A stretch of DNA of 64,000 nt from an uncultured Olsenella sp. (GTDB lineage: Bacteria; Actinomycetota; Coriobacteriia; Coriobacteriales; Atopobiaceae): positions 62,001 to 126,000 of the forward strand of contig OMVT01000002.1 of NCBI GenBank assembly GCA_900314535.1. Reading direction: 5' to 3'. Positions 1-64,000 of this stretch are shown here, piece after piece. Positions within the stretch are counted from its first letter, which is position 1. Every line of letters begins with the position of its first letter. Below the pieces are notes generated by a model that made no database searches, was not told the DNA's origin, and saw only the letters and a list, made by a program, of their open reading frames with translations. Both the position numbers and the translations under genes were made by a program.

Positions 1-854
1 CCATGGCAGAGGCGCTTCTGGAGCTTCATGTTTGCTTGGATCTCATCCAAGGCCATATGTCCCGGTCCTTCGACGACGACCTGGACGCCCTTCTTCCAGG
101 CACGCGTCGTGAGCTTGCCGAGCTCGACCAGCTCTGACACCTCGGAGGCATCCGTCGCGTCATACGTGGAGCCGCCACGCATTGCGTCGCCGAGGCTGAT
201 TGTCACGTCGTGGTCATGGAGGATATCGAGCACGTCGTCGAAATGCTCATAGAAGGGGTTCTCCTCCCCTGTTGTCATCATCCACCCGAAGAGAAGCGAC
301 CCTCCGCGCGACACGACATTCGTGAGGCGCTTCGTCTCGAGGAGAGTATTCAGGACCGAGCGGTTGAAGCCAGCATGGATGGTCATGAAGTCGACGCCGT
401 CTTCGGCATGCGCTTCCACGACGTCCAGGAAGTCCTGGGCTGTGAGCTTCACGAGAGGCTTGTCGTTGTAGCCGATTGCATCGTAGATGGGAACCGTACC
501 GACCATGAGAGGAGTCTTGGAGATGAGCTCGCGGCGGAACGGACGGGTCTTGCCAGAGTTCGAGAGGTCCATGATCGCATCGCCGCCATACTCCTCGGCG
601 ATCCTGACCTTCTCCCACTCCTCAGGTGCATTCTGGATATCGCCGGAGATGCCGAGATTCACGTTGACCTTCGTGCGCAGGCCTGTTCCCACGCCGCAGG
701 GCTTGAGTGCCTTGTGTGCCGGATTCGCAGGAATCGCGATCGTTCCCTTTGCGACACCGTCTCTGATGAATTCGTCGGATCTGTGTTCTGCCACTGCTAC
801 TGCGTGCATCTCGTCGGTCACGGTACCTGCACGCGCAGCATCCATCTGCGTCAT
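1..854 (-). CDS. thiC: Phosphomethylpyrimidine synthase ThiC (5' part; runs off the left edge)
   Basis: Radical-SAM enzyme that turns 5-aminoimidazole ribotide into hydroxymethylpyrimidine phosphate for thiamine. About 284 N-terminal residues are present; the C-terminal part with the CxxCxxxxC cluster motif lies outside the window. Visible family signatures are NVNLGISGD, GGDAIMDLSNSGK, GTVPIYDA, DFMTIHAGFN, SRGGSLL, LGDAMRGGS and VEGPGHMALDEI. The ATG at 854 follows GAAGGGAG, which is also the 3' end of the upstream TPP riboswitch, so ligand binding could hide the ribosome site. A methyltransferase lies divergently. Identification is secure from the motifs. Confidence 0.96.
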   Translation of the reverse strand, partial: MTQMDAARAGTVTDEMHAVAVAEHRSDEFIRDGVAKGTIAIPANPAHKALKPCGVGTGLRTKVNVNLGISGDIQNAPEEWEKVRIAEEYGGDAIMDLSNSGKTRPFRRELISKTPLMVGTVPIYDAIGYNDKPLVKLTAQDFLDVVEAHAEDGVDFMTIHAGFNRSVLNTLLETKRLTNVVSRGGSLLFGWMMTTGEENPFYEHFDDVLDILHDHDVTISLGDAMRGGSTYDATDASEVSELVELGKLTTRAWKKGVQVVVEGPGHMALDEIQANMKLQKRLCH

Positions 855-855
855 G

Positions 856-945
856 GCGCTCCCTTCGTTGGCATTACCCACATCAGGTTCAAAGGGTCGG
901 GACCATCTGTCCCCTCTCAGCCGGCCCATGCCAGCTCCCCTCTAT
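856..945 (-). promoter_or_regulatory. TPP riboswitch of thiC
   Basis: Read on the minus strand it has the THI-box hallmarks in order: GGGGAGC, then GGCTGAGAGG, then CCTTTGAACCTGATGTGGG and TAATGCC, then CGAAGGGA. It lies directly before thiC and its last helix strand includes the thiC Shine-Dalgarno, which suggests control of translation. Thiamine pyrophosphate binding would turn thiC off. Confidence 0.95.
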
Positions 946-1012
946 GTCTGCATCTTCAGAAACCTCATCTGCAGCTGCAAGGCGGATTGTAGCACCCATG
1001 CAGCGGATAGCA
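872..1012. repeat. Duplicated TPP-riboswitch leader, copy A (copy B at 7629-7775)
   Basis: The stretch from the 3' half of the aptamer through about 70 bases upstream of it recurs at 7629-7775 with scattered substitutions. Shared words include GGGTCGGGACCATCTGTCCC and GCTGCAAGGCGGATTGTAGC. Copy A is the functional one before thiC. Confidence 0.85.
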
Positions 1013-1071
1013 AAGTGGAGAGGTCCGTCTGATGCACTCATCTGGAAACCAGACAGAAGGGTGCGTAGGCC

Positions 1072-1833
1072 ATGAATGACAGACGCTATCAGGACATCAA
1101 CGCCGAAACGATAGACCGCTGGGTCAGCGAAGGCTGGGTGTGGGGCAAGCCCATAGACCATGAAACCTACAGGGCTGCCACAGAAGGAGACTGGCAGATC
1201 GTGCTCACGCCGACACAGCCCGTACCCAGAAGCTGGTTTCCGCCTCTTCAGGGAGCACATGTCCTCGGCCTTGCTGCAGGAGGAGGCCAGCAGATGCCGA
1301 TTCTTGCTGCAGCAGGAGCACGCTGTACCGTGCTCGATCAGTCAGAGGCGCAGCTCGCAAGCGAGCGCCTTGTCGCAGAGCGCGAAGGCTACGACATCGA
1401 GATCGTGAAGGCAGATATGACAGAGGGACTGCCTTTAGAAGATGCAAGCTTCGATATGGTCCTCAATCCTGTGAGCCTCTGCTATGTGCGCGAGTGTGCG
1501 CCCATCTTCCGCGAGGTTGCACGCGTTCTGGTACCAGGCGGCACCTTCCTTGCGGGCTTCGATTTCGGCGGCTTCAACTACGTCGTCGACGAGTCTGAGG
1601 AGCGCATCGTACACAGTCTGCCGTTCGATCCTGTCATCGACCCCTCGCTTGTGGAGGAGCTTGCCGCACAGGATGCCGGCGTGCAGTTCTCCCACTCCCC
1701 CGAAGAGATCCTGGGCGGCATGCTCCATGCGGGCCTTGCAATAGACGATGTCTTCGACGACACGAACGGAGAAGGCAGGCTCCATGAGCTCAATATCCCG
1801 ACCATGCTCGCGGTGAAGGCGCACAAAGCATAG
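1072..1833 (+). CDS. Class I SAM-dependent methyltransferase
   Basis: 253 residues, Methyltransf_11-type Rossmann methyltransferase. The SAM-binding motif I is VLGLAAGGGQQMPILA (about residues 64-79), followed by the acidic strand-2 end in CTVLDQS, motif D in KADMTEGLPLEDASFDMV, and the post-motif VLVPGGTFLAGF. The substrate cannot be read from sequence. The N-terminal NAETIDRWVSEGW resembles small-molecule methyltransferases common in anaerobes. It is monocistronic, divergent from thiC, and followed about 90 bases later by a hairpin. No catalytic residue beyond SAM binding can be assigned. Confidence 0.88.
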   Translation: MNDRRYQDINAETIDRWVSEGWVWGKPIDHETYRAATEGDWQIVLTPTQPVPRSWFPPLQGAHVLGLAAGGGQQMPILAAAGARCTVLDQSEAQLASERLVAEREGYDIEIVKADMTEGLPLEDASFDMVLNPVSLCYVRECAPIFREVARVLVPGGTFLAGFDFGGFNYVVDESEERIVHSLPFDPVIDPSLVEELAAQDAGVQFSHSPEEILGGMLHAGLAIDDVFDDTNGEGRLHELNIPTMLAVKAHKA

Positions 1834-1921
1834 GGAAAGGCGAAAGACATCTTTCCATCCGCTATGTCACGGCTTCTCACCGTCGGCGAGTGATGAATGC
1901 ATGCTTCTGAGATTCGATGCA

Positions 1922-1959
1922 GGGCCTGCCAGCCTGCCGATCAGGCAGGCAGAAGGCCC
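1922..1959 (+). terminator. Possible terminator hairpin after the methyltransferase gene
   Basis: GCCTGCC and GGCAGGC pair around GATCA, with outer GGGCCT and AGGCCC arms. There is no clear T tract, so it may only be an RNA-stabilising stem. Confidence 0.35.
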
Positions 1960-2473
1960 GTCTGTCGCTGAAACCTATATCCTCGGCTGTGAAGTGACCT
2001 TCTTGTTTGCTTCCGGAGGTTCCACATGGTCAATGGCAGCAGGCGCGCAGGCTCAACGGAGACGAGCTCCAGCTCCTTTCCTGCGAGGCGCCTGCGCTCC
2101 TGAAGGCCCGCATCCGCCTCTTCGGATAGCGGGCTTTCAGGGCTGTGCGGCAGAAGTCCTATCCGGTCAATGGGGTGTGCTGCTCCTGCCATAGCTGCAA
2201 GGCATCTGCACCCTCAAGAATCATGGCAGAAGCGCAAGGAGAGTCATAAGCAAGACCGATGAAGTGCTCCAGGACACAAGCGGGAACCATATCGCCCCGT
2301 TCCTCCGGGTGCACGGGGAAGACCATGAGGCATACCGCGAGACGACCCTCGCTATGCATAAGGCAGGCATCGGCGCCCTCTGCACCGAATCAAGGCCGTT
2401 TATGCCGATAGCGCTTGGCTATCCAGACGAAAGATATCGGAGGGACGGAATACAGGGGAGAAAGGAAGCAGAG
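1960..2473. other. Gene-free stretch
   Basis: About 510 bases with only short open frames of atypical composition on both strands and no recognisable domain. It may be eroded coding DNA, since it borders a truncated esterase gene, but nothing can be named. Confidence 0.5.
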
Positions 2474-2806
2474 ATGGACAAGAGAACGATGTCGCGGAGG
2501 AGCTTCGTCGGAGCAGGTGGTCTTTCGGCTGCAGCGCTGGGAATGCTGCTTGCCGGCTGCGGAACCACGCAGCAGCAGAGCAGCTCATCCAATCAGGCAG
2601 ATACCGCGAAGAGCGACAGCCTGGTCGCAAAGACCGCATACGGTCCCGTCAAGGGCACGAACGAGGACAGGGTGAACATCTGGTACGGCGTGCCTTATGG
2701 CAAGTCTCCAGAGGGAGAGCTCCGCTGGCAGGCACCGGAAGAGAGCGAACCTGGACGTCCATGGCTTGTTTGTGCTGCCGTTTCTGCAGCTCACCACCAC
2801 ACATAG
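2474..2806 (+). pseudogene. Truncated lipoprotein type-B carboxylesterase
   Basis: Begins with a twin-arginine-like lipoprotein signal (MSRRSFVGAGGLSAAA, then LLAGC lipobox) and a Ser/Gln-rich linker. It continues with the N-terminal signature of carboxylesterase/type-B lipases: YGPVKGTNEDRVNIWYGVPY and GELRWQAPEE. After about residue 90 the sequence leaves the family abruptly (GRPWLVCAAVSAAHHHT) and stops at 110 residues, where about 500 are expected. The GESAGG nucleophile elbow is absent. This looks like a 5' fragment left by a deletion or insertion. Confidence 0.85.
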
Positions 2807-3067
2807 AGAGCCATGAGCGAAACTCCATATCGTCAGCAGCGTACGCTATCTTCTGCTGCCCACAGCCTGCAGGAACCCGTATGCATTCTGGCCAGCATAT
2901 CGCAGCATCCGGCAGAGATTGGAGAGGCAAAGGCTGCTGCGGTCACAAGATTTCATGGTCCTGCATCGGCATGCTCCCTGAGTTCGCCGTCAGTGCTTCC
3001 GCATCCCGTTCGTGCTATCATATATCCGAAATATCTGTGTGTGTACACATATTGATTGGATGTAACG

Positions 3068-4324
3068 ATGAGGATAGAGAGACCTCGCTACCTGCAGGAG
3101 CTCATGAGCAAAAGAGGCAACGGGCAGGTTAAAGTCGTCACTGGCGTGAGACGCTGTGGCAAGTCCTACCTGATGGGCGAAATATTCAAGGGGGAGCTTC
3201 TTGCAGAAGGCGTGTCCGAGTCAAGCATCGTCGAGATGGCTTTTGACCGCTATCGGAATCGAAGATATCGAGACCCGGACATATTTCTTCCTTGGGCGCT
3301 GGAACGCATCGAGGGAAGAAAGCCATGCTATCTGCTGCTCGATGAGGTGCAGCTTCTCGGCAACTTCGCGGAGGTCCTCATCGACCTCATGTCTGAGCCA
3401 GGAGTAGACATATACGTGACGGGCAGCAATGCCCATCTGCTCTCAAAGGATGTCATTACCGAGTTCAGGGGCCGCGGCGATGAAATCCGCATGGCTCCCC
3501 TCTCATTCTCCGAATTCATGTCTGCCTACGAAGGCGATGCCGCCAGCGGATATGAGGAATATGCTACATATGGTGGCATGCCCGCCACAGTATCCATGAA
3601 AAATGGAGCGGAGAAGGCACGCTATCTCTCTTCGCTTTTCGACGAGATATATCTCGCTGATATCGTGGAAAGGAATCACCTGCACGACGACGATGGCCTC
3701 AGAGCTGTGCTCGACGTCCTCTCATCCAACATAGGCTCGCTTACTAACCCAAAACGCATCTCAGACACGCTCAGAAGCAAGAATTCCGGCAAAGGTCCTG
3801 GATCGGATACTGTACGTGCCTACATCGGCCACTTCGAGGATGCATTCCTCATAGAAGAGGCAAAACGCTACGACATACGCGGCATGGACTACATCGACTC
3901 TCCTTTCAAGTACTACTTTGCAGACATTGGTCTCAGGAACGCCAGGATGAACTTCCGGCAGGCCGAGCCATCACATGCCATGGAGAATGTCATCTACACC
4001 GAACTCAGGGCCAGAGGGTATGGCGTCGACGTCGGGATTGTGACGAGCTACGGCAAGAATGCATCAGGCAAGACCACAAGAACCACGCGCGAGGTAGACT
4101 TCGTCTGCAACCAAGGAGACAGGCGTTATTACGTGCAATCGGCCTATGCCATTCCCGACAGGCGCAAGCTCGACCAGGAGCAAGCCTCTCTCTTGAAAAT
4201 TGCAGACTCATTCAGAAAGATCATTGTCGTCCATGACCCCATTGTGCCCCACTACAACGAGCAAGGCATCTACATGATTGGCGTCCGTGACTTCCTGCTC
4301 GACCCGAACAGTCTCGATGTATAG
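3068..4324 (+). CDS. AAA-type ATPase with DUF4143 domain
   Basis: 418 residues from ATG at 3068 (an in-frame TTG at 3056 is also possible; both have weak ribosome sites). The N-terminal AAA_14 domain has the Walker A VVTGVRRCGKSYLMGE (about residues 22-37), the Walker B CYLLLDEVQLL and sensor motif VYVTGSN-like IYVTGSNAHLL. The C-terminal DUF4143 has SPFKYYFADIGLRNAR, ENVIYTELRARGY and the nuclease-like REVDFVCNQ. Members are common in anaerobes and the cellular role is unknown; defence or toxin-like roles are only speculation. It stands alone in an accessory stretch. Confidence 0.9.
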   Translation: MRIERPRYLQELMSKRGNGQVKVVTGVRRCGKSYLMGEIFKGELLAEGVSESSIVEMAFDRYRNRRYRDPDIFLPWALERIEGRKPCYLLLDEVQLLGNFAEVLIDLMSEPGVDIYVTGSNAHLLSKDVITEFRGRGDEIRMAPLSFSEFMSAYEGDAASGYEEYATYGGMPATVSMKNGAEKARYLSSLFDEIYLADIVERNHLHDDDGLRAVLDVLSSNIGSLTNPKRISDTLRSKNSGKGPGSDTVRAYIGHFEDAFLIEEAKRYDIRGMDYIDSPFKYYFADIGLRNARMNFRQAEPSHAMENVIYTELRARGYGVDVGIVTSYGKNASGKTTRTTREVDFVCNQGDRRYYVQSAYAIPDRRKLDQEQASLLKIADSFRKIIVVHDPIVPHYNEQGIYMIGVRDFLLDPNSLDV

Positions 4325-4735
4325 CTGGCGCATAGCCTTGCACCCCTATGCCAGCCTGGACAGAATGGCCTCATGATGTGTAAGAACGGACAGCGTTACA
4401 ATAGCCGCATTCATCGAATCTGTCAGGCCGGTACGGCAAGGGAACGCTGACATAGCATGGCATGAGAGCAGGGCACATCATGGCGCATGGGCTTCCGCTG
4501 GCTGCCGATGCCTGTGTTTCTCGCCAATGAAGAGAAGGCTCAGCTATAGCTTCTCAATGCCAGCGGCAAGCTCTTCTTGCTGTCTCGCATTGTCTGGAAG
4601 ACCCTGCGTGCAATCTGGTCATCACCAAGCTTTTTTGGAAGGCGAATCCGCACTCCGGGTGCGACAGGATATTGCGAGGTAGCCGCCCAGGCACGGCCGA
4701 TGATGATGCTTGCGGAGACATGCATCATCGGAGGC
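4325..4735. other. Gene-free stretch between DUF4143 gene and IS30 remnant
   Basis: Right after the stop codon CTGGCGCATA and TATGCCAG (4325-4354) can form a bulged hairpin without a T tract, a weak terminator candidate. The remaining ~380 bases show no credible coding region. Confidence 0.4.
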
Positions 4736-5731
4736 ACCGTGGACGGCTACAGCCATCTTGGCATCGCGGAGCGCGAGGACACATGGTCCGCTGGAAGGAT
4801 CATGAGGGGGTCAGCCAGATGGCGAGGGAGCTCCACAGGGACAGGCCGGCCATATCCCGCGAGATCAGGCGGAACGGCTGACAGGGCCCTGCAGGACGCC
4901 GCTACCGCGCGTCTACGGCACAGAGGAAGGCGGACAGGAGGAGGCTCGCCTGCAGGCGCCCCGGGCTCATGGACAAGCCCGAGAGGCGCTCGCTGGCCGT
5001 GAGGCCCATGCGGGACGGGCACTGGTCCCCGGAGGAGATATCGGGCCGCATCTCGGTGGAGCGGCCCGACCTCGCCGTGAGCGATTCCGCCATCTGCCGT
5101 GCCGTGGAGTCGGGATCCCTGGACTGCGAGCTTCCGGGGCGCAGGAAGGCCGCAAGGCTGCTCAGGCACCATGGAAGACGCAGGCACAGGAAGGGAAGCC
5201 AGGAGCGCAGGGGCAAGGTGCGCATAACCCATGACATCTCCGAGAGGCCGGAAGAGGCATCGTCCAGGAGCCGGACAGGCGACTGGGAAGGCGATATGGT
5301 CGCTGGCAGGCAGGGCGGTGCATGCCTCGTCGCCCAGGCCGGCAGGATGAGCGGATGCCTTGTCGGCGGCAAGGCCGCCAGGAAGGCCCATGCCGAGGCC
5401 AGCGAGGCCATGGAGAGGGCGCTCGAGGGAGAGGCCGTCCATGCTGCCGCTTCCCGGCAGGGGCAAGGAGCTCTCGGATGCAGAGGGCCTCCAGGAGGCG
5501 CTGGGAGCGCCGGCCTGCTTCTGCCATCCCCGCCATCCATGGGAGCGGGGCACCGACGAGAGCGCCCATGGCCTTCTCGGGGACTGGTTCCCGAAGGGCG
5601 AGAGCCTCGACGATGTCAGCGACAGCGAGGTGCAGGAGGCATGCGATCCGCTCAGCCGGAGACCACGCAAGCGTCTCAGGTGGAAGTGCTCCTGGGAGGT
5701 CTGCCACCGCCAGTCGTTGCACCTGCTCTGA
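4736..5731 (+). mobile_element. Decayed IS30-family insertion sequence (transposase pseudogene)
   Basis: Transposase pieces lie in order but in different frames. GYSHLGIAERED is the IS30 N-terminal element; MARELHRDRPAISREIRRN (near 4820-4880) is the HTH; then come a long frame at 4969-5460 with HWSPEEISGRI, GDWEGDMVAG (first DDE Asp) and many later substitutions, and a last frame at 5440-5731 with FCHPRHPWERGTDESAHGLL and FPKG (IS30 C-terminal catalytic region, HPWERGTNEN-like). At least two frameshifts separate them and stops interrupt the 5' part, so the element cannot encode its own transposase. Terminal inverted repeats were not resolved. Confidence 0.88.
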
Positions 5732-5933
5732 GGATTCGCCGAGGAAATGGAGGAAGCAGCGATGACATCAGAATATGGGTGGCTCGTACACGAATCGCTC
5801 GAGTTACCTCTTCCTAAACGACGCCCCGCCAAGATCTCATCACACGCTTGCCTGTTCCCGCCCAACAGAACGCCCATGCCCGGAGCAGGCGCAAGCCCGA
5901 AGGGCGTTCGCCCCTCTTCGAAGACGCCTCCAG

Positions 5934-7379
5934 CTACTGCTGGCGCCTCCTCGCGACGAACCGCTGGTTCTTGCTACGAGGCCTGTCCGGCAGCGTTCGG
6001 ACGAGCTCGCCCGCGTCCGCGAGGGGGTTCAGGTACGCATGCGCGACATAGCTCACGTTGACGCCGAAGTGGTCCGCCACCTCCTGCCTGCTTCGCGGCA
6101 CGTCGCAGAACGCGATGAGCGCCTCCCTGGACAGCTCTTCCGTCCCGCCAATGGACTCGTGGCGCCCCTCGGGAAGGCTGTAGAGCCTCACCGTGAACGT
6201 GTCCCTCGAGTCAACGAACACCGGCTGCCTCAGGCCAGCCCTTCGCATCTCATCGCGTATGACGGGAATCCCCGAGTGTCGGTTCTCCGCGACCCTCATG
6301 ATCTCGAGCAGGGACACGAGCGTGGGATTCCTCGTCGGCATGTTCTCGTGGCCGAGGTCATCGACGCTCTGCCCGCCATAGATCCCGCCGGGGTTCCAGC
6401 ACTCGAGCCGATCGGAGTAGATGGCGAGCCGGCAGGGGGTGCCGTCACTGTAAGGTCCGTAGTCGCGGTGCATGAGCGAATTGGTGACCACCTCCCTTAC
6501 GGCGTTCTCCGGGTACTCGGGAATGTCTCTTCTCCTGCCCTCCTCGACGACGACCTTCGTCCTCGTATTCCTACGGACGAACGCCATCGCGTCCTCGATA
6601 ATCTGGTCGACGGTTCCCTCCAGGCGCTTGGAGTCAAGGAAGCGGGTCCCGTCCTCGGCCTGCGTGATCTCGGTTCCCGCCACAGCCACAGCTGTCATGC
6701 ACAGGTTGGGATATACCTGCTGGGGATAATCGCCGAGGCACATGAGGCCGGCCAGCGTCGGGACGCCCCCGCGCTCCGCACCCGTGAGCGACAGAACCTC
6801 ACTGGCATCCCTATGCGACAACCTGGGGCGACCCTCCTTCGCGTCCCTTACGAAGGCGTTGACGCGCTCCTCGTCCATCATCTCGTGAGTCGCCTGCGGG
6901 CTCACGCTCACGTCGCTGCGCACGCCATCCTTGAACGACTCGATGGAATAGAGCTCCGCCTGGGTCATATGGAGGTCCTGGTCCCCAACCCTCACATAGG
7001 AGCCCTTCGTGATTCCCGCCGTCCTTCGGTAGGCCGGACGCATCCCGGCGGGCAGCCCCTCGAGGAACGCCCCCACGAGGATCGCTCCTTTCCAGACCGT
7101 CGTCGCGAAGGATGGGTGGAGCTCAGGCTGCATCTCTTTGCACTGCTCGACGACGTCCTTCTGCAGACGCTGAGGGTCGAACACGCCGCAGACCTCGTAG
7201 CCAGCATCCTCATCGATGCCGAAGATGACGATGCCCCCGTCCGCCTGATTAGAGAAGCTGGACAGGGTGTCGTAGAGGCGCGGCGTGCCCCCACGCGCGG
7301 CCTTCACCTCTATGCTCTGGGTCTCGCATCTGCGCAGAAGGACCAACTCGATTGCATCATTAAGTGCCCTCTCGTCCAC
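5934..7379 (-). CDS. AlbA_2/Schlafen-like DNA-binding protein with HATPase_c_4 (RecG-like) domain
   Basis: 481 residues. The N-terminal AlbA_2 (Smc04240/Schlafen-type) domain shows ETQSIEVKAARGG and the loop LSSFSNQADGGIVIFGIDE (about residues 20-60). The central ATPase-like C_4 region has ENAVREVVTNSLMHRDYGPY and CWNPGGIYGG, and the C-terminal winged helix has SRQEVADHFGVNVSYVAHAY. Such proteins are usually stand-alone regulators or accessory proteins of uncertain role, often called ATP-binding or RecG-like. A 23-bp perfect palindrome lies 34 bases before the start, an expected position for autorepression. A second C-terminal winged-helix fragment of a related protein lies at 8000-8290. Confidence 0.88.
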   Translation of the reverse strand: MDERALNDAIELVLLRRCETQSIEVKAARGGTPRLYDTLSSFSNQADGGIVIFGIDEDAGYEVCGVFDPQRLQKDVVEQCKEMQPELHPSFATTVWKGAILVGAFLEGLPAGMRPAYRRTAGITKGSYVRVGDQDLHMTQAELYSIESFKDGVRSDVSVSPQATHEMMDEERVNAFVRDAKEGRPRLSHRDASEVLSLTGAERGGVPTLAGLMCLGDYPQQVYPNLCMTAVAVAGTEITQAEDGTRFLDSKRLEGTVDQIIEDAMAFVRRNTRTKVVVEEGRRRDIPEYPENAVREVVTNSLMHRDYGPYSDGTPCRLAIYSDRLECWNPGGIYGGQSVDDLGHENMPTRNPTLVSLLEIMRVAENRHSGIPVIRDEMRRAGLRQPVFVDSRDTFTVRLYSLPEGRHESIGGTEELSREALIAFCDVPRSRQEVADHFGVNVSYVAHAYLNPLADAGELVRTLPDRPRSKNQRFVARRRQQ

Positions 7380-7412
7380 ACTGCCCCCTCCCCTTTCATT
7401 CTTCTTGCGAGT

Positions 7413-7468
7413 ATCATATACCTACGTTGTTTTTCTTAGATATACGAAAAACAACGTAGGTATATGAT
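7413..7468. promoter_or_regulatory. 23-bp perfect inverted repeat upstream of the AlbA_2 gene
   Basis: Arms 7413-7435 and 7446-7468 are exact reverse complements; each contains TACCTACGTTGTTTTTC or its complement, with a 10-base AT-rich centre. AT content is far above the surroundings. It lies 34 bases before the start codon at 7379, so it is a probable operator (or cruciform-forming control site) for that gene. Confidence 0.8.
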
Positions 7469-7572
7469 TCATCCATGAAAACAAGCTGCACCTGAGATAC
7501 CTCTTGTCCGCTCACCGATTCGGCGTACATTCCAGACGGCCTCGTGGACTGCCCTCCATGCACTCTCGTGGA

Positions 7573-7606
7573 CCGCAAAAGAAAACGGCAGCTCAGAGGC
7601 CGCCGT
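7573..7606 (-). terminator. Intrinsic terminator downstream of the degenerate TPP riboswitch
   Basis: On the minus strand ACGGCGGC pairs with GCTGCCGT (one G-U), loop CTCTGA, followed by GTTTTCTTTT. This is a good rho-independent terminator about 25 bases after the riboswitch-like copy and about 190 bases before the AlbA_2 gene on the same strand. Confidence 0.7.
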
Positions 7607-7624
7607 CATTGCATTCATGGGTCA

Positions 7625-7700
7625 TAGTCATTGCCCGCATCAGGTTCCAAGGGTCGGGACCATCTGTCCCCTCTCAGCCGGCCCATGCCAGCTCCCCTCT
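7625..7700 (-). promoter_or_regulatory. Degenerate, orphan TPP riboswitch
   Basis: Keeps GGGGAGC, GGCTGAGAGG, CCTTGGAACCTGATGCGGG and CAATG of the TPP aptamer, but loses the closing strand equivalent to CCAACGAAGGGAG of the thiC copy. No thiamine gene follows; the next elements on that strand are a terminator and the AlbA_2 gene. It derives from the same duplication as 872-1012. Confidence 0.75.
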
Positions 7701-7775
7701 GTGTCTGCATGCTTCAGATGGCCCATCATCTCAAGCTGCAAGGCGGATTGTAGCGCCGATAGGCTGCAGAGCAAA
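7629..7775. repeat. Duplicated TPP-riboswitch leader, copy B (copy A at 872-1012)
   Basis: Same order of blocks as copy A with point changes and small indels. At its upstream end it abuts other debris, including the fragment of a ribbon-helix-helix gene. Confidence 0.85.
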
Positions 7776-7865
7776 ATGGCGAAGAACCCGGTCCTGCACC
7801 GCCAGATTGCACGACGGCGCCTCTTGGCCAGGCGTCTCCTGCCGAATGCTTCCTCCCGAGAGCTC

Positions 7866-7922
7866 TGGCAGCCGTCCTGCCCTCTTCAGGGCATCGCGCA
7901 GAAGGTATTCGACCTCGGTGCG
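7866..7922 (-). pseudogene. Fragment of a ribbon-helix-helix protein gene
   Basis: Encodes EVEYLLRDALKRAGRLP, identical to the C-terminal part of the intact 62-residue protein at 16466-16654. The DNA word of about 45 bases is nearly identical in the two places. The N-terminal beta strand and the rest are missing. Confidence 0.7.
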
Positions 7923-7999
7923 AGGCATCGCGTCGTGCGACAGTGTCGCGACATGCATGCGACACTATGTCGCCTTGCCATCCTGACCCGCGTTACGCA

Positions 8000-8290
8000 G
8001 GACATATCGGTGGGGTCACGCGCGCTCGCTTTGAGCTTCCCGCCCTCTGCCAGCCTCCTGATCCAGCTCTGGGCCGTCCTCACCGACACGCCTCCCACCT
8101 TGGCGAGCTCGGCGGCGGCAAGGGACCCGTCTCGCTCAATGATCGACGCGACGAGGTCGCTGATCTCGTCGCGGCCCGACCCGGCCACGGACCACGTCAC
8201 CGGCACGCTCGCGCGTAACACGTCGCCACCCTCGAGCGTGGCCACGAGCCCGCTGTAGAGGGCGCGAGAACTTTGAGCCCTGTCAATATA
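8000..8290 (-). pseudogene. C-terminal winged-helix fragment of an AAA_4/RecG-like protein
   Basis: The frame encodes GRDEISDLVASIIERDG, then LAAAELAKVGGVSVRTAQSW and IRRLAEGGKLKA. This matches the usual C-terminal winged helix of Schlafen-AlbA_2/HATPase_c_4 proteins (AKELAxxLGVSxRTVxRxIxxL). No start, AlbA or ATPase part is present. It is therefore a remnant, probably of a second copy of the type of gene found intact at 5934-7379. Confidence 0.5.
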
Positions 8291-8301
8291 ATGGACAGGG
8301 C

Positions 8302-8622
8302 TCAGAGCCACTCGTGTATCGCCTTCATCGTGACGCCGGGAATCTGTGCCCTGTCCCCTGTCTCATCCCTGCATCTGCCGGAGCCGCTGCGCCTTGCAGA
8401 GCGCCCGTCCTCCATCACTGCGCCTTCCTTCCAGCACTTCGCGGCCGCATGCCGGTCCATCCCGCATCTGCGCGCCATCTCCGGGAAGCTGGGGCGCACG
8501 CCCATCTCCCTGAGCATATCCATCTCTCCGATCAGGCTGGCCTCCATCCTGGCTGCCTCCGGATCCGTCTCCGCATATCCGTACGGAGCGGATTCTCGCT
8601 GCCCTGGATGGCGAAGCTGCAT
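8302..8622 (-). mobile_element. Probable IS21-type (IstA) transposase N-terminal fragment
   Basis: The frame contains REMGVRPSFPEMARRCGMD and RHAAAKCWKEG, an HTH like the N-terminus of IS21 IstA (xIARxxGxDRxTVRKYx). It is cut after about 100 codons, with no DDE domain, and neighbours other IS debris. The family call is tentative; only the HTH supports it. Confidence 0.45.
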
Positions 8623-8699
8623 TGGCCTGGATGGTGGAAGCGCACTGCCCCGGCTGGAATATCGCTTTGCCCTGGCTGGCAGCTTCTAGATTGCCATTA

Positions 8700-9047
8700 A
8701 CATGCGTGCGCGAGTGCGACTCCGAGGTCTACCTCGACGCGGGGTACACGGGGCTCGAGAAGAGGCCCGATAGCACGGACGAGGGCGGGCCGCTCTTCGG
8801 CAGGCGCCTGTTCATAGCCTCGAGGAGGTCCAGGGTCAAGACCGACGAGGACCGCTTCCGCGAGCACGCGATATCGCAGGCGTGCAGCGTCGTCGAGCAC
8901 CCCTTCCACTACGTGAAGGACGTGACGCGCACCCGCAGGACCCGCTACCGGGGCCTGCGCAAGAACGACCAGATGCTCTGCATGTGCTTCGCGATCGAGA
9001 ACCTGCTGATGCTCGGGCGCAGGAGGGTGGCCATCGCGGCCGCGTAG
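8700..9047 (+). mobile_element. IS5-family transposase C-terminal fragment
   Basis: The frame ends with DSEVYLDAGYTGLEKR, then VVEHPFHYVKDVTRTRRTRY, then GLRKNDQMLCMCFAIENLLM. This is the C-terminal DDE(Glu) region of IS5/IS1182-like transposases (the Glu is in VEHPF). The first two thirds are missing; the boundary with unrelated DNA is near 8700. It cannot be active. Confidence 0.85.
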
Positions 9048-9399
9048 GCGGATGCGGGGCAGGGCCAGCCCCGAGATTTGGCCCCGGGGAGCGGCGCGCT
9101 CGCAGCCGTAGCCCCAACTGCGGTCGGCCGGACGGCCGCGGCGACGGGTTACAGGGAGGCCCGCCTGCGGCCACCCGATTAATCACCTCTTCCCCAGGTG
9201 TCCTTGCCATCAGTGTGGCATATACGGAAGGCCTTGCTCTCGACTCACTCCCCTTCGGCACAGGACACTAGGCGAGATGCCAGGCGACATGGTCCTCCCT
9301 GGGCGACCACTTCCTGCCCGCTGCTACCGCGCCATTACGTCGACCGCGCAGATATGAGGCTGAGCGTGACGGCTCCTCCCCTAACGAGTGGCAGATCAC
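9048..9399. other. Gene-free stretch after the IS5 fragment
   Basis: GC-rich sequence with no coding signal, about 350 bases, presumably IS flank and the 3' border of the beta-glucoside operon. No clear terminator was seen. Confidence 0.5.
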
Positions 9400-10059
9400 C
9401 TATCCCTGCATGAGCCGAGCGAGAAGCTCTGCCGCAAAGTCGCGGCCGATGGTATCGGTGCATAGCATGAGGTCATAGGTCGCAGGATCGCCCCAACGGG
9501 TGTCGTCGCTGCCGAGTGCGTGCCACGTGCGGCGGCGCGCGTCCTCATGGGCGATGGCGGCGTCAAGCTCGTCCGGGTCGGTAAGGTGCGCGTACAAGGG
9601 TGAGTACTGCGCACGCACACGCATGGCGGGCCTGTCGCTCGCGTAGGTCATGGCCGACACGCAGGTCTTCCCGAGGCTCTCCACGAAGGCTTTGGTCACT
9701 CGGTCATGGATGAGACAGGGTCCCTGATTGAGGGCACGTTCAGCTGCTAGGCGGAAAGCGCCAGAGATGCGCTTGTACTCGTCGCTTTCGCGCAGGGCCG
9801 CAAGGTCGGCACCCTCGGCCGTCGCCTCGTTCTCGAATGCCTCCACGTCATCCATCGTCACGCCGCACTCGGGCACCAAGGCAAGCAGAGTGTTGCTGTC
9901 ATGCATGGTCCACCCAGCGGCATCGCAGGCGCGCAGGGCCACCATGCGGCCCATCGAGCAGTAGGCGCTGTCCAGCACCACGCAGTCGGGCACCACGTAG
10001 CCGCGTTCGAACTCGACAATGCCCTCAGGGTTGGTAATCTTGTGAATGTCCTCTGCCAT
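9400..10059 (-). CDS. Cytidylate kinase-like family protein
   Basis: 219 residues, similar in plan to the Cytidylate_kin-like family (PF13189-type): an N-terminal GSG-like phosphate loop region replaced by CSMGRMVALRACDAAGW, then the helix and MHDSNTLLALVPE, and the C-terminal TYDLMLCTDTIGRDFAAELL, which matches the YDLVINTxxLGxExAxxLI end of the family. It starts 2 bases after the stop of the phospho-beta-glucosidase gene and is the last gene of the PTS operon. The usual GxxGRxIG loop is altered (DSAYCSMGRM), so activity as a nucleotide kinase is uncertain. Confidence 0.65.
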   Translation of the reverse strand: MAEDIHKITNPEGIVEFERGYVVPDCVVLDSAYCSMGRMVALRACDAAGWTMHDSNTLLALVPECGVTMDDVEAFENEATAEGADLAALRESDEYKRISGAFRLAAERALNQGPCLIHDRVTKAFVESLGKTCVSAMTYASDRPAMRVRAQYSPLYAHLTDPDELDAAIAHEDARRRTWHALGSDDTRWGDPATYDLMLCTDTIGRDFAAELLARLMQG

Positions 10060-10061
10060 CT

Positions 10062-11570
<1,509 letters not shown>

Positions 11571-12953
11571 CTACTTGCCCTTCTCCTCGATGCCCATCAC
11601 GAAGGTCACGGCAAAGGCGATGGCGAAGGCGATGGCGCAGGCGATGCAGGCGCAGATGAGCGCATGCATGTTGGTGGGATCCTCGGGATTGATGTAGCTG
11701 GGGAGGGCGAGAAGTCCGGGAGCCACCTGAGCGAAGCGCCCGACCTTCATGATGCCCAGGAAGAGGCCTGCCACACCACCACCAGCCATAGCGCCGATGA
11801 GCGGAGTCTTATAGGGCATATTGACGCCGTAGAGCGCAGGCTCGGTGATGCCCAGGACTGCCGTGAGTGAGCAGGAGGCAGCGAGCGACTTAAGGTCGGC
11901 GCCCTTGGCCTTGAGGGCGACGGCCAGCGAGGAGCCGCCCTGAGCCACGTTGGAGACGAGCATGCCGGGGCCGGCGATGGTATCGACACCGGTGGCAGCA
12001 AGCTGCTGGATGCCCATGGGGATGATGCCGTAGTGCATGCCGCACATGACCAGCAGCGGAGTGAAGGCGCCCATAAGCGTCGGAACAAGCCAGGGCACAT
12101 AGTTGTTGAGCAGATCGAAGAAGGCGCCAAGGCCGTTGCCGACCCACATGCCGATGGGTCCAAGCGCGCAGAAGGCCGCGATACCGCAGACAAGCGTGGT
12201 AATCATGGGAACAAAGATCATCCTGCCTGCCTCAAAGCAGTGCTTGCGCACGAAGGGCTCCACGTAGCTCTGCAGCCACACCGTAAGGATGATGGGAATG
12301 ACGGAGCTAGCGTAGCTCACGAGCTGCACAGGTATGCCAAAGAGCGCAATGCCGGTGCCCGCCTCCTTGGCTGCCGCGACCATGGAGATGAACGTGGGCG
12401 AGATGAGCATGCCGCCGAGGGCGCCCGCCACGTACTTGTTGACCTTGAACTTCTCGGCAGCAGAGACACCAATGAGCACGGGCATGAAGTAGAAGCAGGC
12501 ATCACCCATAAAGTTGAGCATCTTGAAGGTGCTCATCTCCCTAGTGAGCACGCCAACCGCCACGAGGATGGCCATGATGGCCTTGAGCATGCCGCCGCCC
12601 ACCATGGCGGGGACTATGGGGAAGAAGATGCCGGCAATCACGTCGAGTACCGCGGCGATGCCCTTCTTCTGCTCATCCTCGTCCTCGACGACCTCAGCGA
12701 CGCCGAAGTGCCCCAGACCCTGCACCGCGATGCACACGTCTGCGACCGCAGGACCGATCACGACCTGGTATTGCCCGCCTGCCTGCACCACATCGATGAC
12801 GCCCTTGGTGGACTTGAGCTCTGCGGTCTTGGCCTTGGCTTCATCCTTGAGTACAAGGCGCAGACGCGTGGCGCAGTGGCCCACGGAGGTCACGTTCTCC
12901 TCGCCGCCCACGAGCTCGAGGATGGTTTCTGCCAGTGCTTTGTAGTCAGCCAC
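11571..12953 (-). CDS. PTS system beta-glucoside-type EIIBC component
   Basis: 460 residues; imports and phosphorylates beta-glucosides. The IIB domain (residues 1-85) has the phospho-cysteine at 27 in GHCATRLRL, and GVIDVVQAGGQYQVVIG is its usual second block. The IIC domain (about 105-455) has roughly ten membrane segments, with the substrate-site motif GITEPALYGVN. There is no IIA domain, so a IIA-Glc-like protein must be encoded elsewhere. The GTG at 12953 follows GGAAGG at good spacing and starts the IIB domain correctly; an upstream ATG at 13037 would add an unlikely basic tail. It follows rpiR and precedes bglA. Confidence 0.93.
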   Translation of the reverse strand: MADYKALAETILELVGGEENVTSVGHCATRLRLVLKDEAKAKTAELKSTKGVIDVVQAGGQYQVVIGPAVADVCIAVQGLGHFGVAEVVEDEDEQKKGIAAVLDVIAGIFFPIVPAMVGGGMLKAIMAILVAVGVLTREMSTFKMLNFMGDACFYFMPVLIGVSAAEKFKVNKYVAGALGGMLISPTFISMVAAAKEAGTGIALFGIPVQLVSYASSVIPIILTVWLQSYVEPFVRKHCFEAGRMIFVPMITTLVCGIAAFCALGPIGMWVGNGLGAFFDLLNNYVPWLVPTLMGAFTPLLVMCGMHYGIIPMGIQQLAATGVDTIAGPGMLVSNVAQGGSSLAVALKAKGADLKSLAASCSLTAVLGITEPALYGVNMPYKTPLIGAMAGGGVAGLFLGIMKVGRFAQVAPGLLALPSYINPEDPTNMHALICACIACAIAFAIAFAVTFVMGIEEKGK

Positions 12954-13144
12954 GACTGCCTTCCTTCCGTTGGTCTTGCCTCTGCCGACTTGCTTGCTGA
13001 GGCTAGTAAACCGCAGGTGAAAGGTATTGCTGCACATGAAGCGCGCGTTTCGAATAGCGTTGCGCGGTTTGGTTTGGAAAACGCCCTGAGGCGTGCAACG
13101 CTGTTGCCGAAGAACCTCTTCTGAGGTGGGATGGGCGCTACGGA

Positions 13145-14035
13145 CTACTCGCGTCGGTCATGCAGGATGGGGTTGTTCGAATCGCGAAACTGCTCATATG
13201 AGCGCGTGATTTTGACACGGCGAACCACGTTACGGTCATAGTCGCGTGCAAGCACGCAGGAGTAGAGCACGTCAAGCAAGAGCATGGTGGAGATGCTCAT
13301 GCCATAGCACCCAAGCTTCTCCACTAGCTTCTCGCGCGTGGATACGCGCAGTGTGACGTCCGCCAATTCGGACAGGGTATTGCGCCCGTAGGAGGTGATG
13401 GCAATGAGCTTTCCGCCTGCCTCCTTAACCCTCTTGGCAACTCTTAAGGCATTACCGGTCTCACCGGAATACGAAAGCTCGATGAAGACCTCATCAGGGC
13501 GTACCCCAGAAGCTAAGAAGTACGAGGTGTCATCCTTGTACGCCACGACGACGCGACGCCCGATGCGGGCCATCTTATCCACGAAGTCCTCGGCAAGATA
13601 GGACTGGGGCCCTGCTGAATGCACGAAGACAGTTCGGGCGTTTGCCACAAGCTCTACTGCACGACCAAGCGCTTCGGTCTCAGTGAGCTGCAGCGTGTCG
13701 TCTACCGTCTCGCGATACAGCGTTCCGATCTTGGCCGCGATAGTACGTGCGTCGTCACTTTTTCGGAAGGGCTGATTGGCGTCGATGGAGATGAAGGCAG
13801 AGGAGAGATAGCGCAGCTCGTCAAGATAGGCATCCCGAAAGTCCGTGTAGCCTTCATAGCCAAGCCGCTTGCACAGGCGCGACACCGTGGAAGGTGCTGT
13901 ATGCAGCCTGGCGGCAATGGAGCGAGCGCTCTGGTCATGAAGCGCATCTCCCACTTCAAGGAAGTAGTCGGCGATTGAGCATTCAATCGGAGAGAAGCCC
14001 GCCTGTTCACGCAGCTGTTCAACAAGCATACACAT
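13145..14035 (-). CDS. RpiR/MurR-family transcriptional regulator
   Basis: 296 residues. The N-terminal RpiR HTH (about residues 1-80) shows FSPIECSIADYFLE and ARLHTAPSTVSRLCKRLGY. The SIS sugar-phosphate domain (about 110-245) shows VFVHSAGPQSYLAEDF and VFIELSYSGETGNALRVAKR. It probably senses a phosphorylated sugar and controls the PTS/bglA operon that follows on the same strand after about 190 bases. Some relatives are activators and some repressors; the sequence does not decide. Confidence 0.92.
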   Translation of the reverse strand: MCMLVEQLREQAGFSPIECSIADYFLEVGDALHDQSARSIAARLHTAPSTVSRLCKRLGYEGYTDFRDAYLDELRYLSSAFISIDANQPFRKSDDARTIAAKIGTLYRETVDDTLQLTETEALGRAVELVANARTVFVHSAGPQSYLAEDFVDKMARIGRRVVVAYKDDTSYFLASGVRPDEVFIELSYSGETGNALRVAKRVKEAGGKLIAITSYGRNTLSELADVTLRVSTREKLVEKLGCYGMSISTMLLLDVLYSCVLARDYDRNVVRRVKITRSYEQFRDSNNPILHDRRE

Positions 14036-14120
14036 CTCCTATATCAGGAAGAACACGGTAGATACATCTTAAGGCAGATTCTCTCTTCAACCTGAGACAG
14101 CAAGCAGCCCAAAAGCGCGA

Positions 14121-14172
14121 AACACCGTTGCGCCACAGCGGCCTGCACGTGCCGCTGTGGCGCAACGGTGTT
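14121..14172. repeat. 22-bp perfect inverted repeat between divergent genes
   Basis: Arms 14121-14142 and 14151-14172 are exact reverse complements (AACACCGTTGCGCCACAGCG plus GC), loop CTGCACGT. It lies between rpiR (minus) and the DUF202 gene (plus), so it is not at a transcript end. It could be an operator, a leader hairpin, or a relic terminator. Confidence 0.8.
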
Positions 14173-14263
14173 CGAGGTGTGCCCCCGGCATCATCTCGGA
14201 CGGGCCCCGCATGCTTCAATGCTCGTAAACAGCATTTCGTTAGTGCCCATGGGAGGGCCAACC

Positions 14264-14545
14264 ATGCAGTACCTGTATGCCAACTACCACGACGACATGA
14301 TCTTGCGCGACCATCTGGCCTACGATCGCACCAAGTTCGCGCTCATCCGCACCTTCCTCGCCATCGCCCGAACGGCGCTCGGCCTCTATGCCTCGGGCAT
14401 GGGCCTCATCATCCTGCAGACCTCCGCGGCGCTCATCACCCTGGGCTGGCTCATCATGGCAGCAGCGACAGTCGTTCTTGTCGCAGGCTGCATCTATAGC
14501 TGGCATGCTAAGGTGCGTCTCGACGGGCTGAGCACAGAAGCGTAG
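14264..14545 (+). CDS. DUF202 (YidH-like) small membrane protein
   Basis: 93 residues. DUF202 features: RDHLAYDRTKFALIRTFLA (the family's LAxxRTxLAxxRTxLA signature), then ARTALGLYASGMGLIIL and a second hydrophobic segment LGWLIMAAATVVLVAG. Two membrane helices; function unknown. The ATG at 14264 has GGGAGG 7 bases upstream; a longer in-frame version from 14168 has no ribosome site. A strong bidirectional terminator follows immediately. Confidence 0.85.
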   Translation: MQYLYANYHDDMILRDHLAYDRTKFALIRTFLAIARTALGLYASGMGLIILQTSAALITLGWLIMAAATVVLVAGCIYSWHAKVRLDGLSTEA

Positions 14546-14592
14546 CACGGGACCAGGCGGGAACAGAAGGCCCGACCCTCTGGTCCCGTGCT
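14544..14592. terminator. Bidirectional terminator between DUF202 gene and TSUP pseudogene
   Basis: AGCACGGGACCAG (14544-14556) and CTGGTCCCGTGCT (14580-14592) are perfect complements. The genes on either side converge here. Confidence 0.75.
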
Positions 14593-14608
14593 TCGATTCT
14601 TGATATGG

Positions 14609-15378
14609 CTACAGCGCGAGCACGTTGGTCACGCAGTTATAGAGCGAGATGAGGGGCAAAAGTGCCATCACGAAGACGTATATCTTGCGCACGCCTTCCT
14701 CAGAAAGCTTGCGATTGAAGTGGGTGCCGATGAAGCCGCATGCAATGGCCGGGATTACTACGAACGGAACAAAGGTGAGGTCAACGGCCCAAAGCGCACC
14801 GCTCGTGGCAGAGAGCACGAGCTTGGAAAGCTGGCTGAAGAAGATGATGGCAAGACTGTAGACCGCGCTCTCCTTGGCGCCAAGCGAAAGAGCAGGCTGA
14901 GTGCCGCCACGTTGAGTGGCCCGCCGCCGATGCCCAGAAAGACCGCCAGCGCTCCCAGCAGGAATCCCACCACAAAGATGGTGACGGGATTGGTGAGCTT
15001 CCAGCTGAGCATCTGGTCCTACTTGAGACCCAAGACCGCGGCCAGTACGCCCGCCAGCACGGCCTTGACCAGATGGTTGTCGAAGGAGCCCGTCAGCGCC
15101 GAGAAGACCTTGTCATCGGCGATGCCGCCCAGAAGCGAGCCGGCCGAAACGGAAAACACCATTTTCTTATCGAACTCAAACCCCGCACGCAGCTGCTTGG
15201 TCAAGCTCACGCAGCACATCACGAAGACGGCCACGCTGCTGTAGATGTTGAAGGTAGCCGCATCATGAGCGCCAACCAAATCGAGCAGAGGCTTGATGAT
15301 GACACCGCCGCCGAGGCCCGCCACTGCCCCAAGCGTGGTTGCCACAATGATGACCAAGGCATAGATGGGATAGAGCAT
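14609..15378 (-). pseudogene. TSUP (TauE/SafE) family exporter with two lesions
   Basis: Eight-helix sulfite/sulfonate-exporter-type protein in pieces. The first half (MLYPIYALVIIVATTLG, then GLGGGVIIKPLLDL) runs to an in-frame TAG at 15019-15021. The frame then continues DQMLSWKLTNPVTIFVVGF and the second-repeat signature FLGIGGGPLNVA. Near 14870-14885 the frame shifts (product continues as SAVYSLAIIFFSQL), ending FVMALLPLISLYNCVTNVL. Read-through of TAG plus one frameshift would give a normal ~255-residue TSUP. It lies next to a broken sulfatase, suggesting a lost sulfate-ester/sulfonate module. Confidence 0.85.
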
Positions 15379-15448
15379 GGAAAGCCTCTTTCAAGGAAAA
15401 GTGTGCACCCGCTGGCGAAAAGCCCAAGCAGGTGCTCAAATACGCAGG

Positions 15449-16370
15449 TTAGCGCATGTCCTTGCGGTTGGGTACCCAGTCGGCGGTCTCCCGGTGCCAG
15501 GTGAGCAGGCGCTCGCGCATCTGTGCGACCTTCTCGGCGTAGGCCGGGTCGTCGATGCGGTTTGACCTGCTCATGCGGGTCAAGGTCCAGGTCATACAGG
15601 GTGTCGCGCTCGTAGAGGCGCATGGTGTACTTGAGGTTGCCTATGCGCATCATCATGGCACGGGTATGGTTGGGGCCCTCCTCATGCTGGGTGGAGATGC
15701 GCAGCCAGTACATGTCATACGGATCATCGTGGCCCAGCTCCATGGACGGACGGTCGCCAAAGCCACGGCCACCCTCGCTGAACACGGCATCCTTGCCCGC
15801 ATCGTCGCCCGCAAACACCGGCAGCAGCGACGTGCCGTACTGCACGTAGCCAAGATCGACCCCCGTCATGTCCGATAACGTGACACAGAGGTCGTTGAGC
15901 TCCACAAGAGCCAGGGTCACGCGCGGCTTGCACTCGATGCCCTTTGCCGGCTTCACGATGAGCGGGATGTTGACAAGCGCGTCCTCGAAGCAGTTCTGCA
16001 CCTTCTCCACCAGGCCATAGTCGCAGGTGTAGCCGCCGTGGTCGGAGAACACAAAGACGGAGGTATCGTCAAACAGGCCCGTCTCCTTGAGCTTGCCAAC
16101 CAGTTGACCCAGCTGACTGTCAAACTTGGAGCACATGTCCAAGTAGGTGGTACACAGCTCGTTCCACCTCTCCTCCGGCCAGCGGGGATCAAGGTCAATC
16201 TTGCGCACGGTCTCGGCAATCATGGAAGGCGAATCCTCGCGACGCGGGACTCGCGGCGGTAGGGCTTCCCTGTCGGTGATGCCATACCAAGGGCGATCGC
16301 ACCTGTGGGGCGGATGCGGGAACGTGAGCGTGCAGTACACGAAGAGAAGCTTCTCCTGCTCCCCTGTATG
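15449..16370 (-). pseudogene. Sulfatase gene, 5'-truncated and frameshifted
   Basis: Arylsulfatase-type alkaline-phosphatase-fold protein lacking roughly the first 130-150 residues, including the Cys/Ser-x-Pro-x-Arg formylglycine site and the first metal aspartates. Remaining motifs are TLTFPHPPH, SVFVFSDHGGYTCDYGLVEK and NIPLIVKPAKG. Near 15560-15570 a frameshift interrupts DPHEQV; the correct tail (NRIDDPAYAEKV, then MRERLLTWHRETADW) continues in another frame to TAA at 15449. The 5' junction near 16370 adjoins unrelated DNA. Confidence 0.87.
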
Positions 16371-16465
16371 CAGGAGCCCCGCCGGCAGGCGCGATGCCTG
16401 CAGCGGGGCCTCCATGTCCGATATCGCTTGCGGGGCCGAATCTAGGCTTTTGATACGCCTTCCTG

Positions 16466-16654
16466 CTACTGCCCTTCTTCCCTGCTCTTCGGGCCGCCCT
16501 TCTTCGGCAGCCGTCCTGCCCTCTTCAGGGCATCGCGCAGAAGGTATTCAACCTGTCCGTTTGCGCTCCTCATGTCGTCGGCTGCCCACTTCTGTATGGC
16601 ATCCCAGATGTCCGAATCGATGCGGAGCGGATACTGCTTGCGGCTCACGCCCAA
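16466..16654 (-). CDS. Arc-type ribbon-helix-helix DNA-binding protein
   Basis: 62 residues. The beta strand KQYPLRIDSDIWDAI is followed by two helices (QKWAADDMRSANGQVEYLL, then RDALKRAG), the layout of Arc/CopG-type RHH proteins, with a basic tail. It begins 12 bases after the SPFH gene stop, so the two are co-transcribed; this pairing of a Band-7 protein with a small RHH protein occurs in other Gram-positive anaerobes. It may act as a regulator of the operon; no toxin gene is adjacent. A partial copy lies at 7866-7922. Confidence 0.8.
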   Translation of the reverse strand: MGVSRKQYPLRIDSDIWDAIQKWAADDMRSANGQVEYLLRDALKRAGRLPKKGGPKSREEGQ

Positions 16655-16666
16655 GCCCTCTTTCCT

Positions 16667-17668
16667 TTATGCATAGAGGCTTCCCGTATTGAGCACCGGC
16701 TGTGCATCGGACTCGCCGCAGAGCACGACCATGAGGTTCTGTGCCATCGCTGCCTTGCGCTCATCGTCGAGCTCGATGGCGCCGCCGGCGGAAAGCCTGT
16801 CGACTGCCATCTCCACCATCGAGACAGCGCCCTCAACGATCTTCTTCCTCGCCGCAAGGATAGCGTCAGCCTGCTGGCGGCGAAGCATGGCCTGGGCGAT
16901 CTCCGGTGCATAGGCAAGGTGCGTGAGGCGTGCGTCTTCGACGGCGACACCGGCTGGCGCGAGCCTCCTGTCAAGCTCTGCCTTGAGCGCATCGCTCACC
17001 TCTTCGATGTTGGAGCGCAGCGTAATCGAGGAGGCAGACTCGTCCTCATCCTCCATGTGGTCGTAGGCATAGACGGACGCGACATGGCGAAGGGCGGTCT
17101 CGGTCTGCATGGAGACATAGGACTCGTAGTCATCCACATCGAAGACAGCCTTGGCCGTATCGGAGACCCTCCAGGACACGACCGTGGCGATCTCGATCGG
17201 GTTGCCCATCTTGTCGTTCACCTTGAGACGTTCGCCGTTCAAGGTCCTCAGGCGTGTCGAGATGACAGAACCGCGCACGCTCTTCAATCCGCCCTTGCCG
17301 CGCTCGGGCTTCTCGCTGTCAAGCCCTGCCTCGGCAAGCCCCAGGTTCCTTGCGTAGAGCGGGTTGGCCCACCTGAGCCCTTCGTCGGTGACCGTGCCGA
17401 CATACTTGCCGAAGAGCACACAGACGCGGGCCTGCCCCGGCTGGAGCGAGAAGAAGCCATTCGAGAGGAAGCAGGCGGCGGCGAAGAGGACGATTGTGAA
17501 GATCAAGAGAGGCATGCTGAAGGCAGGCTCAGGCAGCAGCAGATCGTCTGCTCTTGCAAGAGATGTGACATCGAAGATGAAGAGCGCGACAGATACGACG
17601 AACATGGCAAGTACCACGAAGAACATGAGCCAGCCGCTTGCGGCATGGGCCTTCTTTTCGACACTCAT
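16667..17668 (-). CDS. SPFH/Band-7 domain membrane protein
   Basis: 333 residues. Two N-terminal membrane segments (about residues 13-33 and 53-72), then the SPFH/PHB domain starting SLQPGQARVCVLFGKYVGTV and GLRWANPLYARN. It continues with NGERLKVNDKMGNPIEIATVVSW and a helical part ending MLRRQQADAILAARKKIVEG. Flotillin/stomatin-like proteins organise membrane domains or regulate membrane proteases; the partner here is not visible. A promoter with an internal palindrome lies upstream (17720-17761). Confidence 0.9.
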   Translation of the reverse strand: MSVEKKAHAASGWLMFFVVLAMFVVSVALFIFDVTSLARADDLLLPEPAFSMPLLIFTIVLFAAACFLSNGFFSLQPGQARVCVLFGKYVGTVTDEGLRWANPLYARNLGLAEAGLDSEKPERGKGGLKSVRGSVISTRLRTLNGERLKVNDKMGNPIEIATVVSWRVSDTAKAVFDVDDYESYVSMQTETALRHVASVYAYDHMEDEDESASSITLRSNIEEVSDALKAELDRRLAPAGVAVEDARLTHLAYAPEIAQAMLRRQQADAILAARKKIVEGAVSMVEMAVDRLSAGGAIELDDERKAAMAQNLMVVLCGESDAQPVLNTGSLYA

Positions 17669-17719
17669 GGCTGAGCATCCTTTCTGTCAGAGAGTCTGCC
17701 TACCTGGCAGCCTGCCCCC

Positions 17720-17761
17720 TGAATCTGATTACATTGTGATATCACATTGATCTCTCGTCAA
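17720..17761 (-). promoter_or_regulatory. Promoter and palindromic operator before the SPFH gene
   Basis: On the minus strand TTGACG (17756-17761) and CACAAT are 17 bases apart. The spacer carries the 12-bp palindrome TGTGATATCACA (17735-17746), which overlaps the -10 region, a repressor-type position. Confidence 0.45.
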
Positions 17762-17824
17762 CATCCAGGGCGCACCCGCTGACAAAAGCCTTACACATCG
17801 ATGAATATGCAGGTCAGAAGGCCC

Positions 17825-18616
17825 TTATGCCTCGTCTGCCGGAAAGATTCCGTACGCCTGGTCCCCTGCATGCTCGAAGCGCACAGCCGAGATGCCGAGC
17901 GATGCGGCAAGGACAGAGCTCCCTGCAATCTCTTCCGGAGTGCCTTTCGCCAGAAGCTGGGTCGGACGGGCACTGCCGAGCACGCAGATGCCATCGGAAA
18001 AGCGCAGGGCCAGATCCACATCGTGGGTCACGCAGACGATGGTCGTCCCCTGCTCATCCGCAAGCCTTCTCACGAGCTGCATGAGATCCAGGGCTGCTCT
18101 CACATCGAGATAGGTCGTCGGCTCGTCGAGCAGGAGCGTACGCGCTCCCTGCGCGACCGTCATGGCGAGAAACGCGCGCTGGCGCTCCCCGCCCGAAAGC
18201 TTCCTGGCATTCCTGTCTCTGAGCCCTTCCAGTCCCATGAGCGAGATCGCTTCGTCGACCTTGTCCCAGTCCGCCTTCTCCAGCTGGCCGAAGGGCCCCA
18301 TATGCGTATAGCGTCCGCAGGCAACCAGGTCCCTTACCTTCATCGACGGCGTCCTGTGCACCTGCGGAAGCATCGCCAGAAGCCCTGCCCGCTCCTTTGC
18401 AGAAAGGGAGAGCGTATCTGTGCCCGAGAGGAGCACCGCTCCGCAGGCAGGCTTCAGCATGCCCTCCGTCAGGGCAAGAAGCGTCGACTTGCCGCAGCCA
18501 TTGGGGCCGAGCACGGCCGTGATACCACCTTCGGGAATGGCAAGGGAAAAGCCCTCGAAGAGCTTGCGCTCCCCGTAGCCGAACGAGATGTCCTGGAACG
18601 TGAGCACATCACTCAT
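17825..18616 (-). CDS. ABC transporter ATPase, FecE/BtuD (iron-siderophore/tetrapyrrole) type
   Basis: 263 residues. Walker A LGPNGCGKSTLLAL (about residues 37-50), signature LSGGERQRAFLAM, Walker B LLLDEPTTYLD, switch His in VCVTHDVD. The YLD after the DEPT motif and the overall pattern are those of the FecE/FhuC/BtuD class. It overlaps the permease gene end by 8 bases. Last gene of the sulfite reductase-chelatase operon. Confidence 0.93.
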   Translation of the reverse strand: MSDVLTFQDISFGYGERKLFEGFSLAIPEGGITAVLGPNGCGKSTLLALTEGMLKPACGAVLLSGTDTLSLSAKERAGLLAMLPQVHRTPSMKVRDLVACGRYTHMGPFGQLEKADWDKVDEAISLMGLEGLRDRNARKLSGGERQRAFLAMTVAQGARTLLLDEPTTYLDVRAALDLMQLVRRLADEQGTTIVCVTHDVDLALRFSDGICVLGSARPTQLLAKGTPEEIAGSSVLAASLGISAVRFEHAGDQAYGIFPADEA

Positions 18617-19652
18617 CGCGGTACCCCTTCCCCTTCATGAGGAGGAAGATGAAGAAGGGACCGCCGATGGCAGACATCAGGATGCCGACCGGCAGTTCGT
18701 AGGGTGCAAAGAGCGTACGTGCCAGAAGATCTGCCAGGAGCGTGAAGGCAGCGCCCCAGAGCGCGGAGACCGGAATCACGCGTCTCAGGTCGTGCCCGAC
18801 GAAGCGTCTTGCCACATGGGGCACCATGAGGCCAATGAAGCCGATGAGGCCCGAGAAGCTCACGGAGGCTCCTGCCAGAAGCGAGGCAATCGTGAGGCCT
18901 GCTGCACGAAGGAGAGCCACCGGCACGCCGACCGCATGCGCCGCCTGGCTGCCGAGCGAAAGCACATTGAGACGTGGCGCCAGAAGAGAGGCAAGCACGA
19001 TGCCTGCGCAGATGAGGACGGCAGGCAGGCCGAGATCTGACATCACGATGCCGGAAAGCCCGCCCACAAGATAGGTGGAAGAGCCCAGATAGGCATTCGG
19101 CGCGATGATGAGGATGGCATTCATGCCTGCTGTGAAGACAGCATTCACGGCGACCCCTGCAAGCACGACCGTAAGCCTGGAGACGCCTGTCCGCAATGAC
19201 ACAAGCAGTATGAGTCCCGAAGCAACAAGGGCGCCCAAGAAGGCAGCAGCCGGAAGAGGCAGCGGCAGCGCGATACCGACCGTTGCCAGCGCGCTCACCG
19301 TGAGCACGGCGAGTCCTGCGCCCGAGTTCGCGCCGATGATGTTGGGGCTTGCGAGCGGATTGTCGAGCACCTCCTGGATGAGGGCACCCGAGACCGAGAA
19401 GGCGGCGCCCGCAAGGACTCCTGCCAGGACGCGGGGAATGCGGATCGAGACGAGGATGCTTCTTGCCTTTGCCGCCATATCCTGTCCTGTCGCAAGCGCC
19501 CAGACGTCGCCGACGCCGACACCGGAAGCGCCAAAGACAAGGCCCAGAAGGATCGCTGCCAGAAGCGCCCCGACAGAAAGAAGGGCCAGGGCACCGAAGC
19601 GCCTGCCTCTGTGCCCTGTCCTCTTCATCTCTTTGTTCTCAGCTGCAGCCAC
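18609..19652 (-). CDS. FecCD-family ABC transporter permease
   Basis: 347 residues, about ten membrane helices. FecCD motifs are VRIPRVLAGVLAGAAFSVSG (SIRIPRVL here), GALIQEVLDNPLASPNIIG, GSSTYLVGGLSG and GLIGFIGLMVPHVARRFVGH (the loop contacting the ATPase). Starts with GTG behind AAGGAAAG. Substrates of this family are ferric siderophores, haem or cobalamin; the neighbouring CbiK and siroheme enzyme favour iron or a tetrapyrrole, which is inference. Confidence 0.93.
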   Translation of the reverse strand: MAAAENKEMKRTGHRGRRFGALALLSVGALLAAILLGLVFGASGVGVGDVWALATGQDMAAKARSILVSIRIPRVLAGVLAGAAFSVSGALIQEVLDNPLASPNIIGANSGAGLAVLTVSALATVGIALPLPLPAAAFLGALVASGLILLVSLRTGVSRLTVVLAGVAVNAVFTAGMNAILIIAPNAYLGSSTYLVGGLSGIVMSDLGLPAVLICAGIVLASLLAPRLNVLSLGSQAAHAVGVPVALLRAAGLTIASLLAGASVSFSGLIGFIGLMVPHVARRFVGHDLRRVIPVSALWGAAFTLLADLLARTLFAPYELPVGILMSAIGGPFFIFLLMKGKGYRDE

Positions 19653-19660
19653 GGCTTTCC

Positions 19661-20668
19661 TTACTTGCTGAGCGCCTGGCCCACGATCTCATAGGACTCG
19701 GCCCACTTGTCGAGCGGCTTGTAGAGGAAGTGCGCCGCATCGAGCATCGTGACGCGTCCTTCCTTCATAGCGGTCAGGTCTGCCCAGGCAGAATCGGAGC
19801 CGACCGCGTCCTCATAGTACTGCTGTGCCGTCGCCTCATCGTCAGAGGCAGCAAGCACGAGGATGTAGTCAGGATCAGCCTCGACCACAGCCTCTGTGCT
19901 GAAGTCAGAAAGAAGGCTCGGATTCTCGTCTGCGGTATTCACGGCACCGAGGTCACGCACGATCGCTCCTGCCATGCCCGTCGAGTTCTGGACGACAAGG
20001 CCCTTCGAATAGGCGCTCACGACAAGCACGGTCGGCGCCTTGTCTGCGACGGAGTAGGTCTGGATGTCCGTATCGATCTGGCTCCTCACGTCGGCCACGT
20101 TCTGCTGGTAGAGGTCGTCCCTGCCTGTGATCTGGCAGAAGATTCCCATCATGCGCTCGTAGTCGGAAAACGTCGTGACCTTGAAGAAGGCAACGGGCAC
20201 GCCTGCCTCGTCGAGCGAGGATTCCAGGTCCTCCTGCGAGACGCCGGTCGCGTGCTTGCCGTCAGAGATGCCAGTCATAATGACAAAATCGGGATCGAGG
20301 TCAAGGATGCTCTCGAGATTGAGCGCTGTCGACTTGCCGACACCGGAAACGGCCGAAGAATCAACCCCGTAGTGCGCAAAGGCATCGTCCGAGGCACCGA
20401 CAAGGGTGCCGCCTGCGAGCTGCCAGGCGCCCGCAAAGGAGCCCATACAGGCAACAACGCGCTGCGGATTCGAGACCGTGACTTCGCGGCCCAGATCGTC
20501 CGTGAAGGTAACGCTCTGCGTGTCGGAAGCAGCAGACGTGCTCTGTGCATCGGACGAGGATGTGGTGGTCGAGGTCTGGCTGCAGGCAGGAAGCGCCACG
20601 AGGCTCGAGGCAAGCAGGAGCGTGGCTGCCACCGCGGCAGGGCGCACAAGACGGCTGTCATTCAGCAT
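19661..20668 (-). CDS. ABC transporter substrate-binding lipoprotein, FepB/BtuF type
   Basis: 335 residues. Lipoprotein signal ending LVALPACSQ (lipid-anchored Cys about residue 29), Ser/Thr linker, then a Peripla_BP_2 fold: VTFTDDLGREVTVSNPQRVV, the cluster IDTDIQTY, and the central long helix. It presents the substrate at the outer face of the membrane to the FecCD permease encoded next. No haem- or cobalamin-specific residue can be named from sequence alone. Confidence 0.9.
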   Translation of the reverse strand: MLNDSRLVRPAAVAATLLLASSLVALPACSQTSTTTSSSDAQSTSAASDTQSVTFTDDLGREVTVSNPQRVVACMGSFAGAWQLAGGTLVGASDDAFAHYGVDSSAVSGVGKSTALNLESILDLDPDFVIMTGISDGKHATGVSQEDLESSLDEAGVPVAFFKVTTFSDYERMMGIFCQITGRDDLYQQNVADVRSQIDTDIQTYSVADKAPTVLVVSAYSKGLVVQNSTGMAGAIVRDLGAVNTADENPSLLSDFSTEAVVEADPDYILVLAASDDEATAQQYYEDAVGSDSAWADLTAMKEGRVTMLDAAHFLYKPLDKWAESYEIVGQALSK

Positions 20669-20723
20669 GGAACGCTCTCTTTTCTGTCGATATCGGTATC
20701 AATGAAGATGCAGGCTGTCTGTC

Positions 20724-21506
20724 TCAACGGATGGCTTCGGCTTCCCGTGCATGGCGGACAAAGATGGCACTCACGCCCGGCAGGGAACCAAGGCCCGCCA
20801 GCATGCAATCCGTAGCAATGCCGGCTGCGTTCAAGCGCGATGTCCAGCTTGCTGCGCCCTCTCCCGCAAGCTGGCGGCGCACATGGCTTCCTGCCGTGAG
20901 CATGAGCGGGACAATTGTAGCCGAATGCGTACCATTGCGTACGAGCTTCTTCGCGACCTCGTCTGCATCGGGCGTGCCTTCCATGAGGCCGAGGGCAAAG
21001 TCGGTGCGCCCTGCTGCATGTAGCGCTTCTACAACACCTGCATAGGCGGCATCTGCCACGCCATTTGTCCCATGGCCCACCAGCACGAAGGAATGGCCCG
21101 GGACAGGCGGCAGGGCTTCGGCAAGAACCGAAGCCACCTCCATCTGGTCGCGCCAATCTGCGAGAAGCGGGCGTCCGAGGAGAAGGCCATCCGGAAAGCG
21201 TTCAGCAAGAGCCTGCGCTTCTGCTGCAAGCTTGTCCCACGCATCGCCGCAGACGATGAGGCCTGGCTGGACGATGGCTCGCGTGACGCCTTCGTCTGCA
21301 AGAGATGCAAGCGTCTCGCCGAGGCTTGCGGATGCAATGCCACGCTTTGCGAGATGCTCCCTCACCCAGGCACTTGTATAGGCCTCAGCAAAAGGCAGGC
21401 CGGCAAACGCATCCGCGAGCGCCTCTGCGACAGGCGCGGTGTCGGTCCTGCGCGCTTCATCCACAAGCGTGCCATAGCTTGCAAAGACGATGCCCTCACG
21501 CATCAT
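20724..21506 (-). CDS. cbiK: Anaerobic sirohydrochlorin chelatase CbiK
   Basis: 260 residues. Inserts cobalt (or iron) into sirohydrochlorin. CbiK features: GIVFASYGTLVDEAR at the N-terminus, YTSAWVREHLAKRG, VQPGLIVCGDAWDKL, VLVGHGTNGVADAAY, LMEGTPDADEV, and the metal His in VPLMLTAGSHVRRQLAGE. No other cobalamin gene lies in the window, while siroheme sulfite reductase is in the same operon, so iron insertion for siroheme is the better guess. Its start overlaps the JAMM gene stop (11 bases). Confidence 0.88.
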   Translation of the reverse strand: MMREGIVFASYGTLVDEARRTDTAPVAEALADAFAGLPFAEAYTSAWVREHLAKRGIASASLGETLASLADEGVTRAIVQPGLIVCGDAWDKLAAEAQALAERFPDGLLLGRPLLADWRDQMEVASVLAEALPPVPGHSFVLVGHGTNGVADAAYAGVVEALHAAGRTDFALGLMEGTPDADEVAKKLVRNGTHSATIVPLMLTAGSHVRRQLAGEGAASWTSRLNAAGIATDCMLAGLGSLPGVSAIFVRHAREAEAIR

Positions 21507-21915
21507 GGCTTACCAGCACTCTCGAGACAGCGCCGGATGCATCCTTCTGGTAGGCAACGATGGAAGGCCAGGCAGGCGCTTCGAGCGAGATGATGCAGTA
21601 GATGGCAGAAGGGTCCTGTGCAAGCCGCAGATCCTCCTCAGATGGTCTGGCAGGAGTCTCAGGGTGCGAGTGCCAGTTGCCCAAGATCTCCATGCCGGAG
21701 CTCCTGGCTTCCTTGAGGACCTTCAGCTGCTCTCTGGGCGAGATCGTGAAATGCTCTGCCGTATGGTCGGCATTCTCGCAGAAGAACACGTGCTCGACGA
21801 AGGCTTCGCCTTCCTCGTCGCGATAGCCAGCCAGAAGGCCGCAGGCCTCCTCGGGTGCATGCGAGCGTGCCCACTCTGCCATCTCGTGGAAGGTCTCGCC
21901 GCTCAGATGGAGCAT
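21496..21915 (-). CDS. JAMM/MPN+ metalloprotease (M67, Mec/HcyD type)
   Basis: 139 residues from the ATG at 21915, preceded by GAGAGGAGAGG; a start 30 bases earlier lacks a ribosome site. The full JAMM zinc motif is present: Glu in EAFVEHVFF and HSHPETPARPSEED (H-x-H-x7-S-x2-D, about residues 83-96). In M. tuberculosis (Mec+) and Wolinella (HcyD) such enzymes release or trim amino acids on ThiS-like sulfur carriers. Next to it lies a carrier whose C-terminus needs trimming (GGGR), which fits this role closely. Confidence 0.9.
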   Translation of the reverse strand: MLHLSGETFHEMAEWARSHAPEEACGLLAGYRDEEGEAFVEHVFFCENADHTAEHFTISPREQLKVLKEARSSGMEILGNWHSHPETPARPSEEDLRLAQDPSAIYCIISLEAPAWPSIVAYQKDASGAVSRVLVSHDA

Positions 21916-21925
21916 GCCTCTCCTC

Positions 21926-22753
21926 TCAGTCGAGCGCGGTGCCATGCTGCGCCAAAGAGCATGCTGGCTGCTCGTAGTCGATGAGCTCGGTCACGGTCGG
22001 ATGGTCTCCGCATACCGGGCAATTCGGATCTCTCGGCGGCAGCTTGATCGTGTGGAAGTCTCCCTTGAGCGCATCGAACGTGAGGAGCCTTCCTGTCAGA
22101 AGCTCACCTATGCCGCAGATGTATTTTATGGCTTCAAGCGCCTCGAGGCATCCGATAACACCGGCAATGGCGCCGATGACGCCCGCCTGTTTGCAGGTCG
22201 GCACGGCATCCTTCGGCGGCATGTCGTGGAAGACGCATCGGTAGCACGGTCCCTCTCCCGGCACATAGGTCATGAGCTGGCCCTTGAAGCGGATGATGCC
22301 GGCATGCACGAAGGGCTTTCTGCCCATGACGCAGGCATCGTTGATCAGGAACTTCGTCGGGAAGTTGTCGACGCCGTCGATAACGAAGTCATAGCCGGCA
22401 ATGAGGTCGGCGATGTTCGAGGAGTCGACGAACTCGCGATACGTCACGACATGCACGCCGGGATTGATATCGTGCAGGGTCTCTGCCGCACTTTCCACCT
22501 TGGGCTTGCCGATATCGGATGTCCCATGGATAATCTGGCGCTGCAGGTTCGAGAGCTCGACCTCGTCGGCATCCACGATGCCCAAGGTGCCGACGCCTGC
22601 TGCCGCAAGGTAGAGGGCAGCCGGGGCTCCGAGGCCGCCAGCACCGATGATCAGGACCTTGGCAGCGCAGAGCTTCTTCTGGCCCTTGACGCCGACCTCC
22701 TTGAGTATGATGTGGCGCGAATAGCGCTCGAGCTCGTCAGGAGAGAATGCCAT
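21926..22753 (-). CDS. E1-like ThiF/MoeB/HcyF adenylyltransferase
   Basis: 275 residues. Activates the C-terminal glycine of the ThiS-like carrier with ATP. The nucleotide-binding motif is VLIIGAGGLGAPAALYLAA (about residues 33-51), with the Arg finger region NLQRQIIHGTSDIG and adenylate Asp in DFVIDGVDNFPTK. Two zinc CxxC pairs are visible (CYRC, CPVC). The crossover-loop Cys area is TCKQAGVIG. It resembles MoeB/HcyF as well as ThiF; the gene context with JAMM and sulfite reductase favours the HcyF/CysO-type role rather than thiamine or molybdopterin. Confidence 0.9.
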   Translation of the reverse strand: MAFSPDELERYSRHIILKEVGVKGQKKLCAAKVLIIGAGGLGAPAALYLAAAGVGTLGIVDADEVELSNLQRQIIHGTSDIGKPKVESAAETLHDINPGVHVVTYREFVDSSNIADLIAGYDFVIDGVDNFPTKFLINDACVMGRKPFVHAGIIRFKGQLMTYVPGEGPCYRCVFHDMPPKDAVPTCKQAGVIGAIAGVIGCLEALEAIKYICGIGELLTGRLLTFDALKGDFHTIKLPPRDPNCPVCGDHPTVTELIDYEQPACSLAQHGTALD

Positions 22754-22755
22754 CT

Positions 22756-22962
22756 TTAGCGGCCTCCGCCCATGAAATAGAGGAATTCGACCGTATCCCC
22801 CTCGTGGAGCGCCGTCGTGGCAAAGGCGGAATGGTCGACGAACTCCTCGTTCACCGCGACCGTCACATATTCCGCGTTCTCCACCTTTTCGTCTGCGATG
22901 AGCTGGGCAAGCGTCTCCCTCTCGGGCACGCTCTTCTTCTCTCCGCCTACCGTGATGTTCAT
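22756..22962 (-). CDS. ThiS/MoaD/HcyS-type sulfur carrier with masked C-terminus
   Basis: 68 residues from the ATG at 22962, preceded by GGAAGGA; an upstream ATG at 22989 is possible. A beta-grasp ubiquitin-like protein (MNITVGGEKKSV, then YVTVAVNEEFVD, then EGDTVEFLYFMGGGR). The carrier must end in Gly-Gly to be adenylated and thiocarboxylated. Here an extra Arg follows the glycines, so proteolytic removal is needed first, and a JAMM protease is encoded two genes later. This is the arrangement of the Wolinella HcyS system for homocysteine. Confidence 0.9.
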   Translation of the reverse strand: MNITVGGEKKSVPERETLAQLIADEKVENAEYVTVAVNEEFVDHSAFATTALHEGDTVEFLYFMGGGR

Positions 22963-22999
22963 GGCTGTCCTTCCCGCATATCCAGACATCAGCTATGCG

Positions 23000-23254
23000 C
23001 TATTCGTCTTCGAGCTTCTTCACGTCGAGGTCGTAGGCGCCGTCCTCTGCTTCCTTGAGAGAGAGCACCTTCTGTCCGTCATCGGCAAAGCTCCTCGGCA
23101 CGTTCTGCATCGGCTCGCCTGCCGCCAGATGCACCCTCAGCACCTCGCCGATCTCGAGCTCTGCCAGTGCTGCCTTCGCTGTCACGAATGTCATCGGGCA
23201 CACCAGATCCGTAATATCGACGGTGTCCGCTATCTCATATGCACTCTCAGCCAT
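23000..23254 (-). CDS. TusA/SirA-family sulfur transfer protein
   Basis: 84 residues. TusA fold with the catalytic Cys in TDLVCPMTFVTAKAALAEL (about residue 19), followed by GEVLRVHLAAGEP. It would pass persulfide or sulfide-level sulfur between the sulfite reductase/cysteine desulfurase side and the carrier protein. It lies 9 bases after the sulfite reductase gene. Confidence 0.9.
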   Translation of the reverse strand: MAESAYEIADTVDITDLVCPMTFVTAKAALAELEIGEVLRVHLAAGEPMQNVPRSFADDGQKVLSLKEAEDGAYDLDVKKLEDE

Positions 23255-23263
23255 GGAAACCCC

Positions 23264-24193
23264 CTACTGGGCAGCCGGCGCTGCCGGCTCGACCTCTACC
23301 GAATCGGCCTTGGGGCAGCCCTCGGGCGCCGCCTCGTCGTAGGCCTTCCTGACCACCGGCACGAAGCTCTCCCATCCTTCGCGGTCGAGACAGAACTTGA
23401 AGCGGTCGCCGGCAACCGCATGGTCGTCGTACCACTGGATCGTCGCATCGGCCACGGCGAGCAGCTGCTCGTCGGACTCCACGGGCGGCAGGAGCTTCCT
23501 GCCCTTCGTGATGTGGTTGCCAAAGAGGCCGCCGAACGTGAGGTTGTAGACCATCTGGTAGTTCCAGGAGGCGACCGGGCACTTCTGCGAGCACTTGCCG
23601 CAGGAGACGCACTTCGTGTAGTCGACGACGATCTTCTCCCCGTCATCCGTGATGGCCTGGGGCTTGCAGACCTTGGAGCAGATGCCGCAGTGGATGCAGG
23701 CATCCGGCTTCCACTGGACCTTCCTGCCGCCCTTGATGCCGAGATCGTTCTCCTCGGCCTTGAGGCAGTTGTTCTGGCAGCCCGTGACGCCGAACTTGAA
23801 CTTGCCCGGAAGATCGCGTCCGAAGTAGCGCTCATCGAGCATCGTCGCGACCTTGCAGGAATCGATATTGCCGGAGGGGCATACCGCGCTGCCCTGGCAG
23901 CCTGTGACCGTGCGTACGCGCGCTCCGCAGCAGCCCGGCTCGACACCGTATTCTGCAAGCAGGGCCTTCACGGCATCAGCGTCCTCAACCTTGATGAAAG
24001 GAATCTCGATGGCCTGGCGGCTCGTCAGATGGATGTAGCCATGGCCGAAGGCGTCAGCCACCTTGGAGATGCCGATAAGCTGGCAGGCATCCAGATGTCC
24101 TGCCGTGATATGGAGGCGCAGCGAGTAGAAGCCTTTCTGCTTCTGCGCCATGAAGCCGCCCTTCTTGAGCGCGGCATTGTCGATCTTTGCCAT
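23264..24193 (-). CDS. Siroheme sulfite reductase, small assimilatory type with fused ferredoxin domain
   Basis: 309 residues. N-terminal half-domain (FYSLRLHITAGHLDACQL, then IHLTSRQAIEIPF), then the siroheme/4Fe-4S ligand motif TGCQGSAVC and GCQNNC (C-x5-C, C-x3-C; about residues 96-145). It ends with two 4Fe-4S ferredoxin motifs CIHCGICSKVCKP and CVSCGKCSQKCP. Reduces sulfite to sulfide in the cytoplasm; the single-subunit short form occurs in strict anaerobes and in the Wolinella homocysteine cluster. First gene of a nine-gene operon and the only enzyme there needing siroheme, consistent with cbiK downstream. Confidence 0.9.
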   Translation of the reverse strand: MAKIDNAALKKGGFMAQKQKGFYSLRLHITAGHLDACQLIGISKVADAFGHGYIHLTSRQAIEIPFIKVEDADAVKALLAEYGVEPGCCGARVRTVTGCQGSAVCPSGNIDSCKVATMLDERYFGRDLPGKFKFGVTGCQNNCLKAEENDLGIKGGRKVQWKPDACIHCGICSKVCKPQAITDDGEKIVVDYTKCVSCGKCSQKCPVASWNYQMVYNLTFGGLFGNHITKGRKLLPPVESDEQLLAVADATIQWYDDHAVAGDRFKFCLDREGWESFVPVVRKAYDEAAPEGCPKADSVEVEPAAPAAQ

Positions 24194-24207
24194 GTCCTCT
24201 CCCCTCT

Positions 24208-24253
24208 CCAGCCGGAGCTGGTCATAAATTTCAGCATAGGCGCCCAGATGGGC
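24208..24253 (-). promoter_or_regulatory. Leader hairpins before the sulfite reductase operon
   Basis: Two short perfect stems lie between the ribosome site and the likely promoter: CCAGC/GCTGG with loop CGGA (24208-24221) and GCCCA/TGGGC (24242-24253). They could form a structured leader. They match no riboswitch class I can name. Confidence 0.35.
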
Positions 24254-24555
24254 TCTCCCCTACTACCTCTTTTCTATGTTTGGCTATCGCTTTGGCAGAT
24301 TGCAGAATTCATTGTTTCCTATATAGAGACCCCTGTCAGCCACGCCCCCCGGAAGAGACAGGCCGAGAGCAGCTGCGGGATGTGCGGCAGGGACAAAGGA
24401 GCTGCACCTCGGAGCGCCTCCAGACCCTGAGCATCCCGACCTCGGGGCATCGCCTTCTTCCTGGGTCTGGGAGCGCCGTCCGCCAGCAGAATGTGCGGGC
24501 CGGCAAAGCGTCCGCTACAATGCAGGAGATATCCGCCGTCTTGCCGAGGAGCTCC

Positions 24556-25398
24556 ATGCGCGTCATCAAGAGCATCAACAACAATGCCGCCATCTGCGTA
24601 GATGGCAAGGGACGCGAGCTCATCGCGCTCGGAAATGGCATCGGCTTCGGCACGGTTCCCCGCGAGGTCCCACTCTCCGACATCAAGCGCACCTTCTACG
24701 GCGTCGACCCCAAATACCTGGGACTTGTGAGCGAGCTTCCCGAAGATGTGCTCGAATTCGCGGCACAGCTTGCAGACCTTGCCCGTTCGGGACTTTCCTA
24801 CGAGCTCTCGCCGAACCTGCCTGTCACGCTTGCCGACCATGTCGCCTTTGCAATCAAGCGCGCCGAAGAGCATATGGTCGTCGAGATGCCGCTTGCCTTC
24901 GATGTGCAGCAGAGCTATCCGGCCGAGTACCGCATCGGCGAGATGGCAGTGCATGGCATCGAGCGCACCTTCAGCGTGCATCTTCCCCGCACGGAGGCTG
25001 TCGGCATCGCCCTCTCGATCGTGAACAGCGCCGTCTCTGCAAGCGCCCACGATACGGAGCGCCAGCAGATGACGGAACGCCTGATCGAGGGCAGCACGAA
25101 GATAGTGGAGAGGCGGCTCGGGATCGAGGTCGAGCGCAGCTCCTTCGACTATGCCCGCTTCGCGACCCATATGCGCTACCTGATAGGCCGGCTGATCTCT
25201 GGCGAGCATGCCTCTTCGGGCGCAGCCGCCCTTCTGCCGGAGCTTCTGGAGCGCTATCCGGAAGTGTCTTCCTGCGGCAATGCCGTCGCAGACTATCTCG
25301 GGCAGAATCTCATGAAGACGCTCGACGAGGAGGAGCGGGTGTATCTGATCCTGCATGTGAACCGCGTCTTCGAGCGTGAGACGGCAAAACGCCCCTAG
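24556..25398 (+). CDS. LicT/BglG-family transcriptional antiterminator
   Basis: 280 residues from ATG at 24556 (GAGGAG upstream). N-terminal CAT RNA-binding domain MRVIKSINNNAAICVDGKGR and GNGIGFG (residues 1-55), followed by PRD1 (about 65-165, His in ADHVAFAIKRAEEH) and PRD2 (about 170-275, His in THMRYLIGRLISGEH). The PTS phosphorylates PRD histidines, and the active dimer holds open an antiterminator in the leader of the next gene. The leader at 25399-25680 contains such a hairpin and terminator. Confidence 0.94.
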   Translation: MRVIKSINNNAAICVDGKGRELIALGNGIGFGTVPREVPLSDIKRTFYGVDPKYLGLVSELPEDVLEFAAQLADLARSGLSYELSPNLPVTLADHVAFAIKRAEEHMVVEMPLAFDVQQSYPAEYRIGEMAVHGIERTFSVHLPRTEAVGIALSIVNSAVSASAHDTERQQMTERLIEGSTKIVERRLGIEVERSSFDYARFATHMRYLIGRLISGEHASSGAAALLPELLERYPEVSSCGNAVADYLGQNLMKTLDEEERVYLILHVNRVFERETAKRP

Positions 25399-25525
25399 CA
25401 CCTGCCGTTCACGACAGGATTCCGACCGTTCGCTCTTTGGACCCCTTCAGTCTGCTTCTGGCTGCCCTATTCTTTCCCATGCATTGGGTGCTACGCACTG
25501 GACTTCGCTCCACGAGGCATTACCA

Positions 25526-25590
25526 AGGCTGGGACGCACAGATTCTGTGTGCCCTGCTGCTCTGGTATGGCTCGGGGGGCATTTTTTGTA
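25526..25590 (+). promoter_or_regulatory. Antiterminator (RAT-like) element and terminator in the PTS leader
   Basis: A stem GCACAG/CTGTGTGC (around 25535-25551) is followed at once by a second structure from GTGCCC to GGGGGGC and then ATTTTTTG (25549-25588). Overlapping RAT and terminator hairpins are what LicT-type proteins act on. The match to the RAT consensus is only by position and shape. Confidence 0.5.
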
Positions 25591-25680
25591 TGCATCCATC
25601 CTCCGAAGCCGGAGGAAGGCGCCTCCTCGAAAACCAGAGCAGATAGCAAGGAAGCATCGCTCTGATATGGGAGGCAGAAG

Positions 25681-27156
25681 ATGGCAGACAACGAACGCAT
25701 TGCCGCAGAGGTTCTTGACGCTGTCGGCGGCAAGGACAACATCACAAGCATCGCGCACTGCATGACAAGGCTGAGGATCAACCTGAAGGACGAATCGGTC
25801 CCCGACGACGACAGGATCAAGGCTATCAAGGGAGTGCTCGGCTGCCAGTGGTCGGGTGGCCAGTATCAGGTCATCATCGGCCAGAATGTGCCCAAGGTCT
25901 ACGATGCAATCGTGAAGCTCGGCGTCTCTGCCGGCGGCGCGATCGACGAGAACCTCGATGCAGATGGACCGAAGGAGCCCTGGTCGGCAAGACGTGTCGG
26001 ACAGGCAATCCTCAACTATCTCTCGAAGACCATGATCGCTGCCATCCCTGTCATGATGGGCGCAGCAATGTTTCGCACCATCGCTGTCATCGCAGGCCCG
26101 GGCATGCTCAATGTGTGGCCTGCCGACTCCGAGATCTATAACCTGTTCTACAACTGGATCTACGACGCCGGCTTCTACTTCATGCCGATATACCTCGGAT
26201 ACTCGGCAGCGCAGCAGCTTGGCGCCTCGAAGATGCTCGGCATGATGATGGGCGGCATCCTCATCGCGCCTGATTTCGTGAACATCGTCACGGCCGCAGC
26301 CGATACCGGCCAGGCCTTCACGTCGGTCTATGGCATACCCGCCATGCTCAATACCTACTCCTCGACCGTGCTTCCGATCCTTCTCTGCATGCCTGTGCTC
26401 TGGCAGGTGGAAAAGCTCTTCAAGCGCGTGATTCCCGACATGCTCTCCACCGTCTTCGTGCCCTTCCTCACGATGTTCGTGATGGTTCCCGTCGGCCTCT
26501 GCGCACTCGCCCCGATCGGCTCTGTGCTCGGCAATGCATTCGGCAACCTCATGTTCTCGTTCGGCAACGCCGGCGGCATCGCGACCATCCTTGCCCTCAC
26601 GATCATCGCTGCCCTCTGGGAGTTCTTGGTCATGACCGGCATGCATCAGGTGCTTCTCATGCTTGGCATCATGCAGCTCCTTTCGCTTGGCTCCGACTCC
26701 TGCGTCATGGTTGCGGGCGGCATCGCCCAGTTCGCGACCTGGGGCATGGCATTCGGCGCCTTCCTCAGGCTCAAGGAGCCCGATGAGCGCGGCGCCAACC
26801 TCGGCTACTTCCTCTCGGGCATCCTCGGCGGCGTCACGGAGCCTGCACTCTATGGCTGCGGCTTCAAGTACACGCACTGCTTTGCCGGCATGATCGCAGG
26901 CGGCGCTATCGGCGGCGCCCTTGCAGGCATCTTCCATGTGACGACCTATGTCCTCGGCGCCACCAACATCCTGGGCATTGTCGGCTTCGTTGCCGGAGGC
27001 ACGTTCAACATGGTGATGGGATGCGTCGCCTCTGCCGTCGCCTTCATCGCTGCCGCTGCCATCTCCTACAGCTTCGGCTTCACGAAGGAGCAGCTTGCAG
27101 CTGACCGGCAGGCCGCAGAAGAGGCTGCTGCAAAGAAGGCAGCCCTCAGGGCATAA
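25681..27156 (+). CDS. PTS EIIBC component, beta-glucoside/amino-sugar type
   Basis: 491 residues. IIB domain with phospho-Cys 27 in AHCMTRLRI and the block GVLGCQWSGGQYQVIIG. IIC membrane domain (about residues 110-470) with the conserved substrate motif GGVTEPALYGCGFKY. A 20-residue Ala/Lys-rich tail and no IIA follow. The preceding antiterminator and the following ChbG-like deacetylase suggest a beta-linked di- or amino-sugar; substrate not decidable from sequence. Confidence 0.92.
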   Translation: MADNERIAAEVLDAVGGKDNITSIAHCMTRLRINLKDESVPDDDRIKAIKGVLGCQWSGGQYQVIIGQNVPKVYDAIVKLGVSAGGAIDENLDADGPKEPWSARRVGQAILNYLSKTMIAAIPVMMGAAMFRTIAVIAGPGMLNVWPADSEIYNLFYNWIYDAGFYFMPIYLGYSAAQQLGASKMLGMMMGGILIAPDFVNIVTAAADTGQAFTSVYGIPAMLNTYSSTVLPILLCMPVLWQVEKLFKRVIPDMLSTVFVPFLTMFVMVPVGLCALAPIGSVLGNAFGNLMFSFGNAGGIATILALTIIAALWEFLVMTGMHQVLLMLGIMQLLSLGSDSCVMVAGGIAQFATWGMAFGAFLRLKEPDERGANLGYFLSGILGGVTEPALYGCGFKYTHCFAGMIAGGAIGGALAGIFHVTTYVLGATNILGIVGFVAGGTFNMVMGCVASAVAFIAAAAISYSFGFTKEQLAADRQAAEEAAAKKAALRA

Positions 27157-27194
27157 GATGGATGAGCAAGCAAGCAGAGAAAGGATGGTTGCAC

Positions 27195-27968
27195 ATGAAG
27201 CGTCTGCTTCTGAGAGCTGACGATCTGGGATACAGCTACGCCGTGAATCTCGGTATCGTCCGTGCCGTGAAGGATGGGGTCATACGCTCCGTGGGGCTCA
27301 TGCCGAACATGCCGGAGGCCAAACGCGGGCTCTCCTGGCTCAGAAACGAAGACATCGCGATTGGCCAGCACACGAATGTCTGCCTCGGCACGCCGTGCGC
27401 AGACCCTGCGACGATTCCGAGCCTGGTGGACGAAGAGGGCCAGCTCAAGAGCAGCAGGACCTTCCGCCAGAGCTTCAGAGAGGGCATCGATTTCGTCGAC
27501 TACGACGATGCGGTGCGCGAGATCGAGGCGCAGCATGCCCGCTTTGTCGAGCTCGTGGGCAGGGAGCCCGACTACTTCGAGGCACATGCCGTCATGTCGA
27601 AGACGCTGAACCAGGCAATCTCTGATGTGGCAGCAAAGCACCACCTGAGGGAGCAGAAGGCCTCCTTCGACCCCGCAAACCACGTACTCTGCGGCACGAC
27701 CGAGGTCCGCATGTTCTGCGAGGACATGCTGCCACCCGAGCAGTACCATCCGACAGACTTCATCCACCGCACGGCAGAGGGCCTCAAGGACGGCGAGACC
27801 GGAGTCATAGTGCTGCATCCAGGATATCTCGATGCCTACATCCTGGAACATTCCTCCCTCACACAGAACCGTACGAAAGAGGTCGATGCCCTGATCGATC
27901 CTGACCTCAGAGCCTGGCTCGAAGCGCAGGAAGACCTCGAGCTCATCGACTATCGGGATATCGCCTAG
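27195..27968 (+). CDS. chbG: YdjC/ChbG-family carbohydrate deacetylase
   Basis: 257 residues. Family metal site: RADDLGYSYAVN (Asp-Asp at about residues 8-9), GQHTNVCLG (His) and VLHPGYLDA (His). ChbG removes an acetyl group from phosphorylated chito-oligosaccharides. ATG at 27195 has AAAGGATGG upstream; an in-frame ATG at 27162 is the alternative. It follows the PTS gene by about 40 bases and is the last gene before a hairpin terminator. Confidence 0.9.
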   Translation: MKRLLLRADDLGYSYAVNLGIVRAVKDGVIRSVGLMPNMPEAKRGLSWLRNEDIAIGQHTNVCLGTPCADPATIPSLVDEEGQLKSSRTFRQSFREGIDFVDYDDAVREIEAQHARFVELVGREPDYFEAHAVMSKTLNQAISDVAAKHHLREQKASFDPANHVLCGTTEVRMFCEDMLPPEQYHPTDFIHRTAEGLKDGETGVIVLHPGYLDAYILEHSSLTQNRTKEVDALIDPDLRAWLEAQEDLELIDYRDIA

Positions 27969-27989
27969 AGCGAGGCATCATCCTCAGCA

Positions 27990-28030
27990 GAAGGCAGCAC
28001 TGCAGACAAGCAGGGCTGCCTTCTCGCTTT
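27990..28030 (+). terminator. Terminator of the licT-PTS-chbG operon
   Basis: GAAGGCAGC (27990-27998) pairs with GCTGCCTTC (28015-28023), followed by TCGCTTTG. The T tract is short. Confidence 0.6.
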
Positions 28031-28041
28031 GTCCGAACATA

Positions 28042-28239
28042 TCAATCAGACTGCCGTTTCTGCCTCGGCGTAAGCATGTAGCGCGCATTGCGTCTGTCGC
28101 TCTGCTTCATCAGGACTCCGGCATCCGTCAGCTGCTGAAGTATTTCCCGTACGCGCCGGGCGCTCAGACCAAGGGCTCCGGCAACCAAGGAAGCACTAAT
28201 TTCTTCATGCTCGCCGAAGAGTGCCCATATTGCAGCCAT
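28042..28239 (-). CDS. Small winged-helix protein or C-terminal remnant
   Basis: 65 residues with one HTH: SASLVAGALGLSARRVREIL, then LTDAGVLMKQSDRRNARYML. It resembles the C-terminal winged helix of Fic or MarR-like proteins. An in-frame stop lies just before the ATG, so it is either a genuinely small regulator or the last part of a lost larger gene. A 12-bp inverted repeat (28241-28274) lies directly at its start. Confidence 0.45.
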   Translation of the reverse strand: MAAIWALFGEHEEISASLVAGALGLSARRVREILQQLTDAGVLMKQSDRRNARYMLTPRQKRQSD

Positions 28240-28240
28240 C

Positions 28241-28274
28241 CTATCGGCGGCTTATCGGAGATAGCCGCCGATAG
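28241..28274. repeat. 12-bp inverted repeat at the start of the small winged-helix gene
   Basis: CTATCGGCGGCT (28241-28252) and AGCCGCCGATAG (28263-28274) are perfect complements around a 10-base centre. A possible autoregulatory operator. Confidence 0.55.
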
Positions 28275-28642
28275 ACTGGCTTGGCGAATCCCCAGCCCCT
28301 GGAATGGCATGGTATACGGGCATTCACGCACCGGTGTCTGTCATGACATCGGCAGGGCCGCAGTGCCACTCCTGGCATCGAGGGGCGCAGAAACACGTTG
28401 CTGCCATCTTCCTCGAACCCCAGCACAGCACAGATTTTGAAAGCACATGCCGCATCGTCGCCGCCCAGGGTGGATGGACGGCCAAAAAGGCATGCCCTGA
28501 ATCGGCGGCAGACACTCGCCTTCCGGCCAGGCCGCAGAAAAGATCTCAGGAGGGCATAGATCCGTCCTGCTTCTGCCAGGAACGTTCTCCATCGCTGCTG
28601 TCTATCCATGAGGCTGCAGGAGGTCTGAAGTCAGATGGCGGA
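28275..28642. other. Gene-free stretch
   Basis: About 370 bases with no credible gene; frames on both strands have no domain or ribosome site. Confidence 0.5.
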
Positions 28643-29107
28643 CTAGCCCTGCGCCCCGAAATCGCAGACCGCGCTGATTGCCTGAGCGACCGCCTCGAGG
28701 CCTTCGGCATCGGCAGCCGAGAAGCGGTTCTTGAAGGTGCTGTCGATATCGAGCACGCCGACAAGCTGTCCTTTGCTGTGTATGGGGACGACAATCTCCG
28801 ACTGGGAAGCGCTGTCGCAGGCGATATGTCCCGGGAAGGCGTGGACATCGGGCACGACCTGGGTCTTGTCTGTCTGGGCTGCCGTGCCGCAGACACCTTT
28901 GCCAACGGGGATATGCACGCAGGCCACCTTGCCCTGGAAGGGGCCAAGCACGAGCTGGCCATCCCTCATCAGATAGAAGCCTGCCCAGCTGATGCGCTCC
29001 ATTGCCTCGAAGATGAGCGCAGAAGCATTCGGAAGGAAGCAGTACCAGGCAGGCTCTGCCTCGGCAATGGATGAGATCTGTTCGCACAGCAGCTCGAAGT
29101 CAGTCAT
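28643..29107 (-). CDS. msrC: Free methionine-(R)-sulfoxide reductase, GAF domain (fRMsr)
   Basis: 154 residues, a single GAF domain. The fRMsr cysteines are in GKGVCGTAAQ and HIACDSASQSEIVVPI, with LVGVLDIDSTFKNRF at the C-terminus. It repairs oxidised free methionine using thioredoxin. ATG at 29107 with GAGGAG six bases upstream; a longer frame to 29233 has no ribosome site. Monocistronic. The third family cysteine could not be placed with certainty. Confidence 0.92.
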   Translation of the reverse strand: MTDFELLCEQISSIAEAEPAWYCFLPNASALIFEAMERISWAGFYLMRDGQLVLGPFQGKVACVHIPVGKGVCGTAAQTDKTQVVPDVHAFPGHIACDSASQSEIVVPIHSKGQLVGVLDIDSTFKNRFSAADAEGLEAVAQAISAVCDFGAQG

Positions 29108-29287
29108 GCCAGCTCCTCGGTCGTTCGGGTTTCCGTCAGTATGCTGCCAGAAGGCCGCATTGTCCAACGCGGGGACAAAGGACCATAACTGGCTGGTTCC
29201 TGGATCCCTTATTCCGCGTGCCCCTTCCGCCATTCCGGCAGACTCCTGCCGCGCCAGGATGCGGAGGCCCTGAGGAAGCTGCTGAGC

Positions 29288-29925
29288 TCAAGATAGCCCA
29301 GAAGATAGGACAATCTCTTCGGTATCCAAGGCGGCAGCAGACAGATGGTGCTTTGCAAGAAGCTCGCATGCATGGTTGAGCTGCTTCTGGAACGTCGTGC
29401 CTTCGTCTGAGAGCCTGCGCTGGAACGTGCGCCTGCTCACGCCGAGACGGCGCGCGATATCGTCCGCGCCCCACTCTCCTGCCGGCAAGGCCTCGATGAG
29501 GGCACTCCTGACATGTGACGAGAACGACTCGTCCGTCTCGAGCTCTGCAAGCCTGCGTCCGAGCTCGGACTCGAAATAGCTCCACATCGCATCGCTTGCG
29601 CGCACGAACGGCATATCCCTGTCGGACGAGGCAAAGGACAGGATATTCCTCGGTCCCGCCTCGATAGCGCATCCCAGATAGGCTGCAGACGAGCTGTCTT
29701 CAGGCACTTCCTGCATCTCGGCTGCGACAGGCGAGATATCCTGCTTCGTGGCCTTGCGGATGCGGTTCACGAGGAAGGCGAATTCCACCTCGACACGGAA
29801 TGCTGGCATCCTGAGCTCTGCATCCCCGCAGGTCATCTCGACCGAGAGCGTGCCTTCCCCCTCATGCACGTTGAACTCCATAGGCCCGATGAGGCGCTTG
29901 CAGCGGGCAAGGCGCCCGATGCATG
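29288..29925 (-). pseudogene. AraC-family regulator fragment (both ends lost)
   Basis: Keeps the end of an arabinose-binding-like N-terminal domain (PF12625 type) and the HTH_18 start: GADDIARRLGVSRRTFQRRL and GTTFQKQLNHACELLAKHHL. The second HTH helix pair is cut (LDTEEIVLSSGLS, then stop), and the first ~130 residues are missing. Upstream it runs directly into an SDR gene fragment in another frame, so a deletion joined the two. Confidence 0.8.
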
Positions 29926-30252
29926 CCCTTCCATCGTGCGCTCGCGGACGAAGTCGCCCTGTCCGCCGAAGGCGGCATTGTTGATGATGGCATCAGGCTC
30001 CCAGCCGTTGGCATGGCAGGCGTCGTAGATCTTCTGGGCCGCATCGGGGCTGGAGTGGTCTGCTGCGATGGTCACGGCCTTCACGCCGTGCTTCTCCTTC
30101 ATCTCCTCGGCCTGGGCATCGAGCTTCTTCTGGCTGCGCCCCACGAGGATGAGGTCACCACCCTTGCTGGCATGGATGTCTTAGAAGCAGGAGCCGAGCC
30201 CGCCGTAGGAACCGGTGATGAGGGCTGCGTTGCTGAGCGTTGCGTTCTTCAT
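29926..30252 (-). pseudogene. Short-chain dehydrogenase fragment with in-frame stop
   Basis: Starts MKNATLSNAALITGSYGGLG (Rossmann glycine motif); codon 24 is TAA (30181-30183). The frame then continues GGDLILVGRSQKKLDAQAEE and PDAIINNAAFGGQGDFVRE (NNAA motif), ending where the AraC fragment begins. The YxxxK catalytic part is absent. Two independent lesions make this a clear pseudogene. Confidence 0.85.
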
Positions 30253-30686
30253 GATGTAGGTTCATTCCCCTGTGCGGCCCTTCCTAGCCGCTTCTTCTTG
30301 ACGGTTAAGAGATTACGGGGGAGGGGCTCATCGCAGAACATCAGTGTGTGCCAGCCTGCTATCAGATTGCGCCACAGCGTCCCAAGGAATCTCTCATGCA
30401 GAGCGGGAAGAGCGCTACTGTCTATTAGCTCTCTCAATTGGATAGCTACTATCTACCTACTATCTAAATTACTCTTCAATTTTCATTGTATTGGGGGCGG
30501 ATTTTCAGAGCAAGTGCAACGCCTGTGAGCAGAAGACCTCCTCAGGTACTTCCAGCCGAGGCGCTTGCGCGGTCTGCGGCTGAGCATAGCATGCCGAAAG
30601 CAGAAGTGGTCGATAGACCCTCTCTCTTTCAAATCGTGCTCCGCAGGAACCAAAAAGCCTGTCAGGCAGCACCAGCCAGTTCTCGG
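30253..30686. other. Intergenic stretch with AT-rich direct repeats
   Basis: Contains an AT-rich patch (30420-30490) that stands out from the GC-rich surroundings and carries the tandem pair listed separately. No gene is apparent. Confidence 0.5.
30446..30466. repeat. Direct repeat CTACTATCTA x2, period 11
   Basis: CTACTATCTA occurs at 30446-30455 and 30457-30466, one helical turn apart, upstream of the SDR/AraC fragments. Spacing suits a tandem activator site. Confidence 0.55.
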
Positions 30687-30893
30687 ATGGTCCGTACCAA
30701 TAAATCCGAAGATGCATTCATCTCCGCACTTGAAGAGCTTGGAGATGCAAGGACATCAGAAATCGCCGAGCACTCCGGACTTCCCCGGAGCACGGCATCA
30801 AGAGCCCTGAAGCAGCTTATGCAGAAGGGGCTGGTCGCTGTGTCGCCAGGAGCCACGACAAGTCCGACCAGACGCTATACCCTTACAATCTGA
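30687..30893 (+). CDS. Small winged-helix DNA-binding protein or remnant
   Basis: 68 residues from ATG at 30687. One MarR/IclR-like winged helix: EDAFISALEELGDARTSEIA, then LPRSTASRALKQLMQKGLVA and a wing with SPTRRYTLTI. It may be the C-terminal domain of a lost AlbA_2-type or Fic-type protein, as several such remnants lie in this window. No ribosome site is obvious. Confidence 0.45.
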   Translation: MVRTNKSEDAFISALEELGDARTSEIAEHSGLPRSTASRALKQLMQKGLVAVSPGATTSPTRRYTLTI

Positions 30894-30929
30894 GCATCAT
30901 GGCTTCACAGCATCCTTGCCAGCCTCCGA

Positions 30930-32051
30930 TCAGACTGCCTCTGCACTATCGGCGATGCTTGCAAGCTCTGAGATGATGGGGATGTGCTGCGGGCAGGCGC
31001 GCTCGCACTGGCCGCAGCGGATGCAGGCATCTGCAAAGCTGCCATGCCCAGAAATCTTGGCCAGCGCCTCCTGCGACTCCTGGATCTTCCCTTCCCTGAG
31101 ACGCAGGTTCTCCGCTGCAAAGATTTCAGGTATGGGAATCTGCTTCGGACAGCCAGAAGTGCAGTAGTGGCAAGCAGTACAGGGTATGCCGGAAGAGCGA
31201 CCCATGAGCTCCTGCGCCTGTGCGATAGCAGCACGCTCGGCATCATCGAGCGGCTTCATATCACGCATGAAGGAGAGATTGTCCTGCATCTGCTGCACAT
31301 TCGACATGCCCGAGAGCACCGTGAGCACACCTGGAAGCGATGCGGCAAAGCGCAGCGCCCATGAGGCATAGGAAGTGCCTGGCGCTGCCTTGTCGAAGAG
31401 CTCGCGCACCTGACGGGGCGGCTTTGCGAGAGCCCCTCCCTTTACCGGCTCCATAATGATGATGGGGATGTGGTGGGCACGTGCCACCTCGTAGTTTGCA
31501 CGCGAGACGATGCGCGGATTCTCCCAGTCTGCATAGTTGATCTGTAGCTGCACGAAATCCATCTCGGGGTGATCATTGAGAATCTCTTCGAGGAGCTCGG
31601 GCTTTCCATGGAACGAGAATCCGGCCTCGCGTATGAGTCCCTGCCGCTTCAGGTCCTGCACATAGTCCCAGATATGGAACCGGTCATAGCTCCGGTAGTT
31701 CTGCTCCATGAGGCCATGCAGGAGATAGCGGTCGAAATATCCTGCTCCGGTCCGCCCGAGACTTGTCACGAACTGCTTCTTCGCCGCCTTCTCGTTTCTT
31801 ACGAGCATCCAGGCATTGAGCTTCGTCGCAAGCTCAAACTCGGAGCGTTCATGCCGCTCGACAAGCGCCTTGCGCGCTGCCTCTTCGGAGCCGGGATAGA
31901 CATAGGCCGTATCGAAATAGCGGAAGCCCGCTGAGAGAAAGAGGTCGACCATCTCCTCCATCTGGCGTATATCGATGGAAAGACCTCTTCTCGGCAGCCT
32001 CATGAGGCCGAATCCGAGCTTTGGATAGGCTGCAATCTCTTGTGCATCCAT
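30930..32051 (-). CDS. Aldo/keto reductase with C-terminal 4Fe-4S ferredoxin domain
   Basis: 373 residues. AKR barrel: PKLGFGLMRLPRRG, the Tyr/Lys site in FDTAYVYPGSEE and FELATKLNAW, and DRYLLHGLMEQNY. C-terminal cluster motifs are CTACHYCTSGCP and CIRCGQCERACP (about residues 295-355). COG1453-type; reduces unknown carbonyls, probably with ferredoxin-linked electrons. Monocistronic. Confidence 0.92.
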   Translation of the reverse strand: MDAQEIAAYPKLGFGLMRLPRRGLSIDIRQMEEMVDLFLSAGFRYFDTAYVYPGSEEAARKALVERHERSEFELATKLNAWMLVRNEKAAKKQFVTSLGRTGAGYFDRYLLHGLMEQNYRSYDRFHIWDYVQDLKRQGLIREAGFSFHGKPELLEEILNDHPEMDFVQLQINYADWENPRIVSRANYEVARAHHIPIIIMEPVKGGALAKPPRQVRELFDKAAPGTSYASWALRFAASLPGVLTVLSGMSNVQQMQDNLSFMRDMKPLDDAERAAIAQAQELMGRSSGIPCTACHYCTSGCPKQIPIPEIFAAENLRLREGKIQESQEALAKISGHGSFADACIRCGQCERACPQHIPIISELASIADSAEAV

Positions 32052-32137
32052 GGAAATCCCCTCTCGCCGCTTGAGGAGAGCATAGCGGAGAGAGGGGATG
32101 CTGTCGCAATCAGATGGTGCCAGAATGGCGTTCTTTG

Positions 32138-32650
32138 CTAATGGGATGTTCCGGCGCAGTCTGCAGGTCCGCCACGCAGGATTCTGAGGCCATGTCCCAC
32201 GGCGTCAATCACGGCCGTGATGTTCTCGACTGCCGCCTTCGGGCTGCCAGGGAGATTGATGATGAGCGTGCGGGAGCAGATGCCGGCGACCTCGCGCGAC
32301 AGGCAGGCACGCGGGGTGATGGCAAGAGAGGCTGCACGCATCGCTTCGGGGATGCCAGGCGCCATGCGCTCGCAGACACAAGCTGTCGCCTCGGGCGTCA
32401 CATCGCGGGGCGAGAAGCCCGTGCCGCCCGTCGTGAGCACGAGGGCGATATCCTGCTCTGCTGCATCCTTCAGCGCCTGCTCGATCTCTTCCGTCTCATC
32501 GGGCACGATCTTCGTGCCGACGACCCGGTAGCCCTTCTCCTCGAGGAGCGCGACGAGCGCAGGGCCGCTTGCATCGGTGCGCTCTCCTCTCGACGAGCGG
32601 TCGCTCACCGTGAGGACGAAGGCCGAATAGACCGTCTTCTCTTCTTCCAT
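32138..32650 (-). CDS. mog: Molybdopterin adenylyltransferase, Mog/MoaB family
   Basis: 170 residues. Adenylates molybdopterin before metal insertion. Motifs: FVLTVSDRSSRGERTDASG, LVLTTGGTGFSPRDVTPEA and INLPGSPKAAVENI. ATG at 32650, 5 bases after the stop of the MoeA-like gene. Last gene of the long molybdenum/selenium operon. Confidence 0.93.
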   Translation of the reverse strand: MEEEKTVYSAFVLTVSDRSSRGERTDASGPALVALLEEKGYRVVGTKIVPDETEEIEQALKDAAEQDIALVLTTGGTGFSPRDVTPEATACVCERMAPGIPEAMRAASLAITPRACLSREVAGICSRTLIINLPGSPKAAVENITAVIDAVGHGLRILRGGPADCAGTSH

Positions 32651-32655
32651 GATGC

Positions 32656-33702
32656 TCACTTTCCGAAGGGGCAGACAGGATAGGTGCAGGTCGGACACCT
32701 GAGGCACAGGCCGCCTTCGCCGAGCTCGACAAAGTCGCGCTTCTCGAGCGGCACCTCCGCGATGATGCGGGGAAGGACGAGATCGAGCACGGTTGCCGCA
32801 TTGTACATCGCACATCCCGGCACGCCGAGGATGGGAACAGGGCGCTTCTCGTGGCCACGCTCGAGGTAGCCCACAAGCAGCATGGCTCCCGGCAGGACCG
32901 GTGCGCCATATGTCACGATGCGCGCCCCTGCGCGTTTGATGGCGCCCGGCGTGTTGTCATCCGGATCGACGCTCATGCCGCCCGTGCAGAGGATGAGCTC
33001 CGCTCCCTGTTCCTGTGCCTCATCTATCGCTTCCACGATATCGTCCACATCGTCTCCCGGACGCGACGTGAATGTCGTCGTGACGCCGAAGGCAGCAAGC
33101 TTCTCTTCCATGTCAGGGGTGAAGCGGTCCTCGATGAGGCCCTTCTTCACCTCGGAGCCGGTAGCGATGATGGCAGCTGTCAAGATCGAGTAAGGCTTCA
33201 CGGACATGAGCAGATGTCCTCCTGCTGCACGCTCCGCCTTCTCAACTGTGCTCTCCTCCACTACAAGCGGAATCACGCGGGTGCCGGCAAGCGCATCTCC
33301 TGTCTTCACGCCGAAGCCGCCCTTGCGCGTCGCAACCATGACCTCGTCGACCGAGTTCACGGCAAAGAGCCGCTCCGCATCGACGAGGAAGACGCCGTCT
33401 GTCGCTGCATTGATGCCGATTTTGCCTTCGGAGGGCTCGCCCGAAGCCACGGTCCCCTCGCCGAGGCAGAGCGCCGCAAGCCGCTTTGCTGCATCGTTCT
33501 CATGGAGCATGCCCGGCTCCATCTCCCAGACATAGAGATGCTCCTTGCCCATGGAGAGAAGCACGGGGATATCTTCCGGTGCAACCACATGGCCCTTCCT
33601 GAAGCGCGGACCCTTGAAGCGCTCCTTCCCTTCGGGCACGATCTGCGTCATATCGTGGCAGAGCACCTGTCCTGCGGCATCTTCGGTACGTATGAGCTTC
33701 AT
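32656..33702 (-). CDS. MoeA/MoaB-like molybdopterin-binding protein with Cys-rich tail
   Basis: 348 residues. The MPT-binding domain shows AAIIATGSEVKKGLIEDRF, ELILCTGGMSVDPDDNTPGA and PILGVPGCAMYNAA. The N-terminal part is a shortened MoeA-like region. The C-terminus ends with CLRCPTCTYPVCPFGK, a cluster of four cysteines absent from ordinary MoeA and able to bind a metal or Fe-S cluster. It occurs in operons for selenium-dependent molybdenum hydroxylases, where it probably replaces or supplements MoeA. Confidence 0.85.
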   Translation of the reverse strand: MKLIRTEDAAGQVLCHDMTQIVPEGKERFKGPRFRKGHVVAPEDIPVLLSMGKEHLYVWEMEPGMLHENDAAKRLAALCLGEGTVASGEPSEGKIGINAATDGVFLVDAERLFAVNSVDEVMVATRKGGFGVKTGDALAGTRVIPLVVEESTVEKAERAAGGHLLMSVKPYSILTAAIIATGSEVKKGLIEDRFTPDMEEKLAAFGVTTTFTSRPGDDVDDIVEAIDEAQEQGAELILCTGGMSVDPDDNTPGAIKRAGARIVTYGAPVLPGAMLLVGYLERGHEKRPVPILGVPGCAMYNAATVLDLVLPRIIAEVPLEKRDFVELGEGGLCLRCPTCTYPVCPFGK

Positions 33703-33714
33703 CTTTGCCTCCCC

Positions 33715-34185
33715 TTAAGCCTCGTCTTCGGGCACGATGCGGATGGTATCGCCTGCACGCAGGACACCGCTCCTGATTACGATGCAGAATATGCCGTCTG
33801 TCGGCATCACGCACATGCCGGTGAGCCTCCTGATCTCGCAGTCATTGTGGCAGGTCTTGCCGATCTGCGTTACCGCAAGACGTGCCGTTCCCGCATCGAG
33901 CACGGTGCCGACGGGCAGCTCTTTGAGGTCCATGCCGGAAACGAGCACGTTCTCGGCGAAATCTCCCGCATGGAGCTCGAGCCCGCGCTCGCGCATGCGC
34001 TCGACCGCCTCGTCGGCAAGAAGGCTCACCTGGCGATGCCAGTTCCCGGCATGGGCATCGCCTTTGATGCCTGTGCCGACGACGAGGTCAAGATGGTCGA
34101 CCGGAGTCTTCCTCGTCCCCTTCTTCGTGCTGATGCAGCAGGCGAGCACCTGCCCTTCGGGCAGCATACTGTCCCTCTTGCTCAT
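33715..34185 (-). CDS. MOSC-domain protein
   Basis: 156 residues. MOSC fold with [33 protein letters not shown] and the conserved Cys region [12 protein letters not shown]. Such small MOSC proteins are thought to handle the sulfur or selenium of the molybdenum cofactor. It overlaps moaC by four bases. Confidence 0.9.
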
Positions 34186-34661
34186 GCCTCTCCCCTCAGG
34201 AAATGTCCGCTCTTCCCGCCATCCTTCTCGAGCAGGCGGATATCCGTTATCACCATGTCCCGCTGCACCGCTTTTGCCATATCGTAGATGGTGAGGCAGG
34301 CAACAGAGCAGGCCGAGAGTGCCTCCATCTCGACCCCGGTCTTCGCATCGCAGCGGCAGATGGCCTCGACAGAGATGCCATCATCCTCGTAGGCAAAGTG
34401 CACATCGACCCCGGTGAGCGGGATCTGGTGGCACATCGGAATCGTCTCCCACGTCCTCTTTGCTGCCATGATTCCTGCAACCTGTGCGACAGCGAGGACA
34501 TCGCCCTTCTTGATGCCGCCAGACTTGATGAGGGCAAGCGTCTGCTGATTCATGCAGACCTTGCCAGCCGCACGGGCGATGCGATGCGTGACGTCCTTCG
34601 GCGTCACGTCGACCATGCGGGCGCGTCCCTCCTCATTGATGTGCGTGAGCTCTGGCTCCAC
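34182..34661 (-). CDS. moaC: Cyclic pyranopterin monophosphate synthase MoaC
   Basis: 159 residues, full length. Motifs: [31 protein letters not shown], the catalytic region [19 protein letters not shown] and the active-site Asp/Lys in [11 protein letters not shown]. Makes cPMP from the MoaA product. One base separates it from moaA. Confidence 0.96.
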
Positions 34662-34662
34662 G

Positions 34663-35616
34663 CTAGCCTCCTATCTCGTTCATCGGCCGGCACGACTCGC
34701 TCGTGTGGCCATCTGCAATATCCATATGGTGCCCTTCAGGCTTGAGCGCGATAGCACGTCTCAGCGCCTCATCGAGCTCCTTGCCATGAAGCCCCCTGAG
34801 CGGCACCTCGACAGGTGCATGGAGGCAGGGCTTGAGCCTGCCACCCGAGGTCAGCCGGAGCCTTCCGCAGCCACGGCAGAACCTGTGTGTCATGGGCCGT
34901 ATGAGTCCTATCGTCCCTTCCCAGCCAGGAGCGGAGTAGAGCTCTGCCACCCCATCGGTGCCTGCAGGCACAAGGAACGGCAGCTTCTCGAGCACCGCAT
35001 CGGCCGACACGAAGCGCTCGCGTGGCCAGGTGGCGCACTCCCCCATCGGCATGAGCTCGATGAAGCGGACGGACGCCACATCCTTCCTTGCAAGCCCTGC
35101 GACCTGCATCCAGTCATCGTCGTTCACACCGCCCAGAAGGACGCAGTCGATCTTCGTGTCCTCGAATCCTGCCGCGCGTGCTGCCGCAATGCCGGAAAGT
35201 GCATCTCTGAGCTCGCCTGTGCGGGTGATTGTCCGGTAGCGCTCAGGATTGAGCGTATCGAGACTGATATTCAGGCGCGTAAGCCCTGCCTCTTTCAGCT
35301 CTTCTGCCAGAGGTGCCAGGAGCACCCCGTTTGTCGTCATGTCCACTTCCTCGATGTCAGGAATCCGGACAAGCATGCGTACGAGATCGGCAATGCCACG
35401 CCGCACGAGCGGCTCTCCTCCGGTAAGCCGGATCTTGTGCACGCCGAGACGTGCCGTGGCTTCTGCAATCTCTGCAATCTCCTCGAAGGAGAGGATGTCT
35501 CTGTGTGCGCACTTGTGCACGCCCTGCTCAGGCATGCAGTAGATGCAGCGAAGCGAGCAGCGGTCCGTGACAGAAATCCGAAGATAGTCGATCGTCCGTC
35601 CCTCATGGTCACGCAT
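34663..35616 (-). CDS. moaA: GTP 3',8-cyclase MoaA
   Basis: 317 residues. Radical-SAM motif [16 protein letters not shown] (CxxxCxxC, about residues 19-34), [13 protein letters not shown], and the second cluster [20 protein letters not shown] near the C-terminus. Usually ends in GG; here the end is NEIGG, which fits the family's conserved diglycine. The ATG overlaps the modC end by 8 bases. moaD, moaE and moeB homologues are not in this window and must lie elsewhere. Confidence 0.96.
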
Positions 35617-36691
35617 CTCTGCCGTCCCCCTTCGCATCCGAGATGAGGGGCATGACAGAGGAGGGATCGCAGGAGAGCACGAGCTCGGACGGATTGTCGA
35701 GACGTGCCCATTCGTCCTTGCCGAGCTCATAGCGGAGCTCGGCTGTCCCGGGTGTCTGGAGCATGCAGATGACAGAGAACGGCGACTCGATCGTGCGCAC
35801 GACCGTGCACGAAATTGCGTTCGTGCACGCCTCGTCTGCCTCAGCCACCCGAAAACAGTGGGCACGGATGCCGGCATGGGTCGTGTCTGCAGGAGCCGCG
35901 CCTTCGGTCCCGAGCACGACGCCCCAGTCGGTGCAGTCGAGCCTGCCGTCGGGCAGCACCTGCGCCTTGCTGATGTTCTTGCAGCCAGAGATCAGGGCAG
36001 CTGCCAGAGTCTTCGGATGCGCAAAGAACTCGTGGACCGGCGCGCACTCCTCGGTGCGCCCCTTCGCAATCACGCAGATCTCATCGGCCAGGCGATAGAC
36101 CTCGTCGCGGTTGTGGCTCACGAAGATGGCACCACCGGGGAATAACTTCAGCGTATCGGCGAGCTCGAGCTCGAGCTGCCAGCGGAGATACCCATCGAGG
36201 GCGCTGAACGGCTCATCGAGAAGCAGGATCTGTGGCGAGCCTGCAAGGATGCGTGCAAGCGCGCAGCGCTGCTGCTGGCCACCCGAGAGCTGCGCCGGCT
36301 TCAGGGATTCGAGCCCCGAGAGCTGCATGCGCTCTATCTCTCTATGCGCACGCTCGAGGCGCTCCTCGCGGGTCGCTCCTTCAGCTCCTGCAAGCACATT
36401 CTTCTCGACCGTCATGTTCGGGAAGAGCGCGTACTGCTGGAAGAGGTAGCCGACATGGCGCTTCCTGGCCGGCACATCGATGTGCTGCTCCGCGTCGAAG
36501 AGCACCCGCCCGTTCAGGACGATGCGCCCCTGGTCGGGCTTCATGAGGCCAGCGATAGCCCGGAGCGTCAGGCTCTTGCCACAACCCGATGCTCCGAGGA
36601 GGGCGAATGTCTCATGCGACGTGGCAGTCCTGAAGTGCACATCGAGCTGGAAGCTGCCAAGATCTTTCTCTATATCGACTTCGAGAGACAC
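35609..36691 (-). CDS. modC: Molybdate ABC transporter ATPase ModC
   Basis: 360 residues. Walker A LLGASGCGKSLTLRAI, signature LSGGQQQRCALARI, Walker B LLLDEPFSALD, switch FVSHNRDE. A C-terminal ~120-residue region (KTLAAALISGCKN, then GIRAHCFR) is the TOBE/Mop-like regulatory part. Overlaps modB by 22 bases. Confidence 0.94.
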   Translation of the reverse strand: MSLEVDIEKDLGSFQLDVHFRTATSHETFALLGASGCGKSLTLRAIAGLMKPDQGRIVLNGRVLFDAEQHIDVPARKRHVGYLFQQYALFPNMTVEKNVLAGAEGATREERLERAHREIERMQLSGLESLKPAQLSGGQQQRCALARILAGSPQILLLDEPFSALDGYLRWQLELELADTLKLFPGGAIFVSHNRDEVYRLADEICVIAKGRTEECAPVHEFFAHPKTLAAALISGCKNISKAQVLPDGRLDCTDWGVVLGTEGAAPADTTHAGIRAHCFRVAEADEACTNAISCTVVRTIESPFSVICMLQTPGTAELRYELGKDEWARLDNPSELVLSCDPSSVMPLISDAKGDGRDA

Positions 36692-37374
36692 GATGCCCCC
36701 TTCGCTGCACTCTTCTGGCTGCGCGCACGCCCTTCGAACATGTTCATCGCAAGCAGCACGACCGTCGATATCGCGAGGTTGATGAGGACCCAGGTGAGGG
36801 CGCCTGCATCATCGCCGGTACGCCAGAGCTGGTAGACCGTCGTTGCGACCGTTGCAGTCGAGCCCGGCGTATAGCCGGCAACCATCGAGGTTGCGCCATA
36901 CTCGCCCAAGGCACGGGCAAATGCGAGCACCATGCCGGCAATGATGCCCGAACGGCAGGCCGGCATCTTGACACGCCAGAACGTCCAGATGCCGGACTTT
37001 CCGAGCGTCGCTGCTGCATCGGCAAGCGTCTGGTCGAACGATTCGAAGGCACCTCTGGCCGTACGGTACATGAGCGGGAAGCTCACGACGACGCAGGCCA
37101 CGACCGCTCCCTGCCATACCATGGTAAGGCGCACGCCGAAGGTCTCCATGAGCCAGAGGCCCAGGGGACGCTTCGGCCCCAAGACCGTGAGGATCAGGTA
37201 GCCGACAACGGTCGGCGGCAGGACAAGCGGCAGCGTCAGGATCACATCGAGGATGCCCTTCAGCACCCGGGGCGCCCGCTCGACGACGCCGGCGAGCCAG
37301 ATGCCCAGAAAGAACGTCGCCACCGTCGCGACAAGCGCGATGCGCAGCGAATTCCAGAGCGGAAAGAGATCCAC
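36670..37374 (-). CDS. modB: Molybdate ABC transporter permease ModB
   Basis: 234 residues with five or six membrane helices. ModB signature LPLVLPPTVVGYLILTVLG and the ATPase-contact loop ALGEYGATSMVAGYTPG. Lies between modA and modC. Confidence 0.94.
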   Translation of the reverse strand: MDLFPLWNSLRIALVATVATFFLGIWLAGVVERAPRVLKGILDVILTLPLVLPPTVVGYLILTVLGPKRPLGLWLMETFGVRLTMVWQGAVVACVVVSFPLMYRTARGAFESFDQTLADAAATLGKSGIWTFWRVKMPACRSGIIAGMVLAFARALGEYGATSMVAGYTPGSTATVATTVYQLWRTGDDAGALTWVLINLAISTVVLLAMNMFEGRARSQKSAAKGASCLSKSI

Positions 37375-37416
37375 GGAAGCACCTCCTCGGATGCAGGGAC
37401 GGAAGCAGGACAGGGA

Positions 37417-38268
37417 CTAGGAAAGCGGCGTGAACCCGACTTCCTCGAAGTCGGCAGAAGCTTCGGAGCCCTTCAGGAACTCGAGGAAGGCCGAAGCCCC
37501 ATCGGCGTTCGGCGCTTCCTTGAGCGCTGCTGCAGGATAGACGACGCGTCCGCACATCTCCTTTGTCGCCTCGTCGACGACGGTGAGGCCAGCAGACGTT
37601 GCATCGGTCTTGTAGATGACGCCGCAGTCGACGGCTCCTTCTGAGACCTGGGTCGTGACCTCCTTCACGTTCGTGCCGTACGTGATGCAGCCGGCATTCG
37701 CAAGCTCGGTCTTATCGAGCCTATACCAGGCAAGGATCTTCTGGGTGTACTGGCCGACCGGCACGTCGGAGTTGCCCATAGCAAGCAGGACATCGTGAGC
37801 CGCGAGACGCTCTGCCAGGTCGTCGAAGCCCGCGATCGACTTCGGGTTGCCTTCCGGCACGGCGAGCGTGACCTTGTTCTCGAGGATATCGAAGCGCGTG
37901 GAATGGTCGATGAAGTCAAGGCCTTCGTCGTTTCCGGACTCTGCCTCGGCGTCGAGCTGGTTCATCTGCTTCTGGCCGGCGGAGATGAAGACATCTGCCT
38001 CGGCGCCATTTTCGATCTGCGTCTTGAGCGTGCCCGAAGAGTCGAAGTTGTAGCTCATCTCATAGCTCTCCTGGGAGGCAAACGAGTCTCCTGCCTTCGT
38101 GAGGGACTCGGTCAGAGATGCTGCCGCAAAGACAATGAGCTTCTGCTTCTCGTCGGATGCAGAGGAAGAGCCTCCGGATGCGCCCACGCTGCTGCAGCCT
38201 GCCAGCATGGCTGCTGTCGCTGCGGCACTGCCCCCGATGAAGGCACGGCGTGCCATCGTGTCCGTCAT
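37417..38268 (-). CDS. modA: Molybdate-binding lipoprotein ModA
   Basis: 283 residues from ATG at 38268 with AAGGGGAAG upstream. Tat-like/lipoprotein leader MARRAFIGGSAAATA and LAGCSS lipobox, Ser-rich linker, then LIVFAAASLTESLTKAG, FDSSGTLKTQIENGAEAD and VDCGVIYKTDATSAG, the ModA oxyanion-binding pattern. Scavenges molybdate for the hydroxylase cofactor. Confidence 0.94.
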   Translation of the reverse strand: MTDTMARRAFIGGSAAATAAMLAGCSSVGASGGSSSASDEKQKLIVFAAASLTESLTKAGDSFASQESYEMSYNFDSSGTLKTQIENGAEADVFISAGQKQMNQLDAEAESGNDEGLDFIDHSTRFDILENKVTLAVPEGNPKSIAGFDDLAERLAAHDVLLAMGNSDVPVGQYTQKILAWYRLDKTELANAGCITYGTNVKEVTTQVSEGAVDCGVIYKTDATSAGLTVVDEATKEMCGRVVYPAAALKEAPNADGASAFLEFLKGSEASADFEEVGFTPLS

Positions 38269-38342
38269 GTTCTTCCCCTTCCTTTGATAGGCACCTGTGT
38301 GTCTCTGTCTTCCTGGCATCTCATGCCAGCCCTGCTCCGAGA

Positions 38343-39386
38343 TCAATGGCTGCCCGCATGGGGCACGACGGGTCTGAGCTCTGCCCGGCAGCGGATCATC
38401 TCCGCTGCAATCGAGACGGCAATCTCTGCCGGCGTGACAGCGAGGATCGCCTCGCCAATCGGCAGATGTATGGCAGCAGCATCTGCTTTCGGGATGCCAC
38501 GCTCCTCGAGTGTCTTCCTGGCAAATGCCGCCTTGCCACGGCTGCCGATGCAGCCGATGTAGGCAGGATGCACCGGTACGGTCTGTTCGAGCACATCGAT
38601 ATCTGCGGCATGCCCATGCGTGAGCACGACGACGAAGTCCTCGGGTGCGACCTCTATGCCTGCGTGAGCAAGGTCCTTGAAGTCGGCGAGGATGACCTGC
38701 TCTGCCTTCGGGAAGCGCTCAGGCACGCAGATGTCCTTCCGGTCATCGACGACGACAGGACGGAAGCCCACCGATGCGAGCACTGGCACGAGCGCTTCGC
38801 CGACATGCCCGCCGCCGAAGACCCAGGCAACAGGATCGGGACCGATAGGCTCCGAGTAGCGCTTTGCCTCCTCGTTCCAATAGCAGACATCGGAGCACTC
38901 CTTCGCCGCTTCAGGCGGGAAGCTCTCCTTCCTGCCGAGATGAAGCACAGGCGTGCCATCCTCCCAAGTCTCGACGAGCCAGCGCGTCTTCTTCTCCCTG
39001 AGCGCCGAGAGGATCTCCTCGAGCAGGGGCAGCTTTTCTGAGTCCCAGACCTCGATGCCCACAAGAGCATCCCCGCCACAGGCCATCTGTGTCTTGGCAT
39101 GGGTGTACCACTCGAGCTCGGAAGGCAGCACGTCCTTGCTCTCGGCCTCTTTCAGAAGCTCGGAGGAGCGCTCGAGCGCCATCTGCTCGATATGGCCGCC
39201 ACCAATCGTGCCGGCAAAGGAGCCATCTTCGAACCTTGCCATGCACGCTCCGGCATGCCGAGGCATGGACCCTCTCGTCGCCAGGACAGAGGAGAGGGCG
39301 AGGCGCTCTCCAGCCTCGAGATGGCTCTTGAGCTCTGCGACAAACGCCTCATCGCGCAGGGTCTCATGCGAATCCGTCAGTGCCAT
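38343..39386 (-). CDS. xdhC: XdhC/CoxI-family cofactor insertion protein
   Basis: 347 residues. The N-terminal XdhC domain has SSVLATRGSMPRHAGACMA and GTIGGGHIE; the C-terminal Rossmann part has VAWVFGGGHVGEALVPVLAS and YIGCIGSRGKAAFARK. XdhC binds the molybdenum cofactor and hands it, after sulfuration, to the hydroxylase. Placement in a selD-yqeB operon suggests a selenated cofactor. Overlaps selD by 10 bases. Confidence 0.93.
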   Translation of the reverse strand: MALTDSHETLRDEAFVAELKSHLEAGERLALSSVLATRGSMPRHAGACMARFEDGSFAGTIGGGHIEQMALERSSELLKEAESKDVLPSELEWYTHAKTQMACGGDALVGIEVWDSEKLPLLEEILSALREKKTRWLVETWEDGTPVLHLGRKESFPPEAAKECSDVCYWNEEAKRYSEPIGPDPVAWVFGGGHVGEALVPVLASVGFRPVVVDDRKDICVPERFPKAEQVILADFKDLAHAGIEVAPEDFVVVLTHGHAADIDVLEQTVPVHPAYIGCIGSRGKAAFARKTLEERGIPKADAAAIHLPIGEAILAVTPAEIAVSIAAEMIRCRAELRPVVPHAGSH

Positions 39387-40450
39387 GGACGTCCCTTCTC
39401 GAGCGTGATGCGCGGGCCTCCGAGATGGGGACCGATGGTGCCGACAATATCTGCGGCAGGCACGCGCCCATCAGCCCTGAGAGCAGAGACAAGCGCTTCT
39501 GCATCATCTGCAGCGACGGCTATCATGAGGCCGCCTGAAGTCTCGGGCGAGAAGAGCGCATCCTGAAGCGCCACCGGCGTATCGCCTGCCGCGACCTCCT
39601 GCTCTGCGAAGTGGCGGTTCCTATACATGCCGGAGGGCAGTATGCCGAGCTCTGCCCACTCGAGCACATGGGGCAGGAAGGTCACAGCCTCCGGATAGAG
39701 CTGGATGTCCACATCTGCCCCCTGCGCCATCTCGAGGAGATGGCCAAGCATGCCAAAGCCGGTGATATCGGTCACGGCGTGGACTTGATAGCCAACCATC
39801 ACATCGCGGGCATAGCGGTTGAGTGTGAGCATGATGCGCTCGGCACCTTCCACATCCTCATCCGCTGCAAGGCCGCCCTTCGCTGCGGTCGTGGCGATGC
39901 CGATGCCGGAAGGCTTCGTGTAGACGAGAACGTCCCCCGGCCGGGCGCCAGCGTTGGTGTACATCTTCCGAGGATCGACGAATCCTGTGACCGCAAGGCC
40001 GTACTTCGGCTCTGCATCATAGATCGAGTGTCCGCCTGCGATGAGGGCTCCTGCCTCGTAGACCTTCTCATAGCCGCCGCGCAGGATCTCATGCACGACC
40101 TCTTTCGGCATGTCTTCTGGCACGGCCATGACGTTCAAGGCAAGCTTCGGCTCTCCGCCCATTGCATAGATGTCTGATAGCGCATTCGTGGCCGCGATAG
40201 CTCCGAACGTATAGGGGTCGTCTGCAATCGGCGGGAAGAAGTCGATCGTCGAGACGATTGCAAGATCGTCTGAGACCTTGTAGACCGCTGCATCATCCGA
40301 CTTGTCGAAGCCGACAAGAAGGTTCGGATCCTTCCTCACCTCGAGCCCCGAGAGGAGCTGGGCCAGCTGCCCTGCACCGACCTTGGCGCCGCAGCCAGCG
40401 CACTCGGCCAGCTTCGTGAGCTTGATGTCTTCTTTCTTCCCTGCCATCAC
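39377..40450 (-). CDS. selD: Selenide, water dikinase SelD
   Basis: 357 residues. Makes selenophosphate from selenide and ATP. The catalytic pair is Cys20 and Lys23 in ECAGCGAKVGAGQ (E. coli Cys17/Lys20), so this copy uses Cys rather than selenocysteine. Other blocks are DDAAVYKVSDDLAIVSTID, TNALSDIYAMGG, GHSIYDAEPKYG and FSPETSGGLMIA. No selA, selB or tRNA-Sec lies in the window, and the neighbours are the labile-selenium cofactor genes. Confidence 0.96.
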   Translation of the reverse strand: MMAGKKEDIKLTKLAECAGCGAKVGAGQLAQLLSGLEVRKDPNLLVGFDKSDDAAVYKVSDDLAIVSTIDFFPPIADDPYTFGAIAATNALSDIYAMGGEPKLALNVMAVPEDMPKEVVHEILRGGYEKVYEAGALIAGGHSIYDAEPKYGLAVTGFVDPRKMYTNAGARPGDVLVYTKPSGIGIATTAAKGGLAADEDVEGAERIMLTLNRYARDVMVGYQVHAVTDITGFGMLGHLLEMAQGADVDIQLYPEAVTFLPHVLEWAELGILPSGMYRNRHFAEQEVAAGDTPVALQDALFSPETSGGLMIAVAADDAEALVSALRADGRVPAADIVGTIGPHLGGPRITLEKGRPWH

Positions 40451-41247
40451 ATCCTCTTTCCGAACGTGCCAGAAAGCCCGCAGATTGCCTCGAGCACGCC
40501 ACCGCCGATGGCACGTGCCTTGTCGGAGACCGTAAAGCAGTGCTCGACGATGCCGCGCGGATCGATGTCTCCCGATTTCATGCCTTTGGTGACCGGCACG
40601 CCCTCCTGGAGAAGCCCGCGGATCACGCCGTCGATCGTGCAGGGAAGAGGCACCCCTGCAACCGTAGCTGCAATGTCTCCTGCAGAGACCACATCGCCGA
40701 TCTCGAGCACAGGCTCGAAGATTCCATCGGCCGGAGCTCTCAGCACCCGGTCTGCTGCATGGCCCGCAATCATTCCCGGGACACCGGTATTGGGAATCGG
40801 CGATCCTTCGTAGTAGACGCGTCCCAGCTCATGGCCGCGCTTCGTCTCGACGCAGGCATGGCACACGACGGGTGCCGTGAAGCCGGGACCGACGCCGATA
40901 ACGACAGGAGCCATGTCCTTCGTCGTACCGAGGTTCCTCTTTGCAAGGATGGCATCGACGAGCACATCAGGATGGAGAGCCGGAATCGTGGCGCCTTCTG
41001 GATCCACGAGCACGGCAATCGTGCCTGCATGCGCCAGTGCAAGCGCCTCTTCAGGCGAGGAGGCAAGCTTTCCTTCGATATCCTCCACCTGCGTCTCGCC
41101 GAGGCGTATCGCCTCGCTGAAGGCGACCGTACGTCTCACGGCAGTCGGCACGGCGATATCGAGCATGCAGATGGCACATCCTGCCCGATGAAGGCGCACC
41201 GCGATGCCCGATGCCAGATCTCCTGCCCCGCGTATCACGACGAGCAT
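40447..41247 (-). CDS. yqeB: Selenium-dependent molybdenum hydroxylase accessory protein YqeB
   Basis: 266 residues. N-terminal Rossmann motif VIRGAGDLASGIAVRLHRAG and C-terminal repeats with SPIPNTGVPGMIAGHAADRV, LRAPADGIFEPVLEIGDVV and PLPCTIDGVIRGLLQEG, the YqeB family pattern. The gene co-occurs with selD and molybdenum hydroxylases, but its biochemical step is not established. Overlaps selD by four bases. Confidence 0.92.
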   Translation of the reverse strand: MLVVIRGAGDLASGIAVRLHRAGCAICMLDIAVPTAVRRTVAFSEAIRLGETQVEDIEGKLASSPEEALALAHAGTIAVLVDPEGATIPALHPDVLVDAILAKRNLGTTKDMAPVVIGVGPGFTAPVVCHACVETKRGHELGRVYYEGSPIPNTGVPGMIAGHAADRVLRAPADGIFEPVLEIGDVVSAGDIAATVAGVPLPCTIDGVIRGLLQEGVPVTKGMKSGDIDPRGIVEHCFTVSDKARAIGGGVLEAICGLSGTFGKRM

Positions 41248-41256
41248 GTCTTCCTC

Positions 41257-41490
41257 CTATAGCTCGAGCTCATAGATCCCTGCCCAGACCACCTTGCCTG
41301 AGAGCCTCTCCTCGAAGAGCGGACGCTCCTCGGGTGGCATGGACCAGGCAAGGCCACAGTCTGCCTTGATTGCGACAGGTGTCGGTATGAGCCGCCCTTC
41401 GATTCCTTCTGCATGGCAGAGGCTTTCTGCCGAAAGCGCCTCATGCGTCGAGTCGAATGCCACGACAGAGCGCAGCTTCTTCCTCCTCAT
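41257..41490 (-). CDS. DUF3343 family protein (putative Se/S transfer)
   Basis: 77 residues. SVVAFDSTHEALSAESLC, then LIPTPVAIKADCGLAWSMPP are the DUF3343 core, with a conserved CGLA cysteine. The family is almost always next to yqeB/yedF/cysteine-desulfurase genes in selenium cofactor clusters and may carry persulfide or perselenide. Confidence 0.9.
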   Translation of the reverse strand: MRRKKLRSVVAFDSTHEALSAESLCHAEGIEGRLIPTPVAIKADCGLAWSMPPEERPLFEERLSGKVVWAGIYELEL

Positions 41491-42668
41491 GCTTCCTCCG
41501 CAAGCTCCCGGAGCGCAGAAAGAGCTGCATCGATCTCATCTGGCGCCGTTTGCCAGCCGAACGAGAAGCGGACAGCGCCCGTTGCCTCCGTGCCGAGTGC
41601 CCGATGCATGCGCGGCGCACAGTGGCCGCCTGCACGCGTCGCAATCCCATAGTCCTCGTCGAGTGCCGCAGCAAGCCCAGAGGAATCCCAGCCAGAGAGA
41701 TTGAGCGCAACGACCGGTGCATGGTCGCGCGAAGGCGTGCTGCCGTCGAGCTCATCGAGGTCTTCCGGGAAGTCCCCATAGAGCACGATGCCGGGAATCT
41801 CCCGCACGCCTGCCACGAAGCGGCGGACCAGTGCCAGGTCATGGCAATGGATCTCATCGACGCCGATCGAGCGCACATAGGAGACCGCTGCTGCCAAGCC
41901 TGCTATGCCGCAGCCATTGAGCGTGCCTGCCTCGAGATGCTCGGGGTAGCTCTCAGGCATCCCCTCCTCGAAGGAGAGGACGCCGGTGCCGCCCGAAAGC
42001 AGGGGATCGAGCTCGACACCAGGTGCCACATAGAGGCCGCCTGTGCCCTGGGGGCCCATCAAGGCCTTGTGCCCCGTGAAGGCGAGGAGGTCGATGCCAA
42101 GCGCCTCTGCATCGATCGGGAAGGAGCCTGCCGTCTGCGAAGCATCGAGGAGGACAAGGGCTCCTGCTGCATGTGCCGCCTCTGCGACACGTGCCACATC
42201 GGCTACATTGCCCGTAAGGTTCGATGCATGGGTCAGCACCACAAGCTGCGGCTTCTGTGCCAGGAGCTCTTCGAGCCTTTCATAGCAGAGCCTTCCCCTT
42301 CGGTCTGCTGGCACGAAGGAGCTCTCGATTCCGCGCCGTTCCTTCAGATAGTGGAGCGGACGCAGGATCGAGTTGTGGTCCCAGTCCGTGGCGACCGCCC
42401 GCTCCCCCTCATGGAGCGCGCCTGCGATTGCCATGTTCAGCGCTACTGTCGCATTTGCCGCAAAGACGATGCGCTCCGGATGGGAGATGCCGAAGAGGCT
42501 GCCAAGCTCCTCGCGGGCTGCAAAGACGCCGCGCGCCGCTGCAAGGTCCCCTGCACCGGCACCGCGTCCCGTGCTTCCGGATGCATCGAGCGCCGCACAC
42601 ATGGCCTCGGCGACGCAGGCGGGATGCCAGGCAGAGGTGGCTGCACAGTTCAGATATATGCCGTGCAT
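41487..42668 (-). CDS. Class V aminotransferase, cysteine desulfurase/selenocysteine lyase-like
   Basis: 393 residues from ATG at 42668. PLP lysine in AFTGHKALMGPQGTGGL, His in LTHASNLTGNVAD, catalytic Cys loop ATRAGGHCAPRMHRALG. Probably mobilises sulfur or selenium for the labile selenium cofactor. The start codon was set by MHGIYLNCAATS, the usual N-terminus; overlaps DUF3343 by four bases. Confidence 0.92.
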   Translation of the reverse strand: MHGIYLNCAATSAWHPACVAEAMCAALDASGSTGRGAGAGDLAAARGVFAAREELGSLFGISHPERIVFAANATVALNMAIAGALHEGERAVATDWDHNSILRPLHYLKERRGIESSFVPADRRGRLCYERLEELLAQKPQLVVLTHASNLTGNVADVARVAEAAHAAGALVLLDASQTAGSFPIDAEALGIDLLAFTGHKALMGPQGTGGLYVAPGVELDPLLSGGTGVLSFEEGMPESYPEHLEAGTLNGCGIAGLAAAVSYVRSIGVDEIHCHDLALVRRFVAGVREIPGIVLYGDFPEDLDELDGSTPSRDHAPVVALNLSGWDSSGLAAALDEDYGIATRAGGHCAPRMHRALGTEATGAVRFSFGWQTAPDEIDAALSALRELAEEA

Positions 42669-42679
42669 GGCAGGCTCTT

Positions 42680-43300
42680 CTAGAGGACCGTTGCGCCCGG
42701 GCAGCTGCTCACGATCTCGGCGATTGCATAGAGGTTCGTGACCTCGCCGACCGCAAGCTTGTCCTTGATTCCATAGAAGTCGAGGCAGGTCCCGCAGGTC
42801 AAGATCTTGGTGCCGCGGGAGGCAAGCTCCTTGATATCGTCGAGGGACTCGGAGCCTTCGCACGTCAGGTGGGCGCCGCCATTGTAGAAGAGCATCGTGT
42901 CAGGCACCTTCTCCTGATGGGCCAGGGCATAGATGAAGCCCTTCATCAGGATGTGGCCAAGCTCCTCGTTGCCACGTCCCATCGTGTCCGTATCGACCGC
43001 GACGACCGTAGGTGCAGGAGCAGACGCAGACACATCGCAGAAGGCCTGTGCCTCCTTCTCTGCGGCAGCAGAGCCGATTTCGGAATCTGTCCTCGGCACG
43101 AGCTTGATGGCTGTGTCTGCACCCTGCTGGTTGGCATAGAAGTCAAGCTTCTTCGAGTCAGCAAGACGCATGAGGTTGCTGAGCGCAACATTGTCGTTCA
43201 CGAGGATATCGAGCGATTCGCCGTCTTTGAGCTTCGGCAGGGCCTCGAGCGTCAGGACAACAGGCTTGGGGCACTTGAGATTGCGTGCATCGATTTCCAT
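42680..43300 (-). CDS. yedF: Selenium metabolism protein YedF (TusA-DsrE fusion)
   Basis: 206 residues. The N-terminal TusA-like domain has Cys10 in NLKCPKPVVLTLEAL; the C-terminal DsrE-like domain has LFYNGGAHLTCEGSE and KILTCGTCLDFYGIKDKL. Members co-occur with selD and are thought to bind selenium or sulfur as per-selenide. First gene of the minus-strand operon that ends at 32138. Confidence 0.93.
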   Translation of the reverse strand: MEIDARNLKCPKPVVLTLEALPKLKDGESLDILVNDNVALSNLMRLADSKKLDFYANQQGADTAIKLVPRTDSEIGSAAAEKEAQAFCDVSASAPAPTVVAVDTDTMGRGNEELGHILMKGFIYALAHQEKVPDTMLFYNGGAHLTCEGSESLDDIKELASRGTKILTCGTCLDFYGIKDKLAVGEVTNLYAIAEIVSSCPGATVL

Positions 43301-43354
43301 GTCTTCTCCTTGCCGGCTTCTGCCCACAAGCAGGGCGGTGCAGCCACGAAACGA

Positions 43355-43382
43355 AGCGTTCTATCATCTGAAGGATAACGCT
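43355..43382. promoter_or_regulatory. Imperfect palindrome between yedF and yqeC
   Basis: GCGTTCTATC and GATAACGC form an inverted repeat (GCGTT/AACGC, ATC/GAT) around ATCTGAAG, 55 bases before yedF. A possible regulator site for the selenium operon. Confidence 0.35.
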
Positions 43383-43460
43383 CCGCACCAGTACTACCAC
43401 GCAGGCAGATGCCGCAAGGACATCTCCCTGCATATGCGCTACCCTGAGTATAGCGTAAAT

Positions 43461-43475
43461 ATTACTTTTTGTTTG
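43461..43475. promoter_or_regulatory. Purine/selenium-regulon box, copy 1 (yqeC/yedF)
   Basis: ATTACTTTTTGTTTG, 12 of 15 positions equal to CAAACTTTTTGTTTG; lies 8 bases before the yqeC ATG in the divergent yedF-yqeC region. Confidence 0.5.
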
Positions 43476-43483
43476 GATGCCAA

Positions 43484-44185
43484 ATGATTATTACGGATTT
43501 GCTGCGAACGGATGCAAAGCTTGTGTCAGCGGTCGGAAGCGGCGGCAAGTCGACGCTTCTTCATGAGCTTGCGCTTGCCTTTCCGGGACGCACCATCCTC
43601 ACGACCACGACCCACATGATTCCGCCGAGGGATACCCCCTATCTCGAAGGCCCTCATGAGGAGGAGGTCGCAGCAGCGCTTGCGCAGAACCGCTCGGTCT
43701 GCATTGGACAGAGCATGGCAGGATCAGGCGGCAAGATTTCCGCTCCGGCACTTTCCATGGAGACGCTCAGGGAGCTTGCCGATATCGTGCTCGTCGAGGC
43801 CGATGGCTCGAAGCGCCTGCCCTTGAAGGCCCATGCTGCCTGGGAGCCCATCATCCCTGCCTGCACCGACGAGACGATAGAGGTCGTCGGTGCCTCCGGC
43901 TTCGGGCGTCCGATCGAGCAAGCCGCGCACCGTCCCGAAATCTTCTGCCGCCTGACAGGCGCGCACCCAGAAGATGCAGCGACACCTGAGCTTGTGGCCA
44001 AGGCAGTCGCAGCCGAATGCAGGGATGGCATCTGCCGTCCCGATATCCTCGTCGTGAACCAGGCCGAGGGCACAGAGCGCCTGGAGCAGGCGAGAAGATT
44101 CGCTGCAGAGCTCATCTCCTGCGGCATCGCGCTTCCCGTCTATGCCGGAAGCATACGGGCGCACGAGCTTATGCAGCTTGCCTAG
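43484..44185 (+). CDS. yqeC: Putative selenium-dependent hydroxylase accessory protein YqeC
   Basis: 233 residues. P-loop SAVGSGGKSTLLHELALAF (about residues 14-32), TILTTTTHMIPP, and DIVLVEADGSKRLPLKAH, the YqeC pattern of an ATP/GTP-dependent protein. Exact step in selenium cofactor formation unknown. ATG at 43484 lies in an AT-rich region with a box of the regulon; the ribosome site is weak (GGATG). Confidence 0.9.
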   Translation: MIITDLLRTDAKLVSAVGSGGKSTLLHELALAFPGRTILTTTTHMIPPRDTPYLEGPHEEEVAAALAQNRSVCIGQSMAGSGGKISAPALSMETLRELADIVLVEADGSKRLPLKAHAAWEPIIPACTDETIEVVGASGFGRPIEQAAHRPEIFCRLTGAHPEDAATPELVAKAVAAECRDGICRPDILVVNQAEGTERLEQARRFAAELISCGIALPVYAGSIRAHELMQLA

Positions 44186-44195
44186 CCAGAAGAAT

Positions 44196-44230
44196 GGGGA
44201 GGCAGGACATGCAATCCTGCCTCCCCTTCC
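44196..44230. terminator. Bidirectional terminator between yqeC and ridA
   Basis: GGGGAGGCAGGA (44196-44207) pairs perfectly with TCCTGCCTCCCC (44215-44226). The genes converge. Confidence 0.8.
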
Positions 44231-44260
44231 ACACGGCTCAAGTGCTGGAGTGCTCTCTGC

Positions 44261-44641
44261 TTAGATGCGGGCGACTGCCTTGATCTCGACCCTGCCGCCG
44301 CCAGGAAGCGCAGCCACCTGGAAGGCTGCACGCGCGGGATAGGGAGCCTCGAAGAACTCTGCATAGATCTCGTTCATCGCAGCGAACTCGGAGATATCGG
44401 CGAGAAGCACGGTCGTCTCGACGACATCTGCCATGGTGGCTCCTGCTGCCTCGAGGATGTTCTTCACATTCGTGAGGCTCTGGCGGGTCTGGCTCTGGAT
44501 ATCATCGCCGGCAAGCTTGCCCGTGGCAGGATTGATGCCGAGCTGGCCGGAGACGTTGATAGAGCCATTCGAGACGACGCCCGCAGAATAGGGGCCGAGC
44601 GCCTTCGGGGCCTTGTCGGTGACGATTGCCTTCTTGCTCAT
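44261..44641 (-). CDS. ridA: RidA-family enamine/imine deaminase
   Basis: 126 residues, full length. GPYSAGVVSNGSINVSGQLG, NVKNILEAAGATMADVV, and the substrate Arg in YPARAAFQVAALPGGGRVEI. Hydrolyses reactive 2-aminoacrylate-type enamines. YgeX in this cluster releases exactly such an intermediate from diaminopropionate, which makes placement in the operon meaningful (inference). Confidence 0.94.
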   Translation of the reverse strand: MSKKAIVTDKAPKALGPYSAGVVSNGSINVSGQLGINPATGKLAGDDIQSQTRQSLTNVKNILEAAGATMADVVETTVLLADISEFAAMNEIYAEFFEAPYPARAAFQVAALPGGGRVEIKAVARI

Positions 44642-44702
44642 GTGACACTCCTTCTTCTCTGCCCGCAGGCGCGGGCGCTTATGGATTGGATGGTTCCCGC
44701 AT

Positions 44703-46055
44703 CTAGCGGGCGACATACGTTCCAGGCTTGGGACCCAATGGCTCGCCGTCGCGCACGACAAGCTCGCCTCCCACATAGACGAGATGCGCCCTGCCCGTGG
44801 CCTCGAAGCCTTCATACGGCGTGTAGTCGACGGCCTGGTGCTGCTTCGCCGCAGAGATTGTCCAGCGCACGTTCGGATCCCAGACGCAGATATCGGCGTC
44901 GGACCCCTTCTGGAGCACGCCCTTCCTGGGATACATGCCGAAGACCTTTGCCGGATTCGTGCTCATGAGGCGGCAGAAGTCGGTCGGTCCCAGCGTATCT
45001 GCAAAGCTTGTCATGATCACGGCTGGTCTATGCTCGACACCGGGGGCGCCGTTGGGAATCTTCCGGAAGTCGCCGATGCCGCGGTCCTTCTGTCCATGCA
45101 GGTTGAACGAGCAGTGGTCCGTCGCAATCGTATCGATCTCGCCGTTCTCGAGCGCCTTTCTCAGGACCTGCACATCATGCCGCGTTCGAAGTGGCGGGCT
45201 CATCACGTACTTCGCACCTTCGAAGCCCGGCTCGAGGTAGCGCGTATCGTCGAGCAGGAGGTACTGGGGGCAGGTCTCGACGCTCACGTGCACGCCACGT
45301 GCCTTGGCAGCACGTATGGCTTCTAGTCCCTCTGCTGTCGAGAGATGGACGATATTGATGCGGGCATCGGCAAGCTCAGCGAGATACGTGAGGCGCGAGA
45401 TGGCCTCTGCTTCGCAGGCAGAAGGCCGGCTCAGAGGATGTCCCTCAGGACCTGTGATGCCGGAAGCGAAGACGCGCTTCTGCAGGGCGTCGACAAGCGT
45501 CCCGTTCTCGCAGTGCACACAGAGGATTCCACCAAATGGGCGGATGGCTTCGAGCACCTCGAGCGTCTGAGCATCGTCGAGCCTCAGGTGGTCATAGGCA
45601 AAATACGTCTTGAAGGAGACGATGCCCGCTTCCCTCATGGCGGGGATGTCGCGCTTCGTCTGCTCGTTCCAGTCGGCAATGGCCATATGGAAGGCATAGT
45701 TTGCCGTGCAGGTGCCATCGGCGCGCCTGTGCCACTCCTCGAGCGCTTCCGGCATGGTCATGCCCTTGTCCTGCGTCGCATAGTCGACGATTGTCGTCGT
45801 GCCACCGCAGGCAGCAGCGCGCGTGCCAGTCTCGAAGCTGTCTGCTGTCCAATCCATGCCGGTCCAGCACTGCATGTGCGTATGGGCATCGATGAAGCCG
45901 GGGAAGACATAGGAACCAGAGACATCGACGACCTCGTCGTCGGCTGTCGCCTCGATGTGTCCTCCAACCTGGACGATTGTTCCGTCGTCGAAGGCAAGGT
46001 CGCCTTTCATGAGGCCTCCGGGCGCGACGAGCACGCCGCCTCTCAAGATCTTCAT
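44703..46055 (-). CDS. hyuA: D-hydantoinase/dihydropyrimidinase HyuA
   Basis: 450 residues, metal-dependent amidohydrolase. Metal motifs: PGFIDAHTHMQCWTG (HxH, about residues 57-59), the carbamylated-Lys region IVSFKTYFAYDHLRL, His in ILCVHCENG and NIVHLSTAEGLE, and Asp in DTIATDHCSF. Opens cyclic ureide rings; in purine clusters of this type it acts on a ring-opened purine product, exact substrate not established. Overlaps the next gene upstream by four bases. Confidence 0.94.
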   Translation of the reverse strand: MKILRGGVLVAPGGLMKGDLAFDDGTIVQVGGHIEATADDEVVDVSGSYVFPGFIDAHTHMQCWTGMDWTADSFETGTRAAACGGTTTIVDYATQDKGMTMPEALEEWHRRADGTCTANYAFHMAIADWNEQTKRDIPAMREAGIVSFKTYFAYDHLRLDDAQTLEVLEAIRPFGGILCVHCENGTLVDALQKRVFASGITGPEGHPLSRPSACEAEAISRLTYLAELADARINIVHLSTAEGLEAIRAAKARGVHVSVETCPQYLLLDDTRYLEPGFEGAKYVMSPPLRTRHDVQVLRKALENGEIDTIATDHCSFNLHGQKDRGIGDFRKIPNGAPGVEHRPAVIMTSFADTLGPTDFCRLMSTNPAKVFGMYPRKGVLQKGSDADICVWDPNVRWTISAAKQHQAVDYTPYEGFEATGRAHLVYVGGELVVRDGEPLGPKPGTYVAR

Positions 46056-47002
46056 CTCTCCTCCTTCTGCCCTGCAATCAGGGCTTCGGCACGGTCAAGA
46101 TCTTCTACCGTGTCGATATCGAAGAGCTCCTCCTCGCCTGCTGCCTCGACAAGGACCGTGCGTGCCGCCTCGTCAGGACGTGCCCTGAGAAGGGCGCCAC
46201 CTCCCGCATCTCCCGAAAGCGCTTGAAGTGCCGGGAAGAGCCTCTTCGGGAAGATGGCAGGGCTTCTGCCCTCCCCTTTCCAGGCAAGACGCACAGGAGA
46301 TGCGAGATGCGCAAAGAACGCCTCTGCCATCCGACGCAGGCTCGCCTCGGAGACGAAGGGCTGGTCTCCCGGGCAGAAGAGGATGCCGGCGCATTCTCCA
46401 AGCGCACGCACACCGGCACGGACCGAATCGCTCTGGAGGGGCCCTTCAGGTGCCACGACTTCGGCACCTGCCGCTGCAGCAGCTTCTGCAACCTCATCCG
46501 CTGCCGTCACGACGACGATGCGGAAAAGGTCTTCCGGCACCTGCGCAAGCGTCTTGCCCAGGACCGTGCCATCGCCCAGAGGGGCCAGGAGCTTCTGCCC
46601 GCCGAAGCGGACGCCCCTGCCTGAAGCGAGGATGCAGCAGCCAAGGCGGGGTGCCAGAAGCCCTGCAAAGGCAGCCTGATAGGCCTCTTCCGCCGCTTTC
46701 TTCGAAGCCTCTTCCCAAGCCTTATAGCGCAGGGCAAGGTCGGCGCCTTGCGGTGTAAGCTTCGCTCCTCCGCCGTCGGCACCTCCGGCATTCCTCGTGA
46801 CAAGCGAGACGCCGAGCGCAGTCTCGGATCCTTCGAGGATGCGGAGTGCCTTCGTATAGGACATCTGCATCGCGCAAGCGGCCTGGCGGATGCTTCCAAG
46901 CTCCTGGATATGGACAAGGAGCTCGGCAGGTCCTGGCCCGAAGGCCCGCTCTCCATCTTCTGCTGCAATCCAGAAGCGCGCGTTCGCACCAAGCTCTGCC
47001 AT
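46052..47002 (-). CDS. ModE-type HTH fused to MocA-like molybdenum cofactor cytidylyltransferase
   Basis: 316 residues. N-terminal ModE/LysR-type winged helix (about residues 1-110): LLVHIQELGSIRQAACAMQM, SYTKALRILEGSE, then GGGAKLTPQGADLALRY. The C-terminal NTP-transferase (about 120-305) has CCILASGRGVRFGGQKLL (MocA LAAGxSxRxGxxK site), LFCPGDQPFVSEASL and GEEELFDIDTVEDL. MocA makes molybdopterin cytosine dinucleotide and ModE senses molybdate. The fusion suggests cofactor-type choice coupled to molybdate-responsive DNA binding. Confidence 0.85.
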   Translation of the reverse strand: MAELGANARFWIAAEDGERAFGPGPAELLVHIQELGSIRQAACAMQMSYTKALRILEGSETALGVSLVTRNAGGADGGGAKLTPQGADLALRYKAWEEASKKAAEEAYQAAFAGLLAPRLGCCILASGRGVRFGGQKLLAPLGDGTVLGKTLAQVPEDLFRIVVVTAADEVAEAAAAAGAEVVAPEGPLQSDSVRAGVRALGECAGILFCPGDQPFVSEASLRRMAEAFFAHLASPVRLAWKGEGRSPAIFPKRLFPALQALSGDAGGGALLRARPDEAARTVLVEAAGEEELFDIDTVEDLDRAEALIAGQKEER

Positions 47003-47030
47003 GGCTGTCCTTCCGCCGAAGCTCCAGTTG

Positions 47031-47972
47031 CTATGCTTCGACTATCGTACCCGTGCGGCCGGCGATACCGTCACGTGCCTTCTCGAGGAGCGTGATGAGG
47101 GAGCGCCTGCCGGCTCCGGATTCGGCGAACTTCACTGCTGCCTTGACCTTCGGAAGCATGGAGCCCGGTGCGAACTGGCCCTCTGCCATGTACTCGCGTG
47201 CCTTCCCGGGCGTAAGCGCCGAGAGCCACTCCTGGTTCGGCTTGCCGAAGTTCACGGCGACCTTCTCGACCGCCGTCAGGATCACGAGGTCGTCGGCGTC
47301 AAGCTGCTCTGCCATGCACTCTGCGGCGAAGTCCTTGTCGATCACGGCTGCAGCGCCCTTGAGATGGTGGCCTTCCGTTGCAAAGACCGGAATGCCGCCG
47401 CCACCGCAGGCAATGACCACATGGTTCGTATCGACGAGCGCCTTGATCGTGTCGATCTCGACGATGCCACGGGGCTTGGGCGAGGCGACGACACGGCGCC
47501 AGCCGCGTCCTGCATCCTCGACGACATCGTAGCCGCGCTCATCCACGAGCTTCTTCGCTTCCGCCTCTGTCATGAATGCGCCGATGGGCTTTGTGGGATG
47601 TGCGAAGGCGGGGTCATTGGGGTCGACCTCGACCTGCGTGAGCACAGTCGCGACGCCCTTGGAAAGTCCCCGGTCGAGCATCTCCTCGCGCAGGGCATTC
47701 TGGAGGTCGTAGCCGATGTATCCCTGGCTCATTGCGACGCAGACGGAGAGCGGGCACGGAATGTATTTCTCAGGATTCGAGCGCGTGAGCTGGGTCATCG
47801 CCTCCTGGATCATGCCGACCTGCGGTCCGTTGCCGTGCGCGATGATGACCTGGTTGCCTTCCTCGATGAGGTCGACGATAGCGGTAGCCGTCTTCTTCAC
47901 GGCAGCCATCTGCTCCGGCAGGTTCTTGCCGAGAGCATTGCCGCCCAGCGCCACGACGATGCGCTTTCCCAT
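47031..47972 (-). CDS. arcC: Carbamate kinase ArcC (YqeA-like)
   Basis: 313 residues, full length. VVALGGNALGKNLPEQ at the N-terminus, VIIAHGNGPQVGMIQEA, and VIACGGGGIPVF. Converts carbamoyl phosphate plus ADP to ATP, carbamate and then CO2 and ammonia. With YgeW it supplies the substrate-level ATP of anaerobic purine breakdown. A strong hairpin separates it from the ygeW gene. Confidence 0.95.
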   Translation of the reverse strand: MGKRIVVALGGNALGKNLPEQMAAVKKTATAIVDLIEEGNQVIIAHGNGPQVGMIQEAMTQLTRSNPEKYIPCPLSVCVAMSQGYIGYDLQNALREEMLDRGLSKGVATVLTQVEVDPNDPAFAHPTKPIGAFMTEAEAKKLVDERGYDVVEDAGRGWRRVVASPKPRGIVEIDTIKALVDTNHVVIACGGGGIPVFATEGHHLKGAAAVIDKDFAAECMAEQLDADDLVILTAVEKVAVNFGKPNQEWLSALTPGKAREYMAEGQFAPGSMLPKVKAAVKFAESGAGRRSLITLLEKARDGIAGRTGTIVEA

Positions 47973-48002
47973 GGGTATCCTTCCTCTCCTGTCCTAAAAG
48001 CG

Positions 48003-48040
48003 GGCGCCCGCCCTGTGCCCGAAGGCTCCAGGCGGGCGCC
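48003..48040 (-). terminator. Hairpin between ygeW and arcC
   Basis: GGCGCCCGCC (48003-48012) and GGCGGGCGCC (48031-48040) are perfect complements, followed on the minus strand by CGCTTTTAGG. Likely attenuates transcription from ygeW into arcC. Confidence 0.65.
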
Positions 48041-48064
48041 GATAGCGTGCGTATGCCGGGTGTC

Positions 48065-49267
48065 TTATGCCTGGTTCCAGCGCGGCTTGGCTGCTGCCTC
48101 GAGTGCTGCAAGCGTGACCACCGGATCCTTGACCTTCTGCAGGAAGATCATGGCTGCCACAGCGTAGGGCTTGTAGCTTGCCTCCTTGTAGAGTCCGTCG
48201 CGGTGATAGTCGAAGACCTCGTTCTCGACCTCGCCGTGCTCGCAGGAGACGCCGTTGATGTCGGCAGGCAGGGGATGCATGTAGATCGTGTCCATGCCCT
48301 TGGCGGTCGTGGACATGAGCTCCTGCGTGCAGCACCAATCCTTGTGCGTCGCGTTCTGGGCAAGAAGCTCGCGCTCGAGCTTGTCGATGCCCTCAGAGTC
48401 GCCAGCTGCGTAGAGCTTCGTCCTCTTCTCCATGGCAGCATACGGTGCCCAGGACTTCGGGATCACGATGTCGGCGCCCTCGAAGGCCTCCTGCATCGTG
48501 TGGGCCTGCTTGAAGGAGCCGCCGTTCTCCTCGGCATAGACGCCTGCCTGCTTCACAAGCTCGGGCATGAGGTCATAGCCCTCGGGGTGTGCGAGCGTGA
48601 CATCCATGCCGAAGCGGGTGAGGAGCATGATGAGGGACTGGGGGCAGGAGAGGGGCTTGCCGTAGGAGGGGCTGTAGGCCCAGGTCACGGCAACCTTCTT
48701 GTGCTTCAGGTTCTCAAGGCCGCCGAACTCGTTGATGAGGTAGAGCATGTCGGCAGAGGACTGCGTCGGGTGGTCGGAGTCGGACTGCAGGGACACAAGG
48801 GTCGGTCTGTGGTCGAGGATGCCTGCCTTCCAGGACTCGTCGACGGACTCTGCGACCTCCTTCATATAGGCGTCGCCCTCGCCGATGAACTTGTCATCGC
48901 GGATGCCGATGACATCTGCCATGAACGAGATCATCGTTGCGGTCTCGCGCACGGTCTCGCCGTGGGCGATCTGGGACTTCGACTCGTCGAGGTCCTGGAG
49001 CTGGAGGCCGAGAAGGTTCGAGCCGGATGCGAACGAGAAGCGGGTGCGTGTCGAGTTGTCGCGGAAGTTCGAGACGGCGAGGCCGGAGTCGAAGATGCGC
49101 GTCGAGATATTGCGCTCGCGGAGATTGCGGAGGGCGTTGGCAACGGTGTAGAGCGCCTTGAGCTCGTCGGTCGTCTTGTCCCACGTGTGCAGGAAGTCGT
49201 TGTTGTACATGTCCTTGAAATCGAGCTTGCCGAGCTCGTCGAGATACGGCTTGATGGTGTCTGCCAT
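48065..49267 (-). CDS. ygeW: Knotted carbamoyltransferase YgeW
   Basis: 400 residues. Aspartate/ornithine transcarbamylase fold: carbamoyl-phosphate site DNSTRTRFSFASG, DHPTQSSADMLYL, and HPLPADINGVSCEHGEV. YgeW-type enzymes have an unusual insertion and unknown natural substrate; in purine clusters they are thought to phosphorolyse a ureido intermediate to carbamoyl phosphate for ArcC. Also resembles 2,3-diaminopropionate carbamoyltransferase as suggested by the partner YgeX. Confidence 0.94.
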   Translation of the reverse strand: MADTIKPYLDELGKLDFKDMYNNDFLHTWDKTTDELKALYTVANALRNLRERNISTRIFDSGLAVSNFRDNSTRTRFSFASGSNLLGLQLQDLDESKSQIAHGETVRETATMISFMADVIGIRDDKFIGEGDAYMKEVAESVDESWKAGILDHRPTLVSLQSDSDHPTQSSADMLYLINEFGGLENLKHKKVAVTWAYSPSYGKPLSCPQSLIMLLTRFGMDVTLAHPEGYDLMPELVKQAGVYAEENGGSFKQAHTMQEAFEGADIVIPKSWAPYAAMEKRTKLYAAGDSEGIDKLERELLAQNATHKDWCCTQELMSTTAKGMDTIYMHPLPADINGVSCEHGEVENEVFDYHRDGLYKEASYKPYAVAAMIFLQKVKDPVVTLAALEAAAKPRWNQA

Positions 49268-49314
49268 GTCTGTCCTCTCCTGAAGGTCCTTGATATGTCT
49301 CTATGCTCTGGGAG

Positions 49315-50700
49315 CTACTTGATATCGTTGTCCGTAAGGGATGCACGGAACTCGGTTGCATCAGACGCGTCTGCCGTCGTCGGGTCGTAGAGGTTCACGG
49401 CTGCAACATAGAGGGCAGCTGCCGTCGGCAGGTCCTGCTTGTAGGTGACCTCGTTGGGAGCGTGTGCCTGGGACTCTGCACCCGGGCCGAAGCCGACGCA
49501 CGGGATTCCATAGCGGCCCTGGATTGCGACGCAGTTCGTCGAGAACGTCCACTTGTCGACGAGAGGCCTGCCCTCGCGCTTGTCCATGGATTTCTCGCAG
49601 CCGATCCTCTTGTCGCCGAAGAGCGCCTTGTGGGCATCGACGAGCGCCTTCACGTGCGGTGCGGTCTCCTTGTTGATCCACGTCGGGAAGTAGGCTTCGG
49701 TCTCGTAGACCTCGCCGGTCCAGCTTGGCCTGTCATACATGTACATGGAGACCTTCACGTCGTCGCCGTATTTCTTGACTGCCGGCAGATCCTCGATCTC
49801 CTTCAAGCAGGACTGGTAGGTCTCGCCTGCCGTCATGCGGCGGTCGATGGAGATGGCGCAGGAGTCAGCGACAGCGCAGCGAGACGGGCTCGTGTAGAAG
49901 ATCTGGGAGACCGTGCAGGTGCCGCGGCCGAGGAAGCGGGCATCCTCGTAGTGCTCGGGGTTGTACTTCGGGTCGAGCATCTTCACGAGGCCCTTGATGG
50001 AGGTGGACTCGTCAGCGCCATTGTTGTTGAGGGCACGCACATCATTGATGATGTCAGCCATCTTGTAGATGGCGTTGTCGCCGCGCTCAGGAGCCGATCC
50101 ATGGCAGGAGACGCCATGGACGTCGACCCTGATCTCCATGCGGCCGCGGTGTCCGCGGTAGATGCCGCCGTCCGTCGGCTCGGTCGAGATCACGAACTCC
50201 GGCTTGATATGGTCCTTGTTGTAGATGTACTGCCAGCACATGCCGTCGCAGTCCTCTTCCTGGACCGTGCCGACGACCATGATCTTGTAGCCCTCGGGGA
50301 TGAGGTCGAGGTCCTTCATGATCTTGGCAGCATAGGTTGCAGAGCAGACGCCGCCCTCCTGGTCGGAGCCGCCACGGCCACCGATGAGCTGGTCGTCCTC
50401 GAAGCCCTCATAGGGGTCGAAATCCCAGTTGTCGCGGTTGCCGATGCCGACGGTATCGATGTGGCCATCGATTGCGATGATCTTGTCGCCCGTGCCCATG
50501 AAGCCCATGACATTGCCAAGGCCATCGACCTTGACCTCGTCGAAGCCGAGCTTCTCCATCTCGGCCTTGATGCAGGCGACAACCTCGCCCTCCTCGCACG
50601 ACTCGCTCGGGTGGGAGATCATGGCACGCAGGAACGCCGTCATGTCCTTGCTGTAGGCTGCGGCTGCTGCCTTGATCTTGTCGTAGTCCAGCTCCTTCAT
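49315..50700 (-). CDS. ygeY: YgeY-type M20-family hydrolase
   Basis: 461 residues from ATG at 50700 (GGAGG upstream). M20 metal motifs: [35 protein letters not shown], catalytic Glu pair in [11 protein letters not shown], and the C-terminal metal His region [18 protein letters not shown]. Family known as putative selenium metabolism hydrolase; predicted to hydrolyse an amide/ureide in purine degradation. Two regulon boxes and a promoter lie upstream. Confidence 0.94.
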
Positions 50701-50771
50701 CGCTACCTCCAACTCTTGGGGCAGGAGCGCCTCGGCTCCACTGCCATCAGACAGACCTTATTTCTGTCAGC

Positions 50772-50786
50772 CAAACTTTTTGTTTG
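50772..50786. promoter_or_regulatory. Purine/selenium-regulon box, copy 2 (ygeY)
   Basis: CAAACTTTTTGTTTG, the perfect copy: CAAAC and GTTTG arms around five T. It begins 8 bases downstream of the ygeY -10 hexamer, so it overlaps the likely transcription start. Confidence 0.7.
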
Positions 50787-50794
50787 CTATTACG

Positions 50795-50823
50795 TATTAA
50801 AGCACTGCCAGTTCTAAAAACAA
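50795..50823 (-). promoter_or_regulatory. ygeY promoter
   Basis: On the minus strand TTGTTT (50818-50823) and TTAATA (50795-50800) with a 17-base spacer. Confidence 0.6.
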
Positions 50824-50833
50824 GTGTGGTTAC

Positions 50834-50848
50834 CAAACTTTTTGTTTT
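50834..50848. promoter_or_regulatory. Purine/selenium-regulon box, copy 3 (ygeY upstream)
   Basis: CAAACTTTTTGTTTT, 14 of 15; centre 62 bases from copy 2 and just upstream of the ygeY -35. Two boxes bracket the promoter. Confidence 0.65.
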
Positions 50849-50961
50849 GTCCGCAGACGGCATGTTTTCCGCCCCGGACGGCAGGCCCCTTCATGGTGTC
50901 TCTATAGCAAGACAGGCCCGCCGGATGGGAGGCAGACCTGTCAGCTGGAAAGGAGCTTGTG

Positions 50962-50981
50962 CATGCAGCAGGTGCTGCATG
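50962..50981. repeat. Near-perfect palindrome between ygeX and ygeY
   Basis: CATGCAGCA and TGCTGCATG face each other across two bases. No T tract follows, so it is not an obvious terminator. Confidence 0.5.
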
Positions 50982-51005
50982 AGGGAAGCAGATATGAAGG
51001 GAGCG

Positions 51006-52238
51006 CTAGCGCTCTGCAGGGTCGTCCTCGCTCGACCAGGCGCCGTTCCACACAACCTCGCGGTAGCGCACCGGGTCGGTGTCGCCCTCGGTCGAGAACA
51101 GGAGCACCTTGGAATCACGGCCAAGGCCAAGCTCGGCCTTGAGGTCGGCGTAGGCAGGGTCGGACATGATGGAAGAGATGACGCCCATGCCGACAGCGCC
51201 GGACTCTCCCGAGGTGACGGCAGGATCGCCCTTGACGGGAGCTGCGAGCATCCTCATGCCCTTGGCAGAGACCCAGTCGGGGCAGCTCGTGAAGGCCGTT
51301 GCATGATTGCGGAGGATATCCCAGCCGATCGTATTCGGCTCGCCGCAGGCAAGGCCTGCCATGATGGTCAGAAGGTCGCCGCCAACGATGCGCGGATCGC
51401 CATCTGCAGCCACAGCACCCTTGTAGAGGCAGGCAGCCGCGGAAGCCTCCATGATCACGAACTTGGGAGGATTGTCCGGGAAGAGGTTCGTGAAGTAGCC
51501 GACCATGGCCGATGCCAGAGAGCCGACGCCTGCCTGGATAAAGACATGGGTCGGACGGTTCACCTCAAGCTCGCGCAGCTGGTCTGCTGCCTCTGCTGCC
51601 ATGGTGCCGTAGCCCTGCATGATCCAGCTCGGAATCTTCTCATAGCCATCCCAGGCCGTATCCTGCACAATCACGCCGTGCTCGGTCTCGGAGGCCTCCT
51701 TCGCAGCAAGGCGGACGCAGTCATCGTAGTTCAGGTCCTCGATCGTGACCTGGGCGCCTTCCTTCGCGATGTTGTCGTAGCGCGTCTTCGTCGTGCCCTT
51801 CGGCATGTGCACGACGGCCTTCTGATGGAGGCGCTTCGCTGCCCAGGCGACGCCGCGGCCATGGTTGCCGTCCGTCGCCGTGAAGAACGTGGCTTGGCCG
51901 AAGTCATGGGCAAGCTGGTCGGACGTCAGGTAGTCGAAGTTCATCTCGGAGACGTCCTTGCCGGTCTCCTCTGCGATGTAGCGGGCCATAGCAAAGGAGC
52001 CGCCGAGCACCTTGAAGGCGTTGAGGCCGAAGCGGTAGGACTCATCCTTGACAAAGAGGCCGCCCAAGCCCAGACGCTCTGCCATGCCGGAAAGGTTGGC
52101 CAGGGGCGTCACAGAATACTGCGGGAAGCTCTGGTGGAAGGCACGGGCCTTGCTCACGTTCTCGAGCGACATGATCTCGAGGTTCTTGTCCTCGCTCTTG
52201 GGCATCCTGTTGGCAACCCACTTGATTTCAGGCTCCAT
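51006..52238 (-). CDS. ygeX: Diaminopropionate ammonia-lyase YgeX
   Basis: 410 residues from ATG at 52238 (GGGAGGA upstream). PLP enzyme of the threonine-dehydratase fold; cofactor Lys in YRFGLNAFKVLGGSFAM, TATDGNHGRGVAW, QAGVGSLASAMVGYF and GESGAVGMG. Cleaves 2,3-diaminopropionate to pyruvate and two ammonia, the exit of anaerobic purine breakdown into central metabolism. Promoter and box lie at 52276-52326. Confidence 0.95.
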   Translation of the reverse strand: MEPEIKWVANRMPKSEDKNLEIMSLENVSKARAFHQSFPQYSVTPLANLSGMAERLGLGGLFVKDESYRFGLNAFKVLGGSFAMARYIAEETGKDVSEMNFDYLTSDQLAHDFGQATFFTATDGNHGRGVAWAAKRLHQKAVVHMPKGTTKTRYDNIAKEGAQVTIEDLNYDDCVRLAAKEASETEHGVIVQDTAWDGYEKIPSWIMQGYGTMAAEAADQLRELEVNRPTHVFIQAGVGSLASAMVGYFTNLFPDNPPKFVIMEASAAACLYKGAVAADGDPRIVGGDLLTIMAGLACGEPNTIGWDILRNHATAFTSCPDWVSAKGMRMLAAPVKGDPAVTSGESGAVGMGVISSIMSDPAYADLKAELGLGRDSKVLLFSTEGDTDPVRYREVVWNGAWSSEDDPAER

Positions 52239-52275
52239 GCTGCATCCTCCCAGACATGACATATTGTTTTGCAAC

Positions 52276-52290
52276 AATACTTTTTGTTTG
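52276..52290. promoter_or_regulatory. Purine/selenium-regulon box, copy 4 (ygeX)
   Basis: AATACTTTTTGTTTG, 13 of 15. Starts 7 bases downstream of the ygeX -10 hexamer. Confidence 0.65.
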
Positions 52291-52297
52291 TCTACCT

Positions 52298-52326
52298 TAT
52301 TAAAGCACAGCTCAAACTATTTGCAA
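52298..52326 (-). promoter_or_regulatory. ygeX promoter
   Basis: On the minus strand TTGCAA (52321-52326) and TTAATA (52298-52303) with a 17-base spacer. Confidence 0.6.
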
Positions 52327-52388
52327 GCATATCTGACAAATATTTAGGCGTTGTCTGCGAACGGCATCTTGAAGGCTGCAGATGGCAG

Positions 52389-52413
52389 AAAGGCCCGGAC
52401 GAACCGGACCTTT
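52389..52413 (-). terminator. Terminator after the 3-hydroxyacyl-CoA dehydrogenase gene
   Basis: AAAGGTCCGG pairs with CCGGGCCTTT (one G-U) around TTCGT. Stem only; weak T tract. Confidence 0.6.
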
Positions 52414-52419
52414 CCTCCC

Positions 52420-53370
52420 CTACTTCGTGTAGTCGTAGAAGCCCTTGCCGGCCGCGACGCCGGTCTCGCCGGCATCGATCTTCTCCTTCAGGAGCTTCAC
52501 GATCTCATGCTCGGGCGTGCCCTCCTGCTGGGCTGCCGGATTCATCCGGCCGATGTTGTAGGCCGTGACGAGGCCCACGATATCGAGGATGCGGAAGGGG
52601 CCGGCAGGAGCGCCCGTGCCGAGCCTCCAGGCAAGATCGATATCCTCTGGCGAGCCGACGCCTGTCGCCCAGAGCTTCTCTGCAGCATTGAGAAACGGCA
52701 CAAGCATGCTGTTCAGAAGATATCCCGGCTGCTCCTTCATGACCTTCAAGGGGACCATGCGGATCGAGGCAGCAAAGGCACAGACGAGCTCGAAGTTCGC
52801 AGGGTCGGTCTTGCTCTGTGCCATGACTTCGGCAGAAGGGTTCTTCCAGATCTCGTTTGCGAAGTGAAGGGCCAGATACTTCTCAGGCCGCCCTGTCGCC
52901 TCGGCAAACTGGCTTGGCAGAAGCGTCGAGGAGTTTGTTGCCACGACGGTACGCTCAGGCAGGTGCTTCTTGAGCTCCTCGTAGAAGGCTGTCTTCTGTG
53001 CCGGGTCCTCTGCGACGGCCTCGATCACGAGGTCGGCATCCCCGAAGGCTTCATCCCAGTCGGTCGTGAGCTTGAGATTCTTGTAGGCATGCTCGACGGC
53101 AGCCTTCGCCTCGTCGATCTTCTCTGGCGACACTTCGTCTTTCCCCATGAATCCATAGGCGTAGGCCGAAGGGTCGGTCTTCAACGCTTCGAGCGATGCA
53201 AGATATGTCTCATGCAGGCGGTCGATCTTCGGCTGGCAGCGGCCGATGGAGCCCTCCGAGCGCAGCCAGATCGTCACGTCGTAGCCCCGATAGGCGCTCT
53301 GGAAAGCGATCTGGCTTCCGAGCACGCCGCCACCGGCGACCGTGACCTTCTTCACGTCCTTGATATCCAT
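52420..53370 (-). CDS. 3-hydroxyacyl-CoA dehydrogenase family protein
   Basis: 316 residues from ATG at 53370. NAD-binding VTVAGGGVLGSQIAFQSAYR (about residues 9-28), VIEAVAEDPAQKTAFYEEL, VVATNSSTLLPSQFAE, catalytic His in LALHFANEIWKNPSAEVM, and the C-terminal VGSPEDIDLAWRLGTGAPAG. Oxidoreductase acting on a 3-hydroxyacyl-type substrate. No thiolase or crotonase lies nearby, so a role in purine carbon disposal or fatty acid/butyrate metabolism is open. Its own palindrome (53502-53515) precedes it. Confidence 0.88.
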   Translation of the reverse strand: MDIKDVKKVTVAGGGVLGSQIAFQSAYRGYDVTIWLRSEGSIGRCQPKIDRLHETYLASLEALKTDPSAYAYGFMGKDEVSPEKIDEAKAAVEHAYKNLKLTTDWDEAFGDADLVIEAVAEDPAQKTAFYEELKKHLPERTVVATNSSTLLPSQFAEATGRPEKYLALHFANEIWKNPSAEVMAQSKTDPANFELVCAFAASIRMVPLKVMKEQPGYLLNSMLVPFLNAAEKLWATGVGSPEDIDLAWRLGTGAPAGPFRILDIVGLVTAYNIGRMNPAAQQEGTPEHEIVKLLKEKIDAGETGVAAGKGFYDYTK

Positions 53371-53501
53371 GTCCGACCTCTTTTCTTCCGATTGGCGCCA
53401 CAGCGTGCTTGCCTGGCTTCCCAATTGATGCGGCTGGAATCAGCGGCAGGGATGCCGTGCCTCCCTGCCTTGAGCGGAGCATACCCGTAAAGGATATCGT
53501 T

Positions 53502-53528
53502 CTAACAATAGTTAGTATCGTTTATTAA
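53502..53528 (-). promoter_or_regulatory. -10 element and CTAAC..GTTAG palindrome before the dehydrogenase gene
   Basis: TTAATA on the minus strand (53523-53528, overlapping the xdhD stop) is followed after 7 bases by CTAACTATTGTTAG (53502-53515). The geometry copies that of the ygeX box, with a 14-base variant palindrome. No good -35 was seen. Confidence 0.5.
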
Positions 53529-56380
53529 AAAGTCTCGGATGCATCCTCAGCTGCATCTTCCTGGAGAAGCGACAGGCGCTCATCGCCCTCGATAGGACGC
53601 TTCGTATAGGGCGTGTCCTGGAGCGGCAGCCGCCAGCGGAGCCCGCCGTCGAGCTGGTGATAGGCATTCGCGACCGCAGGTGCGGTGCCGATCGTCGCAA
53701 TCTCGCCGATGCCCTTGCCGCCGTAGCTTACCGGCAGAAGGTGCTCCTTCTCGACGTAGATGGCATGGATGTCAGGGATATCGGTTGCATGCAAAAGGCC
53801 GAGCGTGCCGTACTTGACCTGGGGCACGCCGTCCTTCAAGGGGAAGCGCTCTGTCAGGGCATAGCCCATGCTCATGAGGACACCGCCCTCGATCTGGCCC
53901 TGGATTGCGATGGGGTTCACGACCTTGCCGGAATCATGCGCAGCCCAGATTTCCTTGATACGGCCCTTGTTCTTGCCCTTGTCCTCGAGCACGACGACGG
54001 TCGATGAGAAGCCATAGCAGATGTGGCTCTTGGGGTTCGGCTTGTCGGCACCGAGCTTGTCGGTCGGCTCGAAGTAGACATAGCCGAACTCATGGCCTTC
54101 GAGCGCCTTGAGTGCAGAAGCAGGATCCTTCGGATGGATGCCGTGGCCTGCGACAAGCGCAGAGCCGTCTGCATAGCCGACACCCTCATACGGCGTGCCA
54201 TCGTCGTACTCGATCGTCTTGCCGTCGCCGTGGGCACGCACCGGGCCCGCTGCCACAGGTCTGCCTGCCTCGACGTCGAGCATCGCATCGCGCAGCAGGA
54301 ATGCGACGCCACGCACTGCCTCGCCCGTGACGACCGTCTGACGCGAGCCCGAGGTCGTGCCAGAGTCCGGCGCCATCTCGGTCGAGCACTCGCCGTTTGC
54401 AAGACAGGAGAGCGGAAGTCCCGTAGCCTCTGCGACATCCTGCAGGAACACCGTGTTGCAGCCCTGGCCGATATCGGAGGTCGCCGAGTAGACGACCGCA
54501 CGGCCATGCTCGACCTTGATGTTGGCACGGCCCGCATCGGGAAGCCCCACGCCGACACCCGAGTTCTTCATGGCACAGGCAATGCCCGCATGGCTCTGGT
54601 TCTTCTCGTAGACATCCTTGACGGCGAGAAGCGTCTCCTTGAGTGCGGTCGAGCAGTCTGCGATCTGGCCATTCGGCAGGGCCTTTCCCGGCTCGATAGC
54701 ATTGCGGTAGCGCATCTCCCAGGGGCTGATGCCTGCCTTCTCGGCGAGAAGGTCGATGCAGGCCTCAAGGGCATACTCGGTCTGGCAGACGCCGAAGCCA
54801 CGGAAGGCGCCGGCAGGCGGGTTGTTCGTGTAGTAGCCAAAGCCCCTGATATCCGTGTTCTGGTAGGTGTAGGGACCGACCGCATGCGTGCAGGCACGTT
54901 CGAGGACAGGTCCGCAGAGGCTTGCATAGGCACCTGTATCGAAGTCGACCTCGCAGTCAAGGCCTGTCAGCATGCCATCCTTGTCGCAGCCGAGCGTGAA
55001 CGTCGCATACATGTAGTGGCGCTTCGGATGGAAGTCGATCGACTCCTGGCGCGTGAAGCGGCACTTGATGGTGCGCTGGAAATGCACAGCTGCAAGCGCA
55101 GCAAGATGCTGCACGGAGACATCCTCCTTGCCTCCGAAGCCGCCGCCGACGAGCATGGTCTCGACGACGACCTTCTCAGGCGTCTTGTCCCAGCCGAACA
55201 TGTGGGCGACTTCCTTGCGCGTATCGTAGGCACCCTGGTCGGTGCTCATGATCTTGACGCCACCCTTGTAGGGGAAGGCGACCGCGCACTCAGGCTCGAG
55301 GAATGCATGCTCCGTGAACGGCGTCTCGAAGTCATGCGTCACGACGTAGGCCGAGTTCTCGAGCGCCTTCTTCGCATCGCCGCGCGTGATGTGGCGGGAC
55401 TGGCAGACATTGTCCTTCAGGATGACATGGCTGCCGAAGGCATTGAACGATTCATGGACGAGCGGGGCGCCTGGTGCCTTTGCCTCGACAATATTGCGGA
55501 TGGGCTCGAGCGGCTCATACTCCACCTTGACGAGCTTCTTTGCCTTCTCGAGCGTCTTTGTATCCTCTGCAACAACAAGGCAGATTGCGTCACCGATGAA
55601 GCGCGTGATGTCGCCTTCTGCAATCATCACGTCCCAGTCCTGGATCAGATGTCCCACCTGGTTCACCGGCACATCCTTTGCCGTGAGGACACCGAGAACC
55701 CCCGGCACAGCCTCCGCCTTCGTGGTATCGATCGAAAGAACGCGGGCACGCGGATACTTCGAGCGCACGGCAGATGCATAGGCCATGTCCGGGAAGTCGA
55801 GCTCTGTGATATCGTCCGGATACTTGCCGTAGCCGAGCACCTTGCGGCGCACATCGACGCGGAATGCACGCTCGCCGACGCCGTAGTCTCCGCCCTCTTC
55901 GAGTGCAGGGTCTATCCGCTCGTCGCCGCGAAGGATTGCGGCCGCTTTCATGATGCCTTCGATGATCTTCTTGTAGCCCGTGCAGCGGCAGATGTTGCCA
56001 CGGATTGCGCGCTTGACCTCATCCTCGGTGGGATTCGGGTTCCTGCGCACGAGAGCCGCTCCGCTCATGACCATGCCGGGAATGCAGAAGCCACACTGCA
56101 CAGCACCGACGGAGCCGAACGCATAGACGAAGGCTTCCTTCTCCGCATCCGAGAGGCCTTCGACCGTCTCGATCGTCTTTCCCTGCGCAAGCGCCGTGGT
56201 CATGACGCAGCCCTTGGTGGCGATGCCGTCGATTACGACGGTGCAGGTGCCGCAGGCACCCTCGGAGCAGCCGTCCTTGACAGATGTCAGATGAAGGTCG
56301 TCACGGAGATAGCGCAGCAGCGACTTGTTCTCGGATGTCGTATGCTCGACGCCGTTCACGATGAAGGTATATTCGCTCAT
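53525..56380 (-). CDS. xdhD: Fused molybdenum hydroxylase XdhD (2Fe-2S plus molybdopterin domains)
   Basis: 951 residues. Residues 1-160 hold both 2Fe-2S clusters: Cys38, Cys43, Cys46, Cys58 and Cys96, Cys99, Cys131, Cys133 (GNICRCTGY). The rest is the xanthine-oxidase-type Mo-binding region: GGGFGGKED, PAGAFRGFGVCQTEYALEA, SATSDIGQGCNTV, GTTSGSRQTV and the catalytic Glu in SYGGKGIGEIATIG. No FAD domain; YgfK and the ferredoxin likely supply electrons, as in E. coli XdhD/YgfK. Neighbouring selD, yqeB, yqeC and yedF predict a labile selenium at molybdenum. Substrate probably a purine (xanthine, hypoxanthine or urate level). Confidence 0.94.
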   Translation of the reverse strand: MSEYTFIVNGVEHTTSENKSLLRYLRDDLHLTSVKDGCSEGACGTCTVVIDGIATKGCVMTTALAQGKTIETVEGLSDAEKEAFVYAFGSVGAVQCGFCIPGMVMSGAALVRRNPNPTEDEVKRAIRGNICRCTGYKKIIEGIMKAAAILRGDERIDPALEEGGDYGVGERAFRVDVRRKVLGYGKYPDDITELDFPDMAYASAVRSKYPRARVLSIDTTKAEAVPGVLGVLTAKDVPVNQVGHLIQDWDVMIAEGDITRFIGDAICLVVAEDTKTLEKAKKLVKVEYEPLEPIRNIVEAKAPGAPLVHESFNAFGSHVILKDNVCQSRHITRGDAKKALENSAYVVTHDFETPFTEHAFLEPECAVAFPYKGGVKIMSTDQGAYDTRKEVAHMFGWDKTPEKVVVETMLVGGGFGGKEDVSVQHLAALAAVHFQRTIKCRFTRQESIDFHPKRHYMYATFTLGCDKDGMLTGLDCEVDFDTGAYASLCGPVLERACTHAVGPYTYQNTDIRGFGYYTNNPPAGAFRGFGVCQTEYALEACIDLLAEKAGISPWEMRYRNAIEPGKALPNGQIADCSTALKETLLAVKDVYEKNQSHAGIACAMKNSGVGVGLPDAGRANIKVEHGRAVVYSATSDIGQGCNTVFLQDVAEATGLPLSCLANGECSTEMAPDSGTTSGSRQTVVTGEAVRGVAFLLRDAMLDVEAGRPVAAGPVRAHGDGKTIEYDDGTPYEGVGYADGSALVAGHGIHPKDPASALKALEGHEFGYVYFEPTDKLGADKPNPKSHICYGFSSTVVVLEDKGKNKGRIKEIWAAHDSGKVVNPIAIQGQIEGGVLMSMGYALTERFPLKDGVPQVKYGTLGLLHATDIPDIHAIYVEKEHLLPVSYGGKGIGEIATIGTAPAVANAYHQLDGGLRWRLPLQDTPYTKRPIEGDERLSLLQEDAAEDASETF

Positions 56381-56389
56381 GCCAGCCTC

Positions 56390-56929
56390 CTAGAATGCGA
56401 CCGTGAAGATGCCATGGGCATCATGGATGACAGAACGGGGGCACTTCGTGGCACACATGCCGCAGGCGACGCAGCGCTCCTGCATGATCTGGGCGTGGCC
56501 GTCAATCACATGGATTGCATCAGCCGGACATACCCGCTCGCACATGCCGCAGGCGATGCAGCCCGTGCTGCAGGCCTTGCGGGTGGCAGGGCCCTTGTCC
56601 GCACTCGCGCAGAGCGGCTGGATCGCATTGTCTGTCGGCACGATCTCGATCAGGTGCTGCGGGCACGCCTTCGCGCAGAGGCCGCAGCCGACACAGAGCT
56701 CGCGGTCGACGTGCGCGACGCCCTCGTCTGAGACCTTGATCGCTCCCTTGCGGCATACGCTCTCGCACGACCCGCCGCCGAGGCACCCATAGCTGCAGAG
56801 GCGGATGCCATCAGGGTGGAGCTCGAGGATTGCCGAGCAGTCATGCGGCAGCTCCTCGCGGACGATGCCGTCCTTCAAGGCCGACCCGCCGAGGCAGTGC
56901 ACGACTGCCACCATCGGTGCTCTCTTCAT
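56390..56929 (-). CDS. 4Fe-4S ferredoxin-type electron carrier
   Basis: 179 residues from ATG at 56929. Cluster motifs: GCLGGGSCESVCRKG, CVGCGLCAKACPQH, CIACGMCERVCPAD and CVACGMCATKCPRS, so three or four 4Fe-4S clusters. RnfB-like. It sits between xdhD and ygfK and is the evident electron link between them. An N-terminal HCLGG segment carries additional Cys. Starts 9 bases before xdhD's upstream end. Confidence 0.92.
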   Translation of the reverse strand: MKRAPMVAVVHCLGGSALKDGIVREELPHDCSAILELHPDGIRLCSYGCLGGGSCESVCRKGAIKVSDEGVAHVDRELCVGCGLCAKACPQHLIEIVPTDNAIQPLCASADKGPATRKACSTGCIACGMCERVCPADAIHVIDGHAQIMQERCVACGMCATKCPRSVIHDAHGIFTVAF

Positions 56930-56960
56930 GCTTGCGCCCTCTCCTTCAAAAACAGCCATG

Positions 56961-56990
56961 CGGAAGGGAAGCTCCCTCGCTCCCCTTCCG
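56961..56990 (-). terminator. Hairpin between ygfK and the ferredoxin gene
   Basis: CGGAAGGG pairs with CCCTTCCG around GAGCGAGGGAGCTT; CATGGCTGTTTTTG follows on the minus strand. Partial terminator or processing stem. Confidence 0.5.
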
Positions 56991-57003
56991 TGGTGCAGAA
57001 CTT

Positions 57004-59997
57004 TTAAGCCATGAGGTACGAATAGTGCTCGCGCACGGCGACAATCAGGCGGCGGATATCCTCAGGCAGGCCGCAGGACGTATCGTTCACGTTGTAGACA
57101 TGCTCGGCACCGTCGAGCCTCACGCGGAAGAGCTCGCCCTCCGGCAGGAAGCCCTCGTTCGTGGAGCTGTCGAAGTCCTCGCGGCTCCAGAACAGCGTGA
57201 ACTTGTCCTTGTAGGGACGGCCCTCGCCGTACGGGCAGAACACGGCGCAGTTGCCGCACTCGTTGCACATCCCGTCAATGTGGACGATCTGGCGCTCGCG
57301 CTTGCCCGGCACCTTGATCGCAACGTTCGCGCGGTTCGGGCAGACCTCGCAGCAGGTCTCGCAGACCGTGGCGCAGCCGAGGCAGCGGGTCTTCTCCGTG
57401 TGTGCGCAGTCAGCGCAGAGGTTGCCGCGCTGTGCAAGCGGACGGAAGTAGTCAGAATCCACATTCGAGGCAACGGCACCCTCGAAGTCGGCACCGGCAA
57501 TGGCCCCTGCAACCGTCTGTGCATCGGCGATGGCCTTGACGACCGTGGCAGGACCGCGGCGGCAGTCGCCTGCAGCAAAGACATGCGGAACGGTCGTCTC
57601 GAGGCACTTATCCACGACAGGGCGGCCCTTCTCATCCACCCTGCAGCCCGACGTCTCGTAGATGCTGTCATCGATCCTCTCGCCGACCGCAGCAATCACG
57701 GCCGTGGCAGGAATCTTGCGCGTCTCGCCCGTCGCGACAGGACGGCGGCGTCCGGACTCGTCGGGGGCGCCCAGCTCCATAACATCGCAGGTGAGCACGC
57801 CGTCAGCAAGCGTCACCGGCGCCAGGAGCTCGAGGAACTCGATGCCGTCGGCGAGCGCCTCAGCAAGCTCTTCCTCGTCTGCCGGCATATAGCGCTTCGT
57901 GCGGCGATAGACGAGGCGGACATGCTTGACACCGGCAACGCGCTTGGCAGCACGGGCAACATCCATCGCGGTATTGCCGCCGCCCACGACGACGACATCC
58001 GTTCCCAGGGCAAGCGCATCAGGCGCATCCTTGAAGGCAGAGAGGAACTCAAGGGCGTCAAGCGCCTTGCCGTCCTTGAGAGCTGGCCTGCCTTCTGCCC
58101 AGGCACCGATTGCAACGACGACATCCGTATAGCCCTCGCGCAGGAGCTCGGTGGCATCCTTGACTTCCTTGCCGTAGACGAACTTTGCGCCGTAGGCGGA
58201 GCAGAGCTCGACATCCTTGTCGATAGAGGCATCAGCGATGCGGAAGGAAGGAATGACATGACGGACGACGCCGCCAGCCTTCTCCGTGCGCTCGAAGACG
58301 GTGACATCGGCACCGGCACGCGTCAGGAACGAGGCAGCCGCGAGACCGGCAGGGCCAGCACCCACGACAGCGACCTTCTTGTTCGGCATATCGCCACGCC
58401 TCTCGAGCTTCGGCATGACCTCAGAGAAGCCTTCCTCTGCTGCCTTGAGCTTCAGATCGCGGATGTGGACATGCTCTTCGTAGTAGTTCCTCATGCAGCT
58501 GTTTCCGCAGGTATGCGGGCAGATCGTGCCCGTCGTGAACGGAAGCGCGTTGCGCTCGAGGATGATCTTGAGAGCGTCGGCATACCTGCCCTCGCCGACC
58601 GCACGGATGTAGCCCGGTATGTCCTGACGGATCGGGCAGTCTTCGCGGCAGGGTGCCGTGAAGCAGTCGATGAGGGGAAGCGAGCCTGCGATGTGGCGGT
58701 CAGGCAAAGGTTTGATGGGCTTGCGATAGCGCGGACCCTGGAGCGCAGCATCGACGAGCGCATGCACGGCAGCCGTATCGATGCCAGAGAATGGCTCATC
58801 ATCGATCCGATCGAGCACCTCAGCAATCTGGCTGAAGCGTGCATAGCCGCCGGGCTTGAGCTCGTTTGTAGCCATCGTCACCGGCCAGATGCCGGCATCG
58901 ACGAGCGCATAGATGCTGTTCGCATCGGCACCGCCCGAATAGGAGATGCGGAGCTTTCCGTCAAACTCGTCGGCGATGCGGGAGGCCAGCGTGAGCGAGA
59001 GCGGATAGAGCGAGCGTCCGGACATATACATCTCGCTGCTCGGCAGCTCTCCCCTCGTCACATCGACCGGGAACGTATTCGTGAGCTTCACGCCGAACTC
59101 GAGGCCACGCTCTGCGCAGAGCGCAGAGAGACGCCTGAACATCGGCACGGCATCCTTCCACTGGAGGTCCTCGTTGAAGTGATGCTCGTCGAAGACGATG
59201 TAGTCGAAGCCGAGGGAATCGAGCGTCTTCCTGGCATACTCATAGCCCAGAAGCGTCGGGTTGCACTTGACGTAGGTATTGAGGCCTTTCTCCGTGATGA
59301 GGTAGGTTGCGATGCGCTCGATCTCATCAGGCGGGCAGCCATGGAGCGTCGACTCCGTGATGGAGCGGGAGATATGCGGCGTGATGGAGGAGATGAATGC
59401 CTCATCGACATTCTGGAAGCGGTCGAGATTGCCCTTTGCCCAGACAATAGCCTCCTCGAAGGCAGGCGTGCCTGTGGCGTCCATCATCTGGTCGATGAAG
59501 GTATCGACCTTCTCGGTCTTGATGCCCTCGAGGTCGTAGCCGACCGACATGTTGAAGACGAAGCCGTCAGGATCGCCGAGGCCGAGCTCCTTTGCCAGGA
59601 GCTTTATGGCAACCCAGGCCTTCACGTACTCGCCGAAGGCATCGTGGACCGTGAGCTCCGTCGACCACTCGCAGTTGTAGCCCTCATCCGATGCCAGGAT
59701 GCACGGCTTGTTCACGCAGGCAGAGAGCTCTGCGCCATCCATCTTCTGGACGGTCTTGAGCTCGAAGAAGCGGGCGCCCGTCACATAGGAAGCGACGATG
59801 TTCTGTGCAAGCTGCGTGTTGGGGCCGGCTGCAGGACCGTAGGGCGTCTCGATCTTCTCGTCGAAGATCGGACGGGCATGGCCCGTGCGCTTCTTCACGA
59901 TGCGGGACTCGCCGAAGATCGAGCCCTGCTCTGCATATTCCGAAAGAATCCAGTCCATCAGCTGCGCAAACGGCATCGGACGCATGATATCGCTCAT
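57004..59997 (-). CDS. ygfK: YgfK-type flavin oxidoreductase (GltD-like, Fe-S)
   Basis: 997 residues from ATG at 59997 (GAGAGG upstream). Residues 1-430 form a dihydroorotate-dehydrogenase-like barrel (TPYGPAAGPNTQLAQNIV, FFELKTVQKMDG). About 450-860 is GltD-like: PCREDCPIRQDIPGYIRAV, FAD motif VAVVGAGPAGLAAASFLTRA, NAD(P) motif VVVVGGGNTAMDVARAAKR. The C-terminus has cluster cysteines CADCAHTEKTRCLGCATVC and CNECGNCAVFCPYGEG. Annotated in E. coli as a putative selenate reductase subunit; in purine clusters it is the redox partner of XdhD-type hydroxylases. Confidence 0.94.
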   Translation of the reverse strand: MSDIMRPMPFAQLMDWILSEYAEQGSIFGESRIVKKRTGHARPIFDEKIETPYGPAAGPNTQLAQNIVASYVTGARFFELKTVQKMDGAELSACVNKPCILASDEGYNCEWSTELTVHDAFGEYVKAWVAIKLLAKELGLGDPDGFVFNMSVGYDLEGIKTEKVDTFIDQMMDATGTPAFEEAIVWAKGNLDRFQNVDEAFISSITPHISRSITESTLHGCPPDEIERIATYLITEKGLNTYVKCNPTLLGYEYARKTLDSLGFDYIVFDEHHFNEDLQWKDAVPMFRRLSALCAERGLEFGVKLTNTFPVDVTRGELPSSEMYMSGRSLYPLSLTLASRIADEFDGKLRISYSGGADANSIYALVDAGIWPVTMATNELKPGGYARFSQIAEVLDRIDDEPFSGIDTAAVHALVDAALQGPRYRKPIKPLPDRHIAGSLPLIDCFTAPCREDCPIRQDIPGYIRAVGEGRYADALKIILERNALPFTTGTICPHTCGNSCMRNYYEEHVHIRDLKLKAAEEGFSEVMPKLERRGDMPNKKVAVVGAGPAGLAAASFLTRAGADVTVFERTEKAGGVVRHVIPSFRIADASIDKDVELCSAYGAKFVYGKEVKDATELLREGYTDVVVAIGAWAEGRPALKDGKALDALEFLSAFKDAPDALALGTDVVVVGGGNTAMDVARAAKRVAGVKHVRLVYRRTKRYMPADEEELAEALADGIEFLELLAPVTLADGVLTCDVMELGAPDESGRRRPVATGETRKIPATAVIAAVGERIDDSIYETSGCRVDEKGRPVVDKCLETTVPHVFAAGDCRRGPATVVKAIADAQTVAGAIAGADFEGAVASNVDSDYFRPLAQRGNLCADCAHTEKTRCLGCATVCETCCEVCPNRANVAIKVPGKRERQIVHIDGMCNECGNCAVFCPYGEGRPYKDKFTLFWSREDFDSSTNEGFLPEGELFRVRLDGAEHVYNVNDTSCGLPEDIRRLIVAVREHYSYLMA

Positions 59998-60077
59998 GAT
60001 GTATCCTCTCGCTGGGCGCATCGGCGCCCTCTCATTCTTCTGTGGCTGCCCCTGGCTGGGCAAGAAAATGGCACCGG

Positions 60078-61421
60078 CTAGTAGGCCACGCCGTTGAGGT
60101 CGCCCCAGAGCCTCTTTGCCTGCTCCAGGATGTGGGCACGGACCTGCTCCTCGTCTGCCTCGACGAACTGGCGGTCACGATAGAGGACCTTGCCGGCAAC
60201 GATTGTCGTCGTGCAGTCCTTGCCCTCGAAGCCGAAGAGCATGTGGCCGTCGATGTTGGCCTCGGAGATCGGCGTGAACGGGCGGTAGTCGAAGATCGCG
60301 ATATCGGCAGCGGCACCCGGCTCGAGCGTGCCAATCTTCCTGCCGAAGTGCTTTGATGCCATGGCCGGATTGTTCTGGAAGAGCATCTGCATATCCTCGG
60401 CCCAGCCGACATTCGGCATGCCCGCATTGCGGCGCTGGATCGTGAGGAATGCCTTCAGGCTCTCCAGCATGTCATGCGTATAGGCATCCGTGCCGAGGCA
60501 GACGTTGATGCCGCGGCGGAAGAACTCGAGCACCGGGGCGCAGCCGACAGCATTGCCCATGTTCGACTCGGGATTGTTGACGATAGAAGTGCGGGTGTGG
60601 GCGATGATGTCCATCTCGGCAGGCGTGATATGGATGCAGTGGCCAAGCATCGTGTCCGGGCCAAGCAGCCCATGCTGGAGCAGGCGCTCGACAGGCGGGA
60701 TGCCGCCACGCTTCTCGCGTGAATCCCAGACATCGTTCATGCCCTCCGAGACATGGATGTGGAAGCCGACAAGGCCGTCGTTGGCCTCTGCCATCCTGTC
60801 CATCGTCTCATCGGAGAGCGTGAACGTCGCATGTCCGCCGAACATGGCGGCAATCATGCCGGAGTCCTGCTGGGTTGCCCACTTCGCGAAGTCGACGTTC
60901 TCCTGGATGGCCTGATCGAGCTTCTCCTTGCCATCGCGCTCGCTCGTCTCGTAGCAGAGGCACGCACGGATGCCGAGCTCCTGACACACATCCTTGATTG
61001 CAAAGAGGGAGCCCGGAATCTCGGCGAAGCTTGCATGATGGTCGAAGATGGTCGTGACACCGTTCTTCAGGCTCTCCAAGACGGTAGCCTCGGCAGAGGC
61101 CTTCGTCTCCTCCATATAGAGCTTGCGGTCAATCGCCCACCACTGCTGCTCGAGGTTCTCGAGGAAGTTGTGCGGGTTGCAGCCCTTGATTGCAAGGCCG
61201 CGGGCAAGCCCCGAATAGATATGGGTATGGCAGTTCACAAGGCCAGGCATGATGAAGCCACGATGGGCATCGACGAATTCTGCCTCGGGGTGCGCTGCTC
61301 TGAGCTCTGTAGTCGTGCCGACAGCGGAGATCGTCTCCCCGTCGATCAGCACAGCGCCATCTTCGAGATACGGAAGTTCGGACGAGCGGGTGACAAGGCG
61401 CCCATTTCCAACCAGTAGCAT
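60078..61421 (-). CDS. ssnA: SsnA-type amidohydrolase (putative aminohydrolase)
   Basis: 447 residues. Metal HxH in VNCHTHIYSGLARGLAI, His in VGFHIHVSEGMND, His in LGHCIHITPAEMDI and Asp in CLGTDAYTHDM, the SsnA/guanine-deaminase-type order. Predicted to remove an amino group or open a purine-derived ring. Follows ygfK's position in the same strand; its promoter region carries a box (61574-61588). Confidence 0.93.
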   Translation of the reverse strand: MLLVGNGRLVTRSSELPYLEDGAVLIDGETISAVGTTTELRAAHPEAEFVDAHRGFIMPGLVNCHTHIYSGLARGLAIKGCNPHNFLENLEQQWWAIDRKLYMEETKASAEATVLESLKNGVTTIFDHHASFAEIPGSLFAIKDVCQELGIRACLCYETSERDGKEKLDQAIQENVDFAKWATQQDSGMIAAMFGGHATFTLSDETMDRMAEANDGLVGFHIHVSEGMNDVWDSREKRGGIPPVERLLQHGLLGPDTMLGHCIHITPAEMDIIAHTRTSIVNNPESNMGNAVGCAPVLEFFRRGINVCLGTDAYTHDMLESLKAFLTIQRRNAGMPNVGWAEDMQMLFQNNPAMASKHFGRKIGTLEPGAAADIAIFDYRPFTPISEANIDGHMLFGFEGKDCTTTIVAGKVLYRDRQFVEADEEQVRAHILEQAKRLWGDLNGVAY

Positions 61422-61573
61422 GAGTCTTCTCCCCTGCTACACGCCGCAGATCAGCTACGGCCACGCTCACGATCGGCGGGCCCTCTCCTGCACCGCCGTC
61501 CAGACTTCAGCAGGCCCTTTCCTGCGCCGGGGTCCCTGGATTCCCGTGGAACGCTTTCGTGCTGCCATCTTAA

Positions 61574-61588
61574 CAGACTTTTTGTCAT
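61574..61588. promoter_or_regulatory. Purine/selenium-regulon box, copy 5 (ssnA)
   Basis: CAGACTTTTTGTCAT, 11 of 15, with a perfect GACTTTTTGTC core. It lies 7 bases downstream of a minus-strand -10-like TTAGTA (61596-61601), the same spacing as at ygeX. The -35 is poor. Confidence 0.5.
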
Positions 61589-61695
61589 GTTTCCTTACTA
61601 ATATTTTTCTGCTCCGTGAACGGTCCATGTCTGCCTGCGAACGCATGGGCAGGAACATTTGTCAGGCTCGGAGCAGATTCAGCTTTTCCTGTTTC

Positions 61696-61704
61696 TGCTA
61701 TAAT
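61696..61704 (+). promoter_or_regulatory. Extended -10 promoter of the YheO-like regulator
   Basis: TGCTATAAT is a perfect extended -10 (TG-N-TATAAT); a -35 such as GATTCA (61676-61681) is 17 bases upstream. A regulon box follows at 61728. Confidence 0.6.
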
Positions 61705-61727
61705 TTAATAACACTGTGTTTGTCTAA

Positions 61728-61742
61728 CAAACTTTCTGTTTG
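61728..61742. promoter_or_regulatory. Purine/selenium-regulon box, copy 6 (regulator gene)
   Basis: CAAACTTTCTGTTTG, 14 of 15, 24 bases downstream of the extended -10 and 45 bases before the regulator start codon, a position suited to autoregulation. Confidence 0.65.
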
Positions 61743-61786
61743 TTTCAAGCTCTCGTGGCTCGGCAGACAGGCCAAGGAGCATTCCC

Positions 61787-62440
61787 ATGCATGCATCGAA
61801 TATCGACTTCCTGAAGCGCCTTGCGAAGGGCATTGCGGCCCAGTTCGGCAGCAACTGCGAGGTTGTGGTCCACGACCTCAAATCGGAAGATCCGACGAGC
61901 ACGATCGTCGCGATCGAGAACGGCCACATCTCAGGCAGGAAGATCGGCGACGGCCCTTCGAACGTCGTGCTCAAGGCACTGCGCTCAGACCCCGCCAAGC
62001 TCCATGACCACCTGGCCTACCTCACGAAGACGGAGAACGGCAAGGTCCTGCGCTCCTCGACGATCTTCTTCCGGGATGAGAACGGCGAGCCCGAAGCCAT
62101 CTTTGCAATCAACTTCGACACGACGCTGTTCATGGCAATGAAGGACTTCCTGGAGGACTTCACGGCTCTCTCGAGCAGCATGCCGCAGGAGCCTGAGACC
62201 ATCCCCCACAACGTGACCGACCTGCTTGACGAGCTCATCGAGCAGAGCGTCCGCATCGTCGGCAAGCCCGTGGCGCTCATGACAAAGGAAGACAAGGTCA
62301 AGGCTATAGGCTTCCTCAATGACTCCGGCGCCTTCCTCGTGACGAAGGCAGGCCAGAAGGTCTGCAACTACTTCGGCATCTCCAAGTACACGCTCTACAG
62401 CTACATGGACGAAGCCAAGAGCCAGAAGGGCGACCAGTAG
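61787..62440 (+). CDS. YheO/DauR-type PAS plus HTH transcriptional regulator
   Basis: 217 residues. N-terminal PAS_6 (YheO-like) domain (about 5-125): FLKRLAKGIAAQFGSNCEVV, SNVVLKALRSDPAK, FRDENGEPEAIFAINFDT. The C-terminal HTH_22 (about 140-215) has KEDKVKAIGFLNDSGAFLVT and CNYFGISKYTLYSYMDEAK. Such regulators occur beside purine/amino-acid catabolic genes in anaerobes. It lies next to ssnA and the permease, and the box upstream of it is shared with ygeX and ygeY, so it is the prime candidate for the regulon protein. Confidence 0.9.
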   Translation: MHASNIDFLKRLAKGIAAQFGSNCEVVVHDLKSEDPTSTIVAIENGHISGRKIGDGPSNVVLKALRSDPAKLHDHLAYLTKTENGKVLRSSTIFFRDENGEPEAIFAINFDTTLFMAMKDFLEDFTALSSSMPQEPETIPHNVTDLLDELIEQSVRIVGKPVALMTKEDKVKAIGFLNDSGAFLVTKAGQKVCNYFGISKYTLYSYMDEAKSQKGDQ

Positions 62441-62475
62441 ACACATCCTTCCTGCTTCAACATCAGCTCTACGAC

Positions 62476-62510
62476 GAAGGGGACGGCCGAAGCCGTCCCC
62501 TTTCTCATGA
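62476..62510. terminator. Bidirectional terminator between regulator and permease genes
   Basis: AAGGGGACGGC and GCCGTCCCCTT pair around the tetraloop CGAA, flanked by T- and A-rich ends. The two genes converge. Confidence 0.85.
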
Positions 62511-62532
62511 CGTGCACTATGAAGGATGCCGC

Positions 62533-63990
62533 CTATTCCTTCTTCTGCTTTTCCATCTTCTCCTGCTGGAGCTCGACGGCAGGCGTGCCCTTGGCTGCGC
62601 TCTCGTAGAGGGCAGAGACGCCTTCCTGGGCAATCTGCTGGGCACCCTTGACGGCCTCCACGACATCGGAATCCGGACCGCCCTTCGGCAGGACGAGGTT
62701 CAGGATGATAGCGACGATAGCGGTGACGATCACGGCAGAGTCGCCGAAGACCTCAGAGATCCACTCAGGCATGCCAGGACCAGCAAGGCAGCCGCTCGTG
62801 AGGGCGATGCCCATGCCAAGAGCGACCGAGAGGCCAGCAATCGAGGCATTGCGCGGGGTCAGGCCCTTCTGCGAGAGGATCCTGATGCCCGTCATCGTGA
62901 TCGTGCCGAAGACATTCACGGTAGCACCGCCGATGACAGCCTGCGGAATGCCGGAAAGGAGCGCGGCGAACTTCGGCAGGAGGCCTGCTGCAATGAGGAT
63001 CAGGGCTGCCGTCGTGAAGACGTTGCGGTTGATGACACGGGTCTGGGTGACGATGCCGACATTCTGGCCATAGGTCGAGGTCGGAAGGGCACCGAAGACG
63101 GCGCCGATAATCGAGAGGATGCCCTGGGAGATGATGCCGCCGGCAAGCTCCTGATCGGTCGGCTCGCGGTCCATGCCGCCCATCGAAGCGCCGGAGAAGT
63201 CGCCGATGGCCTGGACGGAAGCGACGACGTAGATGATCGAGATGCTTGCGATGGCAGAAGGCACGAACTTGACCTCGAAGGGCATGACGGACGGCAGCTG
63301 GAACCAGCCGGCAGAAGCGACATCGGAGAAGTTGACCATACCGAAGCAGAGGGCGACGGCGTAGCCGACGAGCATGCCGAAGAGAAGCGAGCCGAGCTTC
63401 GTCACGCCCTTCGTGAAGTTGCCGAAGTAGACGCAGGCAACGAGCGTGATGATTGCGACAATCCAGTTCTGGGCGCTGCCGAAGTTCGCAGAGCCCTTGC
63501 CTCCTGCCATGTAGCCGATAGCAACGGTATAGAGCGAAAGGCCGATGCAGAAGACGACCGTGCCGGTGACAACGGGCGGGAAGAGCTTCCTGATCTGCTT
63601 CAGGAAGATGCCGAAGACGATGGCCACAAGGCCGCCGATGAGCTCGGCGCCGATGATGGCACCGATACCGAAGCTGCCGCCGATCGAGGTGAGCGTCGGC
63701 ACATAGGCAAAGGAAGCGCCCATGATGATGGGGAGGCCAGAGCCGATCTTGCCATTGAAGAGCGGGTGTGCCTGGACAAGCGTGATGAGGCCTGCCATCA
63801 CCAGGGAGACCTGAATGAGCATCGTCTTCTCATCAGCCGTGAGGCCGCAGGTATTTGCGACGATGATGGCCGGCGTGATGATGCCGACAACGGCAGCCAC
63901 GACATGCTGCAGGGCAAGCGGCAGGAGCTCTCCTGCAGGCGGCTTTCCCTCTCTCTGGAACAGTACAGAATCTTTCGTGCTTTCGGCCAT
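62533..63990 (-). CDS. NCS2-family purine (xanthine/urate) permease
   Basis: 485 residues, complete; its promoter is outside the window. About 12-14 membrane segments. NCS2 blocks: GLPIIMGASFAYVPTLTSIG, the substrate-site motif VQAIGDFSGASMGG, GALPTSTYGQNVGIV (PxTTFxQNxG type) and PQAVIGGATVNVFG. The QNVG and the conserved QAIGD glutamate region place it with the xanthine/uric acid branch rather than uracil. Supplies substrate to the cluster. Confidence 0.94.
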   Translation of the reverse strand: MAESTKDSVLFQREGKPPAGELLPLALQHVVAAVVGIITPAIIVANTCGLTADEKTMLIQVSLVMAGLITLVQAHPLFNGKIGSGLPIIMGASFAYVPTLTSIGGSFGIGAIIGAELIGGLVAIVFGIFLKQIRKLFPPVVTGTVVFCIGLSLYTVAIGYMAGGKGSANFGSAQNWIVAIITLVACVYFGNFTKGVTKLGSLLFGMLVGYAVALCFGMVNFSDVASAGWFQLPSVMPFEVKFVPSAIASISIIYVVASVQAIGDFSGASMGGMDREPTDQELAGGIISQGILSIIGAVFGALPTSTYGQNVGIVTQTRVINRNVFTTAALILIAAGLLPKFAALLSGIPQAVIGGATVNVFGTITMTGIRILSQKGLTPRNASIAGLSVALGMGIALTSGCLAGPGMPEWISEVFGDSAVIVTAIVAIILNLVLPKGGPDSDVVEAVKGAQQIAQEGVSALYESAAKGTPAVELQQEKMEKQKKE

Positions 63991-64000
63991 ACGCCACCCT

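Follow-up and report, generated by a model that had tools for sequence, protein, structure and literature searches.

A ThiS-type sulfur carrier with a C-terminal arginine cap is encoded beside a JAMM protease in a sulfite reductase operon of an uncultured Olsenella sp.

Gene content of the operon

The window, a 64,000-nt stretch of a contig from an uncultured Olsenella sp., carries on its minus strand, in transcriptional order, genes for a sulfite reductase, a TusA-family protein, a ThiS-type sulfur carrier, an E1-like adenylyltransferase, a JAMM protease and a CbiK-type chelatase (Table 1). The carrier frame translates as MNITVGGEKK...VEFLYFMGGGR followed by a stop codon, and a good ribosome site, GGAAGGACAGCCATG, lies upstream of its ATG at 22962. 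The ThiS model TIGR01683 matched the carrier over the full model with 65.7 bits (cut-off 37.45), and PF02597 matched with 48.3 bits. The TIGR01683 alignment ends at the third glycine, which places Arg68 one residue past the end of the family and bears out the earlier note, which had pointed to an arginine after three glycines. The note had also asked whether a frame or sequence error at the 3′ end could account for this ending. Such an error is very unlikely, since GGGR recurs in independent assemblies from the same genus (L003), family (L005) and order (L007); the carriers of relatives at these ranks end in GGGR, GGGC or GGGAR. A GGG end is not unusual in itself, being found in a thiamine ThiS from the same order (FVGGG). 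Thiamine ThiS proteins end in GG without extension and work with ThiG and ThiF. We rejected this identity for the carrier because Arg follows GGG and the operon contains no thiamine gene, its content being sulfite reductase, TusA and JAMM.

Table 1. Features of the operon, in window coordinates
Feature	Position	Strand	Remarks
Siroheme/4Fe-4S sulfite reductase, AsrC-like	23264..24193	(-)	309 aa
TusA-family sulfurtransferase	23000..23254	(-)	84 aa
ThiS-type sulfur carrier	22756..22962	(-)	68 aa, ends FMGGGR; translation and profile matches
GGG codons (GGC GGA GGC)	22762..22770	(-)	Gly65-Gly66-Gly67; cut predicted after third Gly, putative role
Arg codon CGC	22759..22761	(-)	One-residue cap after Gly65-Gly66-Gly67
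Carrier stop TAA	22758-22756	(-)	
E1-like adenylyltransferase (MoeB/ThiF type)	21926..22753	(-)	275 aa; GAGGLG, two CxxC, CKQAG
JAMM/Prok-JAB metalloprotease	21496..21945	(-)	149 aa; EACG and HSHx7SxxD intact
CbiK-type sirohydrochlorin chelatase	20724..21506	(-)	Overlaps the end of the JAMM gene

The operon E1 consists of a ThiF domain only, without a rhodanese domain. The earlier note had also placed a JAMM protease with an intact motif in the operon; the corresponding gene was found two genes downstream of the carrier, with HSHPETPARPSEED (HSHx7SxxD) at residues 92-105 of the 149-aa ORF 21945..21496 and the upstream Glu in EACG. The catalytic Glu, both His, the Ser and the Asp were invariant in 78/78 relatives. 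Among NCBIfam models, that of the haloarchaeal desampylase scored best against the JAMM protein, though its 74 bits were far under the cut-off of 130; the protein also resembles solved JAMM1 structures. Across the window's own genome, the carrier was the sole ThiS-family match, the operon JAMM the sole Prok-JAB match and the operon E1 the sole E1 of MoeB/ThiF strength, accompanied by one weaker E1-fold protein; with one of each in the genome, none of the three has an alternative partner of these kinds. The CbiK-type chelatase plausibly feeds siroheme to the sulfite reductase. The region 17825-21506 encodes, on the same strand, this chelatase followed by a periplasmic binding protein and an iron/cobalamin-type ABC transporter, and the genes of this region may belong to the siroheme or iron supply of the sulfite reductase.

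Comparison with known systems

Gene associations of this type were described by Iyer, Burroughs and Aravind (2006) as class 4e, in which a ThiS/MoaD-like protein and a JAB protein are joined by an E1 that always lacks a rhodanese domain and always by SirA (TusA). Genes for sulfite reductase and O-acetylhomoserine sulfhydrylase accompany them, and organisms with such operons include Wolinella and Geobacter metallireducens (PMC1779556). The operon of the window combines carrier, JAB and E1 genes, an E1 free of a rhodanese domain, an adjacent TusA gene and a sulfite reductase gene, so that all core genes are common to both. It differs from class 4e in that no gene for O-acetylhomoserine sulfhydrylase, ATP sulfurylase or PAPS reductase is adjacent, a CbiK chelatase gene being present instead.

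For Wolinella, methionine synthesis via a protein thiocarboxylate is mentioned, as a cited result, in passages of PMC6225789 and PMC6271081. The Wolinella Hcy cluster resembles the operon of the window in bringing together a capped carrier, an E1, a JAMM and a sulfite reductase. It differs in its cap, which in HcyS is reportedly Ala where the window carrier has Arg; in addition, MetY is unlinked in the window's genome. QbsE/QbsD of thioquinolobactin synthesis and PtmS2/PtmS1 of thioplatensimycin synthesis likewise have carriers that extend past GG, with a JAMM gene in the vicinity; the Ptm strain has MV or C as caps. These systems serve siderophore or antibiotic pathways, unlike the window operon. 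Carriers of the QbsE, PtmS2 and HcyS type and the carrier of the window thus have in common residues past GG (here GGGR) and a linked JAMM with Glu, His, His, Ser and Asp intact. The need of capped carriers for a JAMM protease has already been stated in print, with QbsD as the cited precedent (PMC6006322); what the survey below adds is that the presence of the cap is kept while its letters drift.

A basic cap is also found in a solved structure. The 'ThiS' protein of PDB entries 2k5p and 3cwi, presumably that of Geobacter metallireducens, matched the carrier over its full length (E = 2e-14). It ends FLYFMGGGK, with a single basic residue as its cap; the 8 residues that follow K70 are probably an expression tag. 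We know of no functional study of this protein.

Survey of caps and JAMM linkage

Carriers were collected by searching with a query truncated ahead of the cap, by examining the genomes in which these loci lie and by drawing across the phylum with the ThiS model; all were then read with their flanks. Removal of duplicates left 224 unique ThiS-type carriers. A carrier was counted as JAMM-linked when an intact JAMM gene lay on the same strand within 4 kb. Residues after GG(G) were present in 101/101 JAMM-linked ThiS-type carriers, two of these being second carriers that lie some 3 kb away from a first one. Among the 114 JAMM-unlinked carriers whose flanks were long enough, 103 stopped at GG or GGG and 11 were capped. 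When the count was confined to the phylum draw, which is blind to tails, 20/20 JAMM-linked carriers were capped, and the JAMM-unlinked ones comprised 76 tail-less and 7 capped carriers. Twelve genomes contained two ThiS copies; the JAMM-linked copy was capped in 12/12, and the other copy was tail-less in nine.

Most genomes with an unlinked capped carrier had a strong JAMM gene elsewhere, at 4 kb in G827, 7 kb in G707 and 25 kb in G674. A convincing JAMM was not found in genomes G618, G765 and G842, each with a capped carrier, and the capped carriers of G765 and G842 adjoin genes that read as aldehyde ferredoxin oxidoreductase-like. A strong JAMM gene was present in 4/30 genomes whose carriers are all tail-less. 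A raw Fisher test of cap against JAMM gave p of about 1e-49, a value on which we do not rely. The carrier tree has only about 6 changes in cap state and about 6 in JAMM state, with at most 2 supported independent pairs of changes, so the raw p overstates the evidence; corrected for the tree, the association rests on few events.

Several carriers with Cys-containing tails were observed apart from JAMM genes. Two ThiS/MoaD-like proteins ending SGGC (L323:2460-2657 and L326:2508-2726) have aldehyde ferredoxin oxidoreductase-like genes as neighbors, and their genomes lack a convincing JAMM; caps C (L237:1998-2222), CCQPKCC (L266:2447-2731) and CR (L235:1473-1703) occur without an adjacent JAMM in genomes that have one elsewhere. 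Apparent sulfite reductases by tail-less L278 and C-tailed L323 were discarded as weak ferredoxin-type matches beside aldehyde ferredoxin oxidoreductase-like ORFs, not sulfur-assimilation operons; those by tail-less L308, L319 and L322 and by C-tailed L326 look alike, judging by weak matches.

We considered whether the JAMM might only free the product amino acid, as Mec does with CysO-Cys, or de-conjugate the carrier from proteins, Arg68 being removed by a general carboxypeptidase or never. The CysO/Mec system of the Mycobacterium type resembles the window in pairing a UBL carrier with a JAMM gene, and the partner of CysO is CysM. CysO-type carriers by a JAMM end in VAGG without a cap in several of the actinobacteria surveyed (L143, L145, L152, L157), so JAMM linkage alone does not require a cap and a JAMM neighbour need not mean trimming; the desampylase model as best match of the window's JAMM also favors release or de-conjugation. 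What makes this explanation improbable is that JAMM-linked ThiS-type carriers were capped without exception, that the whole-enzyme caps described below are beyond removal by a carboxypeptidase and that, in the established activation chemistry of ThiS and MoaD, a terminal Gly followed by further residues has no free carboxylate for adenylation. The uncapped CysO carriers are explained by the other known job of JAMM enzymes, amino acid release, and they do not weaken the case that a carrier with a cap must be trimmed. Other JAMM-adjacent CysO-type carriers were capped with MA, MS or C, the ends VAGGMA and VAGGMS occurring in part of the set L133, L134, L136, L138, L143, L145, L152 and L157.

Natural fusions

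Some carrier frames continue into a whole enzyme. In L292:2490-3545, the frame passes from GGG straight into E1 without a stop, and ATG, GTG and TTG codons are absent before the E1 core; the JAMM gene is next. L313:2418-3497 has the same arrangement, including the neighboring JAMM gene and a carrier frame without a stop, with a short linker that contains possible GTG and TTG codons. In L149:1886-3037, the carrier passes through GGG into a cysteine-synthase-family enzyme (CysK), and the JAMM gene is immediately upstream. With the carrier fused through GGG to an enzyme, a cut after GGG is needed for a free C-terminus. Most of the long-tail sequences come from MAGs, and each fusion rests on one assembly.

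The partner proteins were found fused as well. The JAMM is joined to an AsrC-like sulfite reductase in L301:417-1703, L304:3456-4739 and L310, and a MetY-type PLP enzyme is joined to sulfite reductase in an Olsenella MAG (L011:8086-10422; L016 is the same locus), in an open frame of 778 aa in which the N-terminal part of the MetY domain is unmatched. These fusions tie the protease to the sulfite reductase pathway. They also bear on the idea that the carrier is a ubiquitin-like protein modifier, similar to those of the Bil and SAMP systems, with the JAMM as its processing and de-conjugating enzyme, and not a sulfur donor. The trio of UBL, E1 and JAMM is present, the JAMM resembles the desampylase and JAMM1 proteins, and in the Bil system the C-terminal Gly of the UBL BilA is uncovered by the JAMM enzyme BilC (PMC11354881). 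In contrast to Bil and other ubiquitin-like conjugation systems, no E2-like gene was found in the operon and the carrier is a single beta-grasp protein instead of a tandem UBL. Together with the sulfite reductase and TusA genes of the operon, the MetY genes of relatives and the fusions of JAMM or MetY to sulfite reductase, this makes a modifier function highly improbable.

Identity and retention of the cap

The caps counted were Q (22), R (20), AR (9), RA (4), C (3), SR (3) and many rarer ones; 48 were of one residue and 35 of two. Among relatives, the presence of a cap is kept and its identity is nearly free. We therefore did not retain the idea that the basic cap, which the earlier note contrasted with an alanine cap, is new or special: Arg is among the commonest caps, Gln and many others occur, and the solved relative ends GGGK. 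A tree of the E1 proteins from 99 operons implies at least 39 changes in the first residue of the cap and zero cap losses. One transition (CAG or CAA to a stop) would delete a cap, and about 3-4 stop-gains per 39 missense changes are expected from the observed codons if stops are harmless, against zero seen (P about 0.02-0.06). The lack of stop-gains is suggestive, not conclusive.

The extra codon could alternatively be a by-product of translational coupling, the GGNGGN codons acting as the E1 ribosome site and the codon filling the spacer. Within the GGG codons of the window carrier, GGAGG (22767-22763) is indeed also placed as an E1 ribosome site, 9 nt 5′ of the ATG, and in most relatives 26 nt separate the carrier stop from the E1 core motif. 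The spacing from GGAGG to ATG is nevertheless independent of where between them the stop lies, which leaves the absence of JAMM-linked stops right after GGG unexplained, and carriers with a far-off E1 (gaps of 50-144 nt, or 977 nt) are capped as well. We consider coupling a very poor candidate for the origin of the caps; it may explain their shortness, not their presence.

Discussion

The gene set, the cap, the intact catalytic motifs and a cap conserved in presence and not in identity are read directly from the genomes. The catalytic steps, the cut site and the product are predictions from them. The reading we favor, with a probability of roughly 0.86, is that the carrier is an Arg-capped inactive precursor that the JAMM trims and the E1 adenylates, after which its thiocarboxylate gives sulfur to an amino acid. 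The carrier would be translated as an inactive precursor with the one-residue cap Arg68, and the co-encoded JAMM would remove Arg68 to expose the Gly67 carboxylate, which the co-encoded E1 would adenylate. The adenylated carrier would then be converted to the thiocarboxylate with sulfur from sulfite reductase and/or a TusA persulfide. In most relatives, the thiocarboxylate would pass its sulfur to O-acetylhomoserine as the activated amino acid, yielding homocysteine, and cysteine is a possible product in the organism of the window. The same JAMM probably also frees the finished amino acid from the carrier.

A protease-dependent maturation of the carrier, as predicted from sequence, is well supported. 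Of the protease-gated activation proposed by the earlier note, trimming before adenylation remains the best reading, given the capped carrier beside an intact JAMM, the 101/101 JAMM-linked carriers with caps and the whole-enzyme caps; gating in the sense of a regulated step draws no support from these data. We tentatively raise, as a rather doubtful extension, that the cap acts as a lock that is actively maintained whatever its sequence. Selection would hold on to a residue after GGG and let its identity drift. Only a carrier that had met its own JAMM would then be chargeable, and removal of the cap might serve as a control point (for example, for zinc or sulfur status) or as insulation from other E1 enzymes.

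With regard to the product, a MetY-type enzyme was linked in 61/75 operons with wide flanks, including that of the same-genus genome G001. Neither the window nor the same-genus genome G002 showed a linked MetY of the operon type; in G002, ORFs 5′ of the sulfite reductase gene read, in an annotation by eye, as a sulfonate-type ABC transporter. Elsewhere in the window's own genome, we found a cysteine synthase-like protein and two canonical TIGR01326 O-acetylhomoserine sulfhydrylases (MetY), which share only about 33-39% identity with MetY of the operon type. Across the group, the product is likely to be homocysteine, and either homocysteine or cysteine is possible for the window's genome.

These observations extend the JAMM-matured sulfur-carrier route to rumen-type Coriobacteriia. 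Carriers of this kind are also common in gut Clostridia (Ruminococcus, Lachnospiraceae), where the model for plain thiamine ThiS picks them up. In annotation, finding a linked JAMM together with residues past the GG of a ThiS-type carrier would point to sulfur amino-acid synthesis via a protein thiocarboxylate, not to thiamine synthesis.

Follow-up and report, generated by a model that had tools for sequence, protein, structure and literature searches.

ModE is the textbook molybdate sensor. The locus analysed here raises the question of what a ModE-type DNA-binding domain would respond to when the protein that carries it has a cofactor-making enzyme in the place of the molybdate-binding domain. 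An initial annotation of the stretch of DNA under study (64 kb in total; hereafter, the window) had proposed such a protein, a ModE-like helix-turn-helix (HTH) at the N-terminus followed by a MocA-like nucleotidyltransferase, and the open reading frame lies exactly at the position annotated (P0001; 46052..47002, minus strand, 316 aa, ATG start, one frame).

Both halves of the annotation held up in profile and structure searches. The N-terminal part is a ModE-type winged HTH domain (residues 16-106, or 21-106 by a narrower delimitation; 46685..46957, minus strand): TIGR00637 (ModE_repress) matched residues 25-106 (E = 2.5e-15, 56.3 bits), the solved ModE chain (PDB 2ijl) aligned with residues 16-106 (E = 8e-11), the E. 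coli ModE structure (PDB 1b9m) gave E = 0.0018, and Pfam HTH_1 matched with 6e-7, which is over the Pfam cut-off. The remainder is a MocA/YgfJ-like nucleotidyltransferase domain (residues 122-302; 46097..46639, minus strand), matched by NTP_transf_3 (PF12804; residues 122-275, 1.4e-29) and by TIGR03310 (MocA/YgfJ; 2.9e-29, 102.4 bits). Pfam gave no match to a Mop/TOBE molybdate-binding domain in P0001, and the NTP_transf_3 domain occupies residues 122-275 instead, as the annotation had stated. P0001 is thus a genuine two-domain ModE-HTH/MocA protein and, having no Mop/TOBE domain, is not a full ModE. The curated NCBI cut-offs are 98.5 bits for TIGR00637 and 186 bits for the TIGR03310 equivalog; P0001 scored under both (56 and 102 bits, respectively), and neither domain would therefore receive an automatic name. 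Although the protein is not over the MocA equivalog cut-off, it probably works like a MocA. A generic LysR assignment of the HTH was rejected, since the ModE family scored better in spite of the Pfam label HTH_1. Single-sequence structure models were poor (mean pLDDT, 38 and 52); the best Foldseek match of the HTH model, itself of this poor quality, was ModE 2ijl, a weak hit (E = 0.17).

The fusion gene lies inside the hydroxylase cluster, as had been noted, between arcC/yqeA and hyuA (the genes listed from here to those of ModABC are on the minus strand unless stated otherwise). Its stop codon is overlapped by the gene for a HyuA-type dihydropyrimidinase/hydantoinase (44703..46055; TIGR02033, 8.1e-160), and it begins 28 bases after the gene for carbamate kinase ArcC/YqeA (47031..47972; TIGR00746, 8.1e-113); it is therefore very likely part of that operon. 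Beyond arcC are the genes for the YgeW carbamoyltransferase (48065..49267; TIGR03316, 2.1e-213), the YgeY hydrolase (49315..50712; NF009555, 3.6e-187), diaminopropionate ammonia-lyase YgeX/DpaL (51006..52277; TIGR03528, 2.3e-188), a selenium-dependent xanthine dehydrogenase of the XdhD type (53525..56380; TIGR03311, 1127 bits, over the cut-off), an SsnA-like amidohydrolase (60078..61421; assigned with Pfam, 67 % identical to the box-linked amidohydrolase of a relative) and, divergent from ssnA, a YheO-like PAS_6/HTH_22 regulator (61787..62440, plus strand). On the other side of hyuA are the genes for the selenium cofactor biosynthesis protein YqeC (43469..44185, plus strand; TIGR03172, 9.8e-47), a YedF-like selenium metabolism protein (42680..43327; TIGR03527, 3.3e-57), an SclA/EF2568-type PLP enzyme (41487..42863, of which the predicted start is over-extended; TIGR01977, 4e-108; NF040779, 5.2e-99), YqeB, which serves in the maturation of selenium-dependent molybdenum hydroxylases (40447..41247; TIGR03309, 1.8e-104, over the cut-off), selenophosphate synthetase SelD (39377..40450; TIGR00476, 4.3e-115), an XdhC-family maturation factor (38343..39386; NF045664, 3e-74) and the molybdate transporter ModA, ModB and ModC (35609..38346; TIGR01256, TIGR02141 (over the cut-off) and TIGR02142). 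The accessory set YqeB/YqeC/YgfJ of selenium-dependent molybdenum hydroxylases (SDMH) was described by Haft and Self in 2008 (PMC2276186); YqeB, SelD, a molybdenum hydroxylase and MocA/YqeC are clustered in the window as in such systems, and SelD, YqeB, YqeC, YedF, XdhC and ModABC match the set. The purine genes correspond to the reductive uric acid cluster of E. coli (PMC12507026). The selenium-dependent xanthine dehydrogenase is the presumed client of the cofactor that the fusion would make. Two further genes of the region were observed: a 3-hydroxyacyl-CoA dehydrogenase-like gene between DpaL and the xanthine dehydrogenase (52420-53424), which is unexpected for a purine-degradation operon, and, immediately upstream of the gene for the xanthine dehydrogenase, one for an RnfB-like polyferredoxin (56390-56959), a possible electron donor or acceptor. 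The only riboswitch in the window is a TPP riboswitch (843-951, minus strand; Rfam RF00059, 59.5 bits), no Moco/tungsten riboswitch being present there.

The distribution of the fusion was surveyed in 104 genomes of the family to which the window belongs, a family of anaerobic actinobacteria; judging from the relatives, the genome set resembles Coriobacteriia, perhaps Atopobiaceae. The MocA part was found in 59 genomes, and in 52 of these it belonged to a full-length fusion; the fusions were found at 42-48 % identity, and they occupy the same position in the cluster, with constant gene order, in all mapped neighbourhoods. A chance, frame or assembly artefact was ruled out by the presence of the full-length protein in 52/104 genomes and by the invariant residues in both domains. 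HTH-less orthologues in related genomes are found at the corresponding position, between YgeW/ArcC and HyuA. In the MocA tree, the seven HTH-less relatives need three separate changes, of which two lie within groups of fusions. YqeB was found in 58 of the 104 genomes, all of them MocA-positive; the sole mismatch was a genome in which the fusion is at a contig end and YqeB was not found (G110). P0001 contains the only ModE-type HTH and is the only MocA match in its own genome, and all strong ModE HTHs of the family (E below 1e-11) are in this fusion or at two further loci, in genomes G004 and G062 (see below). Outside the family, neither a sample of the phylum (396 genomes) nor 393 genomes from the class to which a Lachnospiraceae MAG belongs contained a full-length fusion. 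A scan of genome contigs gave one distant relative only. In the sister family (f10), the MocA (at the same cluster place) and a ModE-like HTH are encoded by separate genes; in the single case inspected, the HTH gene was away from molybdenum genes. ModE-like HTH proteins that stand alone, outside molybdenum gene clusters, were seen at L126:9832-10185, where the neighbours include an IMP dehydrogenase homologue and sucrose genes, and in other genomes of the sister family; several relatives in the same order have a shorter wing (DGARGSTLT).

A candidate operator was found upstream of the maturation genes. Eight fusion genomes share, between the divergent yqeC and yedF-yqeB genes, a palindrome of 24 bp with 8+8+8 spacing (CGTTATAT-N8-ATATAACG; perfect box, CGTTATATTTTTGAAAATATAACG), which agrees in half-site and span with the E. 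coli ModE consensus ATCGNTATATA-N6-TATATANCGAT (PMC545781; PMC2700814). Boxes were first read in these eight genomes and were then scored in all YqeB-positive genomes as the number of matches out of 16 consensus positions, a consensus count rather than a calibrated model; a box was called with at least 12/16 matches within 260 bp upstream of a gene. Such a box was present upstream of at least one maturation gene (yqeC, yedF, yqeB or modA) in 49 of the 52 fusion genomes; the other three had best scores of 11, 11 and 9, and the two with 11/16 have the same palindrome. By gene, boxes were found for yqeC in 31/45, yedF in 25/42, yqeB in 29/51 and modA in 6/24, and for the other genes checked in 0 to 1 each (xdh, 0/9); for the most part, the boxes do not stand at the promoter of the operon of the fusion itself. 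The initial annotation had named the mod and xdh promoters for DNA-binding tests: boxes were found at modA in some genomes and not in the xdh upstream regions examined, and the main predicted targets are yqeB, yqeC and yedF. In total, 106/247 upstream regions contained a box, against a mean of 0.5 expected from dinucleotide shuffles. Genome-wide sites with at most two mismatches occurred in 37/52 fusion genomes and in 4/52 others, and a reversed-pattern control in the fusion genomes gave 6 hits against 49 for the box pattern. Positions outside the scored consensus were also conserved among 66 sites (flanking AG, spacer TTT..AAA).

In the window, the best box, imperfect at 13/16 (the next best was 11/16), is at 43357..43380 (no strand assigned; CGTTCTAT-CATCTGAA-GGATAACG) in the divergent yedF/yqeC promoter region, and yqeC and yedF are its probable targets. 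It is one of two sites with at most three mismatches in its own genome and is conserved in relatives; a search for a sigma-70-like promoter next to it found none.

The boxes come and go with the HTH. Neither the seven SDMH relatives whose MocA has no HTH (top scores: 11, 10, 10, 10, 10, 8 and 8) nor the two sister-family genomes have a box of at least 12/16. The comparison of 49/52 fusion genomes with 0/7 HTH-less relatives gave P = 3.5e-7 (Fisher), which overstates the evidence because the genomes are related to each other and not independent; some are also incomplete. Since the HTH-less MocA proteins represent three separate changes on the tree, HTH and box appear to have been lost together repeatedly. 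These observations support the proposal of the initial annotation that the HTH binds DNA, and the fused HTH very probably binds the ModE boxes at the maturation-gene promoters.

Taken as a whole, P0001 is more readily explained as a bifunctional enzyme and regulator than otherwise, and most likely as a ModE of which the molybdate-binding domain has been replaced by a cofactor-making enzyme. In this model, the MocA domain would transfer a nucleotide (most likely CMP, from CTP) onto Mo-molybdopterin (Mo-MPT), and the resulting dinucleotide cofactor would be supplied to the selenium-dependent xanthine dehydrogenase of the same cluster. The HTH, probably as a dimer, would sit on the palindrome upstream of the maturation genes and control yqeC and yedF/yqeB, as well as modA and the YheO-like regulator in some species; we hypothesise, with fair confidence, that it represses rather than activates. 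Because there is no Mop/TOBE domain, the likely signal would be the active-site state of MocA, with Mo-MPT/CTP or molybdopterin cytosine dinucleotide (MCD) bound. That this state gates DNA binding is a hypothesis to which we give an even chance; transcription would then track the cofactor supply. Biotin and NAD biosynthesis offer precedents: BirA and NadR are enzyme-repressors in which an N-terminal HTH is combined with an enzyme, and this enzyme acts on the same cofactor of which they regulate the genes. The fusion resembles them in having the HTH N-terminal to an enzyme of the regulated cofactor pathway and differs in its domains and its cofactor, and its regulation by the state of the enzyme is hypothetical. 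Somewhat more tentatively, it may be regarded as a molybdenum-cofactor 'trigger enzyme', that is, a ModE-type regulator reading Mo-MPT/MCD in a MocA active site instead of molybdate, with the adjacent or overlapping HTH and mocA genes of some Clostridia (described below) as the two-protein form of the switch.

The main rival, which we consider unlikely, accepts that the HTH binds the boxes and regulates the maturation genes and regards the MocA domain as a tethered passenger, control being exerted through the amount of protein or by a molybdate sensor in trans. Mop-less ModE domains are indeed known elsewhere: in Desulfovibrio, they were predicted in 2004 to act on molybdenum genes through predicted boxes, and the mechanism of molybdenum sensing was called unclear (PMC545781). 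Furthermore, four Clostridia (G673, G783, G640 and G856; L238, L239, L240 and L241) encode HTH and MocA as two polypeptides, and a gene for a 110-aa ModE-type HTH directly precedes or overlaps mocA; Mo-hydroxylase or SDMH genes lie in the vicinity, and three of the four regions contain boxes that score 13/16 or more. The order of these adjacent genes is, however, that of the domains in the fusion. A reversed order was found in G004 (L110:9872-10762; also L231), where a degenerate MobA-like nucleotidyltransferase, without the R..G..K loop residues, is followed by a ModE-type HTH in one protein; the next gene is an intact mocA, a second selenium-dependent xanthine dehydrogenase adjoins, and 13/16 boxes are located before mocA and after the dehydrogenase gene. 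A related arrangement is present in G062:C9:22590-23829. Coupling has thus recurred as a fusion, as adjacent genes and in reversed order, which suggests that the link between HTH and MocA itself matters; of the arguments that the two halves are functionally linked, this repetition is the strongest.

A distinctly unlikely alternative concerns the product, which would be a guanine dinucleotide or another compound rather than MCD. The score of P0001 under the TIGR03310 cut-off and the fold common to MobA and MocA favour it. Against it, the domain ranks with MocA (TIGR03310, 102 bits) before PucB (67 bits) and MobA (TIGR02665, 40 bits), in agreement with the initial annotation, and has a first loop of the A-A/S/N-G type, which we take to be MocA-like rather than MobA-like; the gene also co-occurs with YqeB in 58/59 genomes, and a different selenium-dependent hydroxylase has been reported to contain MCD (cited in PMC2276186). 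The nucleotidyltransferase motifs of P0001 are intact (ILASGRGVRFGGQKLL, PGDQP and DIDT). Among 16 aligned fusions, AxGxxxRxG..K, GDxP and DxDT are near-invariant, the P of GDQP being A in 2/16, and A126, G128, R132, K137, G212, D213, Q214, D295, D297 and T298 are invariant among the aligned fusions. With these motifs, and with no other MocA match in the genome, the nucleotidyltransferase of P0001 is very likely active, and the nucleotide that it adds is probably CMP rather than GMP. It is very improbable that a different regulator binds the boxes and that the fused HTH is only a dimerisation module or relic: these genomes have many LysR-type proteins (weak hits), but they have no other strong ModE-type HTH, box and HTH are jointly absent at three places of the tree, and the aligned fusions do not vary at the helix and wing residues of their HTH (S37, M47, Y49, K51, A52, E60, G73, G74, G77, G78 and T83).

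With the bifunctional reading preferred, the relation of the fusion to known proteins is as follows. It belongs to the same winged-helix family as E. coli ModE (TIGR00637; PDB 1b9m/2ijl), its box agrees with that of ModE in half-site and in the span of 24 bp, and molybdate transport genes are among the targets in some species; unlike E. coli ModE, it is without Mop/TOBE, its effector half is a cofactor nucleotidyltransferase, and its main predicted targets are maturation genes of selenium-dependent hydroxylases. With E. coli MocA/YgfJ, which has no DNA-binding domain, it shares the catalytic fold, the motifs and the type of gene cluster, whereas the fusion family is divergent and under the equivalog cut-off. 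The Desulfovibrio domains (PMC545781) are likewise ModE DNA-binding domains without a molybdate-binding domain; however, they stand alone, with the predicted box CGGTCACG-N14-CGTGACCG, whereas in the fusion the HTH is attached to MocA and the box is still of the E. coli type. XdhD, SsnA, HyuA, YgeW, YqeA, YgeY, YgeX, SelD, YqeB, YqeC and MocA are common to the window and to the SDMH system and uric acid cluster (PMC2276186; PMC12507026), but a DNA-binding domain on MocA and a ModE box are not described in the available parts of those papers. The parts are thus known; in the literature searched, mostly outside subscription journals, neither a ModE-MocA fusion nor the combination, the set of operators or the coupled loss is reported, although an earlier mention, for example in domain-architecture databases, is possible. 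The fusion and the operators at maturation genes make molybdenum sensing by Mop-less ModE domains directly testable, and the trigger-enzyme switch, if true, would answer how such domains sense molybdenum status. P0001 is also a candidate regulator of selenium-dependent purine/uric acid degradation, which attracts interest in connection with gut bacteria and gout (PMC12507026).

A second target was seen in some relatives. Boxes are located beside the gene for the YheO-like PAS_6/HTH_22 regulator in five genomes (G113, G008, G056, G002 and G103; L220, L221, L223, L224 and L227), which suggests a regulatory cascade; the ssnA/PAS_6 promoter of the window (between 60078-61421 and 61787-62440) has no good box. 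The regulator gene is divergent from that of the SsnA-like amidohydrolase in two of the five box-linked genomes (G008 and G002). Finally, 20 fusion genomes (e.g. G002 and G088-G095) have no ModB over the cut-off and have kept the fusion and, in most, the boxes; another Mo/W transporter may serve in these genomes.
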